The translations under genes were made by a program, and so were the position numbers. From positions 1-64,000 of the forward strand of contig JAUXNQ010000055.1 in NCBI GenBank assembly GCA_030682715.1: a DNA stretch of 64,000 bases, read 5' to 3'. Shown piece after piece: positions 1 to 64,000 of this stretch. The number at the start of each line of letters is the position of its first letter. Position 1 is the first letter of the stretch. The notes under the pieces are model-generated. The model saw only the letters and a program-made list of their open reading frames with translations. It was not told where the DNA came from and ran no database searches. Source of the stretch: Methylotenera sp. GTDB taxonomy: Bacteria > Pseudomonadota > Gammaproteobacteria > Burkholderiales > Methylophilaceae.

Positions 1-129
1 TTGGTGGAGAACGCCTTCCTGCATCTCAAGCGCTGGCGTGGCATTGCAACGCGCTATGCAAAATGCACCTCTTCATTCCTCGCCGCTGTGCATATCCGTT
101 GCATTGCCTTATGGGCTAATATCTCGTGA
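1..129 (+). CDS. IS5-family transposase, C-terminal fragment (open at window start)
   Basis: Frame 1 reads LVENAFLHLKRWRGIATRYAKCTSSFLAAVHIRCIALWANIS*, matching the typical IS5-type C-terminus (VENAFxxLKRWRGIATRYAK). Confidence 0.8.
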   Translation: MVENAFLHLKRWRGIATRYAKCTSSFLAAVHIRCIALWANIS

Positions 130-512
130 CGATACTATCTAGCCATGTTTCATTATTTTATTTTTACAAAGCGCCACAGGTTTTTGAGTTTGAGCGTGAG
201 CTTGGAATTGCGCCGCGCATTAAAGACGTGTTGTGGCGCTATGGTATTGTGCATACTGCTGAGGATGTGAAAAGTGAGCAGGGGCGGGTGGTTGCAGTCT
301 CTTTTATCATCCCTTGGCAAGTAAAAGGCTCAGTATTTGTGACGCCTTTGCCTGATTCAAATGTATTGCATTTTTCATTAAAAAATATAGCAAAGCTAGG
401 TGAAATGGAGTTGGAAATGCCGTTTGATCAAGTAGATGCAACTTTTATGGATGAACTCTCTAAATTGTTGCTCGGTCAGGAAAACTCTTTTTGGAAGCTG
501 GCTAAATTCTAG
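126..512 (+). CDS. hypothetical protein, probably 5'-truncated by the IS
   Basis: ORF starts at a GTG overlapping the transposase stop; no recognisable domain. Confidence 0.5.
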   Translation: MTILSSHVSLFYFYKAPQVFEFERELGIAPRIKDVLWRYGIVHTAEDVKSEQGRVVAVSFIIPWQVKGSVFVTPLPDSNVLHFSLKNIAKLGEMELEMPFDQVDATFMDELSKLLLGQENSFWKLAKF

Positions 513-524
513 CAGAATAAAAAT

Positions 525-1409
525 ATGCACCTAAATATGAGCCGCCAATCAATCTTGATTGTCTTGGCGCTGTTTTGTACCTATTTTATTTGGGGCTCAA
601 CATACTTAGCCATTCGCTTTGGGATCGAGAGTTTCCCGCCGTTTTTGATGGGCGGTGTGCGCTTTACGGTCGCAGGCATAATTTTGTTTGTGGTGATGCG
701 CTATTTAGGTTCGGCAATGCCTTCCGCACGTGAATGGCTAGGCGCTAGTGTGGTTGGGTTGTTATTGCCTGCATTAGGTAATGGCACAGTGTGCTATGTA
801 CAACAAACTGTCTCTTCAAGCGTTGCTGCACTTTCTATTGCAACTGCACCTATTTGGATGGCAATTTTTTCCTCTATTTGGGGACATAAAATTACCCCTA
901 AAGAGTGGCTGGGTATCGCTATCGGTTTAGTGGGCATTGTATTGCTGAATTTAGGTGGTAGTTTTGACGGTGACTTTATGAGTGCATTTTTGCTGATATT
1001 TGCTGCCGCCAGTTGGTCATTTGGTTCAGTTTGGGGCAAGCATTTAGCTATGCCTAAAGGCTTGATGGGTGCTGCTTGTCAGATGCTTACGGGTGGATTG
1101 GCACTGATGATGGTGAGTGCTTACGCTGGCGAAACTTGGCCTGCCGAAATTTCTTCGAAGTCTTGGGGTGCTATGTTGTTTTTAATCGTATTAGGGTCGC
1201 TAGTCGCATACAGTGCATACCAATACTTGCTTAAAACAGTGCGCCCGTTAGTGGCTAGTAGCAATACTTTTGTAAACCCGATTGTGGCTTTTGCTGTTGG
1301 GGTATGGTTTGCCTCTGAGCATGTGACCATGGTTGAGATGGTCGCACTTGGTGTGATTTTAGTGGGTGTTTTTTTAGTACTTTCTGTAACGAATAATAAA
1401 GATATTTAA
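525..1409 (+). CDS. EamA/DMT family transporter
   Basis: About 10 hydrophobic segments; FIWGSTYLAIRFGIESFPP and duplicated EamA architecture. Confidence 0.9.
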   Translation: MHLNMSRQSILIVLALFCTYFIWGSTYLAIRFGIESFPPFLMGGVRFTVAGIILFVVMRYLGSAMPSAREWLGASVVGLLLPALGNGTVCYVQQTVSSSVAALSIATAPIWMAIFSSIWGHKITPKEWLGIAIGLVGIVLLNLGGSFDGDFMSAFLLIFAAASWSFGSVWGKHLAMPKGLMGAACQMLTGGLALMMVSAYAGETWPAEISSKSWGAMLFLIVLGSLVAYSAYQYLLKTVRPLVASSNTFVNPIVAFAVGVWFASEHVTMVEMVALGVILVGVFLVLSVTNNKDI

Positions 1410-1410
1410 G

Positions 1411-2100
1411 ATGAAACAAGACATAAACTCAAAACAAAATATAGCACTGTTTGATTTAGATAATACTTTGCTTGCAGGTGATAGTGATTATAACTGGGGT
1501 TTGTTTTTGATTAATGAGGGCCTACTAGATGGCAAAACACATCAGGCGCGTAATGATCAGTTTTACCAAGATTATAAAAACGGTAATTTAGATATTTATA
1601 AATTTCTTGAGTTTCAGTTGAAGCCATTAAGTGAGCATTCAAAAGCGTTTTTAGATACTCTACATTTGAAATATATGGAAAAGGTTATCCGCCCAATGAT
1701 GACCAAAAAAGCCCAAGATTTAGTAGATACGCATAAAGCAGCAGGCGACTTATGTGTTGTGATTACTGCAACCAATAGTTTTGTAACCAAGCCAATTGCA
1801 ACAGCGTACGGTATTGAGCATTTAATCGGCACAGACCCAGAAATGAAAGATGGTCAATACACAGGCGGTGTGCAAGGTGTGCCAAGTTTCCAAGAGGGCA
1901 AGGTGACGCGCATCGACGATTGGTTAAAAGCACGTGGTCAGCAATTAGGTGATTTTAGTAAGAGTTATTTTTATAGCGACTCACACAATGACTTGCCATT
2001 GATGAAATTGGTGACTAACCCAGTAGCGGTTGATGCAGACCCTACGCTTACAGCGTATGCGGAGCAAAACCAGTGGCCTCATATCAGTTTACGTAACTAG
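1411..2100 (+). CDS. HAD-IB family hydrolase (SerB-like phosphatase)
   Basis: ALFDLDNTLLAGDSD motif I; VITATNSF; YFYSDSHNDLPLM motif III. Confidence 0.9.
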   Translation: MKQDINSKQNIALFDLDNTLLAGDSDYNWGLFLINEGLLDGKTHQARNDQFYQDYKNGNLDIYKFLEFQLKPLSEHSKAFLDTLHLKYMEKVIRPMMTKKAQDLVDTHKAAGDLCVVITATNSFVTKPIATAYGIEHLIGTDPEMKDGQYTGGVQGVPSFQEGKVTRIDDWLKARGQQLGDFSKSYFYSDSHNDLPLMKLVTNPVAVDADPTLTAYAEQNQWPHISLRN

Positions 2101-2585
2101 ACCTACTGAATAGGGCTGGCGTGGGTGATTAACTGCCAGCCGTCAGCTATTTATATAGGGTATCCGTAATACGCGGTTGATTTAGCAATTTAATGATTAT
2201 GTGTTTATTCATGCTGAATCGTAATAAGCGGTTGATACCGAAAAAAATTGAGCATTAATTTTTATAACATAAATCGTGTTATGTGGTTGATGAAGAGATT
2301 GAAAATGGAAAATACATAGTGGAAAGTTAAAGTTATCGTAAAGTGGATGGCAGGCGTTCACACATTTATTAATTAAAGGGCTGCAAAGAATTTTTCTTGA
2401 TAGATGGCTTACTGTCAAGCACCGTAGTTCTTTGGCACCTTGTCGGATCGTGTTAATAGCGCAGATGCGAGAGCCTTAATCACTTTACCTACACTCAAAT
2501 AAAAAGTATACTGACCTGTATGTATACATTAGCTAATAAACTACCACGTATATATTGATAAACTTACCACTTAGGAGATTTAACT

Positions 2586-3119
2586 GTGAAAAATTTAATT
2601 TTGAAATCCCTTTTATTTCTCGGCATGATTGCTTTGCTTACCCCAGTTGCTTTTGCCAGGCCGAGTGCCAAAGTCATGGTGCTGGATTATCAGCTGAACG
2701 ACATGACGGATTTGCCGAATGCGCCGGAGGAACTGGAGCGCATCGCCTACCTTTCCTCTATCTACAAACAGCGGCTGGCAGATAACGGTGTTGAACTGGT
2801 GCCGGTGAACGAAGCCTTGAAGAATGCAGTGGCGAAAGAGTCCCCAACTTATCTTTTCGACAATGTGCCGAATGCGGCGAAGATGGCGGAGGATAGTGGT
2901 GCAGATTATCTGCTGATCGGCGTGGCGCTGAAACCGACTTATCTCTTTGTCTATCCGCGCATCCTGCTGGTGGATATCAGGACGGCGAAAGTGGTGATGG
3001 CGCGTGCCGCGCAGTTGGAAAGTTCATGGTCCGACCAGAACACGACGAAGCGCACGGCCGAGAAGCTGGCCGACATGGTTAGCGAAGAACTCAAAAAATT
3101 GGCCGTGCAGGCGAACTGA
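2586..3119 (+). CDS. secreted DUF2380/DUF3280-like protein (IS passenger)
   Basis: N-terminal signal peptide; KVMVLDYQLNDMTD...SGADYLLIGVALKPTYLFVYPRILLVDIRTAKVV. Family name is a recall-based guess. Confidence 0.6.
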   Translation: MKNLILKSLLFLGMIALLTPVAFARPSAKVMVLDYQLNDMTDLPNAPEELERIAYLSSIYKQRLADNGVELVPVNEALKNAVAKESPTYLFDNVPNAAKMAEDSGADYLLIGVALKPTYLFVYPRILLVDIRTAKVVMARAAQLESSWSDQNTTKRTAEKLADMVSEELKKLAVQAN

Positions 3120-3151
3120 TACATAACAGGTTAGATTCAAAACATTCGCAG

Positions 3152-3199
3152 GCATAGTTGTTATTATTTGTTTAGGGAATTGAATAATAACAACTATGC
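3152..3199. repeat. 17-bp perfect inverted repeat, 14-bp spacer
   Basis: gcatagttgttattatt (3152-3168) / aataataacaactatgc (3183-3199). Confidence 0.9.
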
Positions 3200-3230
3200 A
3201 TATAGTCAATGTACGCAACGTGGCAATCAT

Positions 3231-3785
3231 ATGAACATGCGCGAAAGGATACTTTCAACAGCGGCCAATCTTTTTGAGTTCAGAGGTATTCATGCTTCTG
3301 GTGTTGATACCATTGCTGCAGAAACTAGAATTTCTAAAGCGACACTTTACAAATATTTTCCAAGTAAAAATTTATTGATCGCAGCCTGCCTTAGGGATAA
3401 ATCTGATCGATTCTATGAGTGGTTGAACTCAAGGCTCAGTTCTAAAAATGCCAATTCACTAGAAATTCTTATTGAGTTATGCGAGCTTGTGGAGCAGTTG
3501 ATCATGACTCCAGAATTTCACGGCTTACCATTTCACATTGCCTCAGTAGAGTTCCCAGATCCAACTCATCCGATTAATCAATATTCAGCTGTTCTGGCTT
3601 TAGAGTTACAAGGCTACTTTTCAAAAATTGCAGCAGGAACAGGCGCTAAAGATCCAGAAGCGCTTGGGCAACAGTTGATGATTCTTTTTGAAGGTGCGGC
3701 ATTAGTCGAACGGCTAAGCCCAGGAATTGGTGCCGCAAAGCGCGCAAAAAATGCTGCGGTAACTCTAATACGAGCATCCATTTAA
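3231..3785 (+). CDS. TetR/AcrR family regulator (IS passenger)
   Basis: RERILSTAANLFEFRGIHASGVDTIAAETRISKATLYKYFPSKNLLIAACL HTH; start MNMRERIL chosen. Confidence 0.9.
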   Translation: MNMRERILSTAANLFEFRGIHASGVDTIAAETRISKATLYKYFPSKNLLIAACLRDKSDRFYEWLNSRLSSKNANSLEILIELCELVEQLIMTPEFHGLPFHIASVEFPDPTHPINQYSAVLALELQGYFSKIAAGTGAKDPEALGQQLMILFEGAALVERLSPGIGAAKRAKNAAVTLIRASI

Positions 3786-3884
3786 AATCATCGTTAATCA
3801 ACATTAACTGGGAATTTTAAAGCCATTGACTTTTGGTCAAATCAATCGATTATTTAGCTTCCTCAACATACAACAATAACAAAC

Positions 3885-5219
3885 ATGCCTGCAAACATAC
3901 TGAACTTAGTGGACTACACTGTAATTTCCGTGAATAACACTGACCATGATTATCATATTAAAGCTGAGACTAAATCTACGCCAATTCAATGCCCTACTTG
4001 TAATTCAAAAAGTATCGTTGGCTTTGGCCGCCGTGAGCAATTGATTAAAGACCTACCTATGCATGCTAGGCGCGTAGGGATTTACGTCAGCACAAGACGC
4101 ATGAAGTGCCGATCGTGTGCAAAAACTTTCAGTGAAACATTGCCAGATGTTGATGATAAACGTGCAATGACAAAACGCTTACTGGAATGGATCGGCAAGC
4201 AAGCTATTAAACGAACATTCACCAGCATTGCTGAAGAGGTCGGCATTACCGAAGGTACAGTTCGTGTTGTCTTTAATGACTACATCAACGTACTTGAGAA
4301 AACAGTTCGCTTTGAAACGCCTACATGGATGGGTATAGATGAAATCTACCTGATTAAACCCCGCGGCGTAATTACCAATATTCGCAATAACACGGCTGTA
4401 GAAATTCTCAAAGACCGCAACAAGAAAACGGTAGCTGATTACCTATATCGACTTAAAGACCGCGATGATGTGCAATACGTGGCAATGGACATGTGGAAGC
4501 CATACCGTGACGCGGTAGCCGATGTAATCCCACAAGCCAAGGTTGTGGTTGATAAGTTTCATGTAGTGCGCATGGCTAACGACTCAATGGAACGTGTCAG
4601 GAAATCAATGAAAGCTGATTTAACGCTAAAACAGAAGCGCGGCCTGATGCATGACAGATTTGTATTGCTACGTCGCCAACATGAACTTACTGACCAAGAG
4701 AGTTTTAACTTGGATGGTTGGGCTAAGAATTACCCGTTGCTAGGCGAGGCGTACAGGCTCAAGGAAGCGTTCTTTGGTATTTATGATGCCAAGACACAGC
4801 ACGATGCTATGCAACGCTATGAGGCGTGGCGCAAGAGCATTCCCACAGAGCTATATAGTTACTTTTTACCGATTATTACAGCGTGGTCAAATTGGCAACC
4901 GTGCATTATTGAATACTTCAATCATCCAGTGACCAATGCTTATACCGAATCGCTTAATAACTTAATTCGCGTGATGAATCGTTTAGGTCGTGGCTATAGT
5001 TTTGAAGCTTTAAGAGCTAAGATATTGTTTAGTGAAGGCGCACATAAAGTCATTCAGCCAAGACCTAAATTTGAACGTAGAGAGGAATCAGCAAGCATGA
5101 GTTATGCAATGTTTTCACTGGGAGATTCTCTGCCATCAACACGAACTACAGAAAAATCAAAAAACTATGGTGCTGATTTATCAACACTGGCACGTATGAT
5201 TGAACGTGGTGAGATTTAA
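3885..5219 (+). CDS. ISL3 family transposase
   Basis: N-terminal zinc ribbon (CPTCNSKSIVGFGRR...CRSC), DDE domain GIDEIYLI...VAMDMWKPYRDAV...NAYTESLNNLIR. Confidence 0.95.
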   Translation: MPANILNLVDYTVISVNNTDHDYHIKAETKSTPIQCPTCNSKSIVGFGRREQLIKDLPMHARRVGIYVSTRRMKCRSCAKTFSETLPDVDDKRAMTKRLLEWIGKQAIKRTFTSIAEEVGITEGTVRVVFNDYINVLEKTVRFETPTWMGIDEIYLIKPRGVITNIRNNTAVEILKDRNKKTVADYLYRLKDRDDVQYVAMDMWKPYRDAVADVIPQAKVVVDKFHVVRMANDSMERVRKSMKADLTLKQKRGLMHDRFVLLRRQHELTDQESFNLDGWAKNYPLLGEAYRLKEAFFGIYDAKTQHDAMQRYEAWRKSIPTELYSYFLPIITAWSNWQPCIIEYFNHPVTNAYTESLNNLIRVMNRLGRGYSFEALRAKILFSEGAHKVIQPRPKFERREESASMSYAMFSLGDSLPSTRTTEKSKNYGADLSTLARMIERGEI

Positions 5220-5321
5220 TGGGTTATCAACCACGTATTACGCATACCCTTTATATATAGCTAGGTTTTCTATATAGAAAGCACACATTTAAAGCTGCGC
5301 ACCAGTGCAGCTTAAACATAA

Positions 5322-6161
5322 TTAGTGGCCAAGAAGTATCTGTGAAACAAACTTACTGCCGATATAGGCGAGTACAAGTAATATGAAGCCTGCTAGCGTC
5401 CAGCGAATCGCTTTGAGTCCGCGCCATCCATATTGATATCTACCAAACAGCAAACCTGCATAAATAAACCAGCTGGCGATTGAAAAAATAGTTTTGTGGT
5501 TGAATTGCATTGGCTTGTGGAAAAGTGCTTCAGAAAACCACATGCCGCTCGCCAAAGTAATGGTGAGTAGAATCAACCCAAATCCAATCATTTTAAATAA
5601 TAGGCTTTCCATCACCATTAATGGTGGGAAGTTTGGCAGTTTAACCAATGTGGGTTTATGGTGCAGACTGCGCTCTGCTACTGCCATAAGTAAAGCATGA
5701 AGCGCAGCAAATGTGAACAAGCTATAAGCAATCATCGCTACCCAGATGTGTGCGATAAAAAGAGGGTTGCTTGATTCTGGAAGGAAATGTGTTTCAGTGA
5801 AAAATGCAGGCAACAGCGAGAACAATGCTGCTGGAGGCAGTACAAATGCCTGAAGGCTATAAAGTTGATGGTTGCGGTCTGTGACCCAGTACACCAAAAC
5901 AGTTAGCCATAGAATTGCGGAAATCGATTGATAGAACCCTAAATTGAATCCTGCCGAAAAAATACTCTGATGGAGCAGCCATCCGTGAATCAGTAAGCCT
6001 AAAGCAATCATCGTAGAATGTAGCTTCAGTGCATGGAGCCTGATGGAAGCATCGCTTTCTGGCGTTTTAGCCTCACGCCAAAAATCAATAGCAACTGCCA
6101 TGTAAATGAAAGCAACGATAAAATAGGGAATTAATTTCTGCATAGTGCAATTATGGCGCAA
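5322..6161 (-). CDS. ypjD: cytochrome c assembly / CcsA-YpjD-like inner membrane protein
   Basis: Multiple TM segments; adjacent and divergent to ffh, a common proteobacterial arrangement. Confidence 0.8.
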   Translation of the reverse strand: MRHNCTMQKLIPYFIVAFIYMAVAIDFWREAKTPESDASIRLHALKLHSTMIALGLLIHGWLLHQSIFSAGFNLGFYQSISAILWLTVLVYWVTDRNHQLYSLQAFVLPPAALFSLLPAFFTETHFLPESSNPLFIAHIWVAMIAYSLFTFAALHALLMAVAERSLHHKPTLVKLPNFPPLMVMESLLFKMIGFGLILLTITLASGMWFSEALFHKPMQFNHKTIFSIASWFIYAGLLFGRYQYGWRGLKAIRWTLAGFILLVLAYIGSKFVSQILLGH

Positions 6162-6370
6162 TTAAGCTGTAAATATAATAGCTGATTGTAATAAATATAG
6201 TGTTTGTGGCAAGTGGCTGAGTTTAAGTTTATAGCGCAGACATGTGTGTTGTACATGCTACCTTGTTAGCGAGCATTTACCTGCGCCTTTGATTTAAAAA
6301 ATGTATTGATAGGACTGACCTATCGCTTGATGTAAAATTAAACATTAGATTATTAGTAAGAGTATAAAAA

Positions 6371-7735
6371 ATGCTAGAAAATTTGACAGGGCGCCTGCAA
6401 GGCGTCATTAAAAATTTACGTGGACAAGCACGCTTAACTGAAGAAAATATTGCAGATGCAATGCGTGAAGTGCGTATGGCTTTGCTAGAAGCTGACGTTG
6501 CTTTGCCTGTAGTGAAAGATTTTATTGCTGCCGTTAAATTGCGTGCGCAAGGTAAAGAGGTTCTGCAAAGCTTAACCCCTGGTCAGGCTGTGATTGAGGT
6601 TGTGAATGATGAACTAACATCGCTCATGGGTAAAGCGAATGAGGGCTTGAATTTAGCAGCAGTGCCTCCTGCTATTATTTTGATGGCTGGTTTGCAGGGC
6701 TCAGGTAAAACCACCACTTCTGCAAAGCTGGCAAAATTATTAAAAGAGCAAAAAAAGAAAGTGTTGCTAGCCAGTGCAGATGTGTACAGGCCAGCAGCGA
6801 TTGAGCAACTTAAAACACTGGCGAAGCAGCTTGAGATTGAGTGTTTTGATAGTAACGCTAATCAAGCGCCGATTGACATTGCGACTGCAACCTTAGATTT
6901 CGCAAAGCGCGGCTATTATGATGTGGTGATTTTCGATACGGCGGGTCGTTTAGGTATCGACGAAGCAATGATGGCAGAAATTAAAGCATTGCATGCGTTC
7001 TTAAGCCCGATTGAAACCTTGTTCGTGGTCGATGCGATGCAGGGGCAAGATGCCATTAATACGGCAAAAGCGTTTGGCGATACTTTACCATTGACGGGTG
7101 TCATTCTAACGAAGTTAGATGGTGATTCGCGTGGTGGTGCAGCGTTGTCAGTGCGGCATGTGACTGGTAAGCCAATTAAATATATTGGTGTTAGTGAAAA
7201 AGTGGACGGTCTTGAGCCATTTTACCCAGATCGTATGGCATCACGTATTCTTGGCATGGGCGATGTGCTTGGCTTAATTGAACAAGCGCATAGAAATGTT
7301 GATTTAGCCGAAGCCCAGAAACTGGCTGATAAGGTTAAATCTGGTAAGAACTTTGATTTAGATGATTTTAAAGCGCAAATGTCACAAATGCGCAAAATGG
7401 GTGGCATGGGCGCATTGATGGACAAAATGCCGTCACAGATTGCAGGCATGGCGGCTAAAGTAAACCCAGAAGATGCTGACAAAAGCATCCGCCGTATTGA
7501 GGGTATTATTAATAGCATGACCCCGCTTGAGCGCCGTAAACCTGAAGTGATTAAAGCAACACGTAAGAAACGTATTGCAGATGGTTCTGGCGTGCAAGTG
7601 CAAGAAGTGAACCGCTTATTGAAGCAGTTTGAAGAAACGCAAAAAATGATGAAGATGTTTAGTAAAGGTGGCATGGCGAAAATGATGCGCAGCATGGGTG
7701 GCCTGATGGGCGGTAAACTTCCAGGGATGCGCTAG
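6371..7735 (+). CDS. ffh: signal recognition particle protein Ffh
   Basis: GLQGSGKTTTSAKLAK, DTAGRLGID, TKLDGDSRGGAALS, C-terminal M domain. Confidence 0.98.
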   Translation: MLENLTGRLQGVIKNLRGQARLTEENIADAMREVRMALLEADVALPVVKDFIAAVKLRAQGKEVLQSLTPGQAVIEVVNDELTSLMGKANEGLNLAAVPPAIILMAGLQGSGKTTTSAKLAKLLKEQKKKVLLASADVYRPAAIEQLKTLAKQLEIECFDSNANQAPIDIATATLDFAKRGYYDVVIFDTAGRLGIDEAMMAEIKALHAFLSPIETLFVVDAMQGQDAINTAKAFGDTLPLTGVILTKLDGDSRGGAALSVRHVTGKPIKYIGVSEKVDGLEPFYPDRMASRILGMGDVLGLIEQAHRNVDLAEAQKLADKVKSGKNFDLDDFKAQMSQMRKMGGMGALMDKMPSQIAGMAAKVNPEDADKSIRRIEGIINSMTPLERRKPEVIKATRKKRIADGSGVQVQEVNRLLKQFEETQKMMKMFSKGGMAKMMRSMGGLMGGKLPGMR

Positions 7736-7966
7736 AGTCCCAGAGTCTGAGTAGAGTCCTGAATTTTGAGTAGTGTGCTGTATTGTGTGATGGAATCATG
7801 AATAGATGCTTTTTGGTTAAGTCTTGTTAAAACAGTCTCTTACAGAAAATAGTGAAAATTTTTACAAAATAATTAAATTATTTGCACATTTGTGATTGAC
7901 CAACTCAATAGTTTCTAGCATAATTGCGCCCTTTCCTGAGTGACACAAATTACTTGAGAAATAAAT

Positions 7967-8042
7967 GGGGTGTTAGCTCAGCTGGTAGAGCAGCGGACTT
8001 TTAATCCGTTTGTCGTGGGTTCGATCCCCGCACGCCCTACCA
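7967..8042 (+). tRNA. tRNA-Lys (UUU)
   Basis: GGGGTGT...GCTC/GAGC...GCGGACTTTTAATCCGT...GTGGGTTCGATCCCCGC ACGCCCTACCA; CCA encoded. Confidence 0.95.
7997..8033 (+). repeat. att core copy 1 (inside tRNA-Lys)
   Basis: acttttaatccgtttgtcgtgggttcgatccccgcac, identical to 61227-61263. Confidence 0.92.
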
Positions 8043-8127
8043 ATACCTTGTTTTAGATAATCCTAAAACATCCAAGAAGCCAGCCTAAGTGCTGGTTTTT
8101 TATTGCCTATTGTAACGCGCCGCGCGT

Positions 8128-8193
8128 TTTGGCACTAATTTTCATTTGATTTGGCACTGAATAATTCCGCGAATTTACGGTTGATTTGGCACT
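8128..8193. promoter_or_regulatory. three transposase end-binding-like sites (phage right end)
   Basis: TTTGGCACT at 8128-8136, 8150-8158, 8185-8193. Confidence 0.8.
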
Positions 8194-8374
8194 AAGTAGA
8201 TATAAGCGAATCCGTTAACTACCAATCAGATTCATATCCATTTAACGGATGGATTACCAGTTTAAATTCTGTGCTCGTTCTAAAACTCACAATTAGAACT
8301 ACAATGATTTTTAAATCATCTCCTTGTCGTCCACTATAGAGGTCAAGGAGGTTCGCATGAAGATAATATAGATA

Positions 8375-8410
8375 GGCCCCAGTAAAGCAGTTGTTTGCTT
8401 TGCTGGGGCC
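8375..8410. terminator. strong hairpin, probable terminator
   Basis: ggccccagtaaagca / tgctttgctggggcc, 14 of 15 bp paired, downstream of dam. Confidence 0.75.
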
Positions 8411-8440
8411 GTTATCATATGGTTGGCTTCAACAATATGA

Positions 8441-9241
8441 TCAGCTTAGTTTGTAGTTTGCAATCAGCAGCTCAGTCACTGGCTTGGTTTCACCTTTGTT
8501 GATGCTATAGCTGGTTTGAACTTCTTTGAACTCATAGCCTTTGAACAACTCACGTATCTGGGGCACATTGTTGATACTTACTAACCATTTGCCCTGGCAC
8601 TTCGCAAGTAAATCTCGCAGATTGGTGAAGTCTTCTTTACTGAACAAGCCTTTGCCGTAGTCGTTCTCACAATCCCAATACGGTGGATCACAATAGAAAA
8701 ATGTATCTTTGCTGTCGTAGCGCTTGATTAATTGTTCATAGGGCAGGTTTTCAACGGTGGCTCGGCTCAAGCGTAGGTGGGCTTCGCTTAAATCCTCTTC
8801 AAGTCGCAGCAGGTTAAGTCTTGGCTTGCTGGTGCTGGCTATGCCAAAGCTCTGGCCAACGCACTTGGCACCAAATGCATTGCGTACCAGATAGTAGAAG
8901 CGTGCCGAGCGTTGGATATCGGTTAATGTTTCAGGCGGTACCGCTTGCAGCCTGGCGAACTCTTCGCGGCTGATCAGCGACCACTTGAAGTAACGCACGA
9001 ACTCTTCAAGGTGATTTTGAATCACTCTATATAAGGTAACGAGGTCGCTGTTGATGTCGTTAATGACTTCAACCTTGCTTTCTGGCTTACGAAACATCAC
9101 CCATGCCGCGCCTGCAAAGGTTTCAACGTAGCACTTGTGAGGCGGGATTAAAGGGATTATGGTGGCAGTGAGTTTGCTCTTGCCACCCACCCAAGCAAGC
9201 GGGGATTTACGGGTTGTTAAGGAACGGTTTTGTTGCGTCAT
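8441..9241 (-). CDS. dam: DNA adenine methyltransferase (Dam family)
   Basis: PLAWVGGKSKL, ETFAGAAWVMF, YCDPPYWD. Confidence 0.92.
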   Translation of the reverse strand: MTQQNRSLTTRKSPLAWVGGKSKLTATIIPLIPPHKCYVETFAGAAWVMFRKPESKVEVINDINSDLVTLYRVIQNHLEEFVRYFKWSLISREEFARLQAVPPETLTDIQRSARFYYLVRNAFGAKCVGQSFGIASTSKPRLNLLRLEEDLSEAHLRLSRATVENLPYEQLIKRYDSKDTFFYCDPPYWDCENDYGKGLFSKEDFTNLRDLLAKCQGKWLVSINNVPQIRELFKGYEFKEVQTSYSINKGETKPVTELLIANYKLS

Positions 9242-9289
9242 GAAGGTCTCCAGTTGTAAAGACCTTCGTGAGGTTCAGAGTTTGTTTAT

Positions 9290-9544
9290 TTATTCAATTT
9301 CTTGATTGTCGTCTTCAGTATTCTTAGTCAGTGTAAATGGCAGTTTCTCAAACTCAGATAACCCAAGTGCTAGACCATTTTTAAACCAGAATGCCTGCTC
9401 AGCATTTAGCTCTACTTGTTCTCCATCTTCAGCAATCTTTAAAATGACGCCGTCTTTTATGCTTTCGATAACTGCTGATAGATTTTCAATCTTGTGTAAG
9501 TGCCAGTCTTGAAGTTGTTCTAAAAATTCAACTATATCTTCCAT
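9290..9544 (-). CDS. hypothetical phage protein
   Basis: ORF between com-like ORF and dam; start MEDIVEFLEQL preferred. Confidence 0.5.
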   Translation of the reverse strand: MEDIVEFLEQLQDWHLHKIENLSAVIESIKDGVILKIAEDGEQVELNAEQAFWFKNGLALGLSEFEKLPFTLTKNTEDDNQEIE

Positions 9545-9674
9545 GCCACTCTCCATATTCATTAATCAACCCACAACGTGGGCATTTGATACTTAGCTTT
9601 ACGACCAAGCCTTCAGCTAACTTTTTATTGCACTTGTTACAACGTAAATCGGTACTGCTTATAGTGTATTTCAC
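9528..9674 (-). CDS. com: Com-like zinc-finger translational regulator
   Basis: Not in ORF track. GTG-start frame: VKYTISSTDLRCNKCNKKLAEGLVVKLSIKCPRCGLINEYGEWHGRYS*; CxxC...CxxC as in Mu Com, just upstream of the modification gene. Confidence 0.8.
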   Translation of the reverse strand: MKYTISSTDLRCNKCNKKLAEGLVVKLSIKCPRCGLINEYGEWHGRYS

Positions 9675-9795
9675 GGAGGTCACCTATAATTACCCCGCCG
9701 CTAGTGGCGCAGGGTCTTTGGTTAATCCGTAGCTACATTACGGTGAGACGGGTGGTTTTAATCCTGCCAGATTAAGGCCACTCGCCCTGTCTTTT

Positions 9796-10374
9796 TTAAT
9801 ACTTTCTGAAACCTATAATGCGGTTGGCATACAGCAAGCGCTCTGTGGTTTTATGTGCTTTCCAGCCGATGTTGATGCTTAAATATCTGGCGCCAAGCGG
9901 AACATGGCACTCAAACTGAAAGCTGTATTTGTATAACTTCAGCTCATACCAGAACCCATCACCCTCTATGCCGCGCGTAAACACATTGCCGAACAGCTCT
10001 TTAGGCCTACTGAATAATGCGTAATGAAAGCCATACGCACAGTTGCGCCAAAGCCACATAACGCGGCAGTAATAGCGGATTAGTGGGCTACGTTGATGAT
10101 CTCGATTTGTCCATTCTCGTGCGAATTTAAACCAGTGATCAACGTTGTACATTCCAAACCACCACTCATCGACTGCATTATCGTGCGTTTGAAACCAATA
10201 CAGCGGTGTGATTAAGTAATCGCGGGGCATTGTGTACTGTTTACCAATGCGCTTAACATAATCAGTACGTAGGCGCGAAGTGACAAAGCAGGCGACAATG
10301 GGCGCGAGTAGATAGCAGACCAACTCAATGGCCAGCGCAGGGATGAAATACAAAAGCCAGATTAAAACGTTCAT
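9796..10374 (-). CDS. hypothetical phage membrane-associated protein
   Basis: Hydrophobic N-terminus; WWFGMYNVDHWFKFAREWTNRDHQRSPLIRYYCRV. Confidence 0.6.
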   Translation of the reverse strand: MNVLIWLLYFIPALAIELVCYLLAPIVACFVTSRLRTDYVKRIGKQYTMPRDYLITPLYWFQTHDNAVDEWWFGMYNVDHWFKFAREWTNRDHQRSPLIRYYCRVMWLWRNCAYGFHYALFSRPKELFGNVFTRGIEGDGFWYELKLYKYSFQFECHVPLGARYLSINIGWKAHKTTERLLYANRIIGFRKY

Positions 10375-10673
10375 GGTTTTCCTTCGTCGTGTTCAATGGA
10401 TTTTTCACAATGGTTGAGGTCAATTTTGTGCAGCAACTTACACAGCACACATGCCCACTTTTCACCGCGCCTAGCTGCCTTGGCGGCTCTACTACTGATT
10501 AGCTCATCCTCATGGCCACCAAGGGCAGCATTAGCTAATTGGTCGTAAGATTTAGCTAACGTCCAAGCGCGTGTGCTGCCACTTATAATGGCTAGTAACA
10601 TCCAAACTGCTGCGACAAGACTTGCTAGTTGACACAGCAGGAAGATGCCGATCATTAGTAAGCGGGATTTCAT
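10371..10673 (-). CDS. hypothetical membrane protein
   Basis: ORF overlapping downstream gene; N-terminal TM segment. Confidence 0.5.
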   Translation of the reverse strand: MKSRLLMIGIFLLCQLASLVAAVWMLLAIISGSTRAWTLAKSYDQLANAALGGHEDELISSRAAKAARRGEKWACVLCKLLHKIDLNHCEKSIEHDEGKP

Positions 10674-10675
10674 GC

Positions 10676-11068
10676 TTAAGCCGTAACTATTTGACCAACA
10701 CGCTGAATTGAAAGCGCTAAGGCTTCTTTTACTTCATCAACAGTAACAACAGCTTTTGTGTTGTCTGCAAGCGTCCATTCCGCAGATGTTTGGCCAACAA
10801 ACTCTGCTGAGATGATTGCGCTCATCATGTTGTTTCTGGCTGTTTCGTTGCCATCGAATACTTTGCCACTGGACGTGGTAACAGTGATGGTATTAAGAGC
10901 TACTAGCTTATCTTTTTTAGCCTCAGCTGCGGCCAGTGCCTCAATTTGATATTGACTTGGTTCTGGTATTGTCTCGCTAAAATCCTCATCAGGTAAACAA
11001 TCACTAAGATTGTTTATCGCCCGCCATCCTCGACCATCTTTTCTAACTGCGTATGCCATAAAAAACAC
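10676..11068 (-). CDS. tail fibre assembly-like protein
   Basis: Follows tail fibre gene; YAVRKDGRGWRAIN N-terminus. Confidence 0.55.
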   Translation of the reverse strand: MFFMAYAVRKDGRGWRAINNLSDCLPDEDFSETIPEPSQYQIEALAAAEAKKDKLVALNTITVTTSSGKVFDGNETARNNMMSAIISAEFVGQTSAEWTLADNTKAVVTVDEVKEALALSIQRVGQIVTA

Positions 11069-11074
11069 CTTTCT

Positions 11075-12391
11075 TTAAATGTTGTCTTCCCATCCCAAAA
11101 CCCTTAAAACGCCAGTTGTCGCCATGCTTGCCCAATAAACGCTTGTGGATTCCAAAGCCATGTCATTTGAAAAGTTTGTGGCAACATCCTGGCTAATAAT
11201 TGGCGGCGGGGTCAAAGTATCCCATCCAGCCCAACCAGAGCTTGATGGGGCAACCCCGCAATAATTACTGGTGCTGTAAGTTGCAGCATTTAATATAACT
11301 ATGCCAGCGGAAGGTGGGACAAAACTACTCAATGAGACAGCTACAGGAGTGAATGTGGTGTTGCTTATGGTGCCAGCCGCCCCACTTGCAGCTAATGGGT
11401 ATGCTGTAACATTAGTTGCAGGCGCAACTTTGTATCTAACTTTTCTACCGTATTGTATAAATGACAATGGATATTTATTAGCTGTGCCATCAGTAATCAT
11501 CGCACCAACCCGCGCCCATTTTGTATAGCCAACAGGCAAGGTAGGTGATGCCGAAGACAATGATGCAATGTATGCTTTTGTACCATCGTCTTTAGTGATG
11601 GAAAAAGCGTAATACCAGGTTGATGCTGCAACAGCGCCTTGGTCTAAGCCACCAGCCCCTGCAAGTGTCATTGTGATAGTGCCATTCCAATTGCGTGTGG
11701 TCAGGTACTCACCAGCGCCGTCACCAGTGATAATTTCATCAATCGTGTATGTCACTACCGCATTTGTGCCAGTTGCCGAGCCTTTAAGGTTTCTAAATGC
11801 GCCTTGTATAGCAGAGATGGCTTTTGAAGCACCGACCAATTTAAACGTTAACCCAGTAACCCCAATCGTCACTACACCATCATTAGTAATTTGCCAGTTA
11901 GTATCAGCATTTGCTGTACCTTCTTTAACCCTAATAATCATGCCACCAAACAACTCAGCGCCAGTGTCTGCACCTGGGTCACGTGTGGCTGGCACGGCTG
12001 ACCCATTCCACACGTAGATGCCTCGGTCAGCCAGCGTTGCGTTATCTTTTTCCAAAAACGTATCACCAGCCACCATTACTGTGCCGTCAATATTCGCACC
12101 TGGCGCGGCAAGGTTAATCGCTGCGGTTGAAGCTACACGCACGATTTTATCGGCAGGGCCTTTAGCTATGTTAGTAATCGCCTGCAGCAGCTGTGTGTTG
12201 TCTGCTGGATTCAACGCAGTGCCAGTACCATCACCTTCAATGACGTTTGCAATCTCTTCTTGCAATGCATTTAGCGTTGAGGCGTTTAAATCAGTCGCGG
12301 GAATGCCAAGTGCTTTATTGCCGTCTTTATATCCATCTTTACCAGCACCGTGTAAATCAACGGCGCGGGTTGATGTATCAATTCTTTTCAT
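11075..12391 (-). CDS. phage tail fibre protein
   Basis: Low-complexity Gly/Ala/Thr-rich, position after baseplate genes. Confidence 0.75.
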   Translation of the reverse strand: MKRIDTSTRAVDLHGAGKDGYKDGNKALGIPATDLNASTLNALQEEIANVIEGDGTGTALNPADNTQLLQAITNIAKGPADKIVRVASTAAINLAAPGANIDGTVMVAGDTFLEKDNATLADRGIYVWNGSAVPATRDPGADTGAELFGGMIIRVKEGTANADTNWQITNDGVVTIGVTGLTFKLVGASKAISAIQGAFRNLKGSATGTNAVVTYTIDEIITGDGAGEYLTTRNWNGTITMTLAGAGGLDQGAVAASTWYYAFSITKDDGTKAYIASLSSASPTLPVGYTKWARVGAMITDGTANKYPLSFIQYGRKVRYKVAPATNVTAYPLAASGAAGTISNTTFTPVAVSLSSFVPPSAGIVILNAATYSTSNYCGVAPSSSGWAGWDTLTPPPIISQDVATNFSNDMALESTSVYWASMATTGVLRVLGWEDNI

Positions 12392-12403
12392 TTTTAATAT
12401 CTC

Positions 12404-12991
12404 CTATACGTAAGCAAAAATAGCTGTTGTATGCGCTGGCTTGTATTTGTTTATGCGGCATTCAATAGCTTCATCGCCCCATGCTCGCAGCGCATCGTTG
12501 CAGGTGCTATTGCAATTCATGACAAAAATGCCCGATGTGGATGGCAGATTGATTGTCCAAAAGTAACGGTCATCTGCTGAGTAAAGGGCATCGTTGCAAT
12601 CATCGTTGCAGTTCATTGGTCTGTATTCATCAATCGTGGCATCTGCATAGCCCATGCTGGCGGCTAGGTTGATGAAGTATTTTCGGCTTTGTCCACCTTG
12701 CATAGTGAGTTTGCTTGTAAGTGCTACGCGCCTTTGCTCAATTGTTTGAGCAACTGTCACGCACGGGTCTGGTAAATCAGCTACACGCTCCCAGTCTTCA
12801 ATTAGTTCGCTCGTTGTGCGTGGGTCTGATTCCATTATTAAGTCATCAGCACGTGCATCGATACGAGCAAACTCTTTTGCAATGCCTTTAAGCAGATTAG
12901 TGAGCACTGAATCAACATTGCGAGTCCAAGCCTTACCTAGTAGGAGTAGGCTTTGCAATTGCTGCACATAATTTTCAACACTTAGAGCCAC
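12404..12991 (-). CDS. Mu gp48-like tail protein (DUF2313)
   Basis: Position after baseplate J; RNVDSVLTNLLKGIAKEFARIDARADDLIMESDPRT. Confidence 0.8.
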   Translation of the reverse strand: MALSVENYVQQLQSLLLLGKAWTRNVDSVLTNLLKGIAKEFARIDARADDLIMESDPRTTSELIEDWERVADLPDPCVTVAQTIEQRRVALTSKLTMQGGQSRKYFINLAASMGYADATIDEYRPMNCNDDCNDALYSADDRYFWTINLPSTSGIFVMNCNSTCNDALRAWGDEAIECRINKYKPAHTTAIFAYV

Positions 12992-14079
12992 GTAAAGTTT
13001 CCTAGTGTGATCATGTGGCCAGTGGTTACCTCAACATCTGCAACTGGTGATGTCATGTTGTAATTGGTTTCACCAGCTGCGAGGCTGATTGCCTCACGAA
13101 TGTGCGAGATTAGTAACTTGCCTGGTATTACGCCTTTTGGAATTAAATTGGCTGGTATAGTGCCTGCTGGAATTGATTCTCTACGGAGTAGGTCTGTCAA
13201 CTCGCTAATCACTGCGGCTTTTACTGCATCAGTGTTTGGCGTGACCGAAAGTGTAAAGTCAAGTGGTGAGGCAATTGGTGCGACTACAGAAACATCGGCG
13301 GTTGTGGGACGACTGTCATCTATATGGTTTTGTACCACCAAAACTTCTGCTGCATCTGGAATCAAGCTAGCATCATCATCACGCACAAAGCGTACTGTTA
13401 CTGTTCCTCCGCCTAGTTCTTGCGGGTAAACCCATGCGCGAGTTACGCCTGATACTTCTAGCGCCCATGCTATGTAGTCATGATTTGCACCACCATGTGG
13501 CGGGTTTTTAATGCGCATGCCAACACGGTTGCTTAGGCTAATGTCACTTTCTTCATCTGCTCCACCAGTAAGTGCAGCTGCGTCAACAGTGGCGCTGCCA
13601 TTAATGCCAGCGATAGGGGATGCCAGCGATAAAACCGTTCCAGCAACAGCATTGCTGGTTTGACCTGGTGTGAGTGCTGTAACGTTAACAACTGCCTGAC
13701 CTGCGCTTATTGTTGCCTCTGCATCCGTAGAATACTCAACGCCATCAGCGCGAATTAGTACAGTATCAGCCTCAACTAATACACCATTTGTGCCAAGCAG
13801 CACTACTGGGCCAACAGCATAGCTAGCCTCTTTAAGTGGAACGTCTAGCCATAAGCTGGCATGCCTTCTTAGGTTTTCTGTGTCGGCGGTGTCATGAAAT
13901 ATCTGCTTTACGTTATACGCCAGGTTACCGTATAAACCATGAGCGAGTGCAGACACCATCTTAGCTATGATGTTTAAGTTTTTACGTCGAACCTTCGCAT
14001 CAACGCCATCAATGCTTGATTCAATATCAGCCTGATTACGCTTGATTAGTGACTCTAGTGTAGGTCTAAACCACGCCAT
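12982..14079 (-). CDS. baseplate J-like protein (Mu gp47)
   Basis: GGADEESDISLSNRVGMRIKNPPHGGANHDYIAWALEVSGVTRAWVYP. Confidence 0.9.
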   Translation of the reverse strand: MAWFRPTLESLIKRNQADIESSIDGVDAKVRRKNLNIIAKMVSALAHGLYGNLAYNVKQIFHDTADTENLRRHASLWLDVPLKEASYAVGPVVLLGTNGVLVEADTVLIRADGVEYSTDAEATISAGQAVVNVTALTPGQTSNAVAGTVLSLASPIAGINGSATVDAAALTGGADEESDISLSNRVGMRIKNPPHGGANHDYIAWALEVSGVTRAWVYPQELGGGTVTVRFVRDDDASLIPDAAEVLVVQNHIDDSRPTTADVSVVAPIASPLDFTLSVTPNTDAVKAAVISELTDLLRRESIPAGTIPANLIPKGVIPGKLLISHIREAISLAAGETNYNMTSPVADVEVTTGHMITLGNFTWL

Positions 14080-14607
14080 TTATACTTCACCCCATAAGTT
14101 ATCAAACTTGTATCGCGTAGTGGAGCCATCAGGTTTTACGATATCAATCGTGGCGGCAATAATGCCCAGTGGGTGGTGACGTGTTATTTCTGCTGCTACA
14201 TTCACTGCTTTGGCAATGCCATCATCTACCATCCATTTGAGCGCCTCTTCACAATATCCGCGCACGCGATTGACGGTGTCTGGGATTAGTTTGGCACTTT
14301 CAAGCAACCATAAACGGCTGCCAAACTTATCGCCTTCCACCTCAGAAAAGCTATCAATCCACGCGCCTCGCTTGTCACCAGAAGTGCCAGGCAATACATC
14401 GTCATCCTCAGCCCGACGATCTGTGAATAAACTCAGTATGACAGCCGTGTCTAGGCCGCTATCTTCCTGAAGCAATAAGGCGCTGATTGCATAGTCAGCG
14501 CCTTGCTCCATGTTGATAAATACTGTGCGGATGTCTGCCAAGAAAAAGCCCTCGTTTGTAAAACTGGGCTGAGAAGCGCTGGAGTAGTCCAGCTTTATGC
14601 GTATCAA
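14080..14607 (-). CDS. Mu gp46-like phage protein
   Basis: LFTDRRAEDDDVLPGTSGDKRGAWIDSF...GSRLWLLESAKLIPDTVNRVRGYCEEALKWMVDDGIA. Confidence 0.9.
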   Translation of the reverse strand: MIRIKLDYSSASQPSFTNEGFFLADIRTVFINMEQGADYAISALLLQEDSGLDTAVILSLFTDRRAEDDDVLPGTSGDKRGAWIDSFSEVEGDKFGSRLWLLESAKLIPDTVNRVRGYCEEALKWMVDDGIAKAVNVAAEITRHHPLGIIAATIDIVKPDGSTTRYKFDNLWGEV

Positions 14608-14662
14608 TTACATCTCAGCCACTTGAGAACATAGGATAAATGACAGGGGAAAAGGTGGCGAC

Positions 14663-14678
14663 ACTGAAGAGCTTCAGT
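14663..14678. promoter_or_regulatory. dyad motif copy 1
   Basis: ACTGAAGAGCTTCAGT, 7-bp arms, upstream of gp46-like gene. Confidence 0.7.
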
Positions 14679-14739
14679 AATAGAAAAGGGCGCTGTGGGC
14701 GCCCTTAGATTGGTAAATTACGCTGGTTTTAAATTGATG

Positions 14740-15312
14740 TCAAGGTATCTCAGGTGGTGAAATGATATGTGCGGTTCCTGGCACTTCGCCAATTTGCCAT
14801 GTGTCTACTTTAGTTGGTAGCCACTTCTGGCCGTGGCCGTTCACGTCAAACCTGAACATAGAGCTTGCATGGATGACCACGTTGTCACCTTCAATGCGCG
14901 CGGTCTCGGTAGCCTTTACCGTGATGTTTTTGGCTACTACCTCAATACTGCCATCATTCTTAAATATGATACGATGCTTGTGTGCTTCTTTGTCTTTGTG
15001 CGTGTACATGACAGCTTCACCTGGCTGCAAATCTCTAACACGATAACGGCGATCATCCATTGCTAAAATTACACCGTGATCACGATTTCCAGATACGCAA
15101 GCCATAATGCCTTCAGCTCCGATAAGTGGCACTGATGAGAAAGCGTAATTCTGAAAGCGCTCAACACCGTCACGCACTTCGCCTTCCAGCAATTTAACCT
15201 GCACCAGTTGGATTCCTTTACCATCACTAATAGCACTAAGTACAGCGCGCGATATCATAAGCCGCACACGGCGTCGCATTGGGTCAAGCAACTTGTTTAG
15301 CGTATCAATCAT
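14740..15312 (-). CDS. baseplate assembly protein V (Mu gp45)
   Basis: RRVRLMISRAVLSAISDGKGIQLVQVKLLEGEVRDGVERFQNYAFSSVPLIGAE. Confidence 0.9.
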   Translation of the reverse strand: MIDTLNKLLDPMRRRVRLMISRAVLSAISDGKGIQLVQVKLLEGEVRDGVERFQNYAFSSVPLIGAEGIMACVSGNRDHGVILAMDDRRYRVRDLQPGEAVMYTHKDKEAHKHRIIFKNDGSIEVVAKNITVKATETARIEGDNVVIHASSMFRFDVNGHGQKWLPTKVDTWQIGEVPGTAHIISPPEIP

Positions 15313-16433
15313 TGAAAGTTACTCCAGCTATCAGCGTTAGCTTTCCGTGTGCCTTTTTCAACAGATCGGCCAGCACCATTTTTACCGTTAATCGCTGATT
15401 TTAATTTAGTGGTTTTAACGCCTACGACTAAATCAAATGCTTCACGGCCAACCAGTGAAAGTTCGGTGATCATGCCTTGTGTTTCATCTAAAATGTAAGT
15501 GCCACCTACAATCAGCAAGTTGGCATCTGCGCCTAAGTATTCAGATACTACATGCACCAATGTATTGGCTCTCCATAACTCACCATTGACATTGCGCCAG
15601 CCATTTATACGCACAGTAGCGCGTGCGCTACGGCCACGGCGTACATTACGCTCCCATTCCGCTCGCTGTTTAAATGTGGAATGTGCGCCTTTGTCTTCAG
15701 CAAGTACAATCAATGGACGATAGCGTTTAACGAAGCTATCTGTAGCAGTGGCACTGACTTGTGTGTGGCTCTCTGGTGAGTCAATGTCATCATCTGAGCC
15801 TCTGTCCTGGCCTTTAATATAATAATGGCTGAAACGCTCACGCATGCTTAAATTACCACGGCCATATAAGATGTTTTCACCCTGAGCCAACTCAGCAACA
15901 GGTGCGCCCGACTGCGCACGAGTGATCACTAAATTGCCCTTACCATCAGATGTTGGCATTACGGCACGCATGCGGCACGCGCGGTCTATACACTCGTGTG
16001 CGGTTTCACCTTCCTGTATGCTGAATGTGGTGAATCTATCGCCTAGTGGCGCGTTTATGATGACTTTAATGCCAAACGGCGCACAAATGTCGCGAACGAT
16101 TTTGTCCAACGTCGCATTTACCCACTGGCCAGTTTTATGGATCGCTGAGCAGTCTACTAGGTCGCCAGTCTTGTCACGGCCAACAATACTGATTGCATGG
16201 CTGTTTGCATCAAACTCTGGTGTGTTGTCATCCACATACCCTGTGATCACAGTTTCACCATCCAGCAGTACTTGGCAAGCTGAGCCTATGCTAATTGGAT
16301 ATGGGTTGTCTTGTCCTGCCCATCGATCAGTGACTGATATTTCAAATGAGTTTGATATTTGCTCAATGCCAAAAGGTATGCTTGCAGACTTCCAGCCGCC
16401 GTATATGTTGCCGTTAACTTTAAGCTCAATCAT
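15309..16433 (-). CDS. baseplate/tail protein P (Mu gp44-like)
   Basis: MIELKVNGNIYGGWKSASIPFGIEQISNSFEISVTDRW; Mu gene order. Confidence 0.85.
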   Translation of the reverse strand: MIELKVNGNIYGGWKSASIPFGIEQISNSFEISVTDRWAGQDNPYPISIGSACQVLLDGETVITGYVDDNTPEFDANSHAISIVGRDKTGDLVDCSAIHKTGQWVNATLDKIVRDICAPFGIKVIINAPLGDRFTTFSIQEGETAHECIDRACRMRAVMPTSDGKGNLVITRAQSGAPVAELAQGENILYGRGNLSMRERFSHYYIKGQDRGSDDDIDSPESHTQVSATATDSFVKRYRPLIVLAEDKGAHSTFKQRAEWERNVRRGRSARATVRINGWRNVNGELWRANTLVHVVSEYLGADANLLIVGGTYILDETQGMITELSLVGREAFDLVVGVKTTKLKSAINGKNGAGRSVEKGTRKANADSWSNFQ

Positions 16434-17607
16434 CTGTAAGCACTTCCAACACTTTTCCACCTTGCACAAAGCCAGGGTGAGCAATTACGTTGCGATTAAC
16501 AATATCTTCATCTTTTCTTGCATCACCATAAATCATGTAAGCCAGAACTACCGCTGGTAATGTAGCCTTTGGTGTGTACTTGATAATATTAGGCAAGTCT
16601 GTGGCACGTGCGTTTATGTCGCGCACAACCGCAGTACGCAAATCAGATAAGGTGTTAAATACATCGTCAGGCGCTGTTAGCTGCTCAGTCTCAATTGCAT
16701 CTACAATCTCATTGCGGACTTGCACCGCTTGCGTTGTGCTTTCGTAGTTAATGCTGGCCGTAGCACGTGCCGCCTCAATAATGGCTGTTCTGCGCGTTAA
16801 ATCGGCCACCGCTATACGGTTATTATCTTGCTGAATTCGGCTAGGCGTGGTGCGGTTAACTGACTTGTGGCGATAACCAAATAGGTTTTTAAGCGAATTA
16901 AAGGCTGACATGGCACCACTAGATAAGCCAAGGAAACCAGATATCTGACCAGTGATTGAACTGGCCAAGTTAGTTGGTAAGCGCATGAGCTGCGTTAACT
17001 TGCTCACGATTCCATTAGCGTTGCTGGCAAAGGCTGGGAGAATAGCCATGTCTGGCAGCATGCCGCGTGCTAGCGCTAATGTACTGCTTAATGCTGTGTT
17101 GATTTGGGTCATGGCATCATCTGCCACAAACTCAGGCAAACCATCTACATTGAATGTCTCTGCAAAATCATTTTCACTGGCTGCAATAGCGTTATCAGCC
17201 ATCACATCCACAATCGCAGCTGTGTCTGGCCTGATGTTAGGCTGTTTGTTTTCACCAGTTTGGGTAAATGTGACGCTCCAGCTTTGACGGCCACCTTGAT
17301 CTATACTTTCGCTAGGGCGGCAATCAGTCACGCTTACCGTCATACGACCACGCCACGGATGCACTAATTCCCCAGAACCTTCTTTTTCAAAGGCAGCTTC
17401 AAGTGCATCACGCTCGGCCACGTAGTTATCACCAAGCACAAATATGTCTAATGTAAAGACACGCGCTTTTAAACCTAAATCCTCAACATAAGCTTCGTCC
17501 TTACTGGCGTATTCATTTACCACATTGCGGCGGCCAATCTGACCATCCGATTTAGTGGTTAAGAATGGCACGCCGCGAAAGCTGCCTTTGTGCATTTTAT
17601 CTGCCAT
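16426..17607 (-). CDS. DNA circularisation protein N-like (Mu gp43)
   Basis: SFRGVPFLTTKSDGQIGRRNVVNEYASKDEAYVEDLG. Confidence 0.88.
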   Translation of the reverse strand: MADKMHKGSFRGVPFLTTKSDGQIGRRNVVNEYASKDEAYVEDLGLKARVFTLDIFVLGDNYVAERDALEAAFEKEGSGELVHPWRGRMTVSVTDCRPSESIDQGGRQSWSVTFTQTGENKQPNIRPDTAAIVDVMADNAIAASENDFAETFNVDGLPEFVADDAMTQINTALSSTLALARGMLPDMAILPAFASNANGIVSKLTQLMRLPTNLASSITGQISGFLGLSSGAMSAFNSLKNLFGYRHKSVNRTTPSRIQQDNNRIAVADLTRRTAIIEAARATASINYESTTQAVQVRNEIVDAIETEQLTAPDDVFNTLSDLRTAVVRDINARATDLPNIIKYTPKATLPAVVLAYMIYGDARKDEDIVNRNVIAHPGFVQGGKVLEVLTDD

Positions 17608-19361
17608 TAGTTAGTCGCCATATATGGACCATTGGCCATGTTAATTTTCATGCCAGGCTGATTTGTTTTTAAACTTGAGGTGGCACGTCCATCAGCATCT
17701 ATTTTTACTGTCAGCGTACCGTTTAGCTCTTGGTCTTTACGTGCACGCCATTCGCGTTGAGCCTTATCAGGATCATGGCCAAACAATTTATTAAGCTTTT
17801 CTGTAAAACCCAGCAATGCACTAGCACGCTCTTTGTCTTTGCTGGTATCACCAGCCATTTTAGTTACACCATACATAGCTAATAATGGCGTAGCTCCTAT
17901 TGCGGCAGAGCCAAGTGAGAGCCTGCTGAGCATAGAGGCTGCACCAGCTGTTTTCGCAGCTTTGCCACCAGACCCTTGTGCTGTCGGTAATCCAGTACCC
18001 ATTCCACCTTCACCCATGTTAACGACATAAACTGGAGTTACACCTGCAGCAGTTTCTAGAGCCTTACCTGTTGCAACACCTGCACCCATATTGCCAAATT
18101 TCCCTGCAATAGAGCCTATTGCTTTGCCGCCGTATCTGGTAGCCAATAGTGTGGCGATTGCACCGCCTCCTGCCGCAAGTGCCATGTCGTTGCCATCCAT
18201 GCCAAGACCACCGTCTTTCTTGTCGGCCATCGTGAATTTAATGGCATTAGCAACCGCATTATTAATAGGGCGGGCCCAGCCATCAGCAGCTTCACGGAAT
18301 GCAGTTTTAAGGCGACCAACCTGATCAACAGAGTTGTCGATAGCTTTACTAAGGTCTTTTTCCAGCGTGCCACTTGCATTGGTAATTTCACCTGAAAAAG
18401 CCTTAACTTTATTAAGCATGTCTCCACCAAGTAAAATACGCATACCTTTAATCGTATCTAAGTCAGCATTGCCGAATGCTTTTTGAACGAACAGCGCACG
18501 ACCTCTTTCTGTATTTATTTTGTCATACTGACTTTTGATATCAGCAAGGACTTTAAGTGGATCTCGACGATCACCTTTCTCATCAAAGAACTTAACTCCT
18601 GTAGAGTTCTGAGCATCTTTCATATATTTTAGATTTGTAAAAACGCGCATTGTGCTATCTGCCAAAGTTGCCAAGCGCTCTGGTTGACGCTCAATCTGTG
18701 ATAAGCCCTCAATAAATGCAAGTGTGGTTTCAAAACCAAACCCTGCACTTGCAGCATTAGGGCCGATTCGCCCAAAAATGCTAGAAAGATTCTCAAGTTC
18801 TGCATTGCCTTGGCGACCTGCTACCGTCATTTGATCTAGTAACTTAATTGCAGTATTTGGCTTGGCTAGATCAAATTCAAATGCACTGGCCGCAACCGTT
18901 AAAGCACCCGTTAAAGTTTCAGCTTTGGCACTGGTTACTGCTACGGCTTTATTGGTGGCATCAATTACTGGTAGCGCTTCTTTAAACTTTAACCCAGCTT
19001 GTACAGCATTGTTAAAGCCTTGCTCTAAATCATCAACTGGCTGACCAGTTTCCTTGCTCATGCGAAATAACTCTTTTCGCAAACCAGATACTTCGGCCTC
19101 GCTAGTTCCTGCTGTCTGCCCAATTTGCGTTAATGTTTTATCCATACGAGCAGACTGCATAATGGCCGCTGTGGCACCAATAGTTACGCCTATTGATGCC
19201 AACTTACCTTCAACAGAATTTAACGTGACTTTTAACGCATCAAATTCACGCTTTGCTGTGTTGCTGAATTTACGAACACCGTTTTCACCAGAGGTTAACC
19301 CAGATACAAACCTGGTAGCATCTGCGTAAAGCTTCATAGATAAGGTTAAATCACGGTTCAT
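17607..19361 (-). CDS. phage tail tape measure protein
   Basis: TP901-type N-terminus; QSARMDKTLTQIGQTAGTSEAEVSGLRKELFRMSKETGQPVDDLEQGF. Confidence 0.9.
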   Translation of the reverse strand: MNRDLTLSMKLYADATRFVSGLTSGENGVRKFSNTAKREFDALKVTLNSVEGKLASIGVTIGATAAIMQSARMDKTLTQIGQTAGTSEAEVSGLRKELFRMSKETGQPVDDLEQGFNNAVQAGLKFKEALPVIDATNKAVAVTSAKAETLTGALTVAASAFEFDLAKPNTAIKLLDQMTVAGRQGNAELENLSSIFGRIGPNAASAGFGFETTLAFIEGLSQIERQPERLATLADSTMRVFTNLKYMKDAQNSTGVKFFDEKGDRRDPLKVLADIKSQYDKINTERGRALFVQKAFGNADLDTIKGMRILLGGDMLNKVKAFSGEITNASGTLEKDLSKAIDNSVDQVGRLKTAFREAADGWARPINNAVANAIKFTMADKKDGGLGMDGNDMALAAGGGAIATLLATRYGGKAIGSIAGKFGNMGAGVATGKALETAAGVTPVYVVNMGEGGMGTGLPTAQGSGGKAAKTAGAASMLSRLSLGSAAIGATPLLAMYGVTKMAGDTSKDKERASALLGFTEKLNKLFGHDPDKAQREWRARKDQELNGTLTVKIDADGRATSSLKTNQPGMKINMANGPYMATN

Positions 19362-19815
19362 CTTTTTTCAACGCTTAAGCGGTCCAAGTAATGGTTAAAT
19401 TCATCAACTGGCAAGGCTTTAATTTCACCAATTGACCAGCCCGTTTTAAGAGCGATTAAAAGTATCTTGTCTAAGAGTCCTCTTGATCGCTCGGCACGTC
19501 TTCCCCCAGTAGGTCTACCTCAATCTGTGCGTCACGCAGAACGCGGTAGTTTCTCGTTCCCCAGCTTTTAAGCATGTTAATGGTGAACGGTCCAGTAAAT
19601 GTCGCGCCCTGATCATTGCTGACTTGATTGAGTTGGCGCACCATCATCTGTCCGTTAAAAGCCAGCGGCGTATGTGCGCCACCGCCTGTGCGTGTCAATT
19701 CCATTTCAGCTTCAAACATGTCACCAACTGTGGATTCGCGTATATCAAAATGGGTGTAGTTAACACCCGCAATGGTGATTGGTTTGGCGAATGGCTTCTG
19801 ATTAGATAATGACAT
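19358..19815 (-). CDS. putative tail assembly chaperone, -1 frameshift fusion
   Basis: Continuation ORF in -1 frame (TGGRRAERSRGLLDKILLIALKTGWSIGEIKALPVDEFNHYLDRLSVEKR*) ends at the tape-measure start. Confidence 0.6.
19471..19815 (-). CDS. phage tail assembly protein (Mu gp41-like)
   Basis: KPITIAGVNYTHFDIRESTVGDMFEAEMELTRTGG; position between tube and tape measure. Confidence 0.85.
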   Translation of the reverse strand: MSLSNQKPFAKPITIAGVNYTHFDIRESTVGDMFEAEMELTRTGGGAHTPLAFNGQMMVRQLNQVSNDQGATFTGPFTINMLKSWGTRNYRVLRDAQIEVDLLGEDVPSDQEDS

Positions 19816-19817
19816 GA

Positions 19818-20162
19818 TTAAACCTCTTTAAATGAGCCGTAGAAGGTAGCCTTGATGCCGTCTTTAGATAACTCTGGCACAGGGCCATTAGAGGCATTTG
19901 AAGACACGTAGCTTTTTCCATTGTCAGAATCAAAGGTCATATTGACATTCTTGATCTTTTGAATGTCTGTAATGCTTACATCATCTGACGCAATGAAGGT
20001 GCAATCAACCTGACCAGCTTCATGTTGATATTGCATGCCTGCAAAACCGCTGTCACCAACCACTGGCGAACCAGCTTCACCACCAAGCTTAATGGTTGCC
20101 CCCTCTTTAGTGTTATAGCGTCTACCACCGATAGTGATATACGCGCGTCCGTGAATTGCCAT
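19818..20162 (-). CDS. phage tail tube protein
   Basis: GRAYITIGGRRYNTKEGATIKLGGEAGSPVVGDSGFAGMQYQHEAG. Confidence 0.88.
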   Translation of the reverse strand: MAIHGRAYITIGGRRYNTKEGATIKLGGEAGSPVVGDSGFAGMQYQHEAGQVDCTFIASDDVSITDIQKIKNVNMTFDSDNGKSYVSSNASNGPVPELSKDGIKATFYGSFKEV

Positions 20163-20207
20163 ATTAATGACTCCTTTAAAGTGTATTTATTTGTAAAATG
20201 TGTTGGC

Positions 20208-21689
20208 TTATAAAATGTACTGAACTGCGCCAGCAAATACGTCAAACTGGTTGACCAGATTAGGCGGCAAGATTGCATTAACCCTATTTTTATCAACATC
20301 TGAGCGCACACAAATCAGCTCTTTGATAAACTGATCTAAATCCTCAAGTAATCCAGCTTTCTCTAAGCGCATGGCCGTAGGGATTAATGAATTGTTCACG
20401 ATCAGTTTAGGCGTTGCGATTTTTTGTCCTGGCTGAATACGATCCAGCACATCATCACCAGCTAACTTGTGGTTAGGGAATGTAGCAACCACATCGTAAG
20501 CAAACACAAAGCGCATATAGTCAGCTGTCCACTTGGTGTTCAGCTTAAGCATGCTACGATCTTCCATCCCGAAAGTATTGGTTTGGTAAGTGGTGATTAC
20601 CTGTTCGATGTGGCAATTACCACCTTGATCAAAGGTGACTGTACTGCAACCGTCATGCAACAACAGGTTACGTTCAGCATCAGTAAACTGGTCAGTCTCA
20701 ACTGGTGCCATTACATCAGGCAAATACAGCCCTTTGAATGGTAGCGCTGGGTCAATCGCACCACGGAACTCAACAGCACCTGCAAACTGGGCGACATTCA
20801 CCCAAGGTAAAGATGGGCAACCTTTTAGACCTAAGAATGAAGACTGCTTGCTATTGCGCGCGCTGCCGTAGGTTGAAAGTGCGCTATAGCTACCTGATCT
20901 GTAGGTAAACACATGGCCTTGCTTCATGTTCATACCGCTAAAGCGTAGCTCTAACTCCGCTTCCATCAGCGCCATGTTTGCTGGGTCGCTCCAAGGCATC
21001 ACAATCGTGTATGGCGCAATGTTGCTCATTGCCGTGATTGCTGCAGTCACATCAGGGTTGCCAGTGCCACCAGCCATAGCACCAATGGCAACAGTAATGC
21101 CTTTAGGTGTAGCTTCACCAGGGTAATAGTTAACACGCAGATCAATACCGTTGCCTTCAATGCCTTTGTGGCGTGAAGTTGGTGTTACAACACCAGCAGC
21201 ACTTGCTGCGGTCACGGCACCATCAAGATCAGCATTGATTGAAGCAGCTATTGCCGCTGCAATCTGCGTCGGTGTTTGTGCTGCAGTTATGCCAACTGGC
21301 ACTGAGCGGCCACCAACACGCAGATACAAGGTGCCTGATTCAGTTGGCGTGCCTGTAATGGTGATTGTGCCTGCAGCAGCTACGCCAGCCTCTAAATCAT
21401 CTAATGCTAGGCCATAAAGCTGAGTGTACGGGTTTACTTTAAGTATGGCGGCAATCATTTGTGCGCCCATTGATCCACGGCCATAATAATTAACGCCATC
21501 TTCCTTACGCGTAATTTTTGACAGTGCGCCAGCTTGTACCGTACCAGTGCTCAAACGTTGGCAGAGCACCAACATTTTATGTGACACAGCAGGTAAGCCA
21601 CGAATTGCACGGCTATGGTCAATCTCAATCTTTGCGCCTGGTACTAGCCAGTCTTCAGGAATACTTAAAAAGGTAATGTTGTCTGCCAC
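20208..21689 (-). CDS. phage tail sheath protein
   Basis: Mu-L-like; PYTIVMPWSDPANMALMEAEL, ELICVRSDVDKNRVNAILPPNLVNQF. Confidence 0.92.
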   Translation of the reverse strand: MADNITFLSIPEDWLVPGAKIEIDHSRAIRGLPAVSHKMLVLCQRLSTGTVQAGALSKITRKEDGVNYYGRGSMGAQMIAAILKVNPYTQLYGLALDDLEAGVAAAGTITITGTPTESGTLYLRVGGRSVPVGITAAQTPTQIAAAIAASINADLDGAVTAASAAGVVTPTSRHKGIEGNGIDLRVNYYPGEATPKGITVAIGAMAGGTGNPDVTAAITAMSNIAPYTIVMPWSDPANMALMEAELELRFSGMNMKQGHVFTYRSGSYSALSTYGSARNSKQSSFLGLKGCPSLPWVNVAQFAGAVEFRGAIDPALPFKGLYLPDVMAPVETDQFTDAERNLLLHDGCSTVTFDQGGNCHIEQVITTYQTNTFGMEDRSMLKLNTKWTADYMRFVFAYDVVATFPNHKLAGDDVLDRIQPGQKIATPKLIVNNSLIPTAMRLEKAGLLEDLDQFIKELICVRSDVDKNRVNAILPPNLVNQFDVFAGAVQYIL

Positions 21690-21714
21690 GGTGTTCTCCT
21701 AATTGATGCGCGGA

Positions 21715-21906
21715 TTAAGCGCCTTTTGTTTTTGGTTCAGTAGGCAACTTGTCTGTTAGTGTCACGTCGCCATCTTTCTCGCGGCGCGCCCAATAGGTAC
21801 TGTGAATCACAGTGTCGCCACCTTCTGGTAAGTAGGTACCATTTTCTTTACGAATCTTTAACCCTGATTTTGGTGTTACAAATACTGGTTGATGTAGCTT
21901 TGCCAT
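21715..21906 (-). CDS. DUF2635 phage protein
   Basis: VFVTPKSGLKIRKENGTYLPEGGDTVIHSTYWARREKDGDV. Confidence 0.85.
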   Translation of the reverse strand: MAKLHQPVFVTPKSGLKIRKENGTYLPEGGDTVIHSTYWARREKDGDVTLTDKLPTEPKTKGA

Positions 21907-21909
21907 GTC

Positions 21910-22506
21910 TTACTCCTGTAAGGTTATGTTGTCGGTTAAGTCTGGTTTGCTGGTGCTATGGTCAGGCGGCTCTTGGCTCCATTTGGTATGCTCGGCAGCA
22001 CTGGCATGCGGTTCAATGTCGTATTGAGCATTGAAGGTAATAAAGTCATCTAAACCCGCTGGATCAATACTCGGTGGCAATGTCGCTTGCCCTTGCAGGG
22101 TGATCACAGCAACCTGCAAACCTGCTTTGTAAATCTTTTCATCATTCATAATACTGATGCTGCTTGCATATAGCGTCACACCGCCTGCTTTATATCCGTC
22201 CAGGAGCGCGGCTACAGTTTCAGCAATCTGGTACATGCCAATCATCTTGCCGTCACCCTTACGAGTTGCTGCTTGGCCACCTGCATTTCTGGCAACACAT
22301 GCAATGCCAAAGCCCACGTTCACTATTGAGTCCTTGATAGCAAAGCTTGCAGCTGGTGCAACGTAAACTGCGGGGGCGTCAGTGGCAAACTTGCTCACCA
22401 GTGAATCACCATCAAGATCAGGCAACGTGCCTATTTGCTTTAGTTTCTTAGCGATAGGCGACTTATTAATCTCAGCGACTAATGCGTTTTCAACTTCAGT
22501 TAGCAT
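21910..22506 (-). CDS. Mu gp37-like phage protein
   Basis: Position upstream of sheath; LTEVENALVAEINKSPIAKKLKQIGTLPDLDGD. Confidence 0.75.
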   Translation of the reverse strand: MLTEVENALVAEINKSPIAKKLKQIGTLPDLDGDSLVSKFATDAPAVYVAPAASFAIKDSIVNVGFGIACVARNAGGQAATRKGDGKMIGMYQIAETVAALLDGYKAGGVTLYASSISIMNDEKIYKAGLQVAVITLQGQATLPPSIDPAGLDDFITFNAQYDIEPHASAAEHTKWSQEPPDHSTSKPDLTDNITLQE

Positions 22507-22951
22507 GGTTGATCATTCCATTAATACGAGCTTGCAATGCGTCCAGCATGTCTAACTCATCGGCGCTTGAAATACCAATAAATGCACGCGCAACTAGGTT
22601 TACTCTACGGATAGCACGTCCTGCATAACCGCCAAACTGGTGGATGGCTGCATAAATTCTGTTAGAACCCCACTCAGCAAACTTGCTGTTTGATAAGTGC
22701 GTGATAGAGTCGCCAAGGTGGCCATCTTTGGTTAAAGTCTTACCGCCGTTAATCTGCACACGGATGCTTTTTTTCCAGCGATTGCCTTCAGGATCAATCT
22801 GTGTTGCAAATCTCTCACGTGTAGTGTTCTCGCCGATCACTGCAATGTCTTCCATCGCGGCGGCAGGGTTACGGCCTAACGCGATGAGTTGAGTAATCGT
22901 TGCGCGTATCTTGCGATCATCTTGCTCAACCTTGAATTTGAAGCCGCTCAT
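22496..22951 (-). CDS. phage virion morphogenesis protein (gpG-like)
   Basis: IAVIGENTTRERFATQIDPEGNRWKKS. Confidence 0.88.
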   Translation of the reverse strand: MSGFKFKVEQDDRKIRATITQLIALGRNPAAAMEDIAVIGENTTRERFATQIDPEGNRWKKSIRVQINGGKTLTKDGHLGDSITHLSNSKFAEWGSNRIYAAIHQFGGYAGRAIRRVNLVARAFIGISSADELDMLDALQARINGMINHAN

Positions 22952-23451
22952 TAGATAAAGCCCCCATCCTGACGGCTAAACACACGGCCATTTGATACCA
23001 GTTGCGCGCCATCATTAGCTTTTGGTTTATTGCCGTCACTATCAATACCAAGGCTTATCTCACCCTTGCTGATTGATTTAAGCAGCTTTAATGCATCTGC
23101 ATTTCGGTTTGATATGGCCTCTGTTGCCATGTCGTCATAAAGTGCGTACCTGGTTAAATCACAGGTAATTGTCATGACTAGGCGCGGCACTGTAACGAGT
23201 GGCACTGAATATCTGCCAGAGAGAAAGCCATTAACTGTGCTTTCTGCATCGAGCAGCTTGCTGTTAATTAAACTGAGCGCAGCCGCTACTGCTGCCTGTT
23301 CGTCTACTGTATAGCCAGACAAGTCTTCACCTGTAGCTGCAGCAGTGAGTAGCTCTGGTGTGATTAAACGAGGCAATCCACGATCACTGCGCTGGGCAAT
23401 CTCTTCAGCACCAAACTGGGTGATCATGTTAGTAGCGGTTACGTAAGTCAT
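22951..23451 (-). CDS. DUF1320 phage protein
   Basis: YVTATNMITQFGAEEIAQRSDRG...CDLTRYALYDD. Confidence 0.88.
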   Translation of the reverse strand: MTYVTATNMITQFGAEEIAQRSDRGLPRLITPELLTAAATGEDLSGYTVDEQAAVAAALSLINSKLLDAESTVNGFLSGRYSVPLVTVPRLVMTITCDLTRYALYDDMATEAISNRNADALKLLKSISKGEISLGIDSDGNKPKANDGAQLVSNGRVFSRQDGGFI

Positions 23452-23453
23452 GA

Positions 23454-23723
23454 TTATTCAGCGGCCACTTCAATTTCAACTTCAGATACAGCCAGCAAAC
23501 GTTCATCCTTGATTTGCTTGATTTGCTCTTTAGTTAGGTCTTCAATTTTTAAAACAACAGCATCACGACCAAAAACATGGCCACCACGACGAAAGCCTTC
23601 ACGCGCTGAAACCACTTGTAAAGCTTTAACCTTTTTCGCTTGAGCTTTAGGTGCAGTCTTAGCATCATCTTGTTTTTTGGTAGCAGCTGCATCAGCTCCC
23701 TTGTTTTCATTTGTTGATGACAT
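23454..23723 (-). CDS. small Mu-like head-region protein
   Basis: Lys/Ala-rich N-terminus; VVSAREGFRRGGHVFGRDAVVLKIEDLTKEQIKQIKDERLLAVSEVE. Confidence 0.7.
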   Translation of the reverse strand: MSSTNENKGADAAATKKQDDAKTAPKAQAKKVKALQVVSAREGFRRGGHVFGRDAVVLKIEDLTKEQIKQIKDERLLAVSEVEIEVAAE

Positions 23724-23787
23724 TTATATCTCCTTATAGGTTTGTTGTTTAAAGGCCATCTATGAAATGGCCTTAGTTCAAGTTAAA

Positions 23788-24825
23788 TTAAGCTACTGTG
23801 CCGTCTGAGCCAAAAGCCAGTTGCCAGAAACCGTAGCCAAAAGCGGCACGCGCTTCAGCACCGAACTTAAATTTCTTACGGCTAAATACGTCATCAGATT
23901 GCGCGTCTGTTTGTTCAACAAACACAGGTGACTTACGGTCCTGAAAGACAAACGGTTTTACAGGTTTGGTTGTATCTAGCAGGAACCAAGCTGTATCTGA
24001 AGTGATACGCGCATCAACCACAACGGTCGCCGTATTTTTGTAAGGGTTAGGCTTGCCATCTTCAAGCTTATCGTTCGTCATTAGGGCATTCGCCGTATCT
24101 TCTAGCGCAGGCCCCACCAACAATACGTTTGGAGTAACATTCAATGGTCGGCCTTCGTCATCCTTAAATTTCTTCATGGCTGTACGATATGCACCGTAGC
24201 TGGCTTGCGCTGCTGCCAATGTTGAAATTGACAACACCTTGGTGCCTTTATTTGAAACGCTGGCACCTGCAACTGTATGATCAGTGTCAAAGAAGTATTG
24301 CCCGTCATAGCATGCTGTTGTAAAGCCTAAATTCACTACCTCCAAGATACCTTCATCAGGCATCTGTTTGGCTGACCATCCTGCCATTTCAGCCTGTGGC
24401 CCATAAATACCAAGCGTGTCATCCTCAATATCGTTACGGTCAACTTCTACCGTGGCTTCAAAGTCATCGTTGACTAGCGTATATTTAGCAGCTTCAAGCG
24501 ATTTGACTTGCTTATCACCAATCCATTTACGCATTTTTGGAAAGTTTGATAACCATGCATAGTCATTTTGTCCAGTTGTTGATGGCACACGCATGGCAAT
24601 CTTTTGCCAAACCGAAGGGGCAGCTGCAAAGGCGTTATTGAAGGTTGTTTTCAAACTGATAAAAACATTGCCGATGGTTTCTTTATTAACCAACATACCG
24701 AGCATGCCACCGCCAGCCATTACAGATTCTGGGCTCATGTCAGCTGCATATGCAGGCAGACCAAACATCCCCACCATTGCGGCGGCTGCCCCAATGGTTA
24801 AGAATAAGATTTTTGATTTGTTCAT
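23788..24825 (-). CDS. Mu gpT-like major head subunit
   Basis: LKTTFNNAFAAAPSVWQKIAMRVPSTTGQNDYAWLSNFPKMRKWIGDK. Confidence 0.93.
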   Translation of the reverse strand: MNKSKILFLTIGAAAAMVGMFGLPAYAADMSPESVMAGGGMLGMLVNKETIGNVFISLKTTFNNAFAAAPSVWQKIAMRVPSTTGQNDYAWLSNFPKMRKWIGDKQVKSLEAAKYTLVNDDFEATVEVDRNDIEDDTLGIYGPQAEMAGWSAKQMPDEGILEVVNLGFTTACYDGQYFFDTDHTVAGASVSNKGTKVLSISTLAAAQASYGAYRTAMKKFKDDEGRPLNVTPNVLLVGPALEDTANALMTNDKLEDGKPNPYKNTATVVVDARITSDTAWFLLDTTKPVKPFVFQDRKSPVFVEQTDAQSDDVFSRKKFKFGAEARAAFGYGFWQLAFGSDGTVA

Positions 24826-24888
24826 TGTGTTCTCCTGTTGTTTATTTGAACGTTATAACTAAAAAAACTGTGTTAAAAATGTGATTGG

Positions 24889-25287
24889 TTACTCGACCCA
24901 GATGCCGTCTGCATCCACCTGAATAACCTTGCCTGCAGCCGAACGAGTGTTGCCACCATTTGTTTTAGCTACTGTTTGGTCATCGACGATGTAGCAAGTA
25001 GCCCCTAGGTCTGCCTGTACAACTGCATCAGCTGCATGGTTAAGCCATTTGAAAGCTTTGCCTCGACGAACTAAAACACTCTTGTCACCAGCAGCGCCAG
25101 CAGTGTTATTCACTTGCTCTTCAGCACGGCCAAAGTATTTAAGTGTTGTGGCCACTGCACCAGGTGTTGCAAAACCTGCTGCGTTAATCGCGACCAGTGA
25201 GCCTGCATAAACCTTTACTGCAGCAAGTGGTACTGATACAAGCTCACCATCTTTCAATGGGGTGTTGCGGTCATTTGTTAGTGCCAT
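24889..25287 (-). CDS. capsid-associated protein (DUF2190-like)
   Basis: Between protease and major head; LKDGELVSVPLAAVKVYAGSLVAINAAGFATPGA. Confidence 0.75.
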   Translation of the reverse strand: MALTNDRNTPLKDGELVSVPLAAVKVYAGSLVAINAAGFATPGAVATTLKYFGRAEEQVNNTAGAAGDKSVLVRRGKAFKWLNHAADAVVQADLGATCYIVDDQTVAKTNGGNTRSAAGKVIQVDADGIWVE

Positions 25288-25350
25288 TTCTTTCTCCTAG
25301 AAAGCCTCATTTACATGAGGTGTTAATGTGTGAATCTTTAAACTTGGTTA

Positions 25351-26466
25351 TTAAGCAGAAGCCTGCAAAGTTTTCTTGTAGTCTTCAGGGGATACGCCCA
25401 TTTGTTTGCAAACTGCTAATTGGGACTCGGTAAGGTCGGTAATGCCGTCACCTTCTGGAATATTGCCGCCTGTCTGTGTGGCGGTTAACGCTACAATAGG
25501 CTGAGCCGTAGCAATATAAGAACGTAACGCGGCAATGTCACTTTCACCCAAACTACGCGCCCAAGCCTCTTGCGTTGGTAATAAACGGCTATCAGACAAA
25601 GCGACAGTGACCAGATCATTCACTTCATCTTCGTTAATCTTTTTGTTAAGCGCTGCGAGCTGAGTCTGTAAATCTTGCATCACTGTTACTGGCACAAACT
25701 TAGCAGGGTCTGGCGTAGCAACCTGTGCGGTTAGGCTTGCGATTGATTGATGTTGAGCACTCAAGTGAGCGATAAGGTTAAAGCTTGCCGCTGCTGTAGC
25801 GTTTTCAGCCTTGATCAGATCAACCGCTTTGTTGACTTCAACCAAAATGTCATCAGTGGTTGCCAAAGTTGGCAGGTTAAACATCCAGCGCAAGCGCTCT
25901 AGTAAAGCTTCTAAGTCCATTGTTAAACTCTCCGTGTGTGTTAAAAGTTGTGAAGCAGCCGTAATGGTCGCTTCGCTCATGCCATCTAAAGCAGGACTGT
26001 TGGTGACTGCACCAAGTAGGATTTTTTGTACTGCGCCTGTTGTTTTGCTGTAAGCAAATACAGGTGAGAAGTAGAGGTATTCTTTTGCTTCAATATGCGC
26101 TTGTGCTGTGGCTGTCCATTCAACATCAGTTGCGAACAGACCTTCACCTTCCCGCCACTCAACGGTTTTAAACCAACCAGCAGCAGGCGCTGGCTTGCCG
26201 TTATCTTTGGATAAAAGTGTTTGATGTTCGTAGTCGATGACTATGCGGTTTTTACGTGCAGATAAATCTGCAATGAGAACGGCTGCGATTGCAGCGTCAA
26301 TAAACCAAAAGTCAACCTCGGTAGGGCGGCCATCTACTGACCTGAACTCACCAGCGGGGAATAGTTGAAGCTCTGCCGTTGCAGTAAGGGTAAAGCTACA
26401 AGCTACGATTGCAGCATCTGTTTTCTTGAGTTGTTTTGATTTTTGTTTCATGTCGCCCATTTTCAT
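25351..26466 (-). CDS. phage protease (Mu gpI-like)
   Basis: ELQLFPAGEFRSVDGRP...IVIDYEHQTLLSKDNGKPAPAAGWFK. Start may be the internal ATG at 26451. Confidence 0.9.
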   Translation of the reverse strand: MKMGDMKQKSKQLKKTDAAIVACSFTLTATAELQLFPAGEFRSVDGRPTEVDFWFIDAAIAAVLIADLSARKNRIVIDYEHQTLLSKDNGKPAPAAGWFKTVEWREGEGLFATDVEWTATAQAHIEAKEYLYFSPVFAYSKTTGAVQKILLGAVTNSPALDGMSEATITAASQLLTHTESLTMDLEALLERLRWMFNLPTLATTDDILVEVNKAVDLIKAENATAAASFNLIAHLSAQHQSIASLTAQVATPDPAKFVPVTVMQDLQTQLAALNKKINEDEVNDLVTVALSDSRLLPTQEAWARSLGESDIAALRSYIATAQPIVALTATQTGGNIPEGDGITDLTESQLAVCKQMGVSPEDYKKTLQASA

Positions 26467-26488
26467 GGAGCGAGGGGGTTGGTGCGAT

Positions 26489-26504
26489 ACTGAGGAGCTT
26501 CAGT
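26489..26504. promoter_or_regulatory. dyad motif copy 2
   Basis: ACTGAGGAGCTTCAGT upstream of protease gene. Confidence 0.65.
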
Positions 26505-26773
26505 AGTGAGGTGGCAGGGGTGATTGCGTTGCCACTTTTAAAGATTACCTGCTATAAAAAAACTAGGCAACCATTAATTTATTAAAAACCGCCTTCTATT
26601 TGTGATAAATATACCGCCTAGAATAGCGTTAAACCCCCGTTAAAAACGATTAACTATTTTTTTGCTAGTGAATGCCGCTTGAAACATTAAAATACAGCCT
26701 AATCGGCGTTTAAAAACTTTGCTTGATTTAATATTTTGCTATTTGTTAACAGAAGGCTTAAACTTGACAGCAA

Positions 26774-26877
26774 GCAGGTGCGACACGGTGATATTCTCCC
26801 GGCCGTAACACAGCAGTGATGCTGGAGTGCTATGTGGGGTTTCCGCTTTAAGCGGACTGGGAGGCCCCACCACCTGC
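26774..26877. other. nested inverted-repeat structure directly after the F-like gene
   Basis: Outer arms gcaggtg/cacctgc, inner gtgggg/ccccac and CCGCTTTAAGCGG hairpin. Confidence 0.6.
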
Positions 26878-26880
26878 GTT

Positions 26881-28041
26881 TTATTTATTCAGTAGCCTCT
26901 TAATCTCCCTATCACGCTTTACTTGGTCACTTGATAAGCGTCTGAAGCTAGTCATAAACACAGCTTTACCTGTGCCTGTTGTTTTAACAACAGTGACATA
27001 ACCATCCAGCTCCAACAAATAGATCAGTGAATTCCCATCTTGGATTCTAATTCCACGTTCAATTGCCTGCTGCACAAAGGCATATTCTTCAACTGCCAAC
27101 TCAGGGTGTACTCTCAGTTGCTTCTGCATGGTTTCAGCAGATAGCCTAACAGTGTGCGTCTTCGCACCGATGGCCGCTGCATCGTCATCACTAATTACGC
27201 CTATCGGGAACAAGCCTTTTGGTGCTGCAAAATATTGCGCAAAAGACTCACCCTGCAAGAGCGACTTGAGCGTGCTTGCAGCCAATGCTACGTTCACAGC
27301 ATCAAGCTTATCGGTGATGTATTTTGGTAGGTTAGCTAGCCTGCCACCTGGTGGGTAATTGAACGAAGGGTGTACGCCTTTAGGCACTTGCATCACTTCA
27401 CCAGTGCGTTTGTTTGTGTAGTTTACTTTTGGCACTACTGGCGCTTCAGACACTTTCAAACCCCGCCGCTCTAGCATGGCCGCATTCATCTGACGCACGC
27501 GGCATTTGCAGCCATATTCTTTCACTGGCATGTGCGATAGCCAGAATGGGTCATCGGCAGGCAGCACCATGCCATCCCATGAGGAATGCACTAGGCGCGG
27601 GTGTTCGCTATTGTTGCCGTCATATTGCAGATATGGGAATGCAGCCTTTGCATTTTGAATGCGCTCCCATTGCCCCTCGCTGTGTGCAGTGCGTAAGTTG
27701 GTGTCGTAAATCGTTTTAAGCCTACGAGTACTGCCCAGCTGCACGTTCTTTATCTCGCCAGTTTGCGGGTCTTCCATGTCAGCTTTACCCCACCAGCCTT
27801 TTTGCACCAGTATCGGTTTTAGCTGCTTGCGAAAATCACTAAACGGCGTGCCATCTGACAGCGCTGCATCAACAGCCTTGCGGATATCTTCCAGCAAGTC
27901 TATCTGCATGGCCTTGGCCACGGTGAAGGCGGCTTGGTGCTCTTGCTGCCACACATCCTCCCAAGCAAAGCCGATCAAATATCCTTTTTGCCTAAAGTAT
28001 TCAATGGCCTCTTTAGGCGGCAGTGATTTTAGCTCAAACAT
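26881..28041 (-). CDS. Mu gpF-like head morphogenesis protein
   Basis: LRTAHSEGQWERIQ...HPSFNYPPGG motif. Confidence 0.93.
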   Translation of the reverse strand: MFELKSLPPKEAIEYFRQKGYLIGFAWEDVWQQEHQAAFTVAKAMQIDLLEDIRKAVDAALSDGTPFSDFRKQLKPILVQKGWWGKADMEDPQTGEIKNVQLGSTRRLKTIYDTNLRTAHSEGQWERIQNAKAAFPYLQYDGNNSEHPRLVHSSWDGMVLPADDPFWLSHMPVKEYGCKCRVRQMNAAMLERRGLKVSEAPVVPKVNYTNKRTGEVMQVPKGVHPSFNYPPGGRLANLPKYITDKLDAVNVALAASTLKSLLQGESFAQYFAAPKGLFPIGVISDDDAAAIGAKTHTVRLSAETMQKQLRVHPELAVEEYAFVQQAIERGIRIQDGNSLIYLLELDGYVTVVKTTGTGKAVFMTSFRRLSSDQVKRDREIKRLLNK

Positions 28042-29600
28042 TATTCAGCGCTTGGGCCATTAACACGCCCCCAAATGCTTGCAGCAAATTGACCTTGCGT
28101 TAACGCCTCTGTCACAAGGCTAATATCCATGCCTGCAATAAGGCTTGGTAGCTTTGCTGTAAATTCTTCATATGATTCTACAGAAGCAGCAAGGGCGGCA
28201 ATTGGCTCAATAAGTGGGTTTGTTACACGCTCCCAATCGCTGGACATCTCCTCACCTAGTAGATCAAACTCATCTTGGTCTAAGTTGGCTGTAGCCGCAA
28301 CGATACGTGTTGCAGCTACCTCATTAGTTTGTCCTGGCACTTCTTTTTTTGCAGGCTGCAGTACTGCTTCACCTTCTTTTGGTAGCGGTATTCCAAGCTT
28401 CTCATGCGCCCAATTAACAGGCACTTGCACGCCAATGGCAACCAGTGGAGGCAACGCGTCAGAGTAGGTTTTAATATCTTCAGGCTCGCGCAGATCAAAC
28501 TGCCACTTAGGCATGCGGCGTGCGTCTTCTATGCCGCCAAGGTTAAGCGCAATCAATGGGTAAACAATATCCCTGCTGAGCGTACCAGCAAGCTGCATCG
28601 CGTCTGACATCATCAAGTCATGGCGCACCTCATTATGTACATTACCTAGTGCATTGGTGCTGCTCTTGCCATCAGCCTGACTGGTAAGTGTGCCGCCTAA
28701 AATAGCTTTGCTTTGGGTCCGTTCGCACCAATCAATCATTGCTTGAAATGGATCGTGAGAGCCTTTGGCCGCATCTTTAAAATCAATCTCCATGCCATCA
28801 GGAATAATGCCAGCTGCATCATGGCCAATAGCCAATACAGCACGTAGTAGTGTGGCTTTCTCATCATCGCCTGAGCCGCTTGGATATTTGCCCAAGCGTA
28901 GTGGCAAACCATAAATCTCAAGGAACTCTGCAAGATCTCGCACGCTGTAGTTTTTAAACAGGTATGGCCAAGCTAATACACGGTGTAATCCAGACCTAGC
29001 AAGATAGCCAGACTTAGCTTTGTGGATATGCTTAACCCAGCCGAACGGTTGCAGTGCTTGGCCGTTCATTGAGTTATCACGTAAGCGAAGCTCGGTGCGT
29101 GTTTCGTTATCGGTTTTAAACCAGCTTTGTGGTCTGTGCGTTATTTCTTTTGGTAGCCATGTGCGGCCAAGCAACTGCCACTCAATTTCTTGGCATGAGA
29201 AACCGTGCCCAATAGCATCAAGCGCATCAAGGATCACGTCTTCAATATTGGCAATATCCATCACCAGCTCTTTAGCTTCAGCTGCGATCTTCTTTTCTTT
29301 AGCACTTGGGTTACGTGGCGGCACTATGTCCCAGCTAATCTTCAATAAAGCACGCTTACGCTTGCTCATCTCAGAAAAGATATGGCCGTCTTTTTCTTCC
29401 ATATCTAAAAACAGATCATGCTGCGCACGAATATCACCTTGCTCTGCATTCTCCATAATTCTGGCAAGTTTTATGGGCGTTAAACCACGGCTTGGGTGGC
29501 CTGCAAACTCATGATGTAAACCGCCAACTTTGGCGGTCTGTGATTCTTTTAACTCCAGCTTTTTAATGGGCTGCCCGTGTTGATCTAGTATCGCTACCAT
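28041..29600 (-). CDS. DUF935 portal protein (Mu gp29-like)
   Basis: PTRGLTPIKLARI-type N-terminus; SCQEIEWQLLGRTWLPKEITHRPQSWF. Confidence 0.93.
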   Translation of the reverse strand: MVAILDQHGQPIKKLELKESQTAKVGGLHHEFAGHPSRGLTPIKLARIMENAEQGDIRAQHDLFLDMEEKDGHIFSEMSKRKRALLKISWDIVPPRNPSAKEKKIAAEAKELVMDIANIEDVILDALDAIGHGFSCQEIEWQLLGRTWLPKEITHRPQSWFKTDNETRTELRLRDNSMNGQALQPFGWVKHIHKAKSGYLARSGLHRVLAWPYLFKNYSVRDLAEFLEIYGLPLRLGKYPSGSGDDEKATLLRAVLAIGHDAAGIIPDGMEIDFKDAAKGSHDPFQAMIDWCERTQSKAILGGTLTSQADGKSSTNALGNVHNEVRHDLMMSDAMQLAGTLSRDIVYPLIALNLGGIEDARRMPKWQFDLREPEDIKTYSDALPPLVAIGVQVPVNWAHEKLGIPLPKEGEAVLQPAKKEVPGQTNEVAATRIVAATANLDQDEFDLLGEEMSSDWERVTNPLIEPIAALAASVESYEEFTAKLPSLIAGMDISLVTEALTQGQFAASIWGRVNGPSAE

Positions 29601-31219
29601 GCGCCACCTCCTGTTGATTCTCTATTTGATTTACCTGCGCCTTGATAGGAAATGCCACCCGATCCACTTAGTGCTGTTACCCATAGCATGTGCAATGCGT
29701 CAGGGCCATCGTCATGGTCTGCTTTTGGAAAGTGTCTGAGTTGATCCAATAGCGTTTTATGATCAGGGCTGATTTTAATGAGGCCATTAGCCATATGCGG
29801 CTGCAGTGTTTCGATGCGTAGTAGTTTGTCCGTGATAGGTTGCACTGCTCGTGCAGGCACTGGCACACCCAATGCAGCACTCCGCTTGATTAACTCTGTA
29901 CGCAAGAACTCCTGAAACTGCACGGTTTCCACGCTCCAAACTACGCACTTGTAAATACGCTGCAGCTCAATGACGTCGCTAATGATTCTATCTGGCAAGC
30001 GCTTTTTGATATCAGCTCGCACGACATACAAAATACCAGTGTTACGCTGATATCCACCTACCAACAATGCAGATGGGTCACGGCTAGCGCCATTTTTACC
30101 AAGTGAAGGATCCACCGCACCAAAGTAAATTAGATCAGGAGGTAATTCCGCATATAGTGCATTATTGATGCATTCGGCAAAGGGTGCATCATCACCACTT
30201 ACTGGGTCGTTCTGTTGCTCACTATCAAATGCGGCACGGCCATCACGCGCACGCTTTACCATCAAGGTGTATAACGGTTGCCCTTGTGGCCAACATACAA
30301 CAGCACCACTATTCATTTCCACCATGTTTTGCTGATAGAAGCGTTTTGCTAGATCTTCGCCATCATGTAATAGGGCATCTTCCCACTTGTCCCACAGCTG
30401 CATATTGTCTGGCCAGCGGATAATTGCGCGGAATGTTTTAGCTCGCCATAGTGGATTTTTAAGCAGGCGTGCCAGTAATGAGTCGTAATGTAATACCGTG
30501 CCAATAACAACAACATCCATGCTGTCATCAGCAGCTCCCAAGCTTAATACTGTCTTCTTTAGCCAGCTTTCTAGCTTGTCACGTTGGTCTGGGTTACGTA
30601 CATTCTCATCATTCTCAAGATCATCACCAATCGCTAAGTCTGGCCGATACGCGCCATGCCGCAAACCACGCATGCGCTTGCCAGAGCCAAACACCTGCAC
30701 TTTGACATCATTGTCTGTGATAATGGTACCTACTTGCCAAAGCCTGCCCCTACCTGTTGCTTGAGGATAATCCATTGCTAAACGAGGGTTAAATTCAAGT
30801 TCAGCTTTAATCGCTTCTAGCATAATAGCTGCTTGGTCAAACGCATCCATGATAATGACTGGGTAATGCTTGCGACCTGTGACAATGCACCAGATTGTAA
30901 ATATCTGCGTGACGATAGTCGATTTTGCATTACCACGTGGAGCCGCAATCGCATCATGGTCTCCAGTGCCATTGTCTACAATATCGACCAGGCGTGAGTA
31001 TAGGTAATTGTGCAACTCAGCATTGTCATGCTTGATGTAGTGTGGGAAATATGTGCGAGCAAACACCTCAAGGCTATCTTTTGCTTTTGCAATACGCTCA
31101 GCCATTGCCTTGCTATCACTAGAAAAGCCATCTACCTCTGCCTCAATACGGCTACGCAGACTTGCAATAAGGCCTGCGTACTGTTTGCTAAATTCGCGCG
31201 TAGTAATCTGGTTATCCAT
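29594..31219 (-). CDS. phage terminase large subunit (Mu gp28-like)
   Basis: APRGNAKSTIVTQIF, FGAVDPSLGKNGASRDPSALLVGG. Confidence 0.93.
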   Translation of the reverse strand: MDNQITTREFSKQYAGLIASLRSRIEAEVDGFSSDSKAMAERIAKAKDSLEVFARTYFPHYIKHDNAELHNYLYSRLVDIVDNGTGDHDAIAAPRGNAKSTIVTQIFTIWCIVTGRKHYPVIIMDAFDQAAIMLEAIKAELEFNPRLAMDYPQATGRGRLWQVGTIITDNDVKVQVFGSGKRMRGLRHGAYRPDLAIGDDLENDENVRNPDQRDKLESWLKKTVLSLGAADDSMDVVVIGTVLHYDSLLARLLKNPLWRAKTFRAIIRWPDNMQLWDKWEDALLHDGEDLAKRFYQQNMVEMNSGAVVCWPQGQPLYTLMVKRARDGRAAFDSEQQNDPVSGDDAPFAECINNALYAELPPDLIYFGAVDPSLGKNGASRDPSALLVGGYQRNTGILYVVRADIKKRLPDRIISDVIELQRIYKCVVWSVETVQFQEFLRTELIKRSAALGVPVPARAVQPITDKLLRIETLQPHMANGLIKISPDHKTLLDQLRHFPKADHDDGPDALHMLWVTALSGSGGISYQGAGKSNRESTGGGAW

Positions 31220-31712
31220 ACTTTACCCGCAACTCTGGCTCAAACTGCTCAAGTGCTTTAAGCAATATGCCACCAGCCTCTTGATGATGCTCTGCAACAA
31301 AGTTTGCAAAATCACCAACTACTTCTAGCGCAATACTTAGCCGAGCCAGTTTAGGTGCACCACGTGCTGCACCTGACATTGTTTTATGATAAGCATCTGA
31401 CAGTCTGCTCAATGCCTCAGCTTTACTTAAAGCAGGAATATCTTCCTTAGTGCTAAGGTCGGTGACAATAGAGTTATATAGCGTTACAAATGTACTAAGC
31501 ATAGCCTGTGTCACAGCCTCGGTGCCAGCGCCTGCCATGTGGCTTGCTGCACGGGCTTTTTCCCAATCATCACCACTGGCTAGTGCATCACGCTTCCATC
31601 GGCTTGCTGTGCCAAATGCTACGCCAATTTTTGTGGCGGCAGCTTCTAGGCTTAAGGCCTGGTGTACAAAAGCGGCACGTAAATCATTGCGATGCTCAAT
31701 TCCGTAAGCCAT
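31212..31712 (-). CDS. DUF1804 protein (terminase small subunit-like)
   Basis: FVHQALSLEAAATKIGVAFGTASRWKRDALASGDDWEKARAASHMAG. Confidence 0.9.
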   Translation of the reverse strand: MAYGIEHRNDLRAAFVHQALSLEAAATKIGVAFGTASRWKRDALASGDDWEKARAASHMAGAGTEAVTQAMLSTFVTLYNSIVTDLSTKEDIPALSKAEALSRLSDAYHKTMSGAARGAPKLARLSIALEVVGDFANFVAEHHQEAGGILLKALEQFEPELRVKYG

Positions 31713-31945
31713 TAACGCATTCCAGTCACTGCTTTTAATTTCTCAATGGCAATGGCCATGCCAATACTGATAATGCCGCCAGAGATAGCACCGTTTAACG
31801 CGGCTTTGTTTTCCACCTTGCGCAGTCTTTCATCTAATCCATCAAGCTTTTTTTCAAAGGTTTCTTTTTGGTCTGCTTGGCCGTCAATCACTAGATCAAG
31901 CTTTCCTTTGATCTCACCCAGCAAACGACTCTCATCGGAATTCAT
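31712..31945 (-). CDS. small coiled-coil plus TM phage protein
   Basis: KKLDGLDERLRKVENKAALNGAISGGIISIGMAIAIEKL. Confidence 0.65.
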   Translation of the reverse strand: MNSDESRLLGEIKGKLDLVIDGQADQKETFEKKLDGLDERLRKVENKAALNGAISGGIISIGMAIAIEKLKAVTGMR

Positions 31946-31964
31946 TATTGTTTTTCTCCATTAT

Positions 31965-32192
31965 TCAAGGCAGGCGCCCGTACTGTTCATTAAAGGCCTT
32001 ACACTCTGTACAAAGCCGCACACCAGGGTAGGCAATCCTTCGTGCCTCTGGTATTACTTCACCACAACTAGGGTTAACACAGAATTTGGCAGAGGGCAGA
32101 TTTCCTGCATTTTTGACTCTTGCCCTAACCGTATTAATGCCGCTGTCTCTCTCAGACTCTTCAAGTATCTGCGCTTGATCAGTAGGTAGCAT
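31965..32192 (-). CDS. TraR/DksA-like C4 zinc finger protein
   Basis: CVNPSCGEVIPEARRIAYPGVRLCTECKAFNEQ. Confidence 0.88.
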   Translation of the reverse strand: MLPTDQAQILEESERDSGINTVRARVKNAGNLPSAKFCVNPSCGEVIPEARRIAYPGVRLCTECKAFNEQYGRLP

Positions 32193-32801
32193 TTACCACC
32201 TCGCCCAAACGCCAGCACCTACAAAGTAGTCAGGGTCAATTGTGCTATTGATGGGTTGATCAACCGTACCGACCACGCCAAAATGCAGAGCTTTTACCTG
32301 AAACATGCCTTGTTTAACTTCTAACCTTGCAGCTGGCTGGCCGTTTTTAATTCCCATATATAAGCCAGCCTCGCCACGTGAATCTAATGCAAGCCAAGGT
32401 AATGGGTCGCGCTTAACAAACGTTTGGCTTTCACCAGTGTCTGTGTTGATGAGTGTGGTAATCGTTTGAGGGTGGTCATCAGCAGGCACTTGATTAGATG
32501 CAATGACATCTAAAGCAGGGTTGTCCTGGATAGCTTCAGGGAGCTTGATGGATTTTTTAACGGTGGCTGGGTAAACTTTAACGGCCTTAGCCTTAATTGG
32601 CTTATCAACAACAGCCACCTTTTTTACTTCAGGTGCTGGTGTGGCCACTATGTTTAAACCCACTGGTGGAGTAGGCTGCGGAACTTTATATCCCTGCATA
32701 ATTGAACTGAAAATTAAGCCAATAATTACCATGCAAGCTATTACAACAATCGCACCCTTAATAAGGGTTGCATTCTCTTTCCAAACCTTAGCCAATTGCA
32801 T
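32193..32801 (-). CDS. hypothetical membrane-anchored phage protein
   Basis: N-terminal TM, periplasmic-like C-terminus; next to endolysin. Confidence 0.55.
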   Translation of the reverse strand: MQLAKVWKENATLIKGAIVVIACMVIIGLIFSSIMQGYKVPQPTPPVGLNIVATPAPEVKKVAVVDKPIKAKAVKVYPATVKKSIKLPEAIQDNPALDVIASNQVPADDHPQTITTLINTDTGESQTFVKRDPLPWLALDSRGEAGLYMGIKNGQPAARLEVKQGMFQVKALHFGVVGTVDQPINSTIDPDYFVGAGVWARW

Positions 32802-33315
32802 GTTGGCCTCCGTTCACTGGTGAAATAGGCGTTAAGCACATGGCGCGTTCGGCTTGGCGGCGCTTGGTCAGTCCATACACTGGCACAAGCTGGCCGTTAA
32901 CCCTCGCTTTGTTATAGGCCAGTATGCGATTACACGCACCTGCGTAATCCCCATCATTTAGCAGATCAATAAGGAACTTGTTTTTTGGTAATCCAGATTT
33001 GCAGAAGTTTCCAGAGCCAACGTTATAGGTAAGCGAGACAAACGCATTGTATTGATTTTGGTTAAGCGGCACTTTTACGCAGGCCAGTACAGCCTTGCCG
33101 TGTGCCGTTAGCTCTTGCTTAAGCAGGGCATCACACTCCGCCTTGCCGTAGGTTTTGTCTTTGATAATGTCTGCGCCAGTGTAGCCATTACATACAGTAA
33201 GTACGCCAGCAATGTCACGATATGGCTTTAGCTCTGTGCCTTCCCACCCACTCACAAATGCGAGTGCAGATGCACTGGTTAAGCCTGCTAATAGAATTTT
33301 GTAAGATGCTCTCAT
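32788..33315 (-). CDS. phage endolysin (GH24), SAR-like N-terminus
   Basis: LAGLTSASALAFVSGWEGTELKPYRDIAGVLTVCNGYTG catalytic E; start MRASYKILL preferred over the 33354 GTG. Confidence 0.9.
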   Translation of the reverse strand: MRASYKILLAGLTSASALAFVSGWEGTELKPYRDIAGVLTVCNGYTGADIIKDKTYGKAECDALLKQELTAHGKAVLACVKVPLNQNQYNAFVSLTYNVGSGNFCKSGLPKNKFLIDLLNDGDYAGACNRILAYNKARVNGQLVPVYGLTKRRQAERAMCLTPISPVNGGQHAIG

Positions 33316-33352
33316 GTAACCGATGGTATGGCATGAGGCTTTTGATTGCGCC

Positions 33353-33368
33353 ACTGAACCGCTTCAGT
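33353..33368. promoter_or_regulatory. dyad motif copy 3
   Basis: ACTGAACCGCTTCAGT upstream of endolysin gene. Confidence 0.65.
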
Positions 33369-33466
33369 AAGCAAAAAGGGGCGCTGTAAAGCACCCCTTT
33401 TTTAAACTACGCTTGTTTTATTTTACTGTCAATTACCTTTTAAGAAGCCAAAATTCGCAGCAATTA

Positions 33467-33703
33467 TTAAATCTCATCTTGCATACGGTTGTATTGTTCT
33501 TCATTAATTTCAATAGCAAAAACGACAACAGTATCAGCACCAGGACATTTAGAGTCAGTTTGAAGTAACCAGTCGGCAGGATGCATATCTGTGACTTTAT
33601 TTGCCATCTTGTACTGATGACCTGTGTTCTGTTGATATGTGATAAGCCAATACATATTACTCTCCATAAGTGCTTTTTCTATATCTTGAATGTCTTTCAA
33701 CAT
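33467..33703 (-). CDS. hypothetical protein
   Basis: ORF in phage transcription direction. Confidence 0.45.
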   Translation of the reverse strand: MLKDIQDIEKALMESNMYWLITYQQNTGHQYKMANKVTDMHPADWLLQTDSKCPGADTVVVFAIEINEEQYNRMQDEI

Positions 33704-33706
33704 ACC

Positions 33707-34222
33707 CTATTTGTCAACAGATGTGAATTTTAGCCCTGTCTTTTCATTAAACCAGACCGTGCTTTTGGCTCCATTATTTTTCTCTGCAATAAACTGTTCC
33801 ATCTTGCCATTTATAGCATCAGCCATCACTGACCATCCTATTGAGCCTTCAACAGCTTTAATGCGCTCAGTTTTTAGGTGACTGCCGTTATAGAAAATCA
33901 TTTCTTTTAAATATTGGCATGGGTTTGTACATTCAAGCACATCAAAAGCACCCATATTATTCTTTGTATAAACTTGATAAACCCCATCTTTTACACCAGC
34001 ATATTTAAACATTATTAAGGTAGATGCAACTTGACCAGCATTTACAGAGTCATTACTTAGGCCTTGTTCATAACCATACTCATAGCCATCGTTCATACTG
34101 TAATAATGATCAACCACTGGCTCTGATGGAGCAATCTCTGCATTTTGCTCTGATGTAGACTTACCACCATCTCCACAGCCAACCAAACCACACATCATCA
34201 ATGCCAACACTAGCTTTTTCAT
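33707..34222 (-). CDS. hypothetical lipoprotein
   Basis: MKKLVLALMMCGLVGCGDGG lipobox. Confidence 0.6.
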   Translation of the reverse strand: MKKLVLALMMCGLVGCGDGGKSTSEQNAEIAPSEPVVDHYYSMNDGYEYGYEQGLSNDSVNAGQVASTLIMFKYAGVKDGVYQVYTKNNMGAFDVLECTNPCQYLKEMIFYNGSHLKTERIKAVEGSIGWSVMADAINGKMEQFIAEKNNGAKSTVWFNEKTGLKFTSVDK

Positions 34223-34250
34223 ACTTCCCCCCTTTAAAAGAACTATCATA

Positions 34251-34661
34251 CTAAAACAACTGAGTCTGTCCGTCATCCATTTCGGTTTTTTTGAGGATAT
34301 TCCATATCTGACGATCACTCAAACTATGTTCACGGGCAAGGCTCTCAACGACCTCGCCGTCACTAAACCGTTTAACAATCTCACGATCTCTTTTTAGGCG
34401 CAGGCCATCTGCACAACGTGGAATATACACATAGCGGCTGGCACCAATCGCATTAATTAATTGGTGCAGCTTCTCTTTGCCAATCACCTTTGCAAACTCA
34501 TGGTCATCTGTTGCATTGCGCATAGCTGGCAAGCGTTGCGTAGTGCCACCATACGCATTAATAAGCGCAATAGTGGTTGATTCCCCAATCACCGCCACAA
34601 CCTCATCCAGTGAAGGTGGCAGCTTGATTGAGCATTGGTAGTTTTCAATTGCTTTAACCAT
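34251..34661 (-). CDS. mor: Mor/C-family transcriptional activator
   Basis: GGTTQRLP...CADGLRLKRDREIVKRFSDGEVVESLAREHSLSDRQIWNILKK. Confidence 0.88.
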   Translation of the reverse strand: MVKAIENYQCSIKLPPSLDEVVAVIGESTTIALINAYGGTTQRLPAMRNATDDHEFAKVIGKEKLHQLINAIGASRYVYIPRCADGLRLKRDREIVKRFSDGEVVESLAREHSLSDRQIWNILKKTEMDDGQTQLF

Positions 34662-35076
34662 TATTTGCCTTTGGGTGGTTTTTTTGTTTGTTGACTAGCG
34701 CCACAATAATGCCGCGTAGTTCGGCTGGTTTGCACCACTGAAGCTTGGCACGTTTGTACATTTGGTTTGCAATGCCGTCTGCATATGCCCAACTCAGGCC
34801 CATGTCTGCCAGCAATGCACCAATCTTGCCAATCAATGCTTGCTTGGCTTTGGCTACGTCTGGCGCGGAAGTTTTACTCTGCCAACCACGAGCTTTCATG
34901 TGGGCAAGTACTGCATCTCTGCCAGCTTGATCTAATTCACTACTGCTTTTTACACGAGCAACCGTAAACAGCATGCTACGGTAGGTTTCATCATCAAGGC
35001 CAAGCTGCTTCTTAGCGATGTGGATCTTCGCTAGCTCGCTAGTACGACTAGTGTTTTTATCTTGATTTTTCATATT
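34654..35076 (-). CDS. gemA: GemA-like regulatory protein (DUF1018)
   Basis: ELAKIHIAKKQLGLDDETYRSMLFTVARVKSSSELDQAGRDAVLAHMKARGW. Confidence 0.9.
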   Translation of the reverse strand, partial: NMKNQDKNTSRTSELAKIHIAKKQLGLDDETYRSMLFTVARVKSSSELDQAGRDAVLAHMKARGWQSKTSAPDVAKAKQALIGKIGALLADMGLSWAYADGIANQMYKRAKLQWCKPAELRGIIVALVNKQKNHPKANNG

Positions 35077-35335
35077 ATGGTTGCCCAATGGATCCACTTG
35101 TATCCCTATCTAAACCTGATGCGATAGGGTTGGTAACCTCAAATTCGTTACTGGATGCTCCGAATTTATTTGACCACCAATCGACCTTAACCCAATATCC
35201 TTCTTTAGTTCCATGACCAACAATCACACCGTAGTCATCCTTATTTGCATATAAACAAGCTGGATGATTTTCGTCAGCGCCATCTGTCAAAGTCTTTGTA
35301 AAAACAATTCGCGTGCCAATTGGTAATAGTTCACT
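35075..35335 (-). CDS. hypothetical protein
   Basis: ORF in phage early/middle region; start MSELLPIGTR. Confidence 0.45.
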   Translation of the reverse strand, partial: SELLPIGTRIVFTKTLTDGADENHPACLYANKDDYGVIVGHGTKEGYWVKVDWWSNKFGASSNEFEVTNPIASGLDRDTSGSIGQP

Positions 35336-35552
35336 CATCATTAACCCCACTAAATAGATCACCATTAATATTTAATTCATTAGGTAAATTGTTATAGGCA
35401 CCTTTTGCCATACCTCTGCGAATGTCACTATATTTATTGCTTACCGTATCAGGATGAATTCCAAGCACACGACTAATTGCATAGTTACTGTTACCTGCTA
35501 ACTTCATGGTAAGCACTGTAAGTTGAATTTTTGTCAAAGAGCGCTGCTTCAT
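35331..35552 (-). CDS. small HTH protein
   Basis: QLTVLTMKLAGNSNYAISRVLGIHPDTVSNKYSDIRRG. Confidence 0.6.
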   Translation of the reverse strand: MKQRSLTKIQLTVLTMKLAGNSNYAISRVLGIHPDTVSNKYSDIRRGMAKGAYNNLPNELNINGDLFSGVNDE

Positions 35553-35959
35553 TATTCATGCACCACCTGTATGGACTCACTAACTTTGCAAAGATGGCTG
35601 ATAGCAGCCTTGCCGCTAGCAAAATCAGGCATGTAAGTTATGTATTTCTTTTGATAGCTCTCTGTGTTGGCCACATGCCGTTTTCCATAAATCTTTTCTA
35701 GTGTTGCTTTATGGGAAGCTGAGTAGAGTGGACGCTCAGACTTTCTAAGGAACTTTTGTTGCGGATGTTCTTGAGTTGATGAAACCCACTCGCCTTTGAA
35801 TTGACCATTAACGAAAGTCATAACGCGGTATGTCATGCCGCCTTTCATTCTTTGCACTTGCAGGTCTATCGTAAAGCCGTCACAAATCAGCTTTACTGCT
35901 CCCCAAGGGGAGGTTAGCTTTTGTGCCAGTTCTGTTTTTTGTTCTTTTGTAAGTTTCAT
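35552..35959 (-). CDS. hypothetical phage protein
   Basis: ORF; FVNGQFKGEWVSSTQEHPQQKFLRKSERPLYSASHKATLEKIYGKR. Confidence 0.6.
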   Translation of the reverse strand: MKLTKEQKTELAQKLTSPWGAVKLICDGFTIDLQVQRMKGGMTYRVMTFVNGQFKGEWVSSTQEHPQQKFLRKSERPLYSASHKATLEKIYGKRHVANTESYQKKYITYMPDFASGKAAISHLCKVSESIQVVHE

Positions 35960-36023
35960 ATTAATTTCCGTTAAATCGTCTTACTTAGGCCGCCGTTTTA
36001 ACGGCCTAAAGATGAAAATCTAA

Positions 36024-36299
36024 CTAACCAGTCACTGCATCCTTTAATGCTTTTAATGCGCTGAAATGTGGCACATTCTTTTCTGGAATAGCTAATGCTG
36101 CACCAGTTGAAGGGTTGCGGCCTGTACGTGCTGCACGTGTTTTAACGCTTAGTTTGCCTAGGCCTGGTAGTGTTACTTCACCGCCAGTTTTAAGCTGTTC
36201 AGTAATCACTGCGCCTAACTCTTTTAATGTGCTTTCGATTTGTACCTTTGGTAAACCCACTTTTTGCGTTACGGCATTGATAAGTTCGGCTTGATTCAT
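36024..36299 (-). CDS. HU-family DNA-binding protein
   Basis: MNQAELINAVTQKVGLPK...GLGKLSVKTRAARTGRNPSTG. Confidence 0.93.
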   Translation of the reverse strand: MNQAELINAVTQKVGLPKVQIESTLKELGAVITEQLKTGGEVTLPGLGKLSVKTRAARTGRNPSTGAALAIPEKNVPHFSALKALKDAVTG

Positions 36300-36535
36300 A
36301 TTTATTACCTTTCATGGATGGTTGATTTTTTTGAAAGGCTTTATTGCTAAAACCCTTCAGAAAAACCACCAGCAGCGCTAGTGATCGTATAAAAATGTGA
36401 CGGTTGCAGTGATGGCCAGCGCTGATATCCAGTAGCAGACATCAGCCCATTTAGCCTCATATGCCCAGCGGCAGGCATTCAACAGGTAAAGCACCATAAT
36501 CAGGTAGTTGAATGCCTTTGGATCGGTGAGCAGGC

Positions 36536-36790
36536 TCATGCACCTATCCCTAAGTGCACATCGTTTTCATGATGTTTTTGCACCGCATGCACTCTGTTAA
36601 AGAAACGACGTAGGCAGTAGCTACGAACAATGCTCACTACTGTGTAAACGCCACCCAAAGCCAAGTTTTGTGAAAGGCTGATATGCCAGCCAAACAATGG
36701 AAACACGCTAAAGTTAAGAAGCATATTGATGCTGAAGCCAACCAATATGTTGATCAGAGCTTCAAACATCGATTGCATGCGGCTTTGCAT
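36536..36790 (-). CDS. hypothetical membrane protein (DUF7220-like)
   Basis: SMFEALINILVGFSINMLLNFSVFPLFG. Confidence 0.7.
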   Translation of the reverse strand: MQSRMQSMFEALINILVGFSINMLLNFSVFPLFGWHISLSQNLALGGVYTVVSIVRSYCLRRFFNRVHAVQKHHENDVHLGIGA

Positions 36791-37410
36791 TAGGCACCTG
36801 CCACATCTAAAGAGATTGCAGACCATTTATCACTGTCGCCAACGCGCTCATACACGCGCACATAGCTCTTGCTGCCCACTACTTGAATCGCATCACTAAT
36901 GGCTTGCATGGCTTTTTGCCATTTTTCATCAGTGATGTTCAGGCGGCGTAAGCCAAGCACGCGGCCTATGCTGATGTTGCCTTCTTTATCCACTTGGAAA
37001 GCATCGTTCACCAATGCGCGAATGTTGGCATTAGCACCTTCAGACCATGTGTGAATACACTCATCAATTAACTGCTTTGCTGCTTGTAGGCGCTCATCAA
37101 ATGTGATGACATCAGCTAATGCGCGTTGAATTTTGTAGCGCCCATCAAAGCTGATTAAGGTGACATTGCCCTTATTGCCACCTATTTTTGCGCCATACTG
37201 TTCTGCGCTCATTTCGATAAAAGCTTGCACATCGGCAAAGGTATTAAGCTTAAATTCGCTAATGCGTTTATTTAGCTGTTTTGCGTTTTCTACGATCTCA
37301 TTCACAATCTGATCACGTGCAAGATCAATTGGCTTAATAGTAGATTCAGGCACATAACTGCCGTCATGCTTTAGGCGAAAGCCTGCTGGTATTCCTACTG
37401 GTGCGTTCAT
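36790..37410 (-). CDS. DUF3164 phage protein
   Basis: GFRLKHDGSYVPESTIKPIDLARDQIVNEIVENAKQLNKRISEFK; start MNAPVG chosen. Confidence 0.88.
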   Translation of the reverse strand: MNAPVGIPAGFRLKHDGSYVPESTIKPIDLARDQIVNEIVENAKQLNKRISEFKLNTFADVQAFIEMSAEQYGAKIGGNKGNVTLISFDGRYKIQRALADVITFDERLQAAKQLIDECIHTWSEGANANIRALVNDAFQVDKEGNISIGRVLGLRRLNITDEKWQKAMQAISDAIQVVGSKSYVRVYERVGDSDKWSAISLDVAGA

Positions 37411-37426
37411 TGTTTGTTTCTCCTGG

Positions 37427-37798
37427 TTAAGTACGTAAGTGAAGTTGACCAACCAAATCGGCCAACGGGATTTTTGATAATTGGCTTGCCTTGCGTAACT
37501 CATGCATGGCACGGCATTTATGAAACTCTATGGTGCTTTTTAGCTCTTTCTCGCAGCTGGCAATGTAATAGCCAGTGCTTGGGTGGCCACAAATCGCGGT
37601 AGCGTCTTGCTCAATTGTTTGGCTGATTAGCTTGCGTAATTCACGAGTTGAAACACTCAGCAAGTGGGCAAGGTCTTGCCCACGAATGCCTTTATCTGCG
37701 CCAATGTGCTCACTGAGCACTTGTAATAAATCGTGTTTAGTGACTCTGCCAGCACGCGCTGGCTTAGAGCCACTTATGCCTGTGGTATTAGTTGCCAT
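37427..37798 (-). CDS. hypothetical phage protein
   Basis: ORF; HTH-like DLAHLLSVSTRELRKLISQ. Confidence 0.55.
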   Translation of the reverse strand: MATNTTGISGSKPARAGRVTKHDLLQVLSEHIGADKGIRGQDLAHLLSVSTRELRKLISQTIEQDATAICGHPSTGYYIASCEKELKSTIEFHKCRAMHELRKASQLSKIPLADLVGQLHLRT

Positions 37799-38330
37799 GT
37801 TGCTGAACCTTTCCTGTGATTTCCTTCAATACACCGCCAATCGTTCTGCTTGTATTGCGGGTTGTTTTTACTGGTTCTGTATGTGCAATATGGTCTGCCG
37901 CTGTTTGAATCGCTCCATACTTGCGGCCTTGCTCGCTTTTACGTTCCTGTGCAGCTGCGGCACGGTTGCCAAAGCTTGCGATAATTTTATAAAGGTAACC
38001 GTGGCTTTTTAATGGCAGGATTAGCGTGTCTCGGCTTGCAAGCATGGTTTCAATTGCACTGCGCCAGTACTCTTGCGGAGCAGGGTAGATGGTGCCGCCA
38101 AGTGTGATTTGTCCTGCTTTAATATCAACGAGCAACTCATCTAATATGCGTACCAGGACAGGCATTTTTAATGCCTGTTTGGCTGGTTTAAATAAGCCAA
38201 CATATGGCAACAACACATCACCAAGTGGCGTCAGGCTAAACGCACGAGCAATAGCTTGGCGAGCTGATACATCACTCATTGCCGCTTCTAGTGGGAACTC
38301 TGCAGCGCAGCATGGGCATACAATCTTCAT
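37788..38330 (-). CDS. hypothetical phage protein
   Basis: N-terminal CPCC motif. Confidence 0.6.
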   Translation of the reverse strand: MKIVCPCCAAEFPLEAAMSDVSARQAIARAFSLTPLGDVLLPYVGLFKPAKQALKMPVLVRILDELLVDIKAGQITLGGTIYPAPQEYWRSAIETMLASRDTLILPLKSHGYLYKIIASFGNRAAAAQERKSEQGRKYGAIQTAADHIAHTEPVKTTRNTSRTIGGVLKEITGKVQQHGN

Positions 38331-38584
38331 GATGCGTCCATACCTTTTATGCGTTTATGCCAAGATTTCTTTTTCTGCATAAGACCATCTTTTCTCAGTT
38401 TGTAAGCACGCGTCATAACCGTATGTATAGTGCGTTCTAATGCAAAACTAATTTGCTCTGGCCCAAGTTCTGCATAGTTTTCAATCAGGAACTTTTCATC
38501 AGAAACCATCCACGGTGTATTTTGTTTGCCATGAAAATCAGGGTGGTAATTCATCCGTCCATATTTGTCATAAGTCACATCCAT
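38327..38584 (-). CDS. hypothetical, HTH-like
   Basis: WMVSDEKFLIENYAELGPEQISFALERTIHTVMTRAYKLRK. Confidence 0.6.
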   Translation of the reverse strand: MDVTYDKYGRMNYHPDFHGKQNTPWMVSDEKFLIENYAELGPEQISFALERTIHTVMTRAYKLRKDGLMQKKKSWHKRIKGMDAS

Positions 38585-38730
38585 CTTAAGCCGCCACTTT
38601 CCAAGCCACAGGTAGGCTGTAATTTGTAGTCATTACCAAGCGCAATGTGTGTATTGCTCTGGTGACTAAGCCACGCTCGTTATGTAGTGGCTTGGGCGAA
38701 AATGGCGCAATAACGATTGCTTTGTTATGT

Positions 38731-39003
38731 TTACGCATGCTTAGCCTCCTTGAGAGGGCGCACAGTTAACGTTAAGTTTGATGATTCAATAGCAAGCAGC
38801 TGCAACACTAAGCAACCTGCGCTCCAGCTATTTTTAGCAACCGCTTCAACTGTACGAGTCACCGTTTCATTGCCTTTTGGCGTGCGGATTTTCACTTCAT
38901 ATCTATTCATATTTAGCTCCACTTTTTTCACCGTTATTTGGGCAAGCTTGGCATGCTCTCCATAGGCGCATCGCACGAGGGCTGCTTGTAGGTGCGCTTT
39001 CAC
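38731..39003 (-). CDS. hypothetical phage protein
   Basis: ORF; MNRYEVKIRTPKGNETVTRTVEAVAKNSWSAGCLVLQLLA (internal start likely). Confidence 0.5.
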   Translation of the reverse strand: MKAHLQAALVRCAYGEHAKLAQITVKKVELNMNRYEVKIRTPKGNETVTRTVEAVAKNSWSAGCLVLQLLAIESSNLTLTVRPLKEAKHA

Positions 39004-39241
39004 TATGGTGGCGTTTGCATTGCGTAATGGTGATTTGTTCGCTTAGGTGAGGGCAGTCAACGCGGCTATATAAAGCCATTACTAGCGCTTCAATTTTGTC
39101 GGTGCTTGCTGGATATTTATCATTCATTACCAAGCTGATTGTGGTGCGTGATACACCAAGCTCATCAGCAACTGCTTGCTTACTGCTTTTCTCAACAGCC
39201 TCAGTTAATAGCGTTAACCACACTGTATTTTTTAAAGACAT
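38903..39241 (-). CDS. HTH (XRE-like) protein
   Basis: SSKQAVADELGVSRTTISLVMNDKYPASTDKIEALV. Confidence 0.75.
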   Translation of the reverse strand: MSLKNTVWLTLLTEAVEKSSKQAVADELGVSRTTISLVMNDKYPASTDKIEALVMALYSRVDCPHLSEQITITQCKRHHSESAPTSSPRAMRLWRACQACPNNGEKSGAKYE

Positions 39242-39816
39242 GCATGCTCCAGTTCTGTATTTGGGTCATACACAGTGTTTGCAGATACACGCCACACAGG
39301 TGCTTGTACGCCTGTATTGCGCTCAGGGATTAACCAGTAACGTTTGTGGCCGTTGCTAGTAATGGCGCTGCCTTTTTCGCGTTTGCTCATTTCAACAAGG
39401 TAACCAGCCTTTTGCAGGGCGCGTACATACTTGCCTATGTTGCTGGTGATATCTTTCTCTCCACCTTGTGCTACTAACATTGCCAGCTCAGGTATTGAAA
39501 ACTTGCTACGGATACGCATGGCGCGCCAAACTTTGATGCGCAGGCTGTTCTTGTTGATTCTGGCGGCTGACTGCTTACCATTAGGGCCGCTAGTTATTTT
39601 TTTGCCTTCAGCCATTGCAATACGGCCAGCTTCAGTAATGGTATGGCAGCCTTGCCCACACTTTTCTAAGAAGCCATGCTTACGCAGTTTTAAACATGCG
39701 CGATCAACTTGTGTTTGGGTTAAGCCAGTGCTGTGAACAAGGTCAGCTTCGCGCACGCAATCAATGTGATAAGCGTCTGCAATGGCAGCTAAAATAGTGT
39801 TAGATGTCCAGATCAT
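39232..39816 (-). CDS. winged-helix-like phage protein
   Basis: GLTQTQVDRACLKLRKHGFLEKCGQGCHTITEAG. Confidence 0.6.
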   Translation of the reverse strand: MIWTSNTILAAIADAYHIDCVREADLVHSTGLTQTQVDRACLKLRKHGFLEKCGQGCHTITEAGRIAMAEGKKITSGPNGKQSAARINKNSLRIKVWRAMRIRSKFSIPELAMLVAQGGEKDITSNIGKYVRALQKAGYLVEMSKREKGSAITSNGHKRYWLIPERNTGVQAPVWRVSANTVYDPNTELEHACL

Positions 39817-40043
39817 TTAACGGCCTCTGGTTTCTCGTAGCTAACGGTTATTTTTGCTTTTACTAACTTGCACTCATCGTTATTACGCATAAAATCTCTA
39901 GTCGCAAATCTTGAGTTAGTTAACCTTTGATTTGCGTCTTGAATTGCCTCACAAGTATCTTGCCCAATACCGACAACCTTATATCCCTTGCCTAAAAAAT
40001 TACGTTGGATTACAGCAAATCCATCTATTTTTTGATGTACCAT
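39813..40043 (-). CDS. hypothetical phage protein
   Basis: ORF downstream of MuB homologue. Confidence 0.5.
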   Translation of the reverse strand: MVHQKIDGFAVIQRNFLGKGYKVVGIGQDTCEAIQDANQRLTNSRFATRDFMRNNDECKLVKAKITVSYEKPEAVK

Positions 40044-40044
40044 G

Positions 40045-40785
40045 TTATCTACCCCCCGCTTTAACAATACGTGGGCGGCGTGATTGCCAGTCATGAGTAA
40101 GGCTTTGGCCTGCCATATCGGCTAACGTCACATTGGTTGCACCATTACGTTTTGCGGTGTTTTCTATAGTGGCAATTGCATTCATGATGTCGCGCATGCG
40201 GCCTCCACTTGCACGGTGAATCTCGGTCACTAAATCATCGGCAATGTCTACTTCTGCCAGTTGCTTACATGTGATTAACACGTCGTTGATGCTGGCAGGT
40301 TGAAACTCCACCACACGTGCAATACGGCTGCTAATTTGTCTGTGACGTGCAATACGAGCCTGCACCTGATCCATGCCAACCAAGATGACTAGCACTTCAG
40401 TTAAGTCGCTCAAGTCGCGCACAGCCTCAAGTACCGCTGCATTGTTTTCAAGGCAATGTTCAACCTCATCAATCACAATAGGTATCTGGTTGCTGCCTAT
40501 GTAACCAGCAATACGCGCAAACATGTCTTTTGGTCTGCCGCGAGTGTCTAGTTTTAAGTTTTCTGCTAACTCACTTTTGAACCATGCTGGTGTCCAACCT
40601 TCTTTAGCACGCACGTAAGCGGCCCCGCTTTGAATCGCCCAGTGGTCTACCGTTGTGCTCTTTCCAAAACCAGCTTCAGCCGTCACCAACATCAAGCTAG
40701 CCTCGGCTGCACCACGGTTCTCAACAGCGGTAATACCTGTCCTGAATCGCTCGTAATTTTCTGTTTTTACAAATTGTTTTTTCAT
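40045..40785 (-). CDS. MuB-like AAA ATPase, transposition protein B
   Basis: LVTAEAGFGKSTTVDHWAIQ, PIVIDEVEH; directly after transposase. Start MKKQFVKTENYERF. Confidence 0.93.
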   Translation of the reverse strand: MKKQFVKTENYERFRTGITAVENRGAAEASLMLVTAEAGFGKSTTVDHWAIQSGAAYVRAKEGWTPAWFKSELAENLKLDTRGRPKDMFARIAGYIGSNQIPIVIDEVEHCLENNAAVLEAVRDLSDLTEVLVILVGMDQVQARIARHRQISSRIARVVEFQPASINDVLITCKQLAEVDIADDLVTEIHRASGGRMRDIMNAIATIENTAKRNGATNVTLADMAGQSLTHDWQSRRPRIVKAGGR

Positions 40786-40856
40786 GTAAACTCTCTCTTG
40801 CTTGTTGTAAAGGTGCTTTTTAAACACCTGTGGTAAAGGTCATGCGGTAGCGCTAA

Positions 40857-42956
40857 CTACCGTATGGCCGCTTCTCTATCTCCGAATAAATCCTCATACT
40901 CGGCAGTTAATCTGTAGTAATTCAACCAAGCCTCATCCTGCACAGTGACCTCTTCATCGTTAGATAAAAGCCATCTGTACTTTGCTGCGTCTGTCTCAAA
41001 CAATGGTCGCTTGACTGGCATTGCAATCACGTTATTCAACAAGCCATTTTCGACGATTTTCACGTCTGGCGTAGATGGCAGCCTGTCCTCGTGGTGGTTA
41101 TTCATTGCCATGACTGGCAGCTCAATTGGCGCTTCATATACCAGTTGTTGTGGCGGGTTAAGTTCTTGCTCAGCTTCATCAATCTTGGCTTGAGCACGTT
41201 GAATACGGCCTTTGGCACGCTTCTCATCTGCTTGGTCCCTAAACGATTGAGGGAAGTAACTGCGCTTGTTCGCTTCAAACATAGCCACAGTAACTAGCTG
41301 GCCAGCTTGGTTGCGAACCCAAACACGGCTGGCATCGTGAATGTCATAACCTACGCGCATGGTTTCACCGTGATAGGCTTCAAGGTCATGGCTGAAGTAA
41401 GTGTTAGTAAACAAAGTAATCTCACCGCGGCGTGTAACGGCCTCTTTGTAAGGTCTGAATAAATCATCAGCCTCATGTGGCTCAACTAACACTGGTTTAA
41501 AGCCTTCGCCCACTGCTGCGGCCCATGCTTCATTAGGTGATTGATTGCGTTTTTTACCAGTTACTTCGTCATAAATCTTAGGTAATGAGCGGTGAGGGCG
41601 GTTGTTATAGTTGTCAATCTGTTCTTGGCACCAATTAATGAAAGTTAACCAGGGCATAAGCTTTTTAGATGCGCCAACTGCTTTAATATCAGCACGAGTT
41701 ACCTTGAATGAAGTTTTTTTTGCCTGCGCATCCATATCAGCGCCCATGTAAGTAGGCAGCTCTTTAGCACCGCGCACCCAAATGCTTTGGTGTGATCGCT
41801 CTTCAATACCACGGGCTTGTGAGTTATATGGTCGGCTATGCGTCAGTGTGATTGATAGCCTAGCCATAAAGCCTGTTGCTTCATTGCTCATGGCTGCATT
41901 TTTGAAGCCTGATCCATTATCCACGTAGAAAATGGCAGGAATTCCACCATTAAGGCAGGCGTGGCGCAATGCATCGACCACGCCCCATGTAGATTCAGCT
42001 AAACCAGCAGACCAGCCAACACACTTGCGTGTGGCAATATCTAAAACGCTGGTGATTTCTGGTCTAAATGGCTTACCATGCGCAGGGTGTGCAACTTCGG
42101 CATCAAACGCATGCCCATCAGCTGTATAAGCTTCAGACGGCCACATTTGGCTAGTATCACGCCGTACAAACGCTTTAATGTTCTTTATTTCACGACTACC
42201 CATGCGGCCTTTTTGGGCTTCAACGTTGCTTATTTTCTTAATAAATCGGTTAGCGGCTGAGTAGCTTGGCACCTCAATCGTTGCTGGTAAGTGCTTAGGT
42301 AATTGTTCAATGCAATAAGCTAAACTTGGCTTTTGTGGCTGGCCATAAAGGCTCATCAAGTATGGTGCCCAAGCTGGTACCTGAATTTTTTCACATGATT
42401 TAGGTGCTAAAGTCGCAACACCGCCCTCAGCATCTGTTAACCATCGATACATTGAGCGGCGGCTTAGTGTGCGTTTCCCTGCCTTACCTGAACGAGCATT
42501 AGCTAACGGTGCAAGTTGTTGCAGATGATCTGGCAGGGTGCTGGTAGCAGCCATATCGACTAATTTCATGATGGCGCGATCAGTGCCGCCTGCTGCTGCA
42601 AGTCTTTTAATTTCTTGGCATATTGCTGCCCGTGCCTCAGCTGTCTGACGTTGCCAGTCTTTTAAATCACTAGCGTTTTGTTTGGTAGCAACCGTTAACT
42701 CAGTTGATTGTGGCTTGTCAGTTAACGGCTGTTTAACTGCTTGAATTTCGATATTAAGCTTTGTAGACTTAATTAAATTCATGATGGCTTTAGGTGGCTG
42801 GTACTCTGTCTTAACACCACCTTTGCCACCTTTTGCATTTACTTCACGCTTAATCCAACCTTCAGACTCAGCTCTAATTTTTATTCCTGGGCGCGATGCA
42901 GGAATTCCTGCAAGTTTCATATCAGCCAATTCGGCGCATGAGTAATATTGTTTCAC
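40857..42956 (-). CDS. MuA-like DDE transposase
   Basis: EAYTADGHAFDAEVAHPAHGKPFRPEITSVLDIATRKCVGW...FYVDNGSGFKN...RGIEERSHQSIWVRG. Confidence 0.95.
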   Translation of the reverse strand: MKQYYSCAELADMKLAGIPASRPGIKIRAESEGWIKREVNAKGGKGGVKTEYQPPKAIMNLIKSTKLNIEIQAVKQPLTDKPQSTELTVATKQNASDLKDWQRQTAEARAAICQEIKRLAAAGGTDRAIMKLVDMAATSTLPDHLQQLAPLANARSGKAGKRTLSRRSMYRWLTDAEGGVATLAPKSCEKIQVPAWAPYLMSLYGQPQKPSLAYCIEQLPKHLPATIEVPSYSAANRFIKKISNVEAQKGRMGSREIKNIKAFVRRDTSQMWPSEAYTADGHAFDAEVAHPAHGKPFRPEITSVLDIATRKCVGWSAGLAESTWGVVDALRHACLNGGIPAIFYVDNGSGFKNAAMSNEATGFMARLSITLTHSRPYNSQARGIEERSHQSIWVRGAKELPTYMGADMDAQAKKTSFKVTRADIKAVGASKKLMPWLTFINWCQEQIDNYNNRPHRSLPKIYDEVTGKKRNQSPNEAWAAAVGEGFKPVLVEPHEADDLFRPYKEAVTRRGEITLFTNTYFSHDLEAYHGETMRVGYDIHDASRVWVRNQAGQLVTVAMFEANKRSYFPQSFRDQADEKRAKGRIQRAQAKIDEAEQELNPPQQLVYEAPIELPVMAMNNHHEDRLPSTPDVKIVENGLLNNVIAMPVKRPLFETDAAKYRWLLSNDEEVTVQDEAWLNYYRLTAEYEDLFGDREAAIR

Positions 42957-43384
42957 TCTGCATCTCCTAGTTGTTTTTTCAATGCTTTAATTTTGTTGGC
43001 GGCTTCATCGCGCTGGCGCTCTAACTTACCTAACTCACTATTGAGCGCATCTTTACCAACTGCCAACTTGGCTCCCAGCTTACGAGCCATCAAGTTAGAT
43101 AATGTATGAGTGCTTGTCGCCATATCAAAAGCAATGGCACGCTCAAAGCTTGGATGATGCTCTTCGCGACTTTCTGAGCAATAAGCATCCAGCATGTTCT
43201 TAGTAACCTCTTGACCTAACAGCTTGCTCATTTCTGCAGCAACAATATAACGGTCATGGTCACGCAATGCCTCAGACATTGCATGCGCCACTTCAACTCT
43301 GCAACACAGTGCGCCATGTATAGGCGCAACAGGTTGCGGAATAATGAACAGGTCACCAGTTTTATCGTCGCGATGCTTACGCAT
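42953..43384 (-). CDS. hypothetical early phage protein
   Basis: Overlaps transposase start; coiled-coil C-terminus. Confidence 0.6.
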   Translation of the reverse strand: MRKHRDDKTGDLFIIPQPVAPIHGALCCRVEVAHAMSEALRDHDRYIVAAEMSKLLGQEVTKNMLDAYCSESREEHHPSFERAIAFDMATSTHTLSNLMARKLGAKLAVGKDALNSELGKLERQRDEAANKIKALKKQLGDAE

Positions 43385-43782
43385 TACGCTGCCACCTTGT
43401 CTAATGCATTTACATTGCGAGAATTAATGATGGTGGTATCATTAGCTTTAGTTTTTAAAGCTGATGTTAGTTGTGCTGGATATCGCCCAATACCGCGTTC
43501 TCCACGCCCACTTTTAGGTGTGCCATCAGGGTTGTAACGGCTTGGCCAAATAACCTGCGGTGCGATGCCTAAATGCTCAGCAATGATGCGTTCGCTTTTA
43601 GGGTATGGTCTATATAATGCCTGGCCGACTGCAGCATTGCATAGGTTGTGCTCACGACTTATTCGCTGCAGGCTTGTGCCAGTTTTGCGAATCGCAGCAA
43701 CTACATCTACTGGATGCCAGTCTTGGACTTTTTCTTTGGCTGGTTTTTTTAGCATGTTTAATGTTTTGTAATTAATGAACAT
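43384..43782 (-). CDS. ner: Ner-like negative regulator
   Basis: DWHPVDVVAAIRKTGTSLQRISREHNLCNAAVGQALYRPYPKSERIIAEHLGIAPQVIWPSRY. Confidence 0.92.
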   Translation of the reverse strand: MFINYKTLNMLKKPAKEKVQDWHPVDVVAAIRKTGTSLQRISREHNLCNAAVGQALYRPYPKSERIIAEHLGIAPQVIWPSRYNPDGTPKSGRGERGIGRYPAQLTSALKTKANDTTIINSRNVNALDKVAA

Positions 43783-43811
43783 GTAGCAATGTTATAAGAA
43801 ACTTTACTACT

Positions 43812-43932
43812 TTGCAACAGTTTACAACTTAAACATGTGGTTATTTTTCAATTAATTTATTTTATTAATATAAATCAATAAGATAAATAACTTTACAACT
43901 TACATTTACTTTACAACTAAGGTTTACAACTT
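43812..43932. promoter_or_regulatory. operator array between ner and repressor
   Basis: TTTACAACT at 43821, 43892, 43910, 43923 plus variant TTTGCAACA at 43811. Confidence 0.75.
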
Positions 43933-44754
43933 ATGCTTAAAAGTAGTAAAGCTGACTTGGAGTGGTTTTCTGCCGCTGATTTAGCCGAGTTTGGCAAGAA
44001 CTGGGTGGCTGGCCTACCTACTACATCGGTAGGTTGTAAAGGAAGAGCCGTAAGCAAAGGCTGGGAATCTAGGCAAGTGCAGGGTAAAGGTGGTCCACTT
44101 GGCCTGTTAACTGAATATAAGCCGTCACAAGAGGTGTTGGATGCCATTCGTATCTACTTAGCTGATAAAGATAAAAAAGCCAATTACGAACCTCCTGAGA
44201 GTGTGGTGGCTCCCAAGGTTAGTGAAGGTAGAGCCAAATATGCAGATATAGATGCGATGTTTGAGCTATCTGCCGATGAAGAGCGAAATACCCCTAAGCC
44301 ATTAACTCAAAAGAAATACGCTGATACCTTATATATTGAGCAACTAACAGATGTGCGTGCAGCTGCAGGCGGCGGTCAAGTTACGCCAACAGATCAAGTA
44401 AGTGTAATGGTTGCAATCAATGCCGTTAACTGGCGCAACCGTGTCGGAGCAAATGTTGATAAGGTTAAACTTATCACGGTATATGGCGACAGCATGGAGG
44501 GGACGTTATCTCATGGTGATCAGGTTTTTGTAGATACGGCGTGTAGTAAGTTTATTGACGATGCCATCTACGTCATTATGCAAGATGATTTGCTGCGTAT
44601 AAAGCGCGTTAAACTTAAGCTTGATGGCTCTATACTTGTGAAAAGTGATAACGATAATGGCTTTGGTATTGAAGAGTACACAGCTGATCAAGCTGCACAA
44701 TTCATAGTGATAGGTAAAGTGCTGCCATTTAAATTCGGTCAATTCAAAATGTAA
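43933..44754 (+). CDS. Mu-type repressor with S24 peptidase-like C-terminus
   Basis: WFSAADLAEFGKNWVAGLPTTSVGCKGRAVSKGWESRQ (Mu-type HTH); VYGDSMEGTLSHGDQVFVD. Confidence 0.9.
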   Translation: MLKSSKADLEWFSAADLAEFGKNWVAGLPTTSVGCKGRAVSKGWESRQVQGKGGPLGLLTEYKPSQEVLDAIRIYLADKDKKANYEPPESVVAPKVSEGRAKYADIDAMFELSADEERNTPKPLTQKKYADTLYIEQLTDVRAAAGGGQVTPTDQVSVMVAINAVNWRNRVGANVDKVKLITVYGDSMEGTLSHGDQVFVDTACSKFIDDAIYVIMQDDLLRIKRVKLKLDGSILVKSDNDNGFGIEEYTADQAAQFIVIGKVLPFKFGQFKM

Positions 44755-44772
44755 CTATAATTATTTGTTCTT

Positions 44773-44915
44773 GTGCCAAATCTCGCGCAAATTAGTTCAT
44801 TAATTATTAATTTAGTTCTATTTTGTGCCAAATCTAATTTTTAGTTAATTTCTGCTACAAGCCTTATTTTACGTGCCTTTGTTGGCTTTTTTTGTGATGT
44901 CTTAATAGTGCCAAA
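44773..44915. promoter_or_regulatory. three transposase end-binding-like sites (phage left end)
   Basis: GTGCCAAAT at 44773-44781 and 44825-44833; AGTGCCAAA at 44907-44915. Confidence 0.8.
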
Positions 44916-45148
44916 TCAATCACTCCCCCACACCTATTTGTTCTGTGCAGTTCAACTACACCTGATTAGCGCTTGAGACTCATAATCCGATGCTCTTCTG
45001 AAGTGGCTGGTAAGTTTTTAGATAGGTTTCATGTGCTTAGGTGCATAAAGTAGTAAAAGTAATTTGTAGTAGTGAAATATCATTAATTTGGTGGTTTCAG
45101 AAAAGAATAGACGTGGGTAGGTTACAATGCCTGCGTTAAAAAGTTTAA

Positions 45149-45441
45149 GGCCCCTTAGCTCATGCTTGGTTAGAGCAGCGGACTCATATGTAGATGTGCC
45201 ATATACGTGGAAACTGTATATGGGATGGTGTCAAATTCGGTGAAACCTGACGGCAGTAATGCACAAGGCAATGCCGAGCGAAGCTTCAAGTAGAAATGCT
45301 TGTTGAACGTGTAGAGACTAGACGGCACCCACCTAATGCAATCGTTATGATTGTTATGGTGAAGGCATAGTCCAGGGAGGCGGGAAACCGTCACAAACCA
45401 GAATCCGTTGGTACTGTGTTCGACTCACAGAGGGGCCACCA
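45149..45441 (+). tRNA. tRNA-Ile(CAU) (tRNA-Ile2) split by a group I intron; exons 45149-45187 and 45402-45441
   Basis: Exons join to GGCCCCTTAGCTC...GAGCAGCGGACTCATAATCCGTTGGTACTGTGTTCGACTCACAGAGGGGCCACCA; perfect acceptor and T stems. Confidence 0.93.
45188..45401 (+). ncRNA. group I intron (Azoarcus tRNA-Ile type)
   Basis: GTGCC internal guide after CAU 5' splice site; P2 CCATATAC/GTATATGG with GAAA loop; core GGGATGGTGTCAAATTCGGTGAAACC, GTGTAGAGACTAGACGGCACCCACCTAA, GTGAAGGCATAGTCCAGGGA; P9 GGCGG-GAAA-CCGTC; terminal G. Confidence 0.93.
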
Positions 45442-45448
45442 TTTAAAG

Positions 45449-45482
45449 ACGACTTAGGGAGAAATCTCTAGGTCGTTTTTTA
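45449..45482 (+). terminator. rho-independent terminator after tRNA-Ile
   Basis: acgacttagggagaaatctctaggtcgttttttattt. Confidence 0.8.
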
Positions 45483-45665
45483 TTTTAGGTTAAAACTATT
45501 TAATCGAATTTAGAGTATCAGTAAGACATACTCAGTAATATGTTCAGATTTACATTGTGTGTAATCTATTTATAAAAATTGATGTAGTTGAAGTGATTGG
45601 CTTGTTAATTTTGTAAGGATGGTGTATCTTGTGGATACACATTTGTTATCACATTTGGCACACAA

Positions 45666-45863
45666 ATGATTAAAACAGCTGCTTTAAGAATTAGAATTTC
45701 ACCTGAATTACATCAAGAATTCATTGAGGCTTGCAAGCTTCAAGAACTTTCAGCATCTCATGTCCTGAGGCAGTTAATGCGCACATATATAGATGATCAT
45801 AAATGGGATCATCAAACTGAATTATTTACTTCACTCTCGGCAAGAAGCAACATCAAAAGTTAA
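45666..45863 (+). CDS. small ribbon-helix-helix-like protein
   Basis: ALRIRISPELHQEFIEACKLQELSASHVLRQLMRTYIDDH. Confidence 0.7.
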   Translation: MIKTAALRIRISPELHQEFIEACKLQELSASHVLRQLMRTYIDDHKWDHQTELFTSLSARSNIKS

Positions 45864-45886
45864 TCGATGCAATACTAGGAATAATT

Positions 45887-46996
45887 ATGATAATAGATAA
45901 AAAATTAACTTTAGTAAGCATGTTCTCGGGTTGTGGTGGAGTGGATTTAGGTTTTTCACAGGCTGGCTATGAAATCTTGTGGGCGAATGATTTTGATGCA
46001 GATGCATGCGAAACATATAAGCATAATATTGGAGACATCATTCACGGTGATGTAACTCAAATGGAAGTGCCTGACATTGATGATCTTGATGTCTTAACTG
46101 CTGGCTTTCCATGCCAACCTTTTTCAAATGCGGGCTCAAGAAAAGGGACTGATGACCCTAAGGGTCGTTTGTACAAACAGACCTTTAAGTTTATTGAAAA
46201 ACTTATGCCTAAGGTTGTGGTTTTTGAAAATGTCCGAGGGTTGCTCAGTACAAAAACCGCTGACGGCAAGCTGATCGACGAGATTGTAGATACATTAACA
46301 AACAAGTTTGGCTATCATGTCAATTACCGACTTTTAAACTTTAGTCATTTTGGTGTGCCTCAGAATCGCATTCGTGTAATTTTAATTGCAGTAAAAAATA
46401 AAAATTATGTAGATCATATCTTTCCAGAAGTCACTGAAAATATTGACTTATCCCTTGAGGCTACTCTTAAGGGTGTCACTGAGGACTTGCCTAATCAAAA
46501 TGAAATAATGCGTTTAAACCCGCAGGCTTTGCATTATGGTTCTATGATCCCTGAAGGTGGGTCTTGGAAAAACTTACCTTATGAAGTTTTACCAGAGCGA
46601 TGGAAAAAAATTCGCGACAATATGGAAAAGTATCATTATCCAAATTTTTTCCGACGATATGCTCGCAACGAAATTCAAGGTACTATTACCGCGGCTTTTA
46701 AACCTGAAAATGCAGGAGTGTGGCACCCAACTAAAGATCGCATTTATACTGTGCGCGAGATAGCGAGAATTCAGACATTTCCTGATACTTTTGTTTTTAA
46801 AGGTCGAAATATTAAGTCGAAATATCAACAAATTGGTAACGCGGTACCACCACATATGGCCAGACAAGTAGCAGAGCAACTGAAGCATTACATTTTAAAA
46901 ACCAAAATTAGTGAGTTAAAAAGGCAAAAGGTTGAAAGTACTGAATTGAATGTTAATAGACCTATACATGAGCAAAAAATAAGAATTAGCCTATAA
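45887..46996 (+). CDS. dcm: DNA (cytosine-5-)-methyltransferase
   Basis: MFSGCGGVDLGF, GFPCQPFSNAG, ENVRG, QNRIRV, QQIGNAVPP motifs. Confidence 0.96.
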   Translation: MIIDKKLTLVSMFSGCGGVDLGFSQAGYEILWANDFDADACETYKHNIGDIIHGDVTQMEVPDIDDLDVLTAGFPCQPFSNAGSRKGTDDPKGRLYKQTFKFIEKLMPKVVVFENVRGLLSTKTADGKLIDEIVDTLTNKFGYHVNYRLLNFSHFGVPQNRIRVILIAVKNKNYVDHIFPEVTENIDLSLEATLKGVTEDLPNQNEIMRLNPQALHYGSMIPEGGSWKNLPYEVLPERWKKIRDNMEKYHYPNFFRRYARNEIQGTITAAFKPENAGVWHPTKDRIYTVREIARIQTFPDTFVFKGRNIKSKYQQIGNAVPPHMARQVAEQLKHYILKTKISELKRQKVESTELNVNRPIHEQKIRISL

Positions 46997-47010
46997 GGGA
47001 TGAATTAATT

Positions 47011-48576
47011 GTGTTTCTTTCACATGAGATAGTTAAAAGTGCATATGAAGGTTTAATTAAATTAGACTCTTCCGAAGGGAAATCAAGAAAAGAAAAAGTC
47101 AGTGGACTTCGATATTTATTTGCGACAAGTGAGTTGTTGCAGAATCAAACGCTGGAATCTGTTGATCTGACAGTTGGCTCTTTATTGAGGCCATTGTTCA
47201 TTACAGCTGTTGCAAATGTGGTTTCACTAAATGACGGCGGTCTTTATACTAAAGACTTTGCAAACGAATTAGATACAAAAGGTGACTATGGTATCGGTAG
47301 TAACTTCACCACGACCAGATTAGCCAATAGTAGAAGTCAAAATATTTTATATCCCGGACGTCCGGCGCCTTTACTTCTTCTTGAAAAAGAGCATGTCACA
47401 ATCGTTGAAAATGTAGGAGAAGTTCTTTCTAAATTCTACGGCGTTAACAAAGTAAAGCCGGAGTTATGCATTTGGTTGCTCAGAAACGAAGACTTTGATC
47501 ATAAGGCTACAACAATAACATCTAGCGAGTTACATAAAGTAATCGAAGCTAAACTGTCAACAAAATATACCGCAAACATTGTGCATGCAATATTGCCATC
47601 TGAAGTCGAGTTGCAAGATTTTATTTCAAAAGTTAGCAACATCGCTTTTGTTGTGGATAAACCAGACCATAGTGATATTCCTTCTGTAACGCCAGAGCCA
47701 GAACCATCCGCAGTTTTATTACATGCAAGAGTCCTATCAAACGATTTGGCAGATGATGACAAAGTATTTGTTAGTGTTGAACAATTGCTTGAACGAGGTG
47801 CAAAAGGCATTATATTTTCAGGTCCACCTGGAACAAGTAAAACTTGGTATGCGCTAAAAGTAGCAATAAAAATTATTGATGGTAACGAAGATAAAATGGA
47901 GAGAGTTCAATTCCATCCCTCTTTTAGCTACGAAGATTTTATTGAAGGTTTGGTTTCTACTGGGTCAGCAATGGGTACTGAGCCCCTTTTTAAGCCAAAG
48001 TCAAAGGTATTCCTTAACTTATGCGAGAAGGCTGAGAAAGATTTAGACAGTCTTTATATATTGATTATTGATGAATTCAGTAGAGGAGATCCAAGTAAGA
48101 TTTTTGGCGAGCTATTAACATACATTGAACCTGACTACCGTAATATAAAATTTAGGTTGCCTTACTCAGAACGTGAGGTATCAATACCTCAGAATGTGAT
48201 TATTTTCGCAACAATGAATCCATATGATAAGTCGGTTGTTGATTTAGACTCCGCTATGGAAAGAAGATTTAATGTAGTTGAATTGCTCCCCAGTGTTACT
48301 GTTCTAAATATGCTGCTAGCAAGCTCTGGACTCGAAGGTGAAGTTATAGGTAATGTTGTGACCTTCTTCAATATAGCAAATCGATTGTCGCCGCACGGGT
48401 TCGGACATACATACTTCAAAGGTATCAAAGATGAAATCGATTTCATTTTGTTATGGAACCACAAATTAAAGTTTATTTTCGAAAAAATGTTTCGCTTTAA
48501 AGAAGATGCATTTAAGGAAATCAAAGATTCATATGTCAATATAATCAGTGAGCCAAATCGAAGCAAAATCGAATGA
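47011..48576 (+). CDS. McrB-like AAA+ (GTPase) restriction subunit
   Basis: GIIFSGPPGTSKTWYALKVA, LYILIIDEFSRGDPSKIFGELLTYIE, ATMNPYDKSVVDLDSAMERRF. Confidence 0.9.
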   Translation: MFLSHEIVKSAYEGLIKLDSSEGKSRKEKVSGLRYLFATSELLQNQTLESVDLTVGSLLRPLFITAVANVVSLNDGGLYTKDFANELDTKGDYGIGSNFTTTRLANSRSQNILYPGRPAPLLLLEKEHVTIVENVGEVLSKFYGVNKVKPELCIWLLRNEDFDHKATTITSSELHKVIEAKLSTKYTANIVHAILPSEVELQDFISKVSNIAFVVDKPDHSDIPSVTPEPEPSAVLLHARVLSNDLADDDKVFVSVEQLLERGAKGIIFSGPPGTSKTWYALKVAIKIIDGNEDKMERVQFHPSFSYEDFIEGLVSTGSAMGTEPLFKPKSKVFLNLCEKAEKDLDSLYILIIDEFSRGDPSKIFGELLTYIEPDYRNIKFRLPYSEREVSIPQNVIIFATMNPYDKSVVDLDSAMERRFNVVELLPSVTVLNMLLASSGLEGEVIGNVVTFFNIANRLSPHGFGHTYFKGIKDEIDFILLWNHKLKFIFEKMFRFKEDAFKEIKDSYVNIISEPNRSKIE

Positions 48577-49862
48577 GGATAGAAACAGCTGAAGAGCGTA
48601 AAGAAATAGATATTCCTATTTCTGAAATAATCCAAGAGGGGGGCAGACTGAACATTTTTCCCTCGGTAAGAAATTATTTCAGTGTCGATTACAAGCCAGG
48701 AAGTCAGAAGTTGTCTTTAGTCGCAGGAGGTTATATAGGACTTATCCCTATAAATAATAACCTTGCCATAGAAATAAAGTCCAAATTTTCAATATCAAAT
48801 CTCACTCGAATTGTTGCTGTTGCCGAAGACAATTTTAATACCCTCAGTTTTTTTTCAAGAAAGTATAAGGAAAGCGCAGACCAAAATCCCGTTGTATTTG
48901 AGTTCATGGCTGAATGCCTATTAAATGAACTTCAGACTCTTCAGTCCGAAGGTATCCTTAAAACCTACCTGCTCAAAAAAGAAGAAACAAGTAAAATCCG
49001 GGGAAGAGTGAATATTAATGATTCAATAAAATCTCTTTGGTCACATGGGCATTTCAATAAAGCAGCTATTAATTATTACGATTTTACTTCTGACAATGCT
49101 TTCAATAGGTTAATAAAGTACACAATAAAATATTGTATTGAAGAGCTAGCTTTTATTAAATCTAAGAAGATTAGTTTAAGGGAGTTACTAATTGAATATT
49201 ACTCATCATTTGACTCAGTATCTCCAACTTATAGTGAGGCTTCTCTTAATGAAGTTTTTGACGCGATTGAAAGTGATAAGGTATCCACGTTAAGAAATTA
49301 TTATGTGAATATTTGTGAAATATGCCGCCTTATTCTCAATAAAAGAGGAGTGGATTTTAGCGAGTCAGGAGAAGACCAATTATTAAGCTCTTTCACATTA
49401 GATATGGCAGTTATATTTGAGAAATATTTATTAAACTCTGTTAGATCTCATCGTAGTTTATTACCGGAAAACACCCTTGTTTTAGATGGTAACAAAGAGG
49501 GTAAGAAATGCTTATACAACCAACCAAGTATTGCCAAAGGTGAAGCTAAACCCGATATTATCTTAAAAGAGGGTGATCAATATAAATTGATTGTTGATGC
49601 AAAATATAAAGTTAAAACTAAAGATACAGACAGATACCAAGTTGTGACTCATGCATTAAGTTATAACGCAAAAACTGCCGTGCTGATACTACCAAAAGAT
49701 GATGGCTACAGCGGCAACTCACTTCTTGAATTAGGGACAGTGGGGAGTGAATATGGAATAACTGTATATGAATATTATTTTGATCTAGCAAGTGATGATC
49801 TGGTAAATGAAGAAATTGCATTGGTTAACTGTTTGAATCAAATTATCCAAAATATAAACTGA
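48573..49862 (+). CDS. McrC-like / LlaJI-type restriction nuclease subunit
   Basis: Overlaps McrB-like stop (ATGA); KPDIILKEGDQYKLIVDAKYKVK (PD-(D/E)xK). Confidence 0.88.
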   Translation: MRIETAEERKEIDIPISEIIQEGGRLNIFPSVRNYFSVDYKPGSQKLSLVAGGYIGLIPINNNLAIEIKSKFSISNLTRIVAVAEDNFNTLSFFSRKYKESADQNPVVFEFMAECLLNELQTLQSEGILKTYLLKKEETSKIRGRVNINDSIKSLWSHGHFNKAAINYYDFTSDNAFNRLIKYTIKYCIEELAFIKSKKISLRELLIEYYSSFDSVSPTYSEASLNEVFDAIESDKVSTLRNYYVNICEICRLILNKRGVDFSESGEDQLLSSFTLDMAVIFEKYLLNSVRSHRSLLPENTLVLDGNKEGKKCLYNQPSIAKGEAKPDIILKEGDQYKLIVDAKYKVKTKDTDRYQVVTHALSYNAKTAVLILPKDDGYSGNSLLELGTVGSEYGITVYEYYFDLASDDLVNEEIALVNCLNQIIQNIN

Positions 49863-50000
49863 GTTAGTTTGAATTAGCCAAACTCACTGTTTTACCCATC
49901 TCCGCATTGTAATAACTAGAGTTTTGCTCATATCCCAGAGATAGGGTGTAACTATCAGCCCATTACTACTACTGCCAAATCTAACACTAATTAGCGTTTT

Positions 50001-50267
50001 TCAAGTCCGTAAATCAGAGGGGTGATTCCCACAGTCATCCATAAGGAATGATGCCTTAACTCCTAGTGCTTCAGCAATTTTCAGCAGATTCATAATCGCT
50101 ATATTGTGCTCGCCCCTTTCAATACCACCCATATAAGAGCGGTCAATATCAGCAAGCTCAGCTAAGGCTTCTTGAGAAAGACCTTTTGCTTTTCTTGTTG
50201 CACGAATAGCCTCGCCCAATCCAACAAGAGCAGTATTCCCAGAGAATGATGGTGATTTTTTAGCCAC
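50001..50267 (-). CDS. XRE-family HTH regulator
   Basis: IRATRKAKGLSQEALAELADIDRSYMGGIERGEHN. Confidence 0.9.
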   Translation of the reverse strand: MAKKSPSFSGNTALVGLGEAIRATRKAKGLSQEALAELADIDRSYMGGIERGEHNIAIMNLLKIAEALGVKASFLMDDCGNHPSDLRT

Positions 50268-50276
50268 GCATTCATG

Positions 50277-50528
50277 CTATAAATCCTTGCTAGCTTCTTC
50301 TTCGACCAATGCTATCAAACTAGAGGGTGAACACCCCAAGGCTCCTGCCAACCTAAAAACCGTCTCAAGTTTAGGCTGATAATCTGCGCGCTCAAGCAAG
50401 CTGATATATTTTCGTTGCAGGTTGGCAAGTTCGCCGACAGTCTCTTGCGACAAGCCTCGTTCAAGCCTTAGCCTACGCAATACCCTTCCGAATGCAACCG
50501 AAATTTCCAACGGCATATCCTCTCCCAA
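50277..50528 (-). CDS. XRE-family HTH regulator
   Basis: LRRLRLERGLSQETVGELANLQRKYISLLERADYQP. Confidence 0.9.
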   Translation of the reverse strand: MGEDMPLEISVAFGRVLRRLRLERGLSQETVGELANLQRKYISLLERADYQPKLETVFRLAGALGCSPSSLIALVEEEASKDL

Positions 50529-50687
50529 TGAACTGGGATAATTTGCACCTGAAAGCTTGCTCAGTCATCCCAGCGCACAGGGAATGTCGTATACTTATTT
50601 GGAAAATATTTAGCCAAAGCCCTAATGCCATTTGTAATCCTTACATTTGGTTAGTTTCTTTAGTTATAACAATATTGGAATCTAATA

Positions 50688-51119
50688 ATGAAAAATAAAA
50701 CCACCGAAATCATAGATGCATCATTTGAAGTCATTTCATCAACATCCTCATCAGTCAGTTCAAGTATTAATGAAGCCGGACATGCCGCATTAGAAACAGG
50801 CAAGACGATGAGTCATAACGCTGGAAAAATGATGTCTACGACCGCTGAACTTATTGGCGATCTTAACGGGGATGGCAAGGTAGATATTGAGGATGCAAAG
50901 ATTGCTTTAGCAAAAGCAAAGCAAGTCGCTTCATCAGTAGTAGATGAATCAGCAAAACTAGGCAAAGAAGTGATGCAATCCGAGCTGGTGAAAGATGTTG
51001 CACCTTATGCGGCTATTGGCGCTGCCATTGCTGTACCTATTCCAATTATTGGGCCAGCCATAGGTGCAGCACTTGGCGCAGGCTTGGGGCTCTATAAAAA
51101 TGCCACAAAGAAAAAATAA
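50688..51119 (+). CDS. small protein with EF-hand/dockerin-like loop and glycine-zipper hydrophobic tail
   Basis: DLNGDGKVDIEDAKIAL; APYAAIGAAIAVPIPIIGPAIGAALGAGLGLYK. Confidence 0.7.
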   Translation: MKNKTTEIIDASFEVISSTSSSVSSSINEAGHAALETGKTMSHNAGKMMSTTAELIGDLNGDGKVDIEDAKIALAKAKQVASSVVDESAKLGKEVMQSELVKDVAPYAAIGAAIAVPIPIIGPAIGAALGAGLGLYKNATKKK

Positions 51120-51147
51120 ATTATTATCAATTAAATAGGGAGTTGTT

Positions 51148-51459
51148 ATGAAGAGAATTTTTGTGACTATTGCGCTGAGTATCGTATTCAATACTGCAAA
51201 TGCAGCGGTGATTACTCTTAAATGCGAGGGTCCAAACTCGAAGGGCTTACCATCATCAGTATTGGTAAACTTTAGTCCTGATCAAGGTTGGGCAAAGCTT
51301 GAATTAGTAGATATAAAAATGACTAGCTCTGTCACTGCAAATGAAATAAACGTATTTTTACTCGGTATGAAGATTAATCGTGCAACTGGTGAATACACCC
51401 AAAAGTTCGAAGATAGCTATGTCAAAGGGATGTGCACAAAAAATGTAACTAAGTTCTGA
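51148..51459 (+). CDS. hypothetical secreted protein
   Basis: Signal peptide MKRIFVTIALSIVFNTANA. Confidence 0.6.
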   Translation: MKRIFVTIALSIVFNTANAAVITLKCEGPNSKGLPSSVLVNFSPDQGWAKLELVDIKMTSSVTANEINVFLLGMKINRATGEYTQKFEDSYVKGMCTKNVTKF

Positions 51460-51556
51460 ATGAAATCTATTAGTCGTAGTAAAAACAATTCAACGCTATA
51501 GCGTAACACCGAGGTAAATCGCTTTGCCATATTCCATAGTTATAAAGGAAATCAAT

Positions 51557-51892
51557 ATGCACAAAATAATAATAGCTTTATCACTAGTTCTTACCGCATG
51601 CGGTAGCCCTGAATCAGATGCAAAAAATGCAGTACTTAATCAATTGACCGATCCTGATTCTGCAAAATTTGGAGAATTTACGTTGGTTAATGAGCATGGT
51701 GCCTGTTTAGCAGTTAATGCAAAAAACAAAATGGGAGGTTATACGGGGGAGCAGCAGGCTATTTTAATGAGAGGTGACAAGGACAGAGGTAATGAAGAGT
51801 GGCAGGTTACTGAATTCAGTAAACTCAGCCATGAAAATTGTGTAACTGCTATCAGTCAAGTTGACTTTTCAGCACTAGGCAATGCTGATTAA
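51557..51892 (+). CDS. hypothetical lipoprotein
   Basis: MHKIIIALSLVLTACGSPESDAKN lipobox. Confidence 0.65.
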   Translation: MHKIIIALSLVLTACGSPESDAKNAVLNQLTDPDSAKFGEFTLVNEHGACLAVNAKNKMGGYTGEQQAILMRGDKDRGNEEWQVTEFSKLSHENCVTAISQVDFSALGNAD

Positions 51893-51945
51893 TCATTTTC
51901 GTATGAGCAGACTAATTTATCTGTAATTTTAAAAAGGGGTACCTA

Positions 51946-52374
51946 ATGACTTGGTGGATGTGGGCAATTGTAATACTGATAGTGTTGGGCATGTTTGGAA
52001 ATAATAAAGAACAGGCCAGCAAAAAAGAAGCGGAAGAAGAAGCACTCAAGCGTAGAAAGGACGCTGAAGATTACATTATGAATAGTGGTGATTTGGAGGC
52101 AATCAAAATGTTAAAACTTGCTCAGGCCAATCCTGCAAACTATACCCAATCGCTTTCAAAAGGTATGAACAGTGGAAACGATACCCTTAAAACCGCGTTA
52201 GGTGTCATGACTGGAGTGGTGGCGGGTAACATGATTTCACAAGCAATCAACACTGCTGCAATATCTAATGCATTAGAAGAAATGAAAACCAATTTTGATA
52301 GCACGTTCGATTCATTAACTGACTCAGAAGCAAGCACAGACATAGAGGCAGACTCTAATGACTATGATGTTTAA
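51946..52374 (+). CDS. hypothetical membrane-anchored protein
   Basis: N-terminal TM then charged coiled coil. Confidence 0.55.
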   Translation: MTWWMWAIVILIVLGMFGNNKEQASKKEAEEEALKRRKDAEDYIMNSGDLEAIKMLKLAQANPANYTQSLSKGMNSGNDTLKTALGVMTGVVAGNMISQAINTAAISNALEEMKTNFDSTFDSLTDSEASTDIEADSNDYDV

Positions 52375-52483
52375 CTAACCTAGAATTTTTAACTTTACTC
52401 GCCCGTATGCCTCCTGAGTTGCGGGTGATTTACAGCTATCCTGAGTAATGAGCATTCGCTTGTTATATTGATCTAAATAAAGG

Positions 52484-53401
52484 CTAGTGATATAAGTTTT
52501 TGCATTTTAGGCATATCTTCATGTTTAGTAAGTTATCGTTTTTCTCAGAAATGCTTTTATGCTCATCGATGGCCCTTTTTAAGATAGCTTGTGCTTTAAC
52601 AACTACTTTTTCTAACAGATCTGGACTTTCTGGCTTAAAGAAATATCTTGAGATCCATGTCAAAATTCCTTTTTCAGGTGGTTGGTTGTAAAATTTAATT
52701 GAATCTTTTAATAAATTTTGGCTGGTTGAAAGTTGACTTTTCAAATTGATAATTGGGATTGAATAATATCTTTCTGCATTTTTCCACACATAGCTTTTAC
52801 AACTCGGACAATATTTTTCCATGCCGGTAAAAGTAAATTTCGGTAACTCAAAAGTTTCAATATTTTTTTTAATGTTGGCAGATATATAGCATTCACCACA
52901 TCTAAGGCATACTTTAGTTTTATCCCATATAGCTTTCTTCAACTCATATTCTTGAATTTCTACAAGTTTACTAAATGCTTTATCAAAATTGTCTTTATAT
53001 GCTGACAAAGAAATATCAACGCTGAATCCATCAAATAAACCGGGTTTAACACTTACAGAATTTTTAGCAAAATTTTCAGCCTTTACGATTGCTTTGGCAG
53101 AATCCTCAATATTTTTATGACATTGTTCTATCAGCTTTTCTTTAAGTTTAAATGCTAGAGGAAGCTCAGGCGGAAAGTATTCTACTAAAAAAGAAAGGTT
53201 TTTATCTTTCGTTTCAATATCTTGGCCTTGATAACTTACTTTAAGACCACTTTCTTTAAATAATCTAACTTCAAAACCTTCTCCCTGAAAATTTACATCA
53301 TGTCTAGCAAGTTTAGATATGAGTATCATCTTCGCTAACTTCCACTTATTTTCATCGCATGAGGGGCATGACCCATTAGTTGAGCATTTGGGTTCTTTCA
53401 A
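52484..53401 (-). CDS. hypothetical zinc-ribbon protein
   Basis: Paired CxxC motifs: SCPSC, CLRCGEC, YCPSC, CLKC. Confidence 0.6.
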   Translation of the reverse strand: MKEPKCSTNGSCPSCDENKWKLAKMILISKLARHDVNFQGEGFEVRLFKESGLKVSYQGQDIETKDKNLSFLVEYFPPELPLAFKLKEKLIEQCHKNIEDSAKAIVKAENFAKNSVSVKPGLFDGFSVDISLSAYKDNFDKAFSKLVEIQEYELKKAIWDKTKVCLRCGECYISANIKKNIETFELPKFTFTGMEKYCPSCKSYVWKNAERYYSIPIINLKSQLSTSQNLLKDSIKFYNQPPEKGILTWISRYFFKPESPDLLEKVVVKAQAILKRAIDEHKSISEKNDNLLNMKICLKCKNLYH

Positions 53402-53573
53402 TTTAAATCCCTTTAAATTTTTGTATGGTTCTATAAAGCTTACATTCTAGATATTTTATAAACTGCCCGTCACCTTAATTGGTAAGCGGGCTTTTTACGT
53501 CTATATATAGCGGAAATTTAACCATCTTATATGAAGTACAAGTGCAATTAATTTCAACCCAAAGGAGTATTAC

Positions 53574-54062
53574 ATGACAAACAAAGACATCAACAAATCC
53601 GCAACACAAGTATCCCGCATTATCAAAATAGCAACATGCCCAACCTGTTCTGGCAAAGCCACACTCACTTATCATTTTGGTTGTAGTGATGAAAAGCAAG
53701 TTTACATTAGAGTTGTTGCTAATTCAGGCGGTGGTTTCTTTAGTGAAGAGTGGGTTAAATTATCTGACATTCAAACAGCATTAGATGGTGCGCCATTTCC
53801 AGTGACATCTTTTCCACTAATTAAATTATTCATTGGTAAATCAGTCAATACGCCCGGCTTTTTATTGGCAGTATTGAAGTGTGAAGGCTTGGTTAAGTTG
53901 CTGGAAGGCAAAATACGCGGCTACGAGAAACTAGACCTAGCGCCATTTATGATTGAGCTAGAAAAGTTAGTTTCTTCTGACCTTAACTTAAAACCTGAAC
54001 TAGCACCCACCATCAAAAAAGTCACACCAACACTCCCTCCTAAAAAATCCAAACAGGCATAA
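53574..54062 (+). CDS. hypothetical protein
   Basis: Long ORF with RBS-like aaaggag upstream; CPTC motif. Confidence 0.6.
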   Translation: MTNKDINKSATQVSRIIKIATCPTCSGKATLTYHFGCSDEKQVYIRVVANSGGGFFSEEWVKLSDIQTALDGAPFPVTSFPLIKLFIGKSVNTPGFLLAVLKCEGLVKLLEGKIRGYEKLDLAPFMIELEKLVSSDLNLKPELAPTIKKVTPTLPPKKSKQA

Positions 54063-54263
54063 ACGCCAATCTCAAGTAATCCATAAACTACAAAAAAGCT
54101 CTCCGATGTAGTAGAAGTCCGCTGTTCTAAAAAATTACCTAGCCATAACACCAAGCCAGACAAGGGTCTTTCCGCTTCGCAATGAAGCAAACAAGTTATA
54201 CCGAGCTTATACCGACCCAAATTCCAAATTTTTACCTAATTTTTACCTAATCCGGAGCTACTT

Positions 54264-54473
54264 ATGGAATTCATCACATTAACTGTGATTACTTTTGTAT
54301 GCCTGCTTTTCGAGACAACCCGAAAGTTTGGCATTGTTTTATTCATCCTGCTGTTTTTAGCATTTCCGCTAACTGTTATCGCACTTGCCGCAATCACAAT
54401 TCATTTTATCAATCGTCACAAACTTAAACGGAGAAAACATTATGTACCGCCAACATTACCTAGAAGCCATTGA
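54264..54473 (+). CDS. small membrane protein
   Basis: Two hydrophobic segments. Confidence 0.5.
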   Translation: MEFITLTVITFVCLLFETTRKFGIVLFILLFLAFPLTVIALAAITIHFINRHKLKRRKHYVPPTLPRSH

Positions 54474-54609
54474 AGTTGTACTCGCTTGGAATTTACCCGA
54501 TGAAGCATTAGCCGATGCAATTAATCATCAAGTCATGCAAAGCATAGATTTTGAACATGAAAAGATTTTAGATAACTACTCAAGCACTGCCATGACGACC
54601 AATCACTAA
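54442..54609 (+). CDS. hypothetical protein
   Basis: MYRQHYLEAIEVVLAWNLPDEALADAINHQVMQ; start preceded by ggagaa. Confidence 0.55.
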   Translation: MYRQHYLEAIEVVLAWNLPDEALADAINHQVMQSIDFEHEKILDNYSSTAMTTNH

Positions 54610-54640
54610 CTTCAACTCACAATATATACAGGAGACTTCA

Positions 54641-55141
54641 ATGATTAAGATACATCATTTCAAGGAAGCTTATCAGCTGCACAAGCAACATAAGATTAGT
54701 TTTAGGGTGTTACAGGATCAGGCCGCAGTCATGCTAGGTCTTTGTCAAAACCCACATTCTTCAGTTAGTGACCCACTGGAAATTACCCAAGCAGATATTA
54801 ATTGGTTAATGCAGCAAACGGAAGCAACTCAAGATTATGGTGATTACTTGGGTGGTTACGTCTATGTCTGTGAAAATGCAGATGACCTTCTGCAAATTCA
54901 TGGCTGCGATTTTGAATGGGCTGAAAAGCATGATGGCAAATGGCCTAATGTCACAGATATGCCTATGTCGTGGGATGCCTGTGACTATCTGAATGAAGCT
55001 TCAGGCGATTCGAAATGGGTCATCTTTCTGTTGTGCTGGAATAATGCTGGTGGCCCTGTCTATTACGTACCCAAGGAGTTATGGGTTCAGGCAAGAGTCA
55101 CTGAGCATATCGAAGCGAACAATCCAACCCCGAATACCTGA
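54641..55141 (+). CDS. hypothetical protein
   Basis: ORF with caggagac RBS-like sequence upstream. Confidence 0.6.
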   Translation: MIKIHHFKEAYQLHKQHKISFRVLQDQAAVMLGLCQNPHSSVSDPLEITQADINWLMQQTEATQDYGDYLGGYVYVCENADDLLQIHGCDFEWAEKHDGKWPNVTDMPMSWDACDYLNEASGDSKWVIFLLCWNNAGGPVYYVPKELWVQARVTEHIEANNPTPNT

Positions 55142-55299
55142 GTGCAACGCTCAGCTTTTTTCTCTGATCCACCCACCTCCACCCACCCCCAAAATTCAAT
55201 AGGCTAAAAAAATGATCCGGCACTATGCGGAGGATTTTGTACGTCTGTTGCAAGTGGAGGGAGGGGGTAGCAATTTACACAAACTTTAGGAGTTCATTT

Positions 55300-55716
55300 A
55301 TGACACAATTAAGCATTACTCGTCAGCAAGTGGCTGACAAACTACGCATTCAACATACCGCTGATATATTCGGCATTCGTTTTCCGCTCAATGTAGAACC
55401 CGCCATATATTCAATCGCGGGTAATATTGCAAATGAATACAATGGTGCTTACTGGGAATTTTATGCATTAAGCAATGGTGGCTTTTATATGGCACCATGT
55501 TCTGATGGCTTATACCAAGTCAGTTGTGACAATGGCTATGAAGGCAAGCTATCAGCAGATGCATTAGGCATTACAGTTTGTCTGTATGCTTATAGTCATT
55601 TGTCGTTTAGTAGCAATGCAGCATTTGCTGCAATATGTGCTAATCATTATCACTGGTTACGCGAATACATGCTGCAACATTCAGAAGCCTCAAAGATTCT
55701 GGGAGCTATTGATTAA
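55300..55716 (+). CDS. ardB: antirestriction protein, ArdB/KlcA family
   Basis: NGAYWEFYALSNGGFYMAPCSDGLYQVSCDNGYEGKLSADALGITVCLYAYSHLSF...LREYMLQHSEASKILGAID. Confidence 0.92.
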   Translation: MTQLSITRQQVADKLRIQHTADIFGIRFPLNVEPAIYSIAGNIANEYNGAYWEFYALSNGGFYMAPCSDGLYQVSCDNGYEGKLSADALGITVCLYAYSHLSFSSNAAFAAICANHYHWLREYMLQHSEASKILGAID

Positions 55717-55731
55717 TCAGAAAGGGCAATT

Positions 55732-56019
55732 ATGAACAGTAAGGTGTTACATAAGATTTTAGTTGTCTGTGGCTACTTTTTATTCGTGGCAAATGTATCT
55801 GCTGAAGAAACCAATATCTATCAACAAGATTCGACTGGAAACATTCAATATCACAAGCCGTCAGCTGTGATTCAAAAAGACGGTCGTATTATTGAGACTG
55901 ATTCGGTTGGCAACAAGCAGTACCATAAACAGCAATATCAAATCAAAGATGGAAAAATTTATCAGACAGATTCAGTGGGCAATATCCAGTATCACAAACC
56001 ACATAGTGTGATTAAGTAA
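55732..56019 (+). CDS. small secreted tandem-repeat protein
   Basis: Signal peptide followed by three (T)DSxGNxQYHKxxxxIkdGrI repeats. Confidence 0.65.
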   Translation: MNSKVLHKILVVCGYFLFVANVSAEETNIYQQDSTGNIQYHKPSAVIQKDGRIIETDSVGNKQYHKQQYQIKDGKIYQTDSVGNIQYHKPHSVIK

Positions 56020-56147
56020 TTCTGTTCGTTTTAGCACTTTATCAATCGGGGTGGTGGAGGGGATGCAATTTATATAAACTCTTCACCAAGCTTGATCTGT
56101 ATAAGTGATTTTCCTATAAACTTTGAACAACAAAACTAAAAACAGTA

Positions 56148-56981
56148 TTGGCAATTATTATGATTAATCCAACCGATGCCACAATTATCGACTCCCGTGT
56201 TGCATACCCGATTGATGAATGCGTAGCCAAAATGCTTGGTTGGATGCAAGGCCCTGAGCGCCTTGAAAGGATTAAAGTAGATGAACGTGGCATCCTTCCT
56301 GATATGTTGCCACATATAAGTCGTTTGGTTTATACCCTTGATGAACATCTGGATCAACTAAAAGAAAGAGCTCGCCTAGAGCTTTTTAATGCGGCTGATG
56401 CTTTTGCAGATGCGCCAGATGGAACTCATCAGAAAGATGAACTTAGCGACATCATTGATCAAAAATACATTGCGATTGAGGATTGTGCAGAGCTTATTAA
56501 GAAAGCACATTTTTATAAATCAGAAATTAGAAAAGAACTCGACAAAGATAATCTCTCGCAGCTCAAAATCGATCATGTTGAAAAAGATCCGGAAGGTTTT
56601 GACCTAATCTACATTAAGCTCGATAGTCTTGATGATTGGGCTAAAAAATATCAGGTTAATATCATCGATATGCCGGAAACAATCATAGATATGATCTCAC
56701 AGCCGCAAACTGCTCCAAGTGTTACGCTAAGAAAATCGCAGCGCGATAATGCATTAAGTTTAGTGTTAAACGATATTCTTAGGATAAATCCTCAAGCTAC
56801 AACTGCTAAAGTTGTTTCGGAACTACGTATTCTTGCTGGTGAAAAACATAGCGTCATCATTTCAATTATTGATGAAGGAGTTAAATGGATTGGTGATGAT
56901 GGTGAAACACAAATTACTTCCAGGGATGCGCTAGGCGAACGCATTCGATATTGGAGAAAACACAGGTTAAACCAAGACTAA
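56148..56981 (+). CDS. hypothetical protein
   Basis: Long ORF upstream of VapE-like gene; ITSRDALGERIRYWRKHR C-terminus. Confidence 0.6.
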   Translation: MAIIMINPTDATIIDSRVAYPIDECVAKMLGWMQGPERLERIKVDERGILPDMLPHISRLVYTLDEHLDQLKERARLELFNAADAFADAPDGTHQKDELSDIIDQKYIAIEDCAELIKKAHFYKSEIRKELDKDNLSQLKIDHVEKDPEGFDLIYIKLDSLDDWAKKYQVNIIDMPETIIDMISQPQTAPSVTLRKSQRDNALSLVLNDILRINPQATTAKVVSELRILAGEKHSVIISIIDEGVKWIGDDGETQITSRDALGERIRYWRKHRLNQD

Positions 56982-57084
56982 GCCAAGGCTCCCCAGACTA
57001 ACCCAAGACTAATTCTAAGTACCAAAAAATAGCTGTTCAAATGCTTTCCACGCGGTCAACACCGCGCAAATATGGAGAGTAAAT

Positions 57085-58590
57085 ATGAACGCATCAGCAC
57101 CAAAAGCATTAGATGCTACCGCATTGTGGGAGGCAACTAAATCAGCTTCTTACAATCCGTCAGAAAAAGCAACTGACAAGGTTGTTGAAATAAACGCCCC
57201 ACGTGTTATTCAAACTGAAGAGAAGCCACATTTAACTCAATCGCAAATAACTGATAGTGCCTCAGATGCTGCAACGGCATCTAAGAGCGAACACTTAGTA
57301 AGAACTGACTCGCAAGAAAGTGGTGTTGCAAATATTGAAAATGCCAAGCCCTTAAGCCTATTAAGTTTTCCGAATCTTCCACGTAAGATCGATAATCAGA
57401 AGCCTTGCACATACGCAAATATCAGATATCTATTGATAGCGTATGGCATCATCATTCGATATAACGTCATCAGCAAAAAGGTTTATATCACAATCCCGGG
57501 CGTAAACGGGACACCAGATAATGCCGATAACGTAGCGATAACCCATATCTATAGCTTGGCTAATCTTAATGATATGGCGACTGGTCAAATTATGAACTTG
57601 ATTGGTGTAATCGCTGATAAGAACCAATTTAATCCGGTTGCAGACTGGATTATGAGTAAGCCTTGGGATGGTGTAGATCGTCTTAATGCTTTTTATGCCA
57701 CTTTAGTAGAACGTGCTGGCTTTCCAGAGGAGCTTAAACAGGCGCTGATGTATCGCTGGTTATTAAGCGCAGTTGCTGCCGTACTCAAACCCAGTGGCTT
57801 CAAGGCTAGAGGCGTTCTAACGCTGCAAGGTCCACAATCTATTGGTAAAACCTCATGGATCAGTGCATTAGTGCCGGACGCTATTTTGCGAGAAGGTGTA
57901 CTTAAGCTTGATCATCATCTTGATGCGGGCAACAAAGATTCCATCATCACCGCTGTTTGTCACTGGATCGTTGAGATTGGCGAACTAGATTCCAGCTTCA
58001 AAAAAGACATTGCCCGCTTAAAAGGTTTCCTAACGGCTGATCGTGACAAAGTGCGCAGACCTTATGGCAGAACTGATTCCGAGTATCCACGCCGTACCGT
58101 ATTCTGCGCCACCGTCAATGAACATGACTTCTTAGTTGACTCTACTGGAAATAGTAGGTGGTGGACAATTCCTGTGACATCAATTAACTACCAACACGGC
58201 ATTGATATGCAACAGTTGTTTGCTCAGCTAGCGGTTGATTTTAACCGCGATGTGCAATGGTGGCTGACACGTGAAGAAGAGCAGTTACTTGAGCTACATA
58301 ACAAAGAGCATCGTAATGTCAGTGCAATTCGTGAGCGCATTCTCGAAGCTTTAGACCTTGATCACGTCAATGATAGTGGCCTACCTGCCCTTACACCCAC
58401 GCAGTTATTACAAAAGCTTGATATTAAACATCCGACTAATACGCAAAGTAAGGAATGTGCATCAGTGTTGCGTGAGTTTGTGGGTGAGTCTAAAAAAATC
58501 CAAGGGCAATACAAATGGCGCATTTCTTTCAAGAAAGAGGGTTGGGCGCCTTTACTCACACCTAAAGCGACAACGGATGATGACTTTTAA
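57085..58590 (+). CDS. VapE/virulence-associated E family ATPase (primase-helicase-like)
   Basis: LQGPQSIGKTSWISALVP...WIVEIGELDSSFKKDIARLKGFLTADRDKVRRPYGRTDSEYPRRTVFCATVNEHDFLVDSTGNSRWWTIPV. Confidence 0.93.
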   Translation: MNASAPKALDATALWEATKSASYNPSEKATDKVVEINAPRVIQTEEKPHLTQSQITDSASDAATASKSEHLVRTDSQESGVANIENAKPLSLLSFPNLPRKIDNQKPCTYANIRYLLIAYGIIIRYNVISKKVYITIPGVNGTPDNADNVAITHIYSLANLNDMATGQIMNLIGVIADKNQFNPVADWIMSKPWDGVDRLNAFYATLVERAGFPEELKQALMYRWLLSAVAAVLKPSGFKARGVLTLQGPQSIGKTSWISALVPDAILREGVLKLDHHLDAGNKDSIITAVCHWIVEIGELDSSFKKDIARLKGFLTADRDKVRRPYGRTDSEYPRRTVFCATVNEHDFLVDSTGNSRWWTIPVTSINYQHGIDMQQLFAQLAVDFNRDVQWWLTREEEQLLELHNKEHRNVSAIRERILEALDLDHVNDSGLPALTPTQLLQKLDIKHPTNTQSKECASVLREFVGESKKIQGQYKWRISFKKEGWAPLLTPKATTDDDF

Positions 58591-58880
58591 GTTGCGACTT
58601 TAGTTGCCTCCACCCACTACTTTCGACGGTCAGTTCGATACGTTAATTGGCTTCTAAGGTAGTGGTAGGTGGGGTGGCAGATTAGTGAAATTGTTAAATG
58701 TATAAATGAGTTATAGCCATGTGATGTTCAGTTAACAGAGTGGACCAGTTGTAAAAGTGCTACCACACCCTCCCCCGTGTGGAAAAGCTTGCAGTACATC
58801 AGGATGTGCAGTGGCAGCAGGTGGTAGCAAGTTTTTTAGTGTACGGATATCACAAACATACAAATTAATTGGAGTAAAAA

Positions 58881-59147
58881 ATGACAAAAATTTTAAAAAA
58901 TAAACATGATGAGTTATCTAAAAATGAACTTATCGTCCAAACCATTTTAAGCAATATCCCGGCATTAACCCTTGGAAATGTTTATTTGGTTAAAGATTTA
59001 ATGGGTTCAGATGTATGGGAGACTTTGAGTAAAGGTATGCGTATTGGTATCGGTGGGGTGGTCAGTCAATTAGTTGAAAGTAGATTGCTACCGCTGACTT
59101 ATGCTGGAAAGACCAATAGTAACAAGCGTCTTTACAGGCTTGATTAA
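58881..59147 (+). CDS. hypothetical protein
   Basis: ORF with ggag upstream between VapE and integrase. Confidence 0.6.
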   Translation: MTKILKNKHDELSKNELIVQTILSNIPALTLGNVYLVKDLMGSDVWETLSKGMRIGIGGVVSQLVESRLLPLTYAGKTNSNKRLYRLD

Positions 59148-59225
59148 TAAGTTAGCACACATTGGTTGCGGTGTATTCAGGCCGCAATCATCAACAGATT
59201 AATTTCAAATTATTAGGAGAATATT

Positions 59226-60425
59226 ATGGCAATTGTAAAGCTAACCCAGCAGTTTATTGATAACCAATTAGTATGTCCGCAAGGCTCTCAACGCACAGAG
59301 TTTGTAAGTGATGAACGCAGTGGCTTGTATGTTGAAGTGCGTAGTTCCAGTAATGGTCAAGGCACTTACTACTTACGCTATAAAGATACATCCGGAAAAT
59401 CCTGTCATCAGAAAATAGGTCGTACTGTTGATATGAGTCTTGCCGATGCCCGCCGTAAGGTCAAAGAGTTGAAAGCAGAAATTGAGCTAGGTGCTGATCC
59501 ACGTGCGGAAGAAAAAGCCAGAAAAGCGGTGATTACATTTGATGACTTTTTCAAAGACCATTATTTGCCATACGTTAAGCCTCGTAAACGCAGCTGGGAC
59601 CGTGATGAAGAGCTTTATCGTTTACGCATTAAGGCAGTTTTTGGTAATAAGCGCTTGAATCAGGTCTCACGTTTGCAAATCCAAACTTTTCATTCGAGTT
59701 TGATTGCGGAAGGCTTGGCTGCTGCTACGGCTAACCACCATATTAAGCTCATACGCCACATGCTAAATCTAAGTGTTGAGTGGGAAATGCTGGAAAAGAA
59801 CCCGGCAAGCCGCATTCATATGTTTGCAGAAGATAACAAAGTGGAACGCCTCATGACCAATGGGCAACTCACTAACTTGTTGGAAGTGCTTAGAACCGAT
59901 TCACGGCGTTCAGTATGCTTGATTGCGCTATTTTTACTTGCGACTGGCTGCCGCTTGAATGAAGCATTATCTGCTACCTGGGCACAAGTGGACCAGCAAA
60001 AACGTATCTGGCGTATTCCAGCCAGCAATTCAAAATCTAAACGCATGAGGCCAGTACCACTTAATGACACTGCATTTGAAGTCATCAATCAACTTAATAC
60101 GGAAGGCGTGTATGCGCATCTATTCATTAATAGTAAGACCAAAGCGCCTTATACCTGTGTAGCAAATGTTTGGCATAAATTAAGAGCTAAAGCAGGGATG
60201 TCTGGTTTGAGATTGCATGATTTACGCCACAATGCAGCTTCAAATTTGATCAACTCAGGTAGCAGCTTGTTTATCGTGCAGCAAATACTCGGTCACAGTG
60301 TTCCATCAGTTACTCAGCGCTATGCACATTTATCAGTGAAGTCGTTGAATGATGCTAGTGATAATGCTTCAGCCATTATCAAAGAGGCTTCAAAAGTAGT
60401 TTCACCAGAAAAAGCGGCGGCCTAA
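59226..60425 (+). CDS. int: tyrosine-type site-specific integrase
   Basis: LLATGCRLNEALSATW; LRLHDLRHNAASNLINSGSSLFIVQQILGHSVPSVTQRYAHL. Confidence 0.96.
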   Translation: MAIVKLTQQFIDNQLVCPQGSQRTEFVSDERSGLYVEVRSSSNGQGTYYLRYKDTSGKSCHQKIGRTVDMSLADARRKVKELKAEIELGADPRAEEKARKAVITFDDFFKDHYLPYVKPRKRSWDRDEELYRLRIKAVFGNKRLNQVSRLQIQTFHSSLIAEGLAAATANHHIKLIRHMLNLSVEWEMLEKNPASRIHMFAEDNKVERLMTNGQLTNLLEVLRTDSRRSVCLIALFLLATGCRLNEALSATWAQVDQQKRIWRIPASNSKSKRMRPVPLNDTAFEVINQLNTEGVYAHLFINSKTKAPYTCVANVWHKLRAKAGMSGLRLHDLRHNAASNLINSGSSLFIVQQILGHSVPSVTQRYAHLSVKSLNDASDNASAIIKEASKVVSPEKAAA

Positions 60426-60677
60426 GTTTGTAAATTCTGGCGGGGTTTGGGTGCGGTTTTGGCCCACCTCGCCATTTTCTGGTGGCATAAGCAGGTCTTT
60501 TTGCAGACTGGATACTCAGCCCATCCCCGAAATTCCAATGCACCATTATGTTGTCTTGGGCTTGGTGGTGATTTAAGCATAATTTATTTAACTTAATTTA
60601 TCACACTCCCTCCCCTCAGCCCGTAAAGCTTAACCGCTTGTGGGCTTTTTTTTTCGTCTATTATCAGGAGAATTTTC

Positions 60678-60992
60678 ATGAAGATTATATTTGAACTACA
60701 AGGCAATATGCTTGAATATGAAAATTATGCTGTCACCGATGCTCTGGAAATGGGCTTTGCTTTTGGTGACGGTGAAGAAGGTCATGAGTATTGCTATGCA
60801 CAAACATGGCAGGATTTTATTGGAACGGCATTTCATCTTATTCAACAGACAGGTGGCAACCTGACGCTCAATGGACAACAAATTCATGCAGCAAGCTTTG
60901 AAGAAACTAACGGTAGTCCAGTCACAAAAGATACATTAGTGATCTTGGATGATTTTGAAACAATTCCACTGGCATACATACTCAAGCCGTGA
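60678..60992 (+). CDS. hypothetical protein
   Basis: ORF with caggag RBS-like sequence. Confidence 0.5.
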   Translation: MKIIFELQGNMLEYENYAVTDALEMGFAFGDGEEGHEYCYAQTWQDFIGTAFHLIQQTGGNLTLNGQQIHAASFEETNGSPVTKDTLVILDDFETIPLAYILKP

Positions 60993-61226
60993 CACACAGG
61001 CATCGACTCCACAAAAGCAACTTTTATATAAATCCGGCTCGGTTACTTTCGGCAGAAAATGTAGTCATAACTGATTGATCTACATGATTTTTAGAGACAT
61101 GAAAGAGCTGATGCTTCCATAATTAGTTCGGTATATTTTCGGTTTTTGAGATACAAGGGCGTATGCATCAAAAAAATTACTTAAAATTCTTCAACCTTGT
61201 AGATTGATAGTGAGCGCTCACCTGTA

Positions 61227-61263
61227 CTTTTAATCCGTTTGTCGTGGGTTCGATCCCCGCACA
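61227..61263 (+). repeat. att core copy 2 (tRNA-Lys 3' fragment)
   Basis: 37-bp identity with 7997-8033; no 5' half of a tRNA upstream. Confidence 0.92.
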
Positions 61264-61461
61264 CTACCAAGACATTGTTTTAGAAAGTTCTGAAACATAT
61301 ATCAAACCCGCGTAACTGCGGGTTTTTTATTGCCTATTGGTTCTGTAAGGTGTAATGTTGTTTCATAAAATCCTGCGTTAAGTGGGGGTATGTTTCGGGG
61401 TAGTTACCCCCCCCCAAGCGAAAAAAGTTACCCCCAAAATGCTGTGAAAGGACATTACAAA

Positions 61462-61615
61462 ATGGTATTTACAGATACTGCAATACGCACAGTAAAGCCT
61501 AAAGATAAGGCTTACAAGCTATAGACGAAAAGGGGTTGTTTTTGCAAGTGACCCCTAACGGTGGTAAGTGGTGGCGTTTTAAATATCAATTCAATAAGGC
61601 TGAATCAGAAATGGT
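61462..61615 (+). pseudogene. relic of a second integrase, N-terminus (P4-type arm-binding domain)
   Basis: MVFTDTAIRTVKPKDKAYKL then frameshift DEKGLFLQVTPNGGKWWRFKYQFNKAESE. Confidence 0.8.
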
Positions 61616-61741
61616 TAAGCCTTTTTCTTTTGTATTTTCATTTTATAGCTGATTCACCAAATAATTCGATATATAGCCAAGTGGCCTCGATGTAATGCAC
61701 ATGGATCGAGGGGTTTGTTACATCGCCCTTAGACCGCTATG

Positions 61742-61835
61742 CCTGTCCTGAGCCTGTCGAAGTGGCTACCAACGCTGAACACCAGCCTTTCGCGCTTCCA
61801 CTTAGGGCTTTAGCCCTTTAGTGGAGCGGTGACGC
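61742..61835. repeat. REP-like intergenic repeat with hairpin
   Basis: cctgtcctgagcctgtcgaag and ccacttagggctttagccctttagtgg. Confidence 0.55.
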
Positions 61836-62001
61836 CAATACTGGTGCAGCGCATATATTCTGTGGGGAAGCCAAGCGCTGGCTTACGGTCTCGCTGGTAT
61901 GACGGATTGTTTAGTGGAATAGCTATTTTAATGTCATTATCTAGTCCCTATTCTATAGATTCTACTCATTACAAATTTTTTAAATTGGGTGCTAAAAACT
62001 A

Positions 62002-62949
62002 GTGAAACCTGACAATATAAAATCTGAACTACATCCGCGTAATCGACATCGTGTGCGTTACGACTTTGATCAGCTTATTCAGACTAGTTCAGCATTGGCT
62101 CCTTATGTGAAGCTAAATAAATATGGCGATGCTTCTATCGACTTTTCTAATGCACAGGCGGTTAAGGTACTTAATCAGGCGTTGCTTAAACAGTTTTATG
62201 CGGTGCTTGTTTGGGATATCCCCAAGCAGTATCTTTGCCCACCCATTCCTGGGCGTGCGGATTATTTGCATTATCTTGCCGATTTACTGAGTGCAGGCAA
62301 TGCAGGGGAGATTCCAAAAGGGCAGTCTGTTCGTGTGTTAGATGTTGGCGTAGGCGCCAATATGATTTATCCGCTGATAGGCACACGTGAATATGGTTGG
62401 CAGTTTGTGGGGGCTGATATTGATGCGAAGGCATTGGACAATGCACAACAAATTGTGGATGCGAATGCGCTTTCTGATGACATTGAGCTGCGATTACAGA
62501 CTTCTCCCGCATCAATTTTTAAAGACATGATTAGGCAAGGTGAAAAGTTTGCTTTGACAATGTGTAACCCACCTTTTCATGGATCATTAGAAGAAGCGCA
62601 AGCTGGCACACAACGCAAGTGGCGTGGTTTAGGTAAACATCTTGCTAAGCGTGGGGCGAATGAAAAATCTCCGATGCTGAACTTTGGCGGTCAAAATGCA
62701 GAGCTCTATTGCGAGGGCGGTGAGGAGGCATTTGTGGCTACTATGATTAAGGAGAGTAAGCAGTATGCAACTCAATGCGTATGGTTTACTACGCTTATCT
62801 CAAAAGCCGCTAACTTGCCCAGCGTTTACCGAGCACTTAAAAAAGTGAATGCGCTAGATGTTAGAACTATCGAGATGTCGCAAGGCCAAAAGAAAAGCCG
62901 TATTGTTGCTTGGACATTTTTAAATGCTAGCCAACAACGCGCTTCTTAA
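62002..62949 (+). CDS. rlmF: 23S rRNA (adenine(1618)-N(6))-methyltransferase RlmF
   Basis: [48 protein letters not shown]. Confidence 0.95.
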
Positions 62950-63416
62950 TTTCGCTGCTTTCTCATTCTGTAAGTAGTGAAATTCATTTTTATGTATCAC
63001 AGATGGCCTTAAGTAAGTTTTAATTAAAAACTACTTTTATTTTTACCTTTTTAAAATCTAGCGTGGGTTAGAATCGCATCAAGCATCTAAATCTATTATG
63101 TGAATCCGCCTGATTTTTAGTGGCTGAGATTTAAAGTTAAATATCGTCTTAAGCGTAAAGTATCGTTCCCATGAGTGTGTTTAAAGCACTAGTTAGATGG
63201 TTTGCAAACATAGTTATGGTTTAAATAGGTTTTGGTTCTGTGGCTTCAGTTGATTAAGCAAAACAAACTGGATGTAATAAATCTCTTGAGGGCATGCAGG
63301 TTTTGCCAAGGCGCGTGCCGCAAATTTTTCATGTTCCAATTATTTATCTGGGAGCAAATCAGTTAATATATGCTTTCACTATATCCACTATATCTGGCGA
63401 GCCTTTAAGGGAAGTA

Positions 63417-64000
63417 ATGTTTTTTATTGATCTGATTCATAACATCACCTTGCTGGTTGCGCTCACAACTATTTATCAAGTTGTTTTATCACGAAACAAA
63501 AGAAATCCACTGACACAAGTATTACTTTTTGGTGTTTTGTTTGGGCTGGCTGGTGTCGTTGGCATGATAACGCCTGTGCAGTATGGTAATGGTGTGATTT
63601 TTGATGGGCGCTCAATTATTTTGTTTGTTGCAGGGATGTTTGGTGGTCCTTTATCCGCCTTGATTAGCGCATTAATTATCGGCTTTTATAGAGCTTGGTT
63701 AGGTGGTGGTGGCGTACTAGTTGGCATTGCTGTCACTGTTGCGTCGGCTTCAATAGGTGTTGCGTTTTATTTTTATAGAAAAAGCTTTGGTGGCTCATTG
63801 AAGGCGTTCTCGCTTCTAGGGGCTGGGTTATTAGTGCATGTCATCATGTTGAGCTTATTCTTATTTCTACCAAACGGAATCGGCGTCAATGTAATCAAAG
63901 AGTTCGGTCCAACTATTATGTTGTTTTATCCAGTTGCGACGATGTTGGTTTGCTTGCTTTTTCAAGACTACGAAGAGAAAGAAGCTAGTCGAGGTGAGTT
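63417..64000 (+). CDS. 5TM-5TMR_LYT sensor protein N-terminus (partial at window end)
   Basis: FDGRSIILFVAGMFGGPLSALISALIIGFYRAWLGGGG, typical LytS-like 5TM input domain. Confidence 0.8.
   Translation, partial: MFFIDLIHNITLLVALTTIYQVVLSRNKRNPLTQVLLFGVLFGLAGVVGMITPVQYGNGVIFDGRSIILFVAGMFGGPLSALISALIIGFYRAWLGGGGVLVGIAVTVASASIGVAFYFYRKSFGGSLKAFSLLGAGLLVHVIMLSLFLFLPNGIGVNVIKEFGPTIMLFYPVATMLVCLLFQDYEEKEASRGE

Follow-up and report, generated by a model that had tools for sequence, protein, structure and literature searches.

What lies at the centre of a Mu-like prophage, between the gene for its F-like (MuF) minor head protein and that for its head maturation protease, and what might it do there? 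The prophage considered here forms part of the window, by which we mean the whole stretch of DNA that was analysed (64,000 nucleotides of a Methylotenera sp. contig), and its limits can be read directly: the termini are TG...CA at 8111 and 44932, TTTGGCACT repeats are found inside both ends and a 5-bp CCTAT duplication (8106–8110 and 44933–44937) flanks the whole. The protein families recognised are transposase, B, portal, F, I and T, with F encoded downstream of a Mu-type portal gene (Portal_Mu). Between the start of gene I at 26466 and the end of F at 26881, both on the minus strand, there is a gap of 414 bp (26467–26880) that holds no ORF of 60 or more amino acids. The original prediction had described this as the largest noncoding gap of the late region and placed the prophage midpoint within it, and both points hold, the prophage ends having been verified and the midpoint being 26521.5. 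It had gone further and proposed the gap as a strong gyrase site (SGS) of the Mu type. This has support for part of the gap only: the gap as a whole is not one site, its F-proximal third being a structured RNA, not noticed in that prediction, that is tied to the C-terminal domain (CTD) of F. The CTAGGC/GCCTAG repeats to which attention had also been drawn are indeed present, once each (26563–26568 and 26616–26621), but are not conserved in relatives and were rejected as a feature for that reason.

Alignment of the gap with seven relatives from IMG/VR (loci are given by L numbers) separates its two sides. The I-proximal part is common to the window, L002 and L003–L006, whilst the F-proximal part is found, among these relatives, only in the window and L002. 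The F proteins of the window and L002 also carry a C-terminal extension of ~125 amino acids; L003–L006 have neither the extension nor the F-proximal part. The gap contains two separate conserved elements, one of RNA (element A) and one of DNA (element B), whose positions are given in Table 1. Comparison of the gap or of RNA A with annotated phages and plasmids at the level of DNA similarity returned nothing convincing. Mu carries gene G between F and I; the window has no gene G there (26467–28041), and a weakly G-like protein is encoded at 22496–22951 and is by position more like Mu gp37.

Table 1 Positions in the window of the prophage, its two central genes and the elements that lie in and beside the gap
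Feature	Position	Strand	Evidence or remark
Mu-like prophage	8111..44932	.	36,822 bp; left (transposase) end is 44932; ends read from sequence
Gene I, head maturation protease	25351..26466	-	PF10123, E 4.7e-109
Conserved leader of gene I	26467..26535	-	Alignment of relatives
Element B, conserved noncoding segment with apparent helical phasing of AT/GC; candidate SGS	26546..26750	.	
Most conserved heart of element B, AATCGTTTTTAACGGGGGTTTAACGC	26626..26651	-	Pattern in 6 IMG/VR contigs
Element A, structured RNA of class 1	26766..26883	-	131 bits with covariance model R1
F-like (MuF) minor head protein, 386 aa	26881..28041	-	PF04233, E 2.5e-15; phrog_220, E 7e-91
CTD of F (~residues 260–386), predicted PBECR-like endoRNase	26884..27264	-	

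Element A starts at the F stop codon and folds into a closing helix (P1) with internal hairpins. It recurs immediately at the F stop codon, 84–93% identical, in phages whose F proteins share only ~40% identity; the closing helix of L016 (Desulfovibrionaceae) differs in sequence, with its pairing kept. The covariance model R1, built from seven sequences, scores 41–135 bits in 69 loci (~70 phage contigs), which were mostly retrieved by DNA pattern and include nearly all IMG/VR contigs with a short conserved motif. Across 67 distinct sequences, standard pairs make up 92% of the paired cells, compared with 32–51% when the structure is slid by one to three columns, and the covariation score is 0.363, compared with at most 0.084 for slid structures and 0.124 for shuffled ones. 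Both sides have changed in eight of the nine pairs of the closing helix. A long-range CUCCC/GGGAG helix, which would compete with parts of the modelled hairpins, is nearly invariant and shows two paired C–G to G–C changes; the loops are highly conserved. On the F strand G–U cells outnumber A–C cells (189 vs 78), which fits an RNA of that strand. Searches of Rfam 15 with the window's element A and nine other RNA loci gave no match or chance matches only, a tRNA scan of ten MuF loci found no tRNA at the RNA positions, and fold-energy z-scores for the 130 nt after F separated the groups too weakly. Element A is a previously uncatalogued structured RNA, absent from Rfam.

The CTD of F is predicted to be a PBECR-type RNase on the basis of its residues, its fold and weak profile and Foldseek matches. 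PBECR domains are predicted endoRNases, some of them MuF-fused, with an active site of His plus Ser/Thr (PMC5512222). Six residues (S, K, H, Y, K and S) are invariant in 24 sequences of the CTD family and all are intact in the window, as S43, K49, H54, Y62, K95 and S107 in the numbering of a 128-aa model. H54 comes directly after helix 44–53 and S107 lies in strand 103–110, the arrangement seen in PBECR RNases, where the conserved His is found at the N-terminal helix and the Ser/Thr in one of the late strands. The AlphaFold model of the CTD has a pLDDT of 95, and its top Foldseek matches among solved structures are RelE/HigB, at a weak level (best E 0.03). PBECR3 of Pfam is matched, also weakly, by seven of the 24 CTD homologues (best E 3.8e-5), a Pfam scan of the window CTD alone giving no match. 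The PBECR domain of Mu's own MuF has been called inactive (PMC5512222); the Mu stretch contains no match to the class-1 RNA with R1.

In nearly all of the 69 RNA loci the gene upstream of the RNA encodes a MuF protein with this same CTD, usually ending no more than ~55 nt away. Three scans with profiles of the MuF core (CTD and RNA excluded, the seed cores coming from RNA-bearing loci) identified 227 distinct loci, 212 of them with enough sequence past F to score. Class-1 RNA was found behind 24 of the 54 F genes with the CTD and behind none of the other 158 (73 short, 72 with other tails and 13 with weak matches), a difference whose p-value (Fisher 5e-17), like the others of this survey, overstates independence because the loci are mutually related. 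All 24 CTDs with class-1 RNA keep the active-site pattern, two of them with one substitution. By contrast, no RNA was recognised behind the nine CTDs with a degenerate active site (e.g. L209, with S to N, L118, L165, L212 and L216), and at several of these loci the next gene begins at the F stop codon. By R1 alone, class-1 RNA accompanies 24 of 45 intact CTDs and none of nine degenerate ones (p 0.003), a split that was judged after the data had been seen and that counts as intact five CTDs with no clear His at the H54 column (L170, L342, L357, L176 and L356). L067 and L088 have class-1 RNA with other CTD types, and in L038, L099 and L105, which are fragments, the RNA has no F nearby. In a comparison of distances, RNA and CTD show a weak partial correlation given the MuF core (0.25, p 0.004; core 0.16), which linkage alone could explain.

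What of the 21 remaining CTDs without clear decay? Nineteen of them are followed by a structured RNA, either a diverged form of class 1 or one of classes 2–4, which were recognised by eye and post hoc. A diverged class-1 RNA is in place behind three (L176, L356 and L360), class 3 behind nine, class 2 behind four and class 4 behind three; no RNA was recognised behind the CTDs of L127 and L139 (S to T). Compensatory changes are seen in two of these classes, with eight of 16 pairs doubly changed in class 2 (four sequences) and 13 of 26 in class 3 (eight sequences). Class 3 RNAs mostly have two potentially kissing hairpin loops, GCCTGG/CCAGGC, and end in ...GGGAGA.TTTGCCG. An RNA of any class is present behind 43 of 45 CTDs without clear decay and behind none of the nine degenerate ones, a comparison that is descriptive only, because the classes were assigned by eye with the data already in view and a clear His at the H54 column is lacking from five of the CTDs. 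In L285 an apparent second, different class-3-like RNA follows the first, from ~3850. Separately, L163, L171 and L183 carry a tRNA-like element on the opposite strand directly after F genes with a Mu-type C-terminal domain; it has a 7-bp acceptor, a T loop (TTCRAGT), a D loop and a shortened anticodon arm, and was not called by ARAGORN.

Some copies of the RNA lie elsewhere than at the F stop codon. The F protein of L088 ends in a different tail, yet 281 nt further on a remnant of the old CTD (DREIRRLMEKG) still precedes a class-1 RNA, and by analogy with polymorphic toxins, in which such cases are known, this looks like a replaced toxin with its leftover immunity. In L062, F and the RNA are separated by a DNA adenine methylase-like gene; a homologue of this methylase is encoded at 8441–9241 of the window, at the right end of the prophage. 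For class-1 RNAs in the genomes sampled, the surrounding 1.5 kb lack such a CTD in about half of cases or more. Chromosomal examples are L110, L111, L114, L366, L368, L369, L370, L371, L372 and L375 (RNA near position 1501 of each locus). The neighbours of stand-alone RNAs, named from our own reading of their translations, include recombinases, a PIN-domain gene, an antirepressor and, directly upstream, a ferredoxin-like gene, the RNA lying directly behind the last of these in L371 and L375. Downstream of the stand-alone RNA in L372, at ~2000–2700, there are regular short repeats that read in frame as LRLAPSHQTAKI and are probably a CRISPR array.

Element B, on the other side of the gap, is kept in L002, L004, L005, L036 and partly L031, that is, in five or six related phages, and its 26-nt heart is exact or nearly so in six contigs. 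In the window this heart lies 49.7% of the way from the left end of the prophage, the central location that is a feature of Mu-type SGSs. In L036 it lies at 19929–19954 of a 38,245-bp contig whose portal protein is 26% identical, whose neighbouring genes are mostly unrelated and in which no homologue of the window's gene I was found. We scanned the whole prophage in 120-nt windows for G+C periodicity of 10.2–11 bp. The strongest periodic window is 26596–26715 (at 26656), with a score of 2.75, a value attained in 28 of 1000 shuffled versions of the gap. In L002, L003, L005 and L036, too, periodicity within the locus peaks at the equivalent of B, and in L031 it peaks in the corresponding gap. 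The score is not specific: it places the SGS of Mu itself only 11th in Mu (99.5th percentile). The conserved periodic core of B is centred at ~26640–26656, ~120 bp off the exact midpoint. What stands of the proposed gyrase site is this segment, central, upstream of gene I, with a core conserved as far as L036 and with the highest periodicity, and the balance of this sequence evidence favours element B as a candidate SGS.

How might the two elements work? Our preferred model, in which we have a little better than even confidence, is that A inhibits a virion-borne MuF RNase and that B recruits gyrase. From their positions F and A presumably share the transcript of the late operon, in which RNA A, of ~110 nt, would fold right behind the F stop codon. 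The CTD, a predicted endoribonuclease that probably travels in the virion and enters the cell with the phage DNA, would be bound by RNA A as it is made and would so be kept inactive in the virion-producing cell and in any cell that holds the RNA; perhaps the CTD trims RNA A first, as ToxN trims ToxI (PMC5086642). On entering a new host the RNase would arrive without RNA A and could cut host or defence RNAs. RNA A would in this way act like a type III RNA antitoxin, or as the RNA 'immunity' of a MuF polymorphic toxin. Element B, for its part, would recruit gyrase at the prophage centre and help to bring the ends together, as Mu's SGS does.

The main rival casts RNA A not as an inhibitor but as part of a ribonucleoprotein effector, in which it would activate or target the MuF RNase as its cofactor, its guide or a partner packaged with it. 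Such a role would predict much of the same tie to the CTD and to an intact active site, and would suit the high conservation of the loops, but copies in chromosomes and mobile elements with no nuclease nearby look like immunity, as does the RNA left over in L088 after replacement of the CTD, and we consider it unlikely. Somewhat less likely still is a cis-acting element of the late operon, controlling translation of gene G or I or the processing or stability of the mRNA. In nearly all loci the RNA does have F on one side and the next late gene, often gpG, on the other. However, none of the 158 scored F genes without the CTD is followed by it, similar as the genes of their operons are, and it is retained whether gene I comes next, as in the window, or gpG, as elsewhere, behind the inserted methylase gene of L062 and in chromosomes away from late genes. 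That element A should be a mobile palindromic or MITE-like DNA insertion and not an RNA at all seems very improbable: copies do occur in phages and chromosomes of many lineages, but the host genome has just one, and the compensatory changes, the excess of G–U over A–C on the F strand and the fixed position at the F stop codon all argue for an RNA.

The inhibitor reading of A leaves the role of B to be weighed separately. It is quite possible, if on the lower side of even, that B serves gene I alone, as a conserved promoter, leader or spacer, that its periodicity is incidental and that the prophage has no central gyrase site. B immediately precedes gene I, and the leader of that gene is conserved too; its periodicity score is attained in 28 of 1000 shuffled gaps; and the majority of other strong gyrase sites did not work when tried in Mu (PMC10052514). 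Against a role confined to gene I, L036 keeps the core of B mid-genome with no homologue of this gene I found, and against incidental periodicity, the peak recurs at B in four relatives and, in L031, in the gap that corresponds.

Phages commonly have MuF proteins in their heads, and little has been established about what the C-terminal domains of these proteins do; an RNA partner that vanishes with decay of the active site makes both the RNase function and its control directly testable. If A does act as proposed, RNA immunity joins the world of polymorphic toxins with a new RNA family absent from Rfam, and the stand-alone chromosomal RNAs would be suggested to protect cells from injected phage RNases. 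A broader proposal, to which we give slightly less than even weight, is that virion-borne MuF RNases form a large toxin family with immunity conferred by structured RNAs, of which there would be at least four classes tracking RNase subfamilies, lost with active-site decay, left behind when the toxin is replaced and, as stand-alone chromosomal copies, protective against phages. With element B, the model of a central gyrase site could be examined in a natural setting other than Mu.

Several known systems invite comparison. Like the SGS of Mu, which lies between genes G and I, element B is central, noncoding and upstream of gene I, with AT/GC content that may be helically phased, but it has no detectable sequence similarity to Mu's site and the window, unlike Mu, does not have gpG between F and I. 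F and RNA A resemble the type III toxin–antitoxin systems (ToxIN, CptIN and TenpIN) in that a predicted endoRNase stands beside a structured RNA, presumably on one transcript, and in that the RNA and RNase families stay paired. In type III systems, however, tandem RNA repeats lie upstream of the toxin gene with a terminator between, whereas A is single-copy and downstream of F, no terminator was found between F and RNA A, and the RNase forms part of a head protein of the virion. Because the tandem repeats and the upstream position are missing, we do not rank RNA A as a member of type III but only as working like one. AbiF and its ncRNA RCd22 provide a phage-borne toxin neutralised by direct binding of a structured RNA (PMC12373285), but the toxin family (Abi_2/AbiD/F) and the RNA are unrelated to those described here, and two RNA motifs lie upstream of a toxin that is not virion-borne (PMC12373285). 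The closest known counterparts of the CTD are the MuF-fused PBECR domains (PMC5512222), with which it shares the His plus Ser/Thr active-site pattern, the fusion to MuF and weak matches to PBECR3; we found no mention of an associated RNA in that account and no description of a MuF-linked RNA in the papers searched. The overall layout is that of the MuF polymorphic toxins, in which a MuF head protein encoded beside a portal gene carries a C-terminal effector domain (PMC5576092), and in the window too the MuF and portal genes are neighbours. In those toxins the next gene is usually a small ORF for a putative immunity protein (PMC5576092); here its place is taken by a structured RNA.
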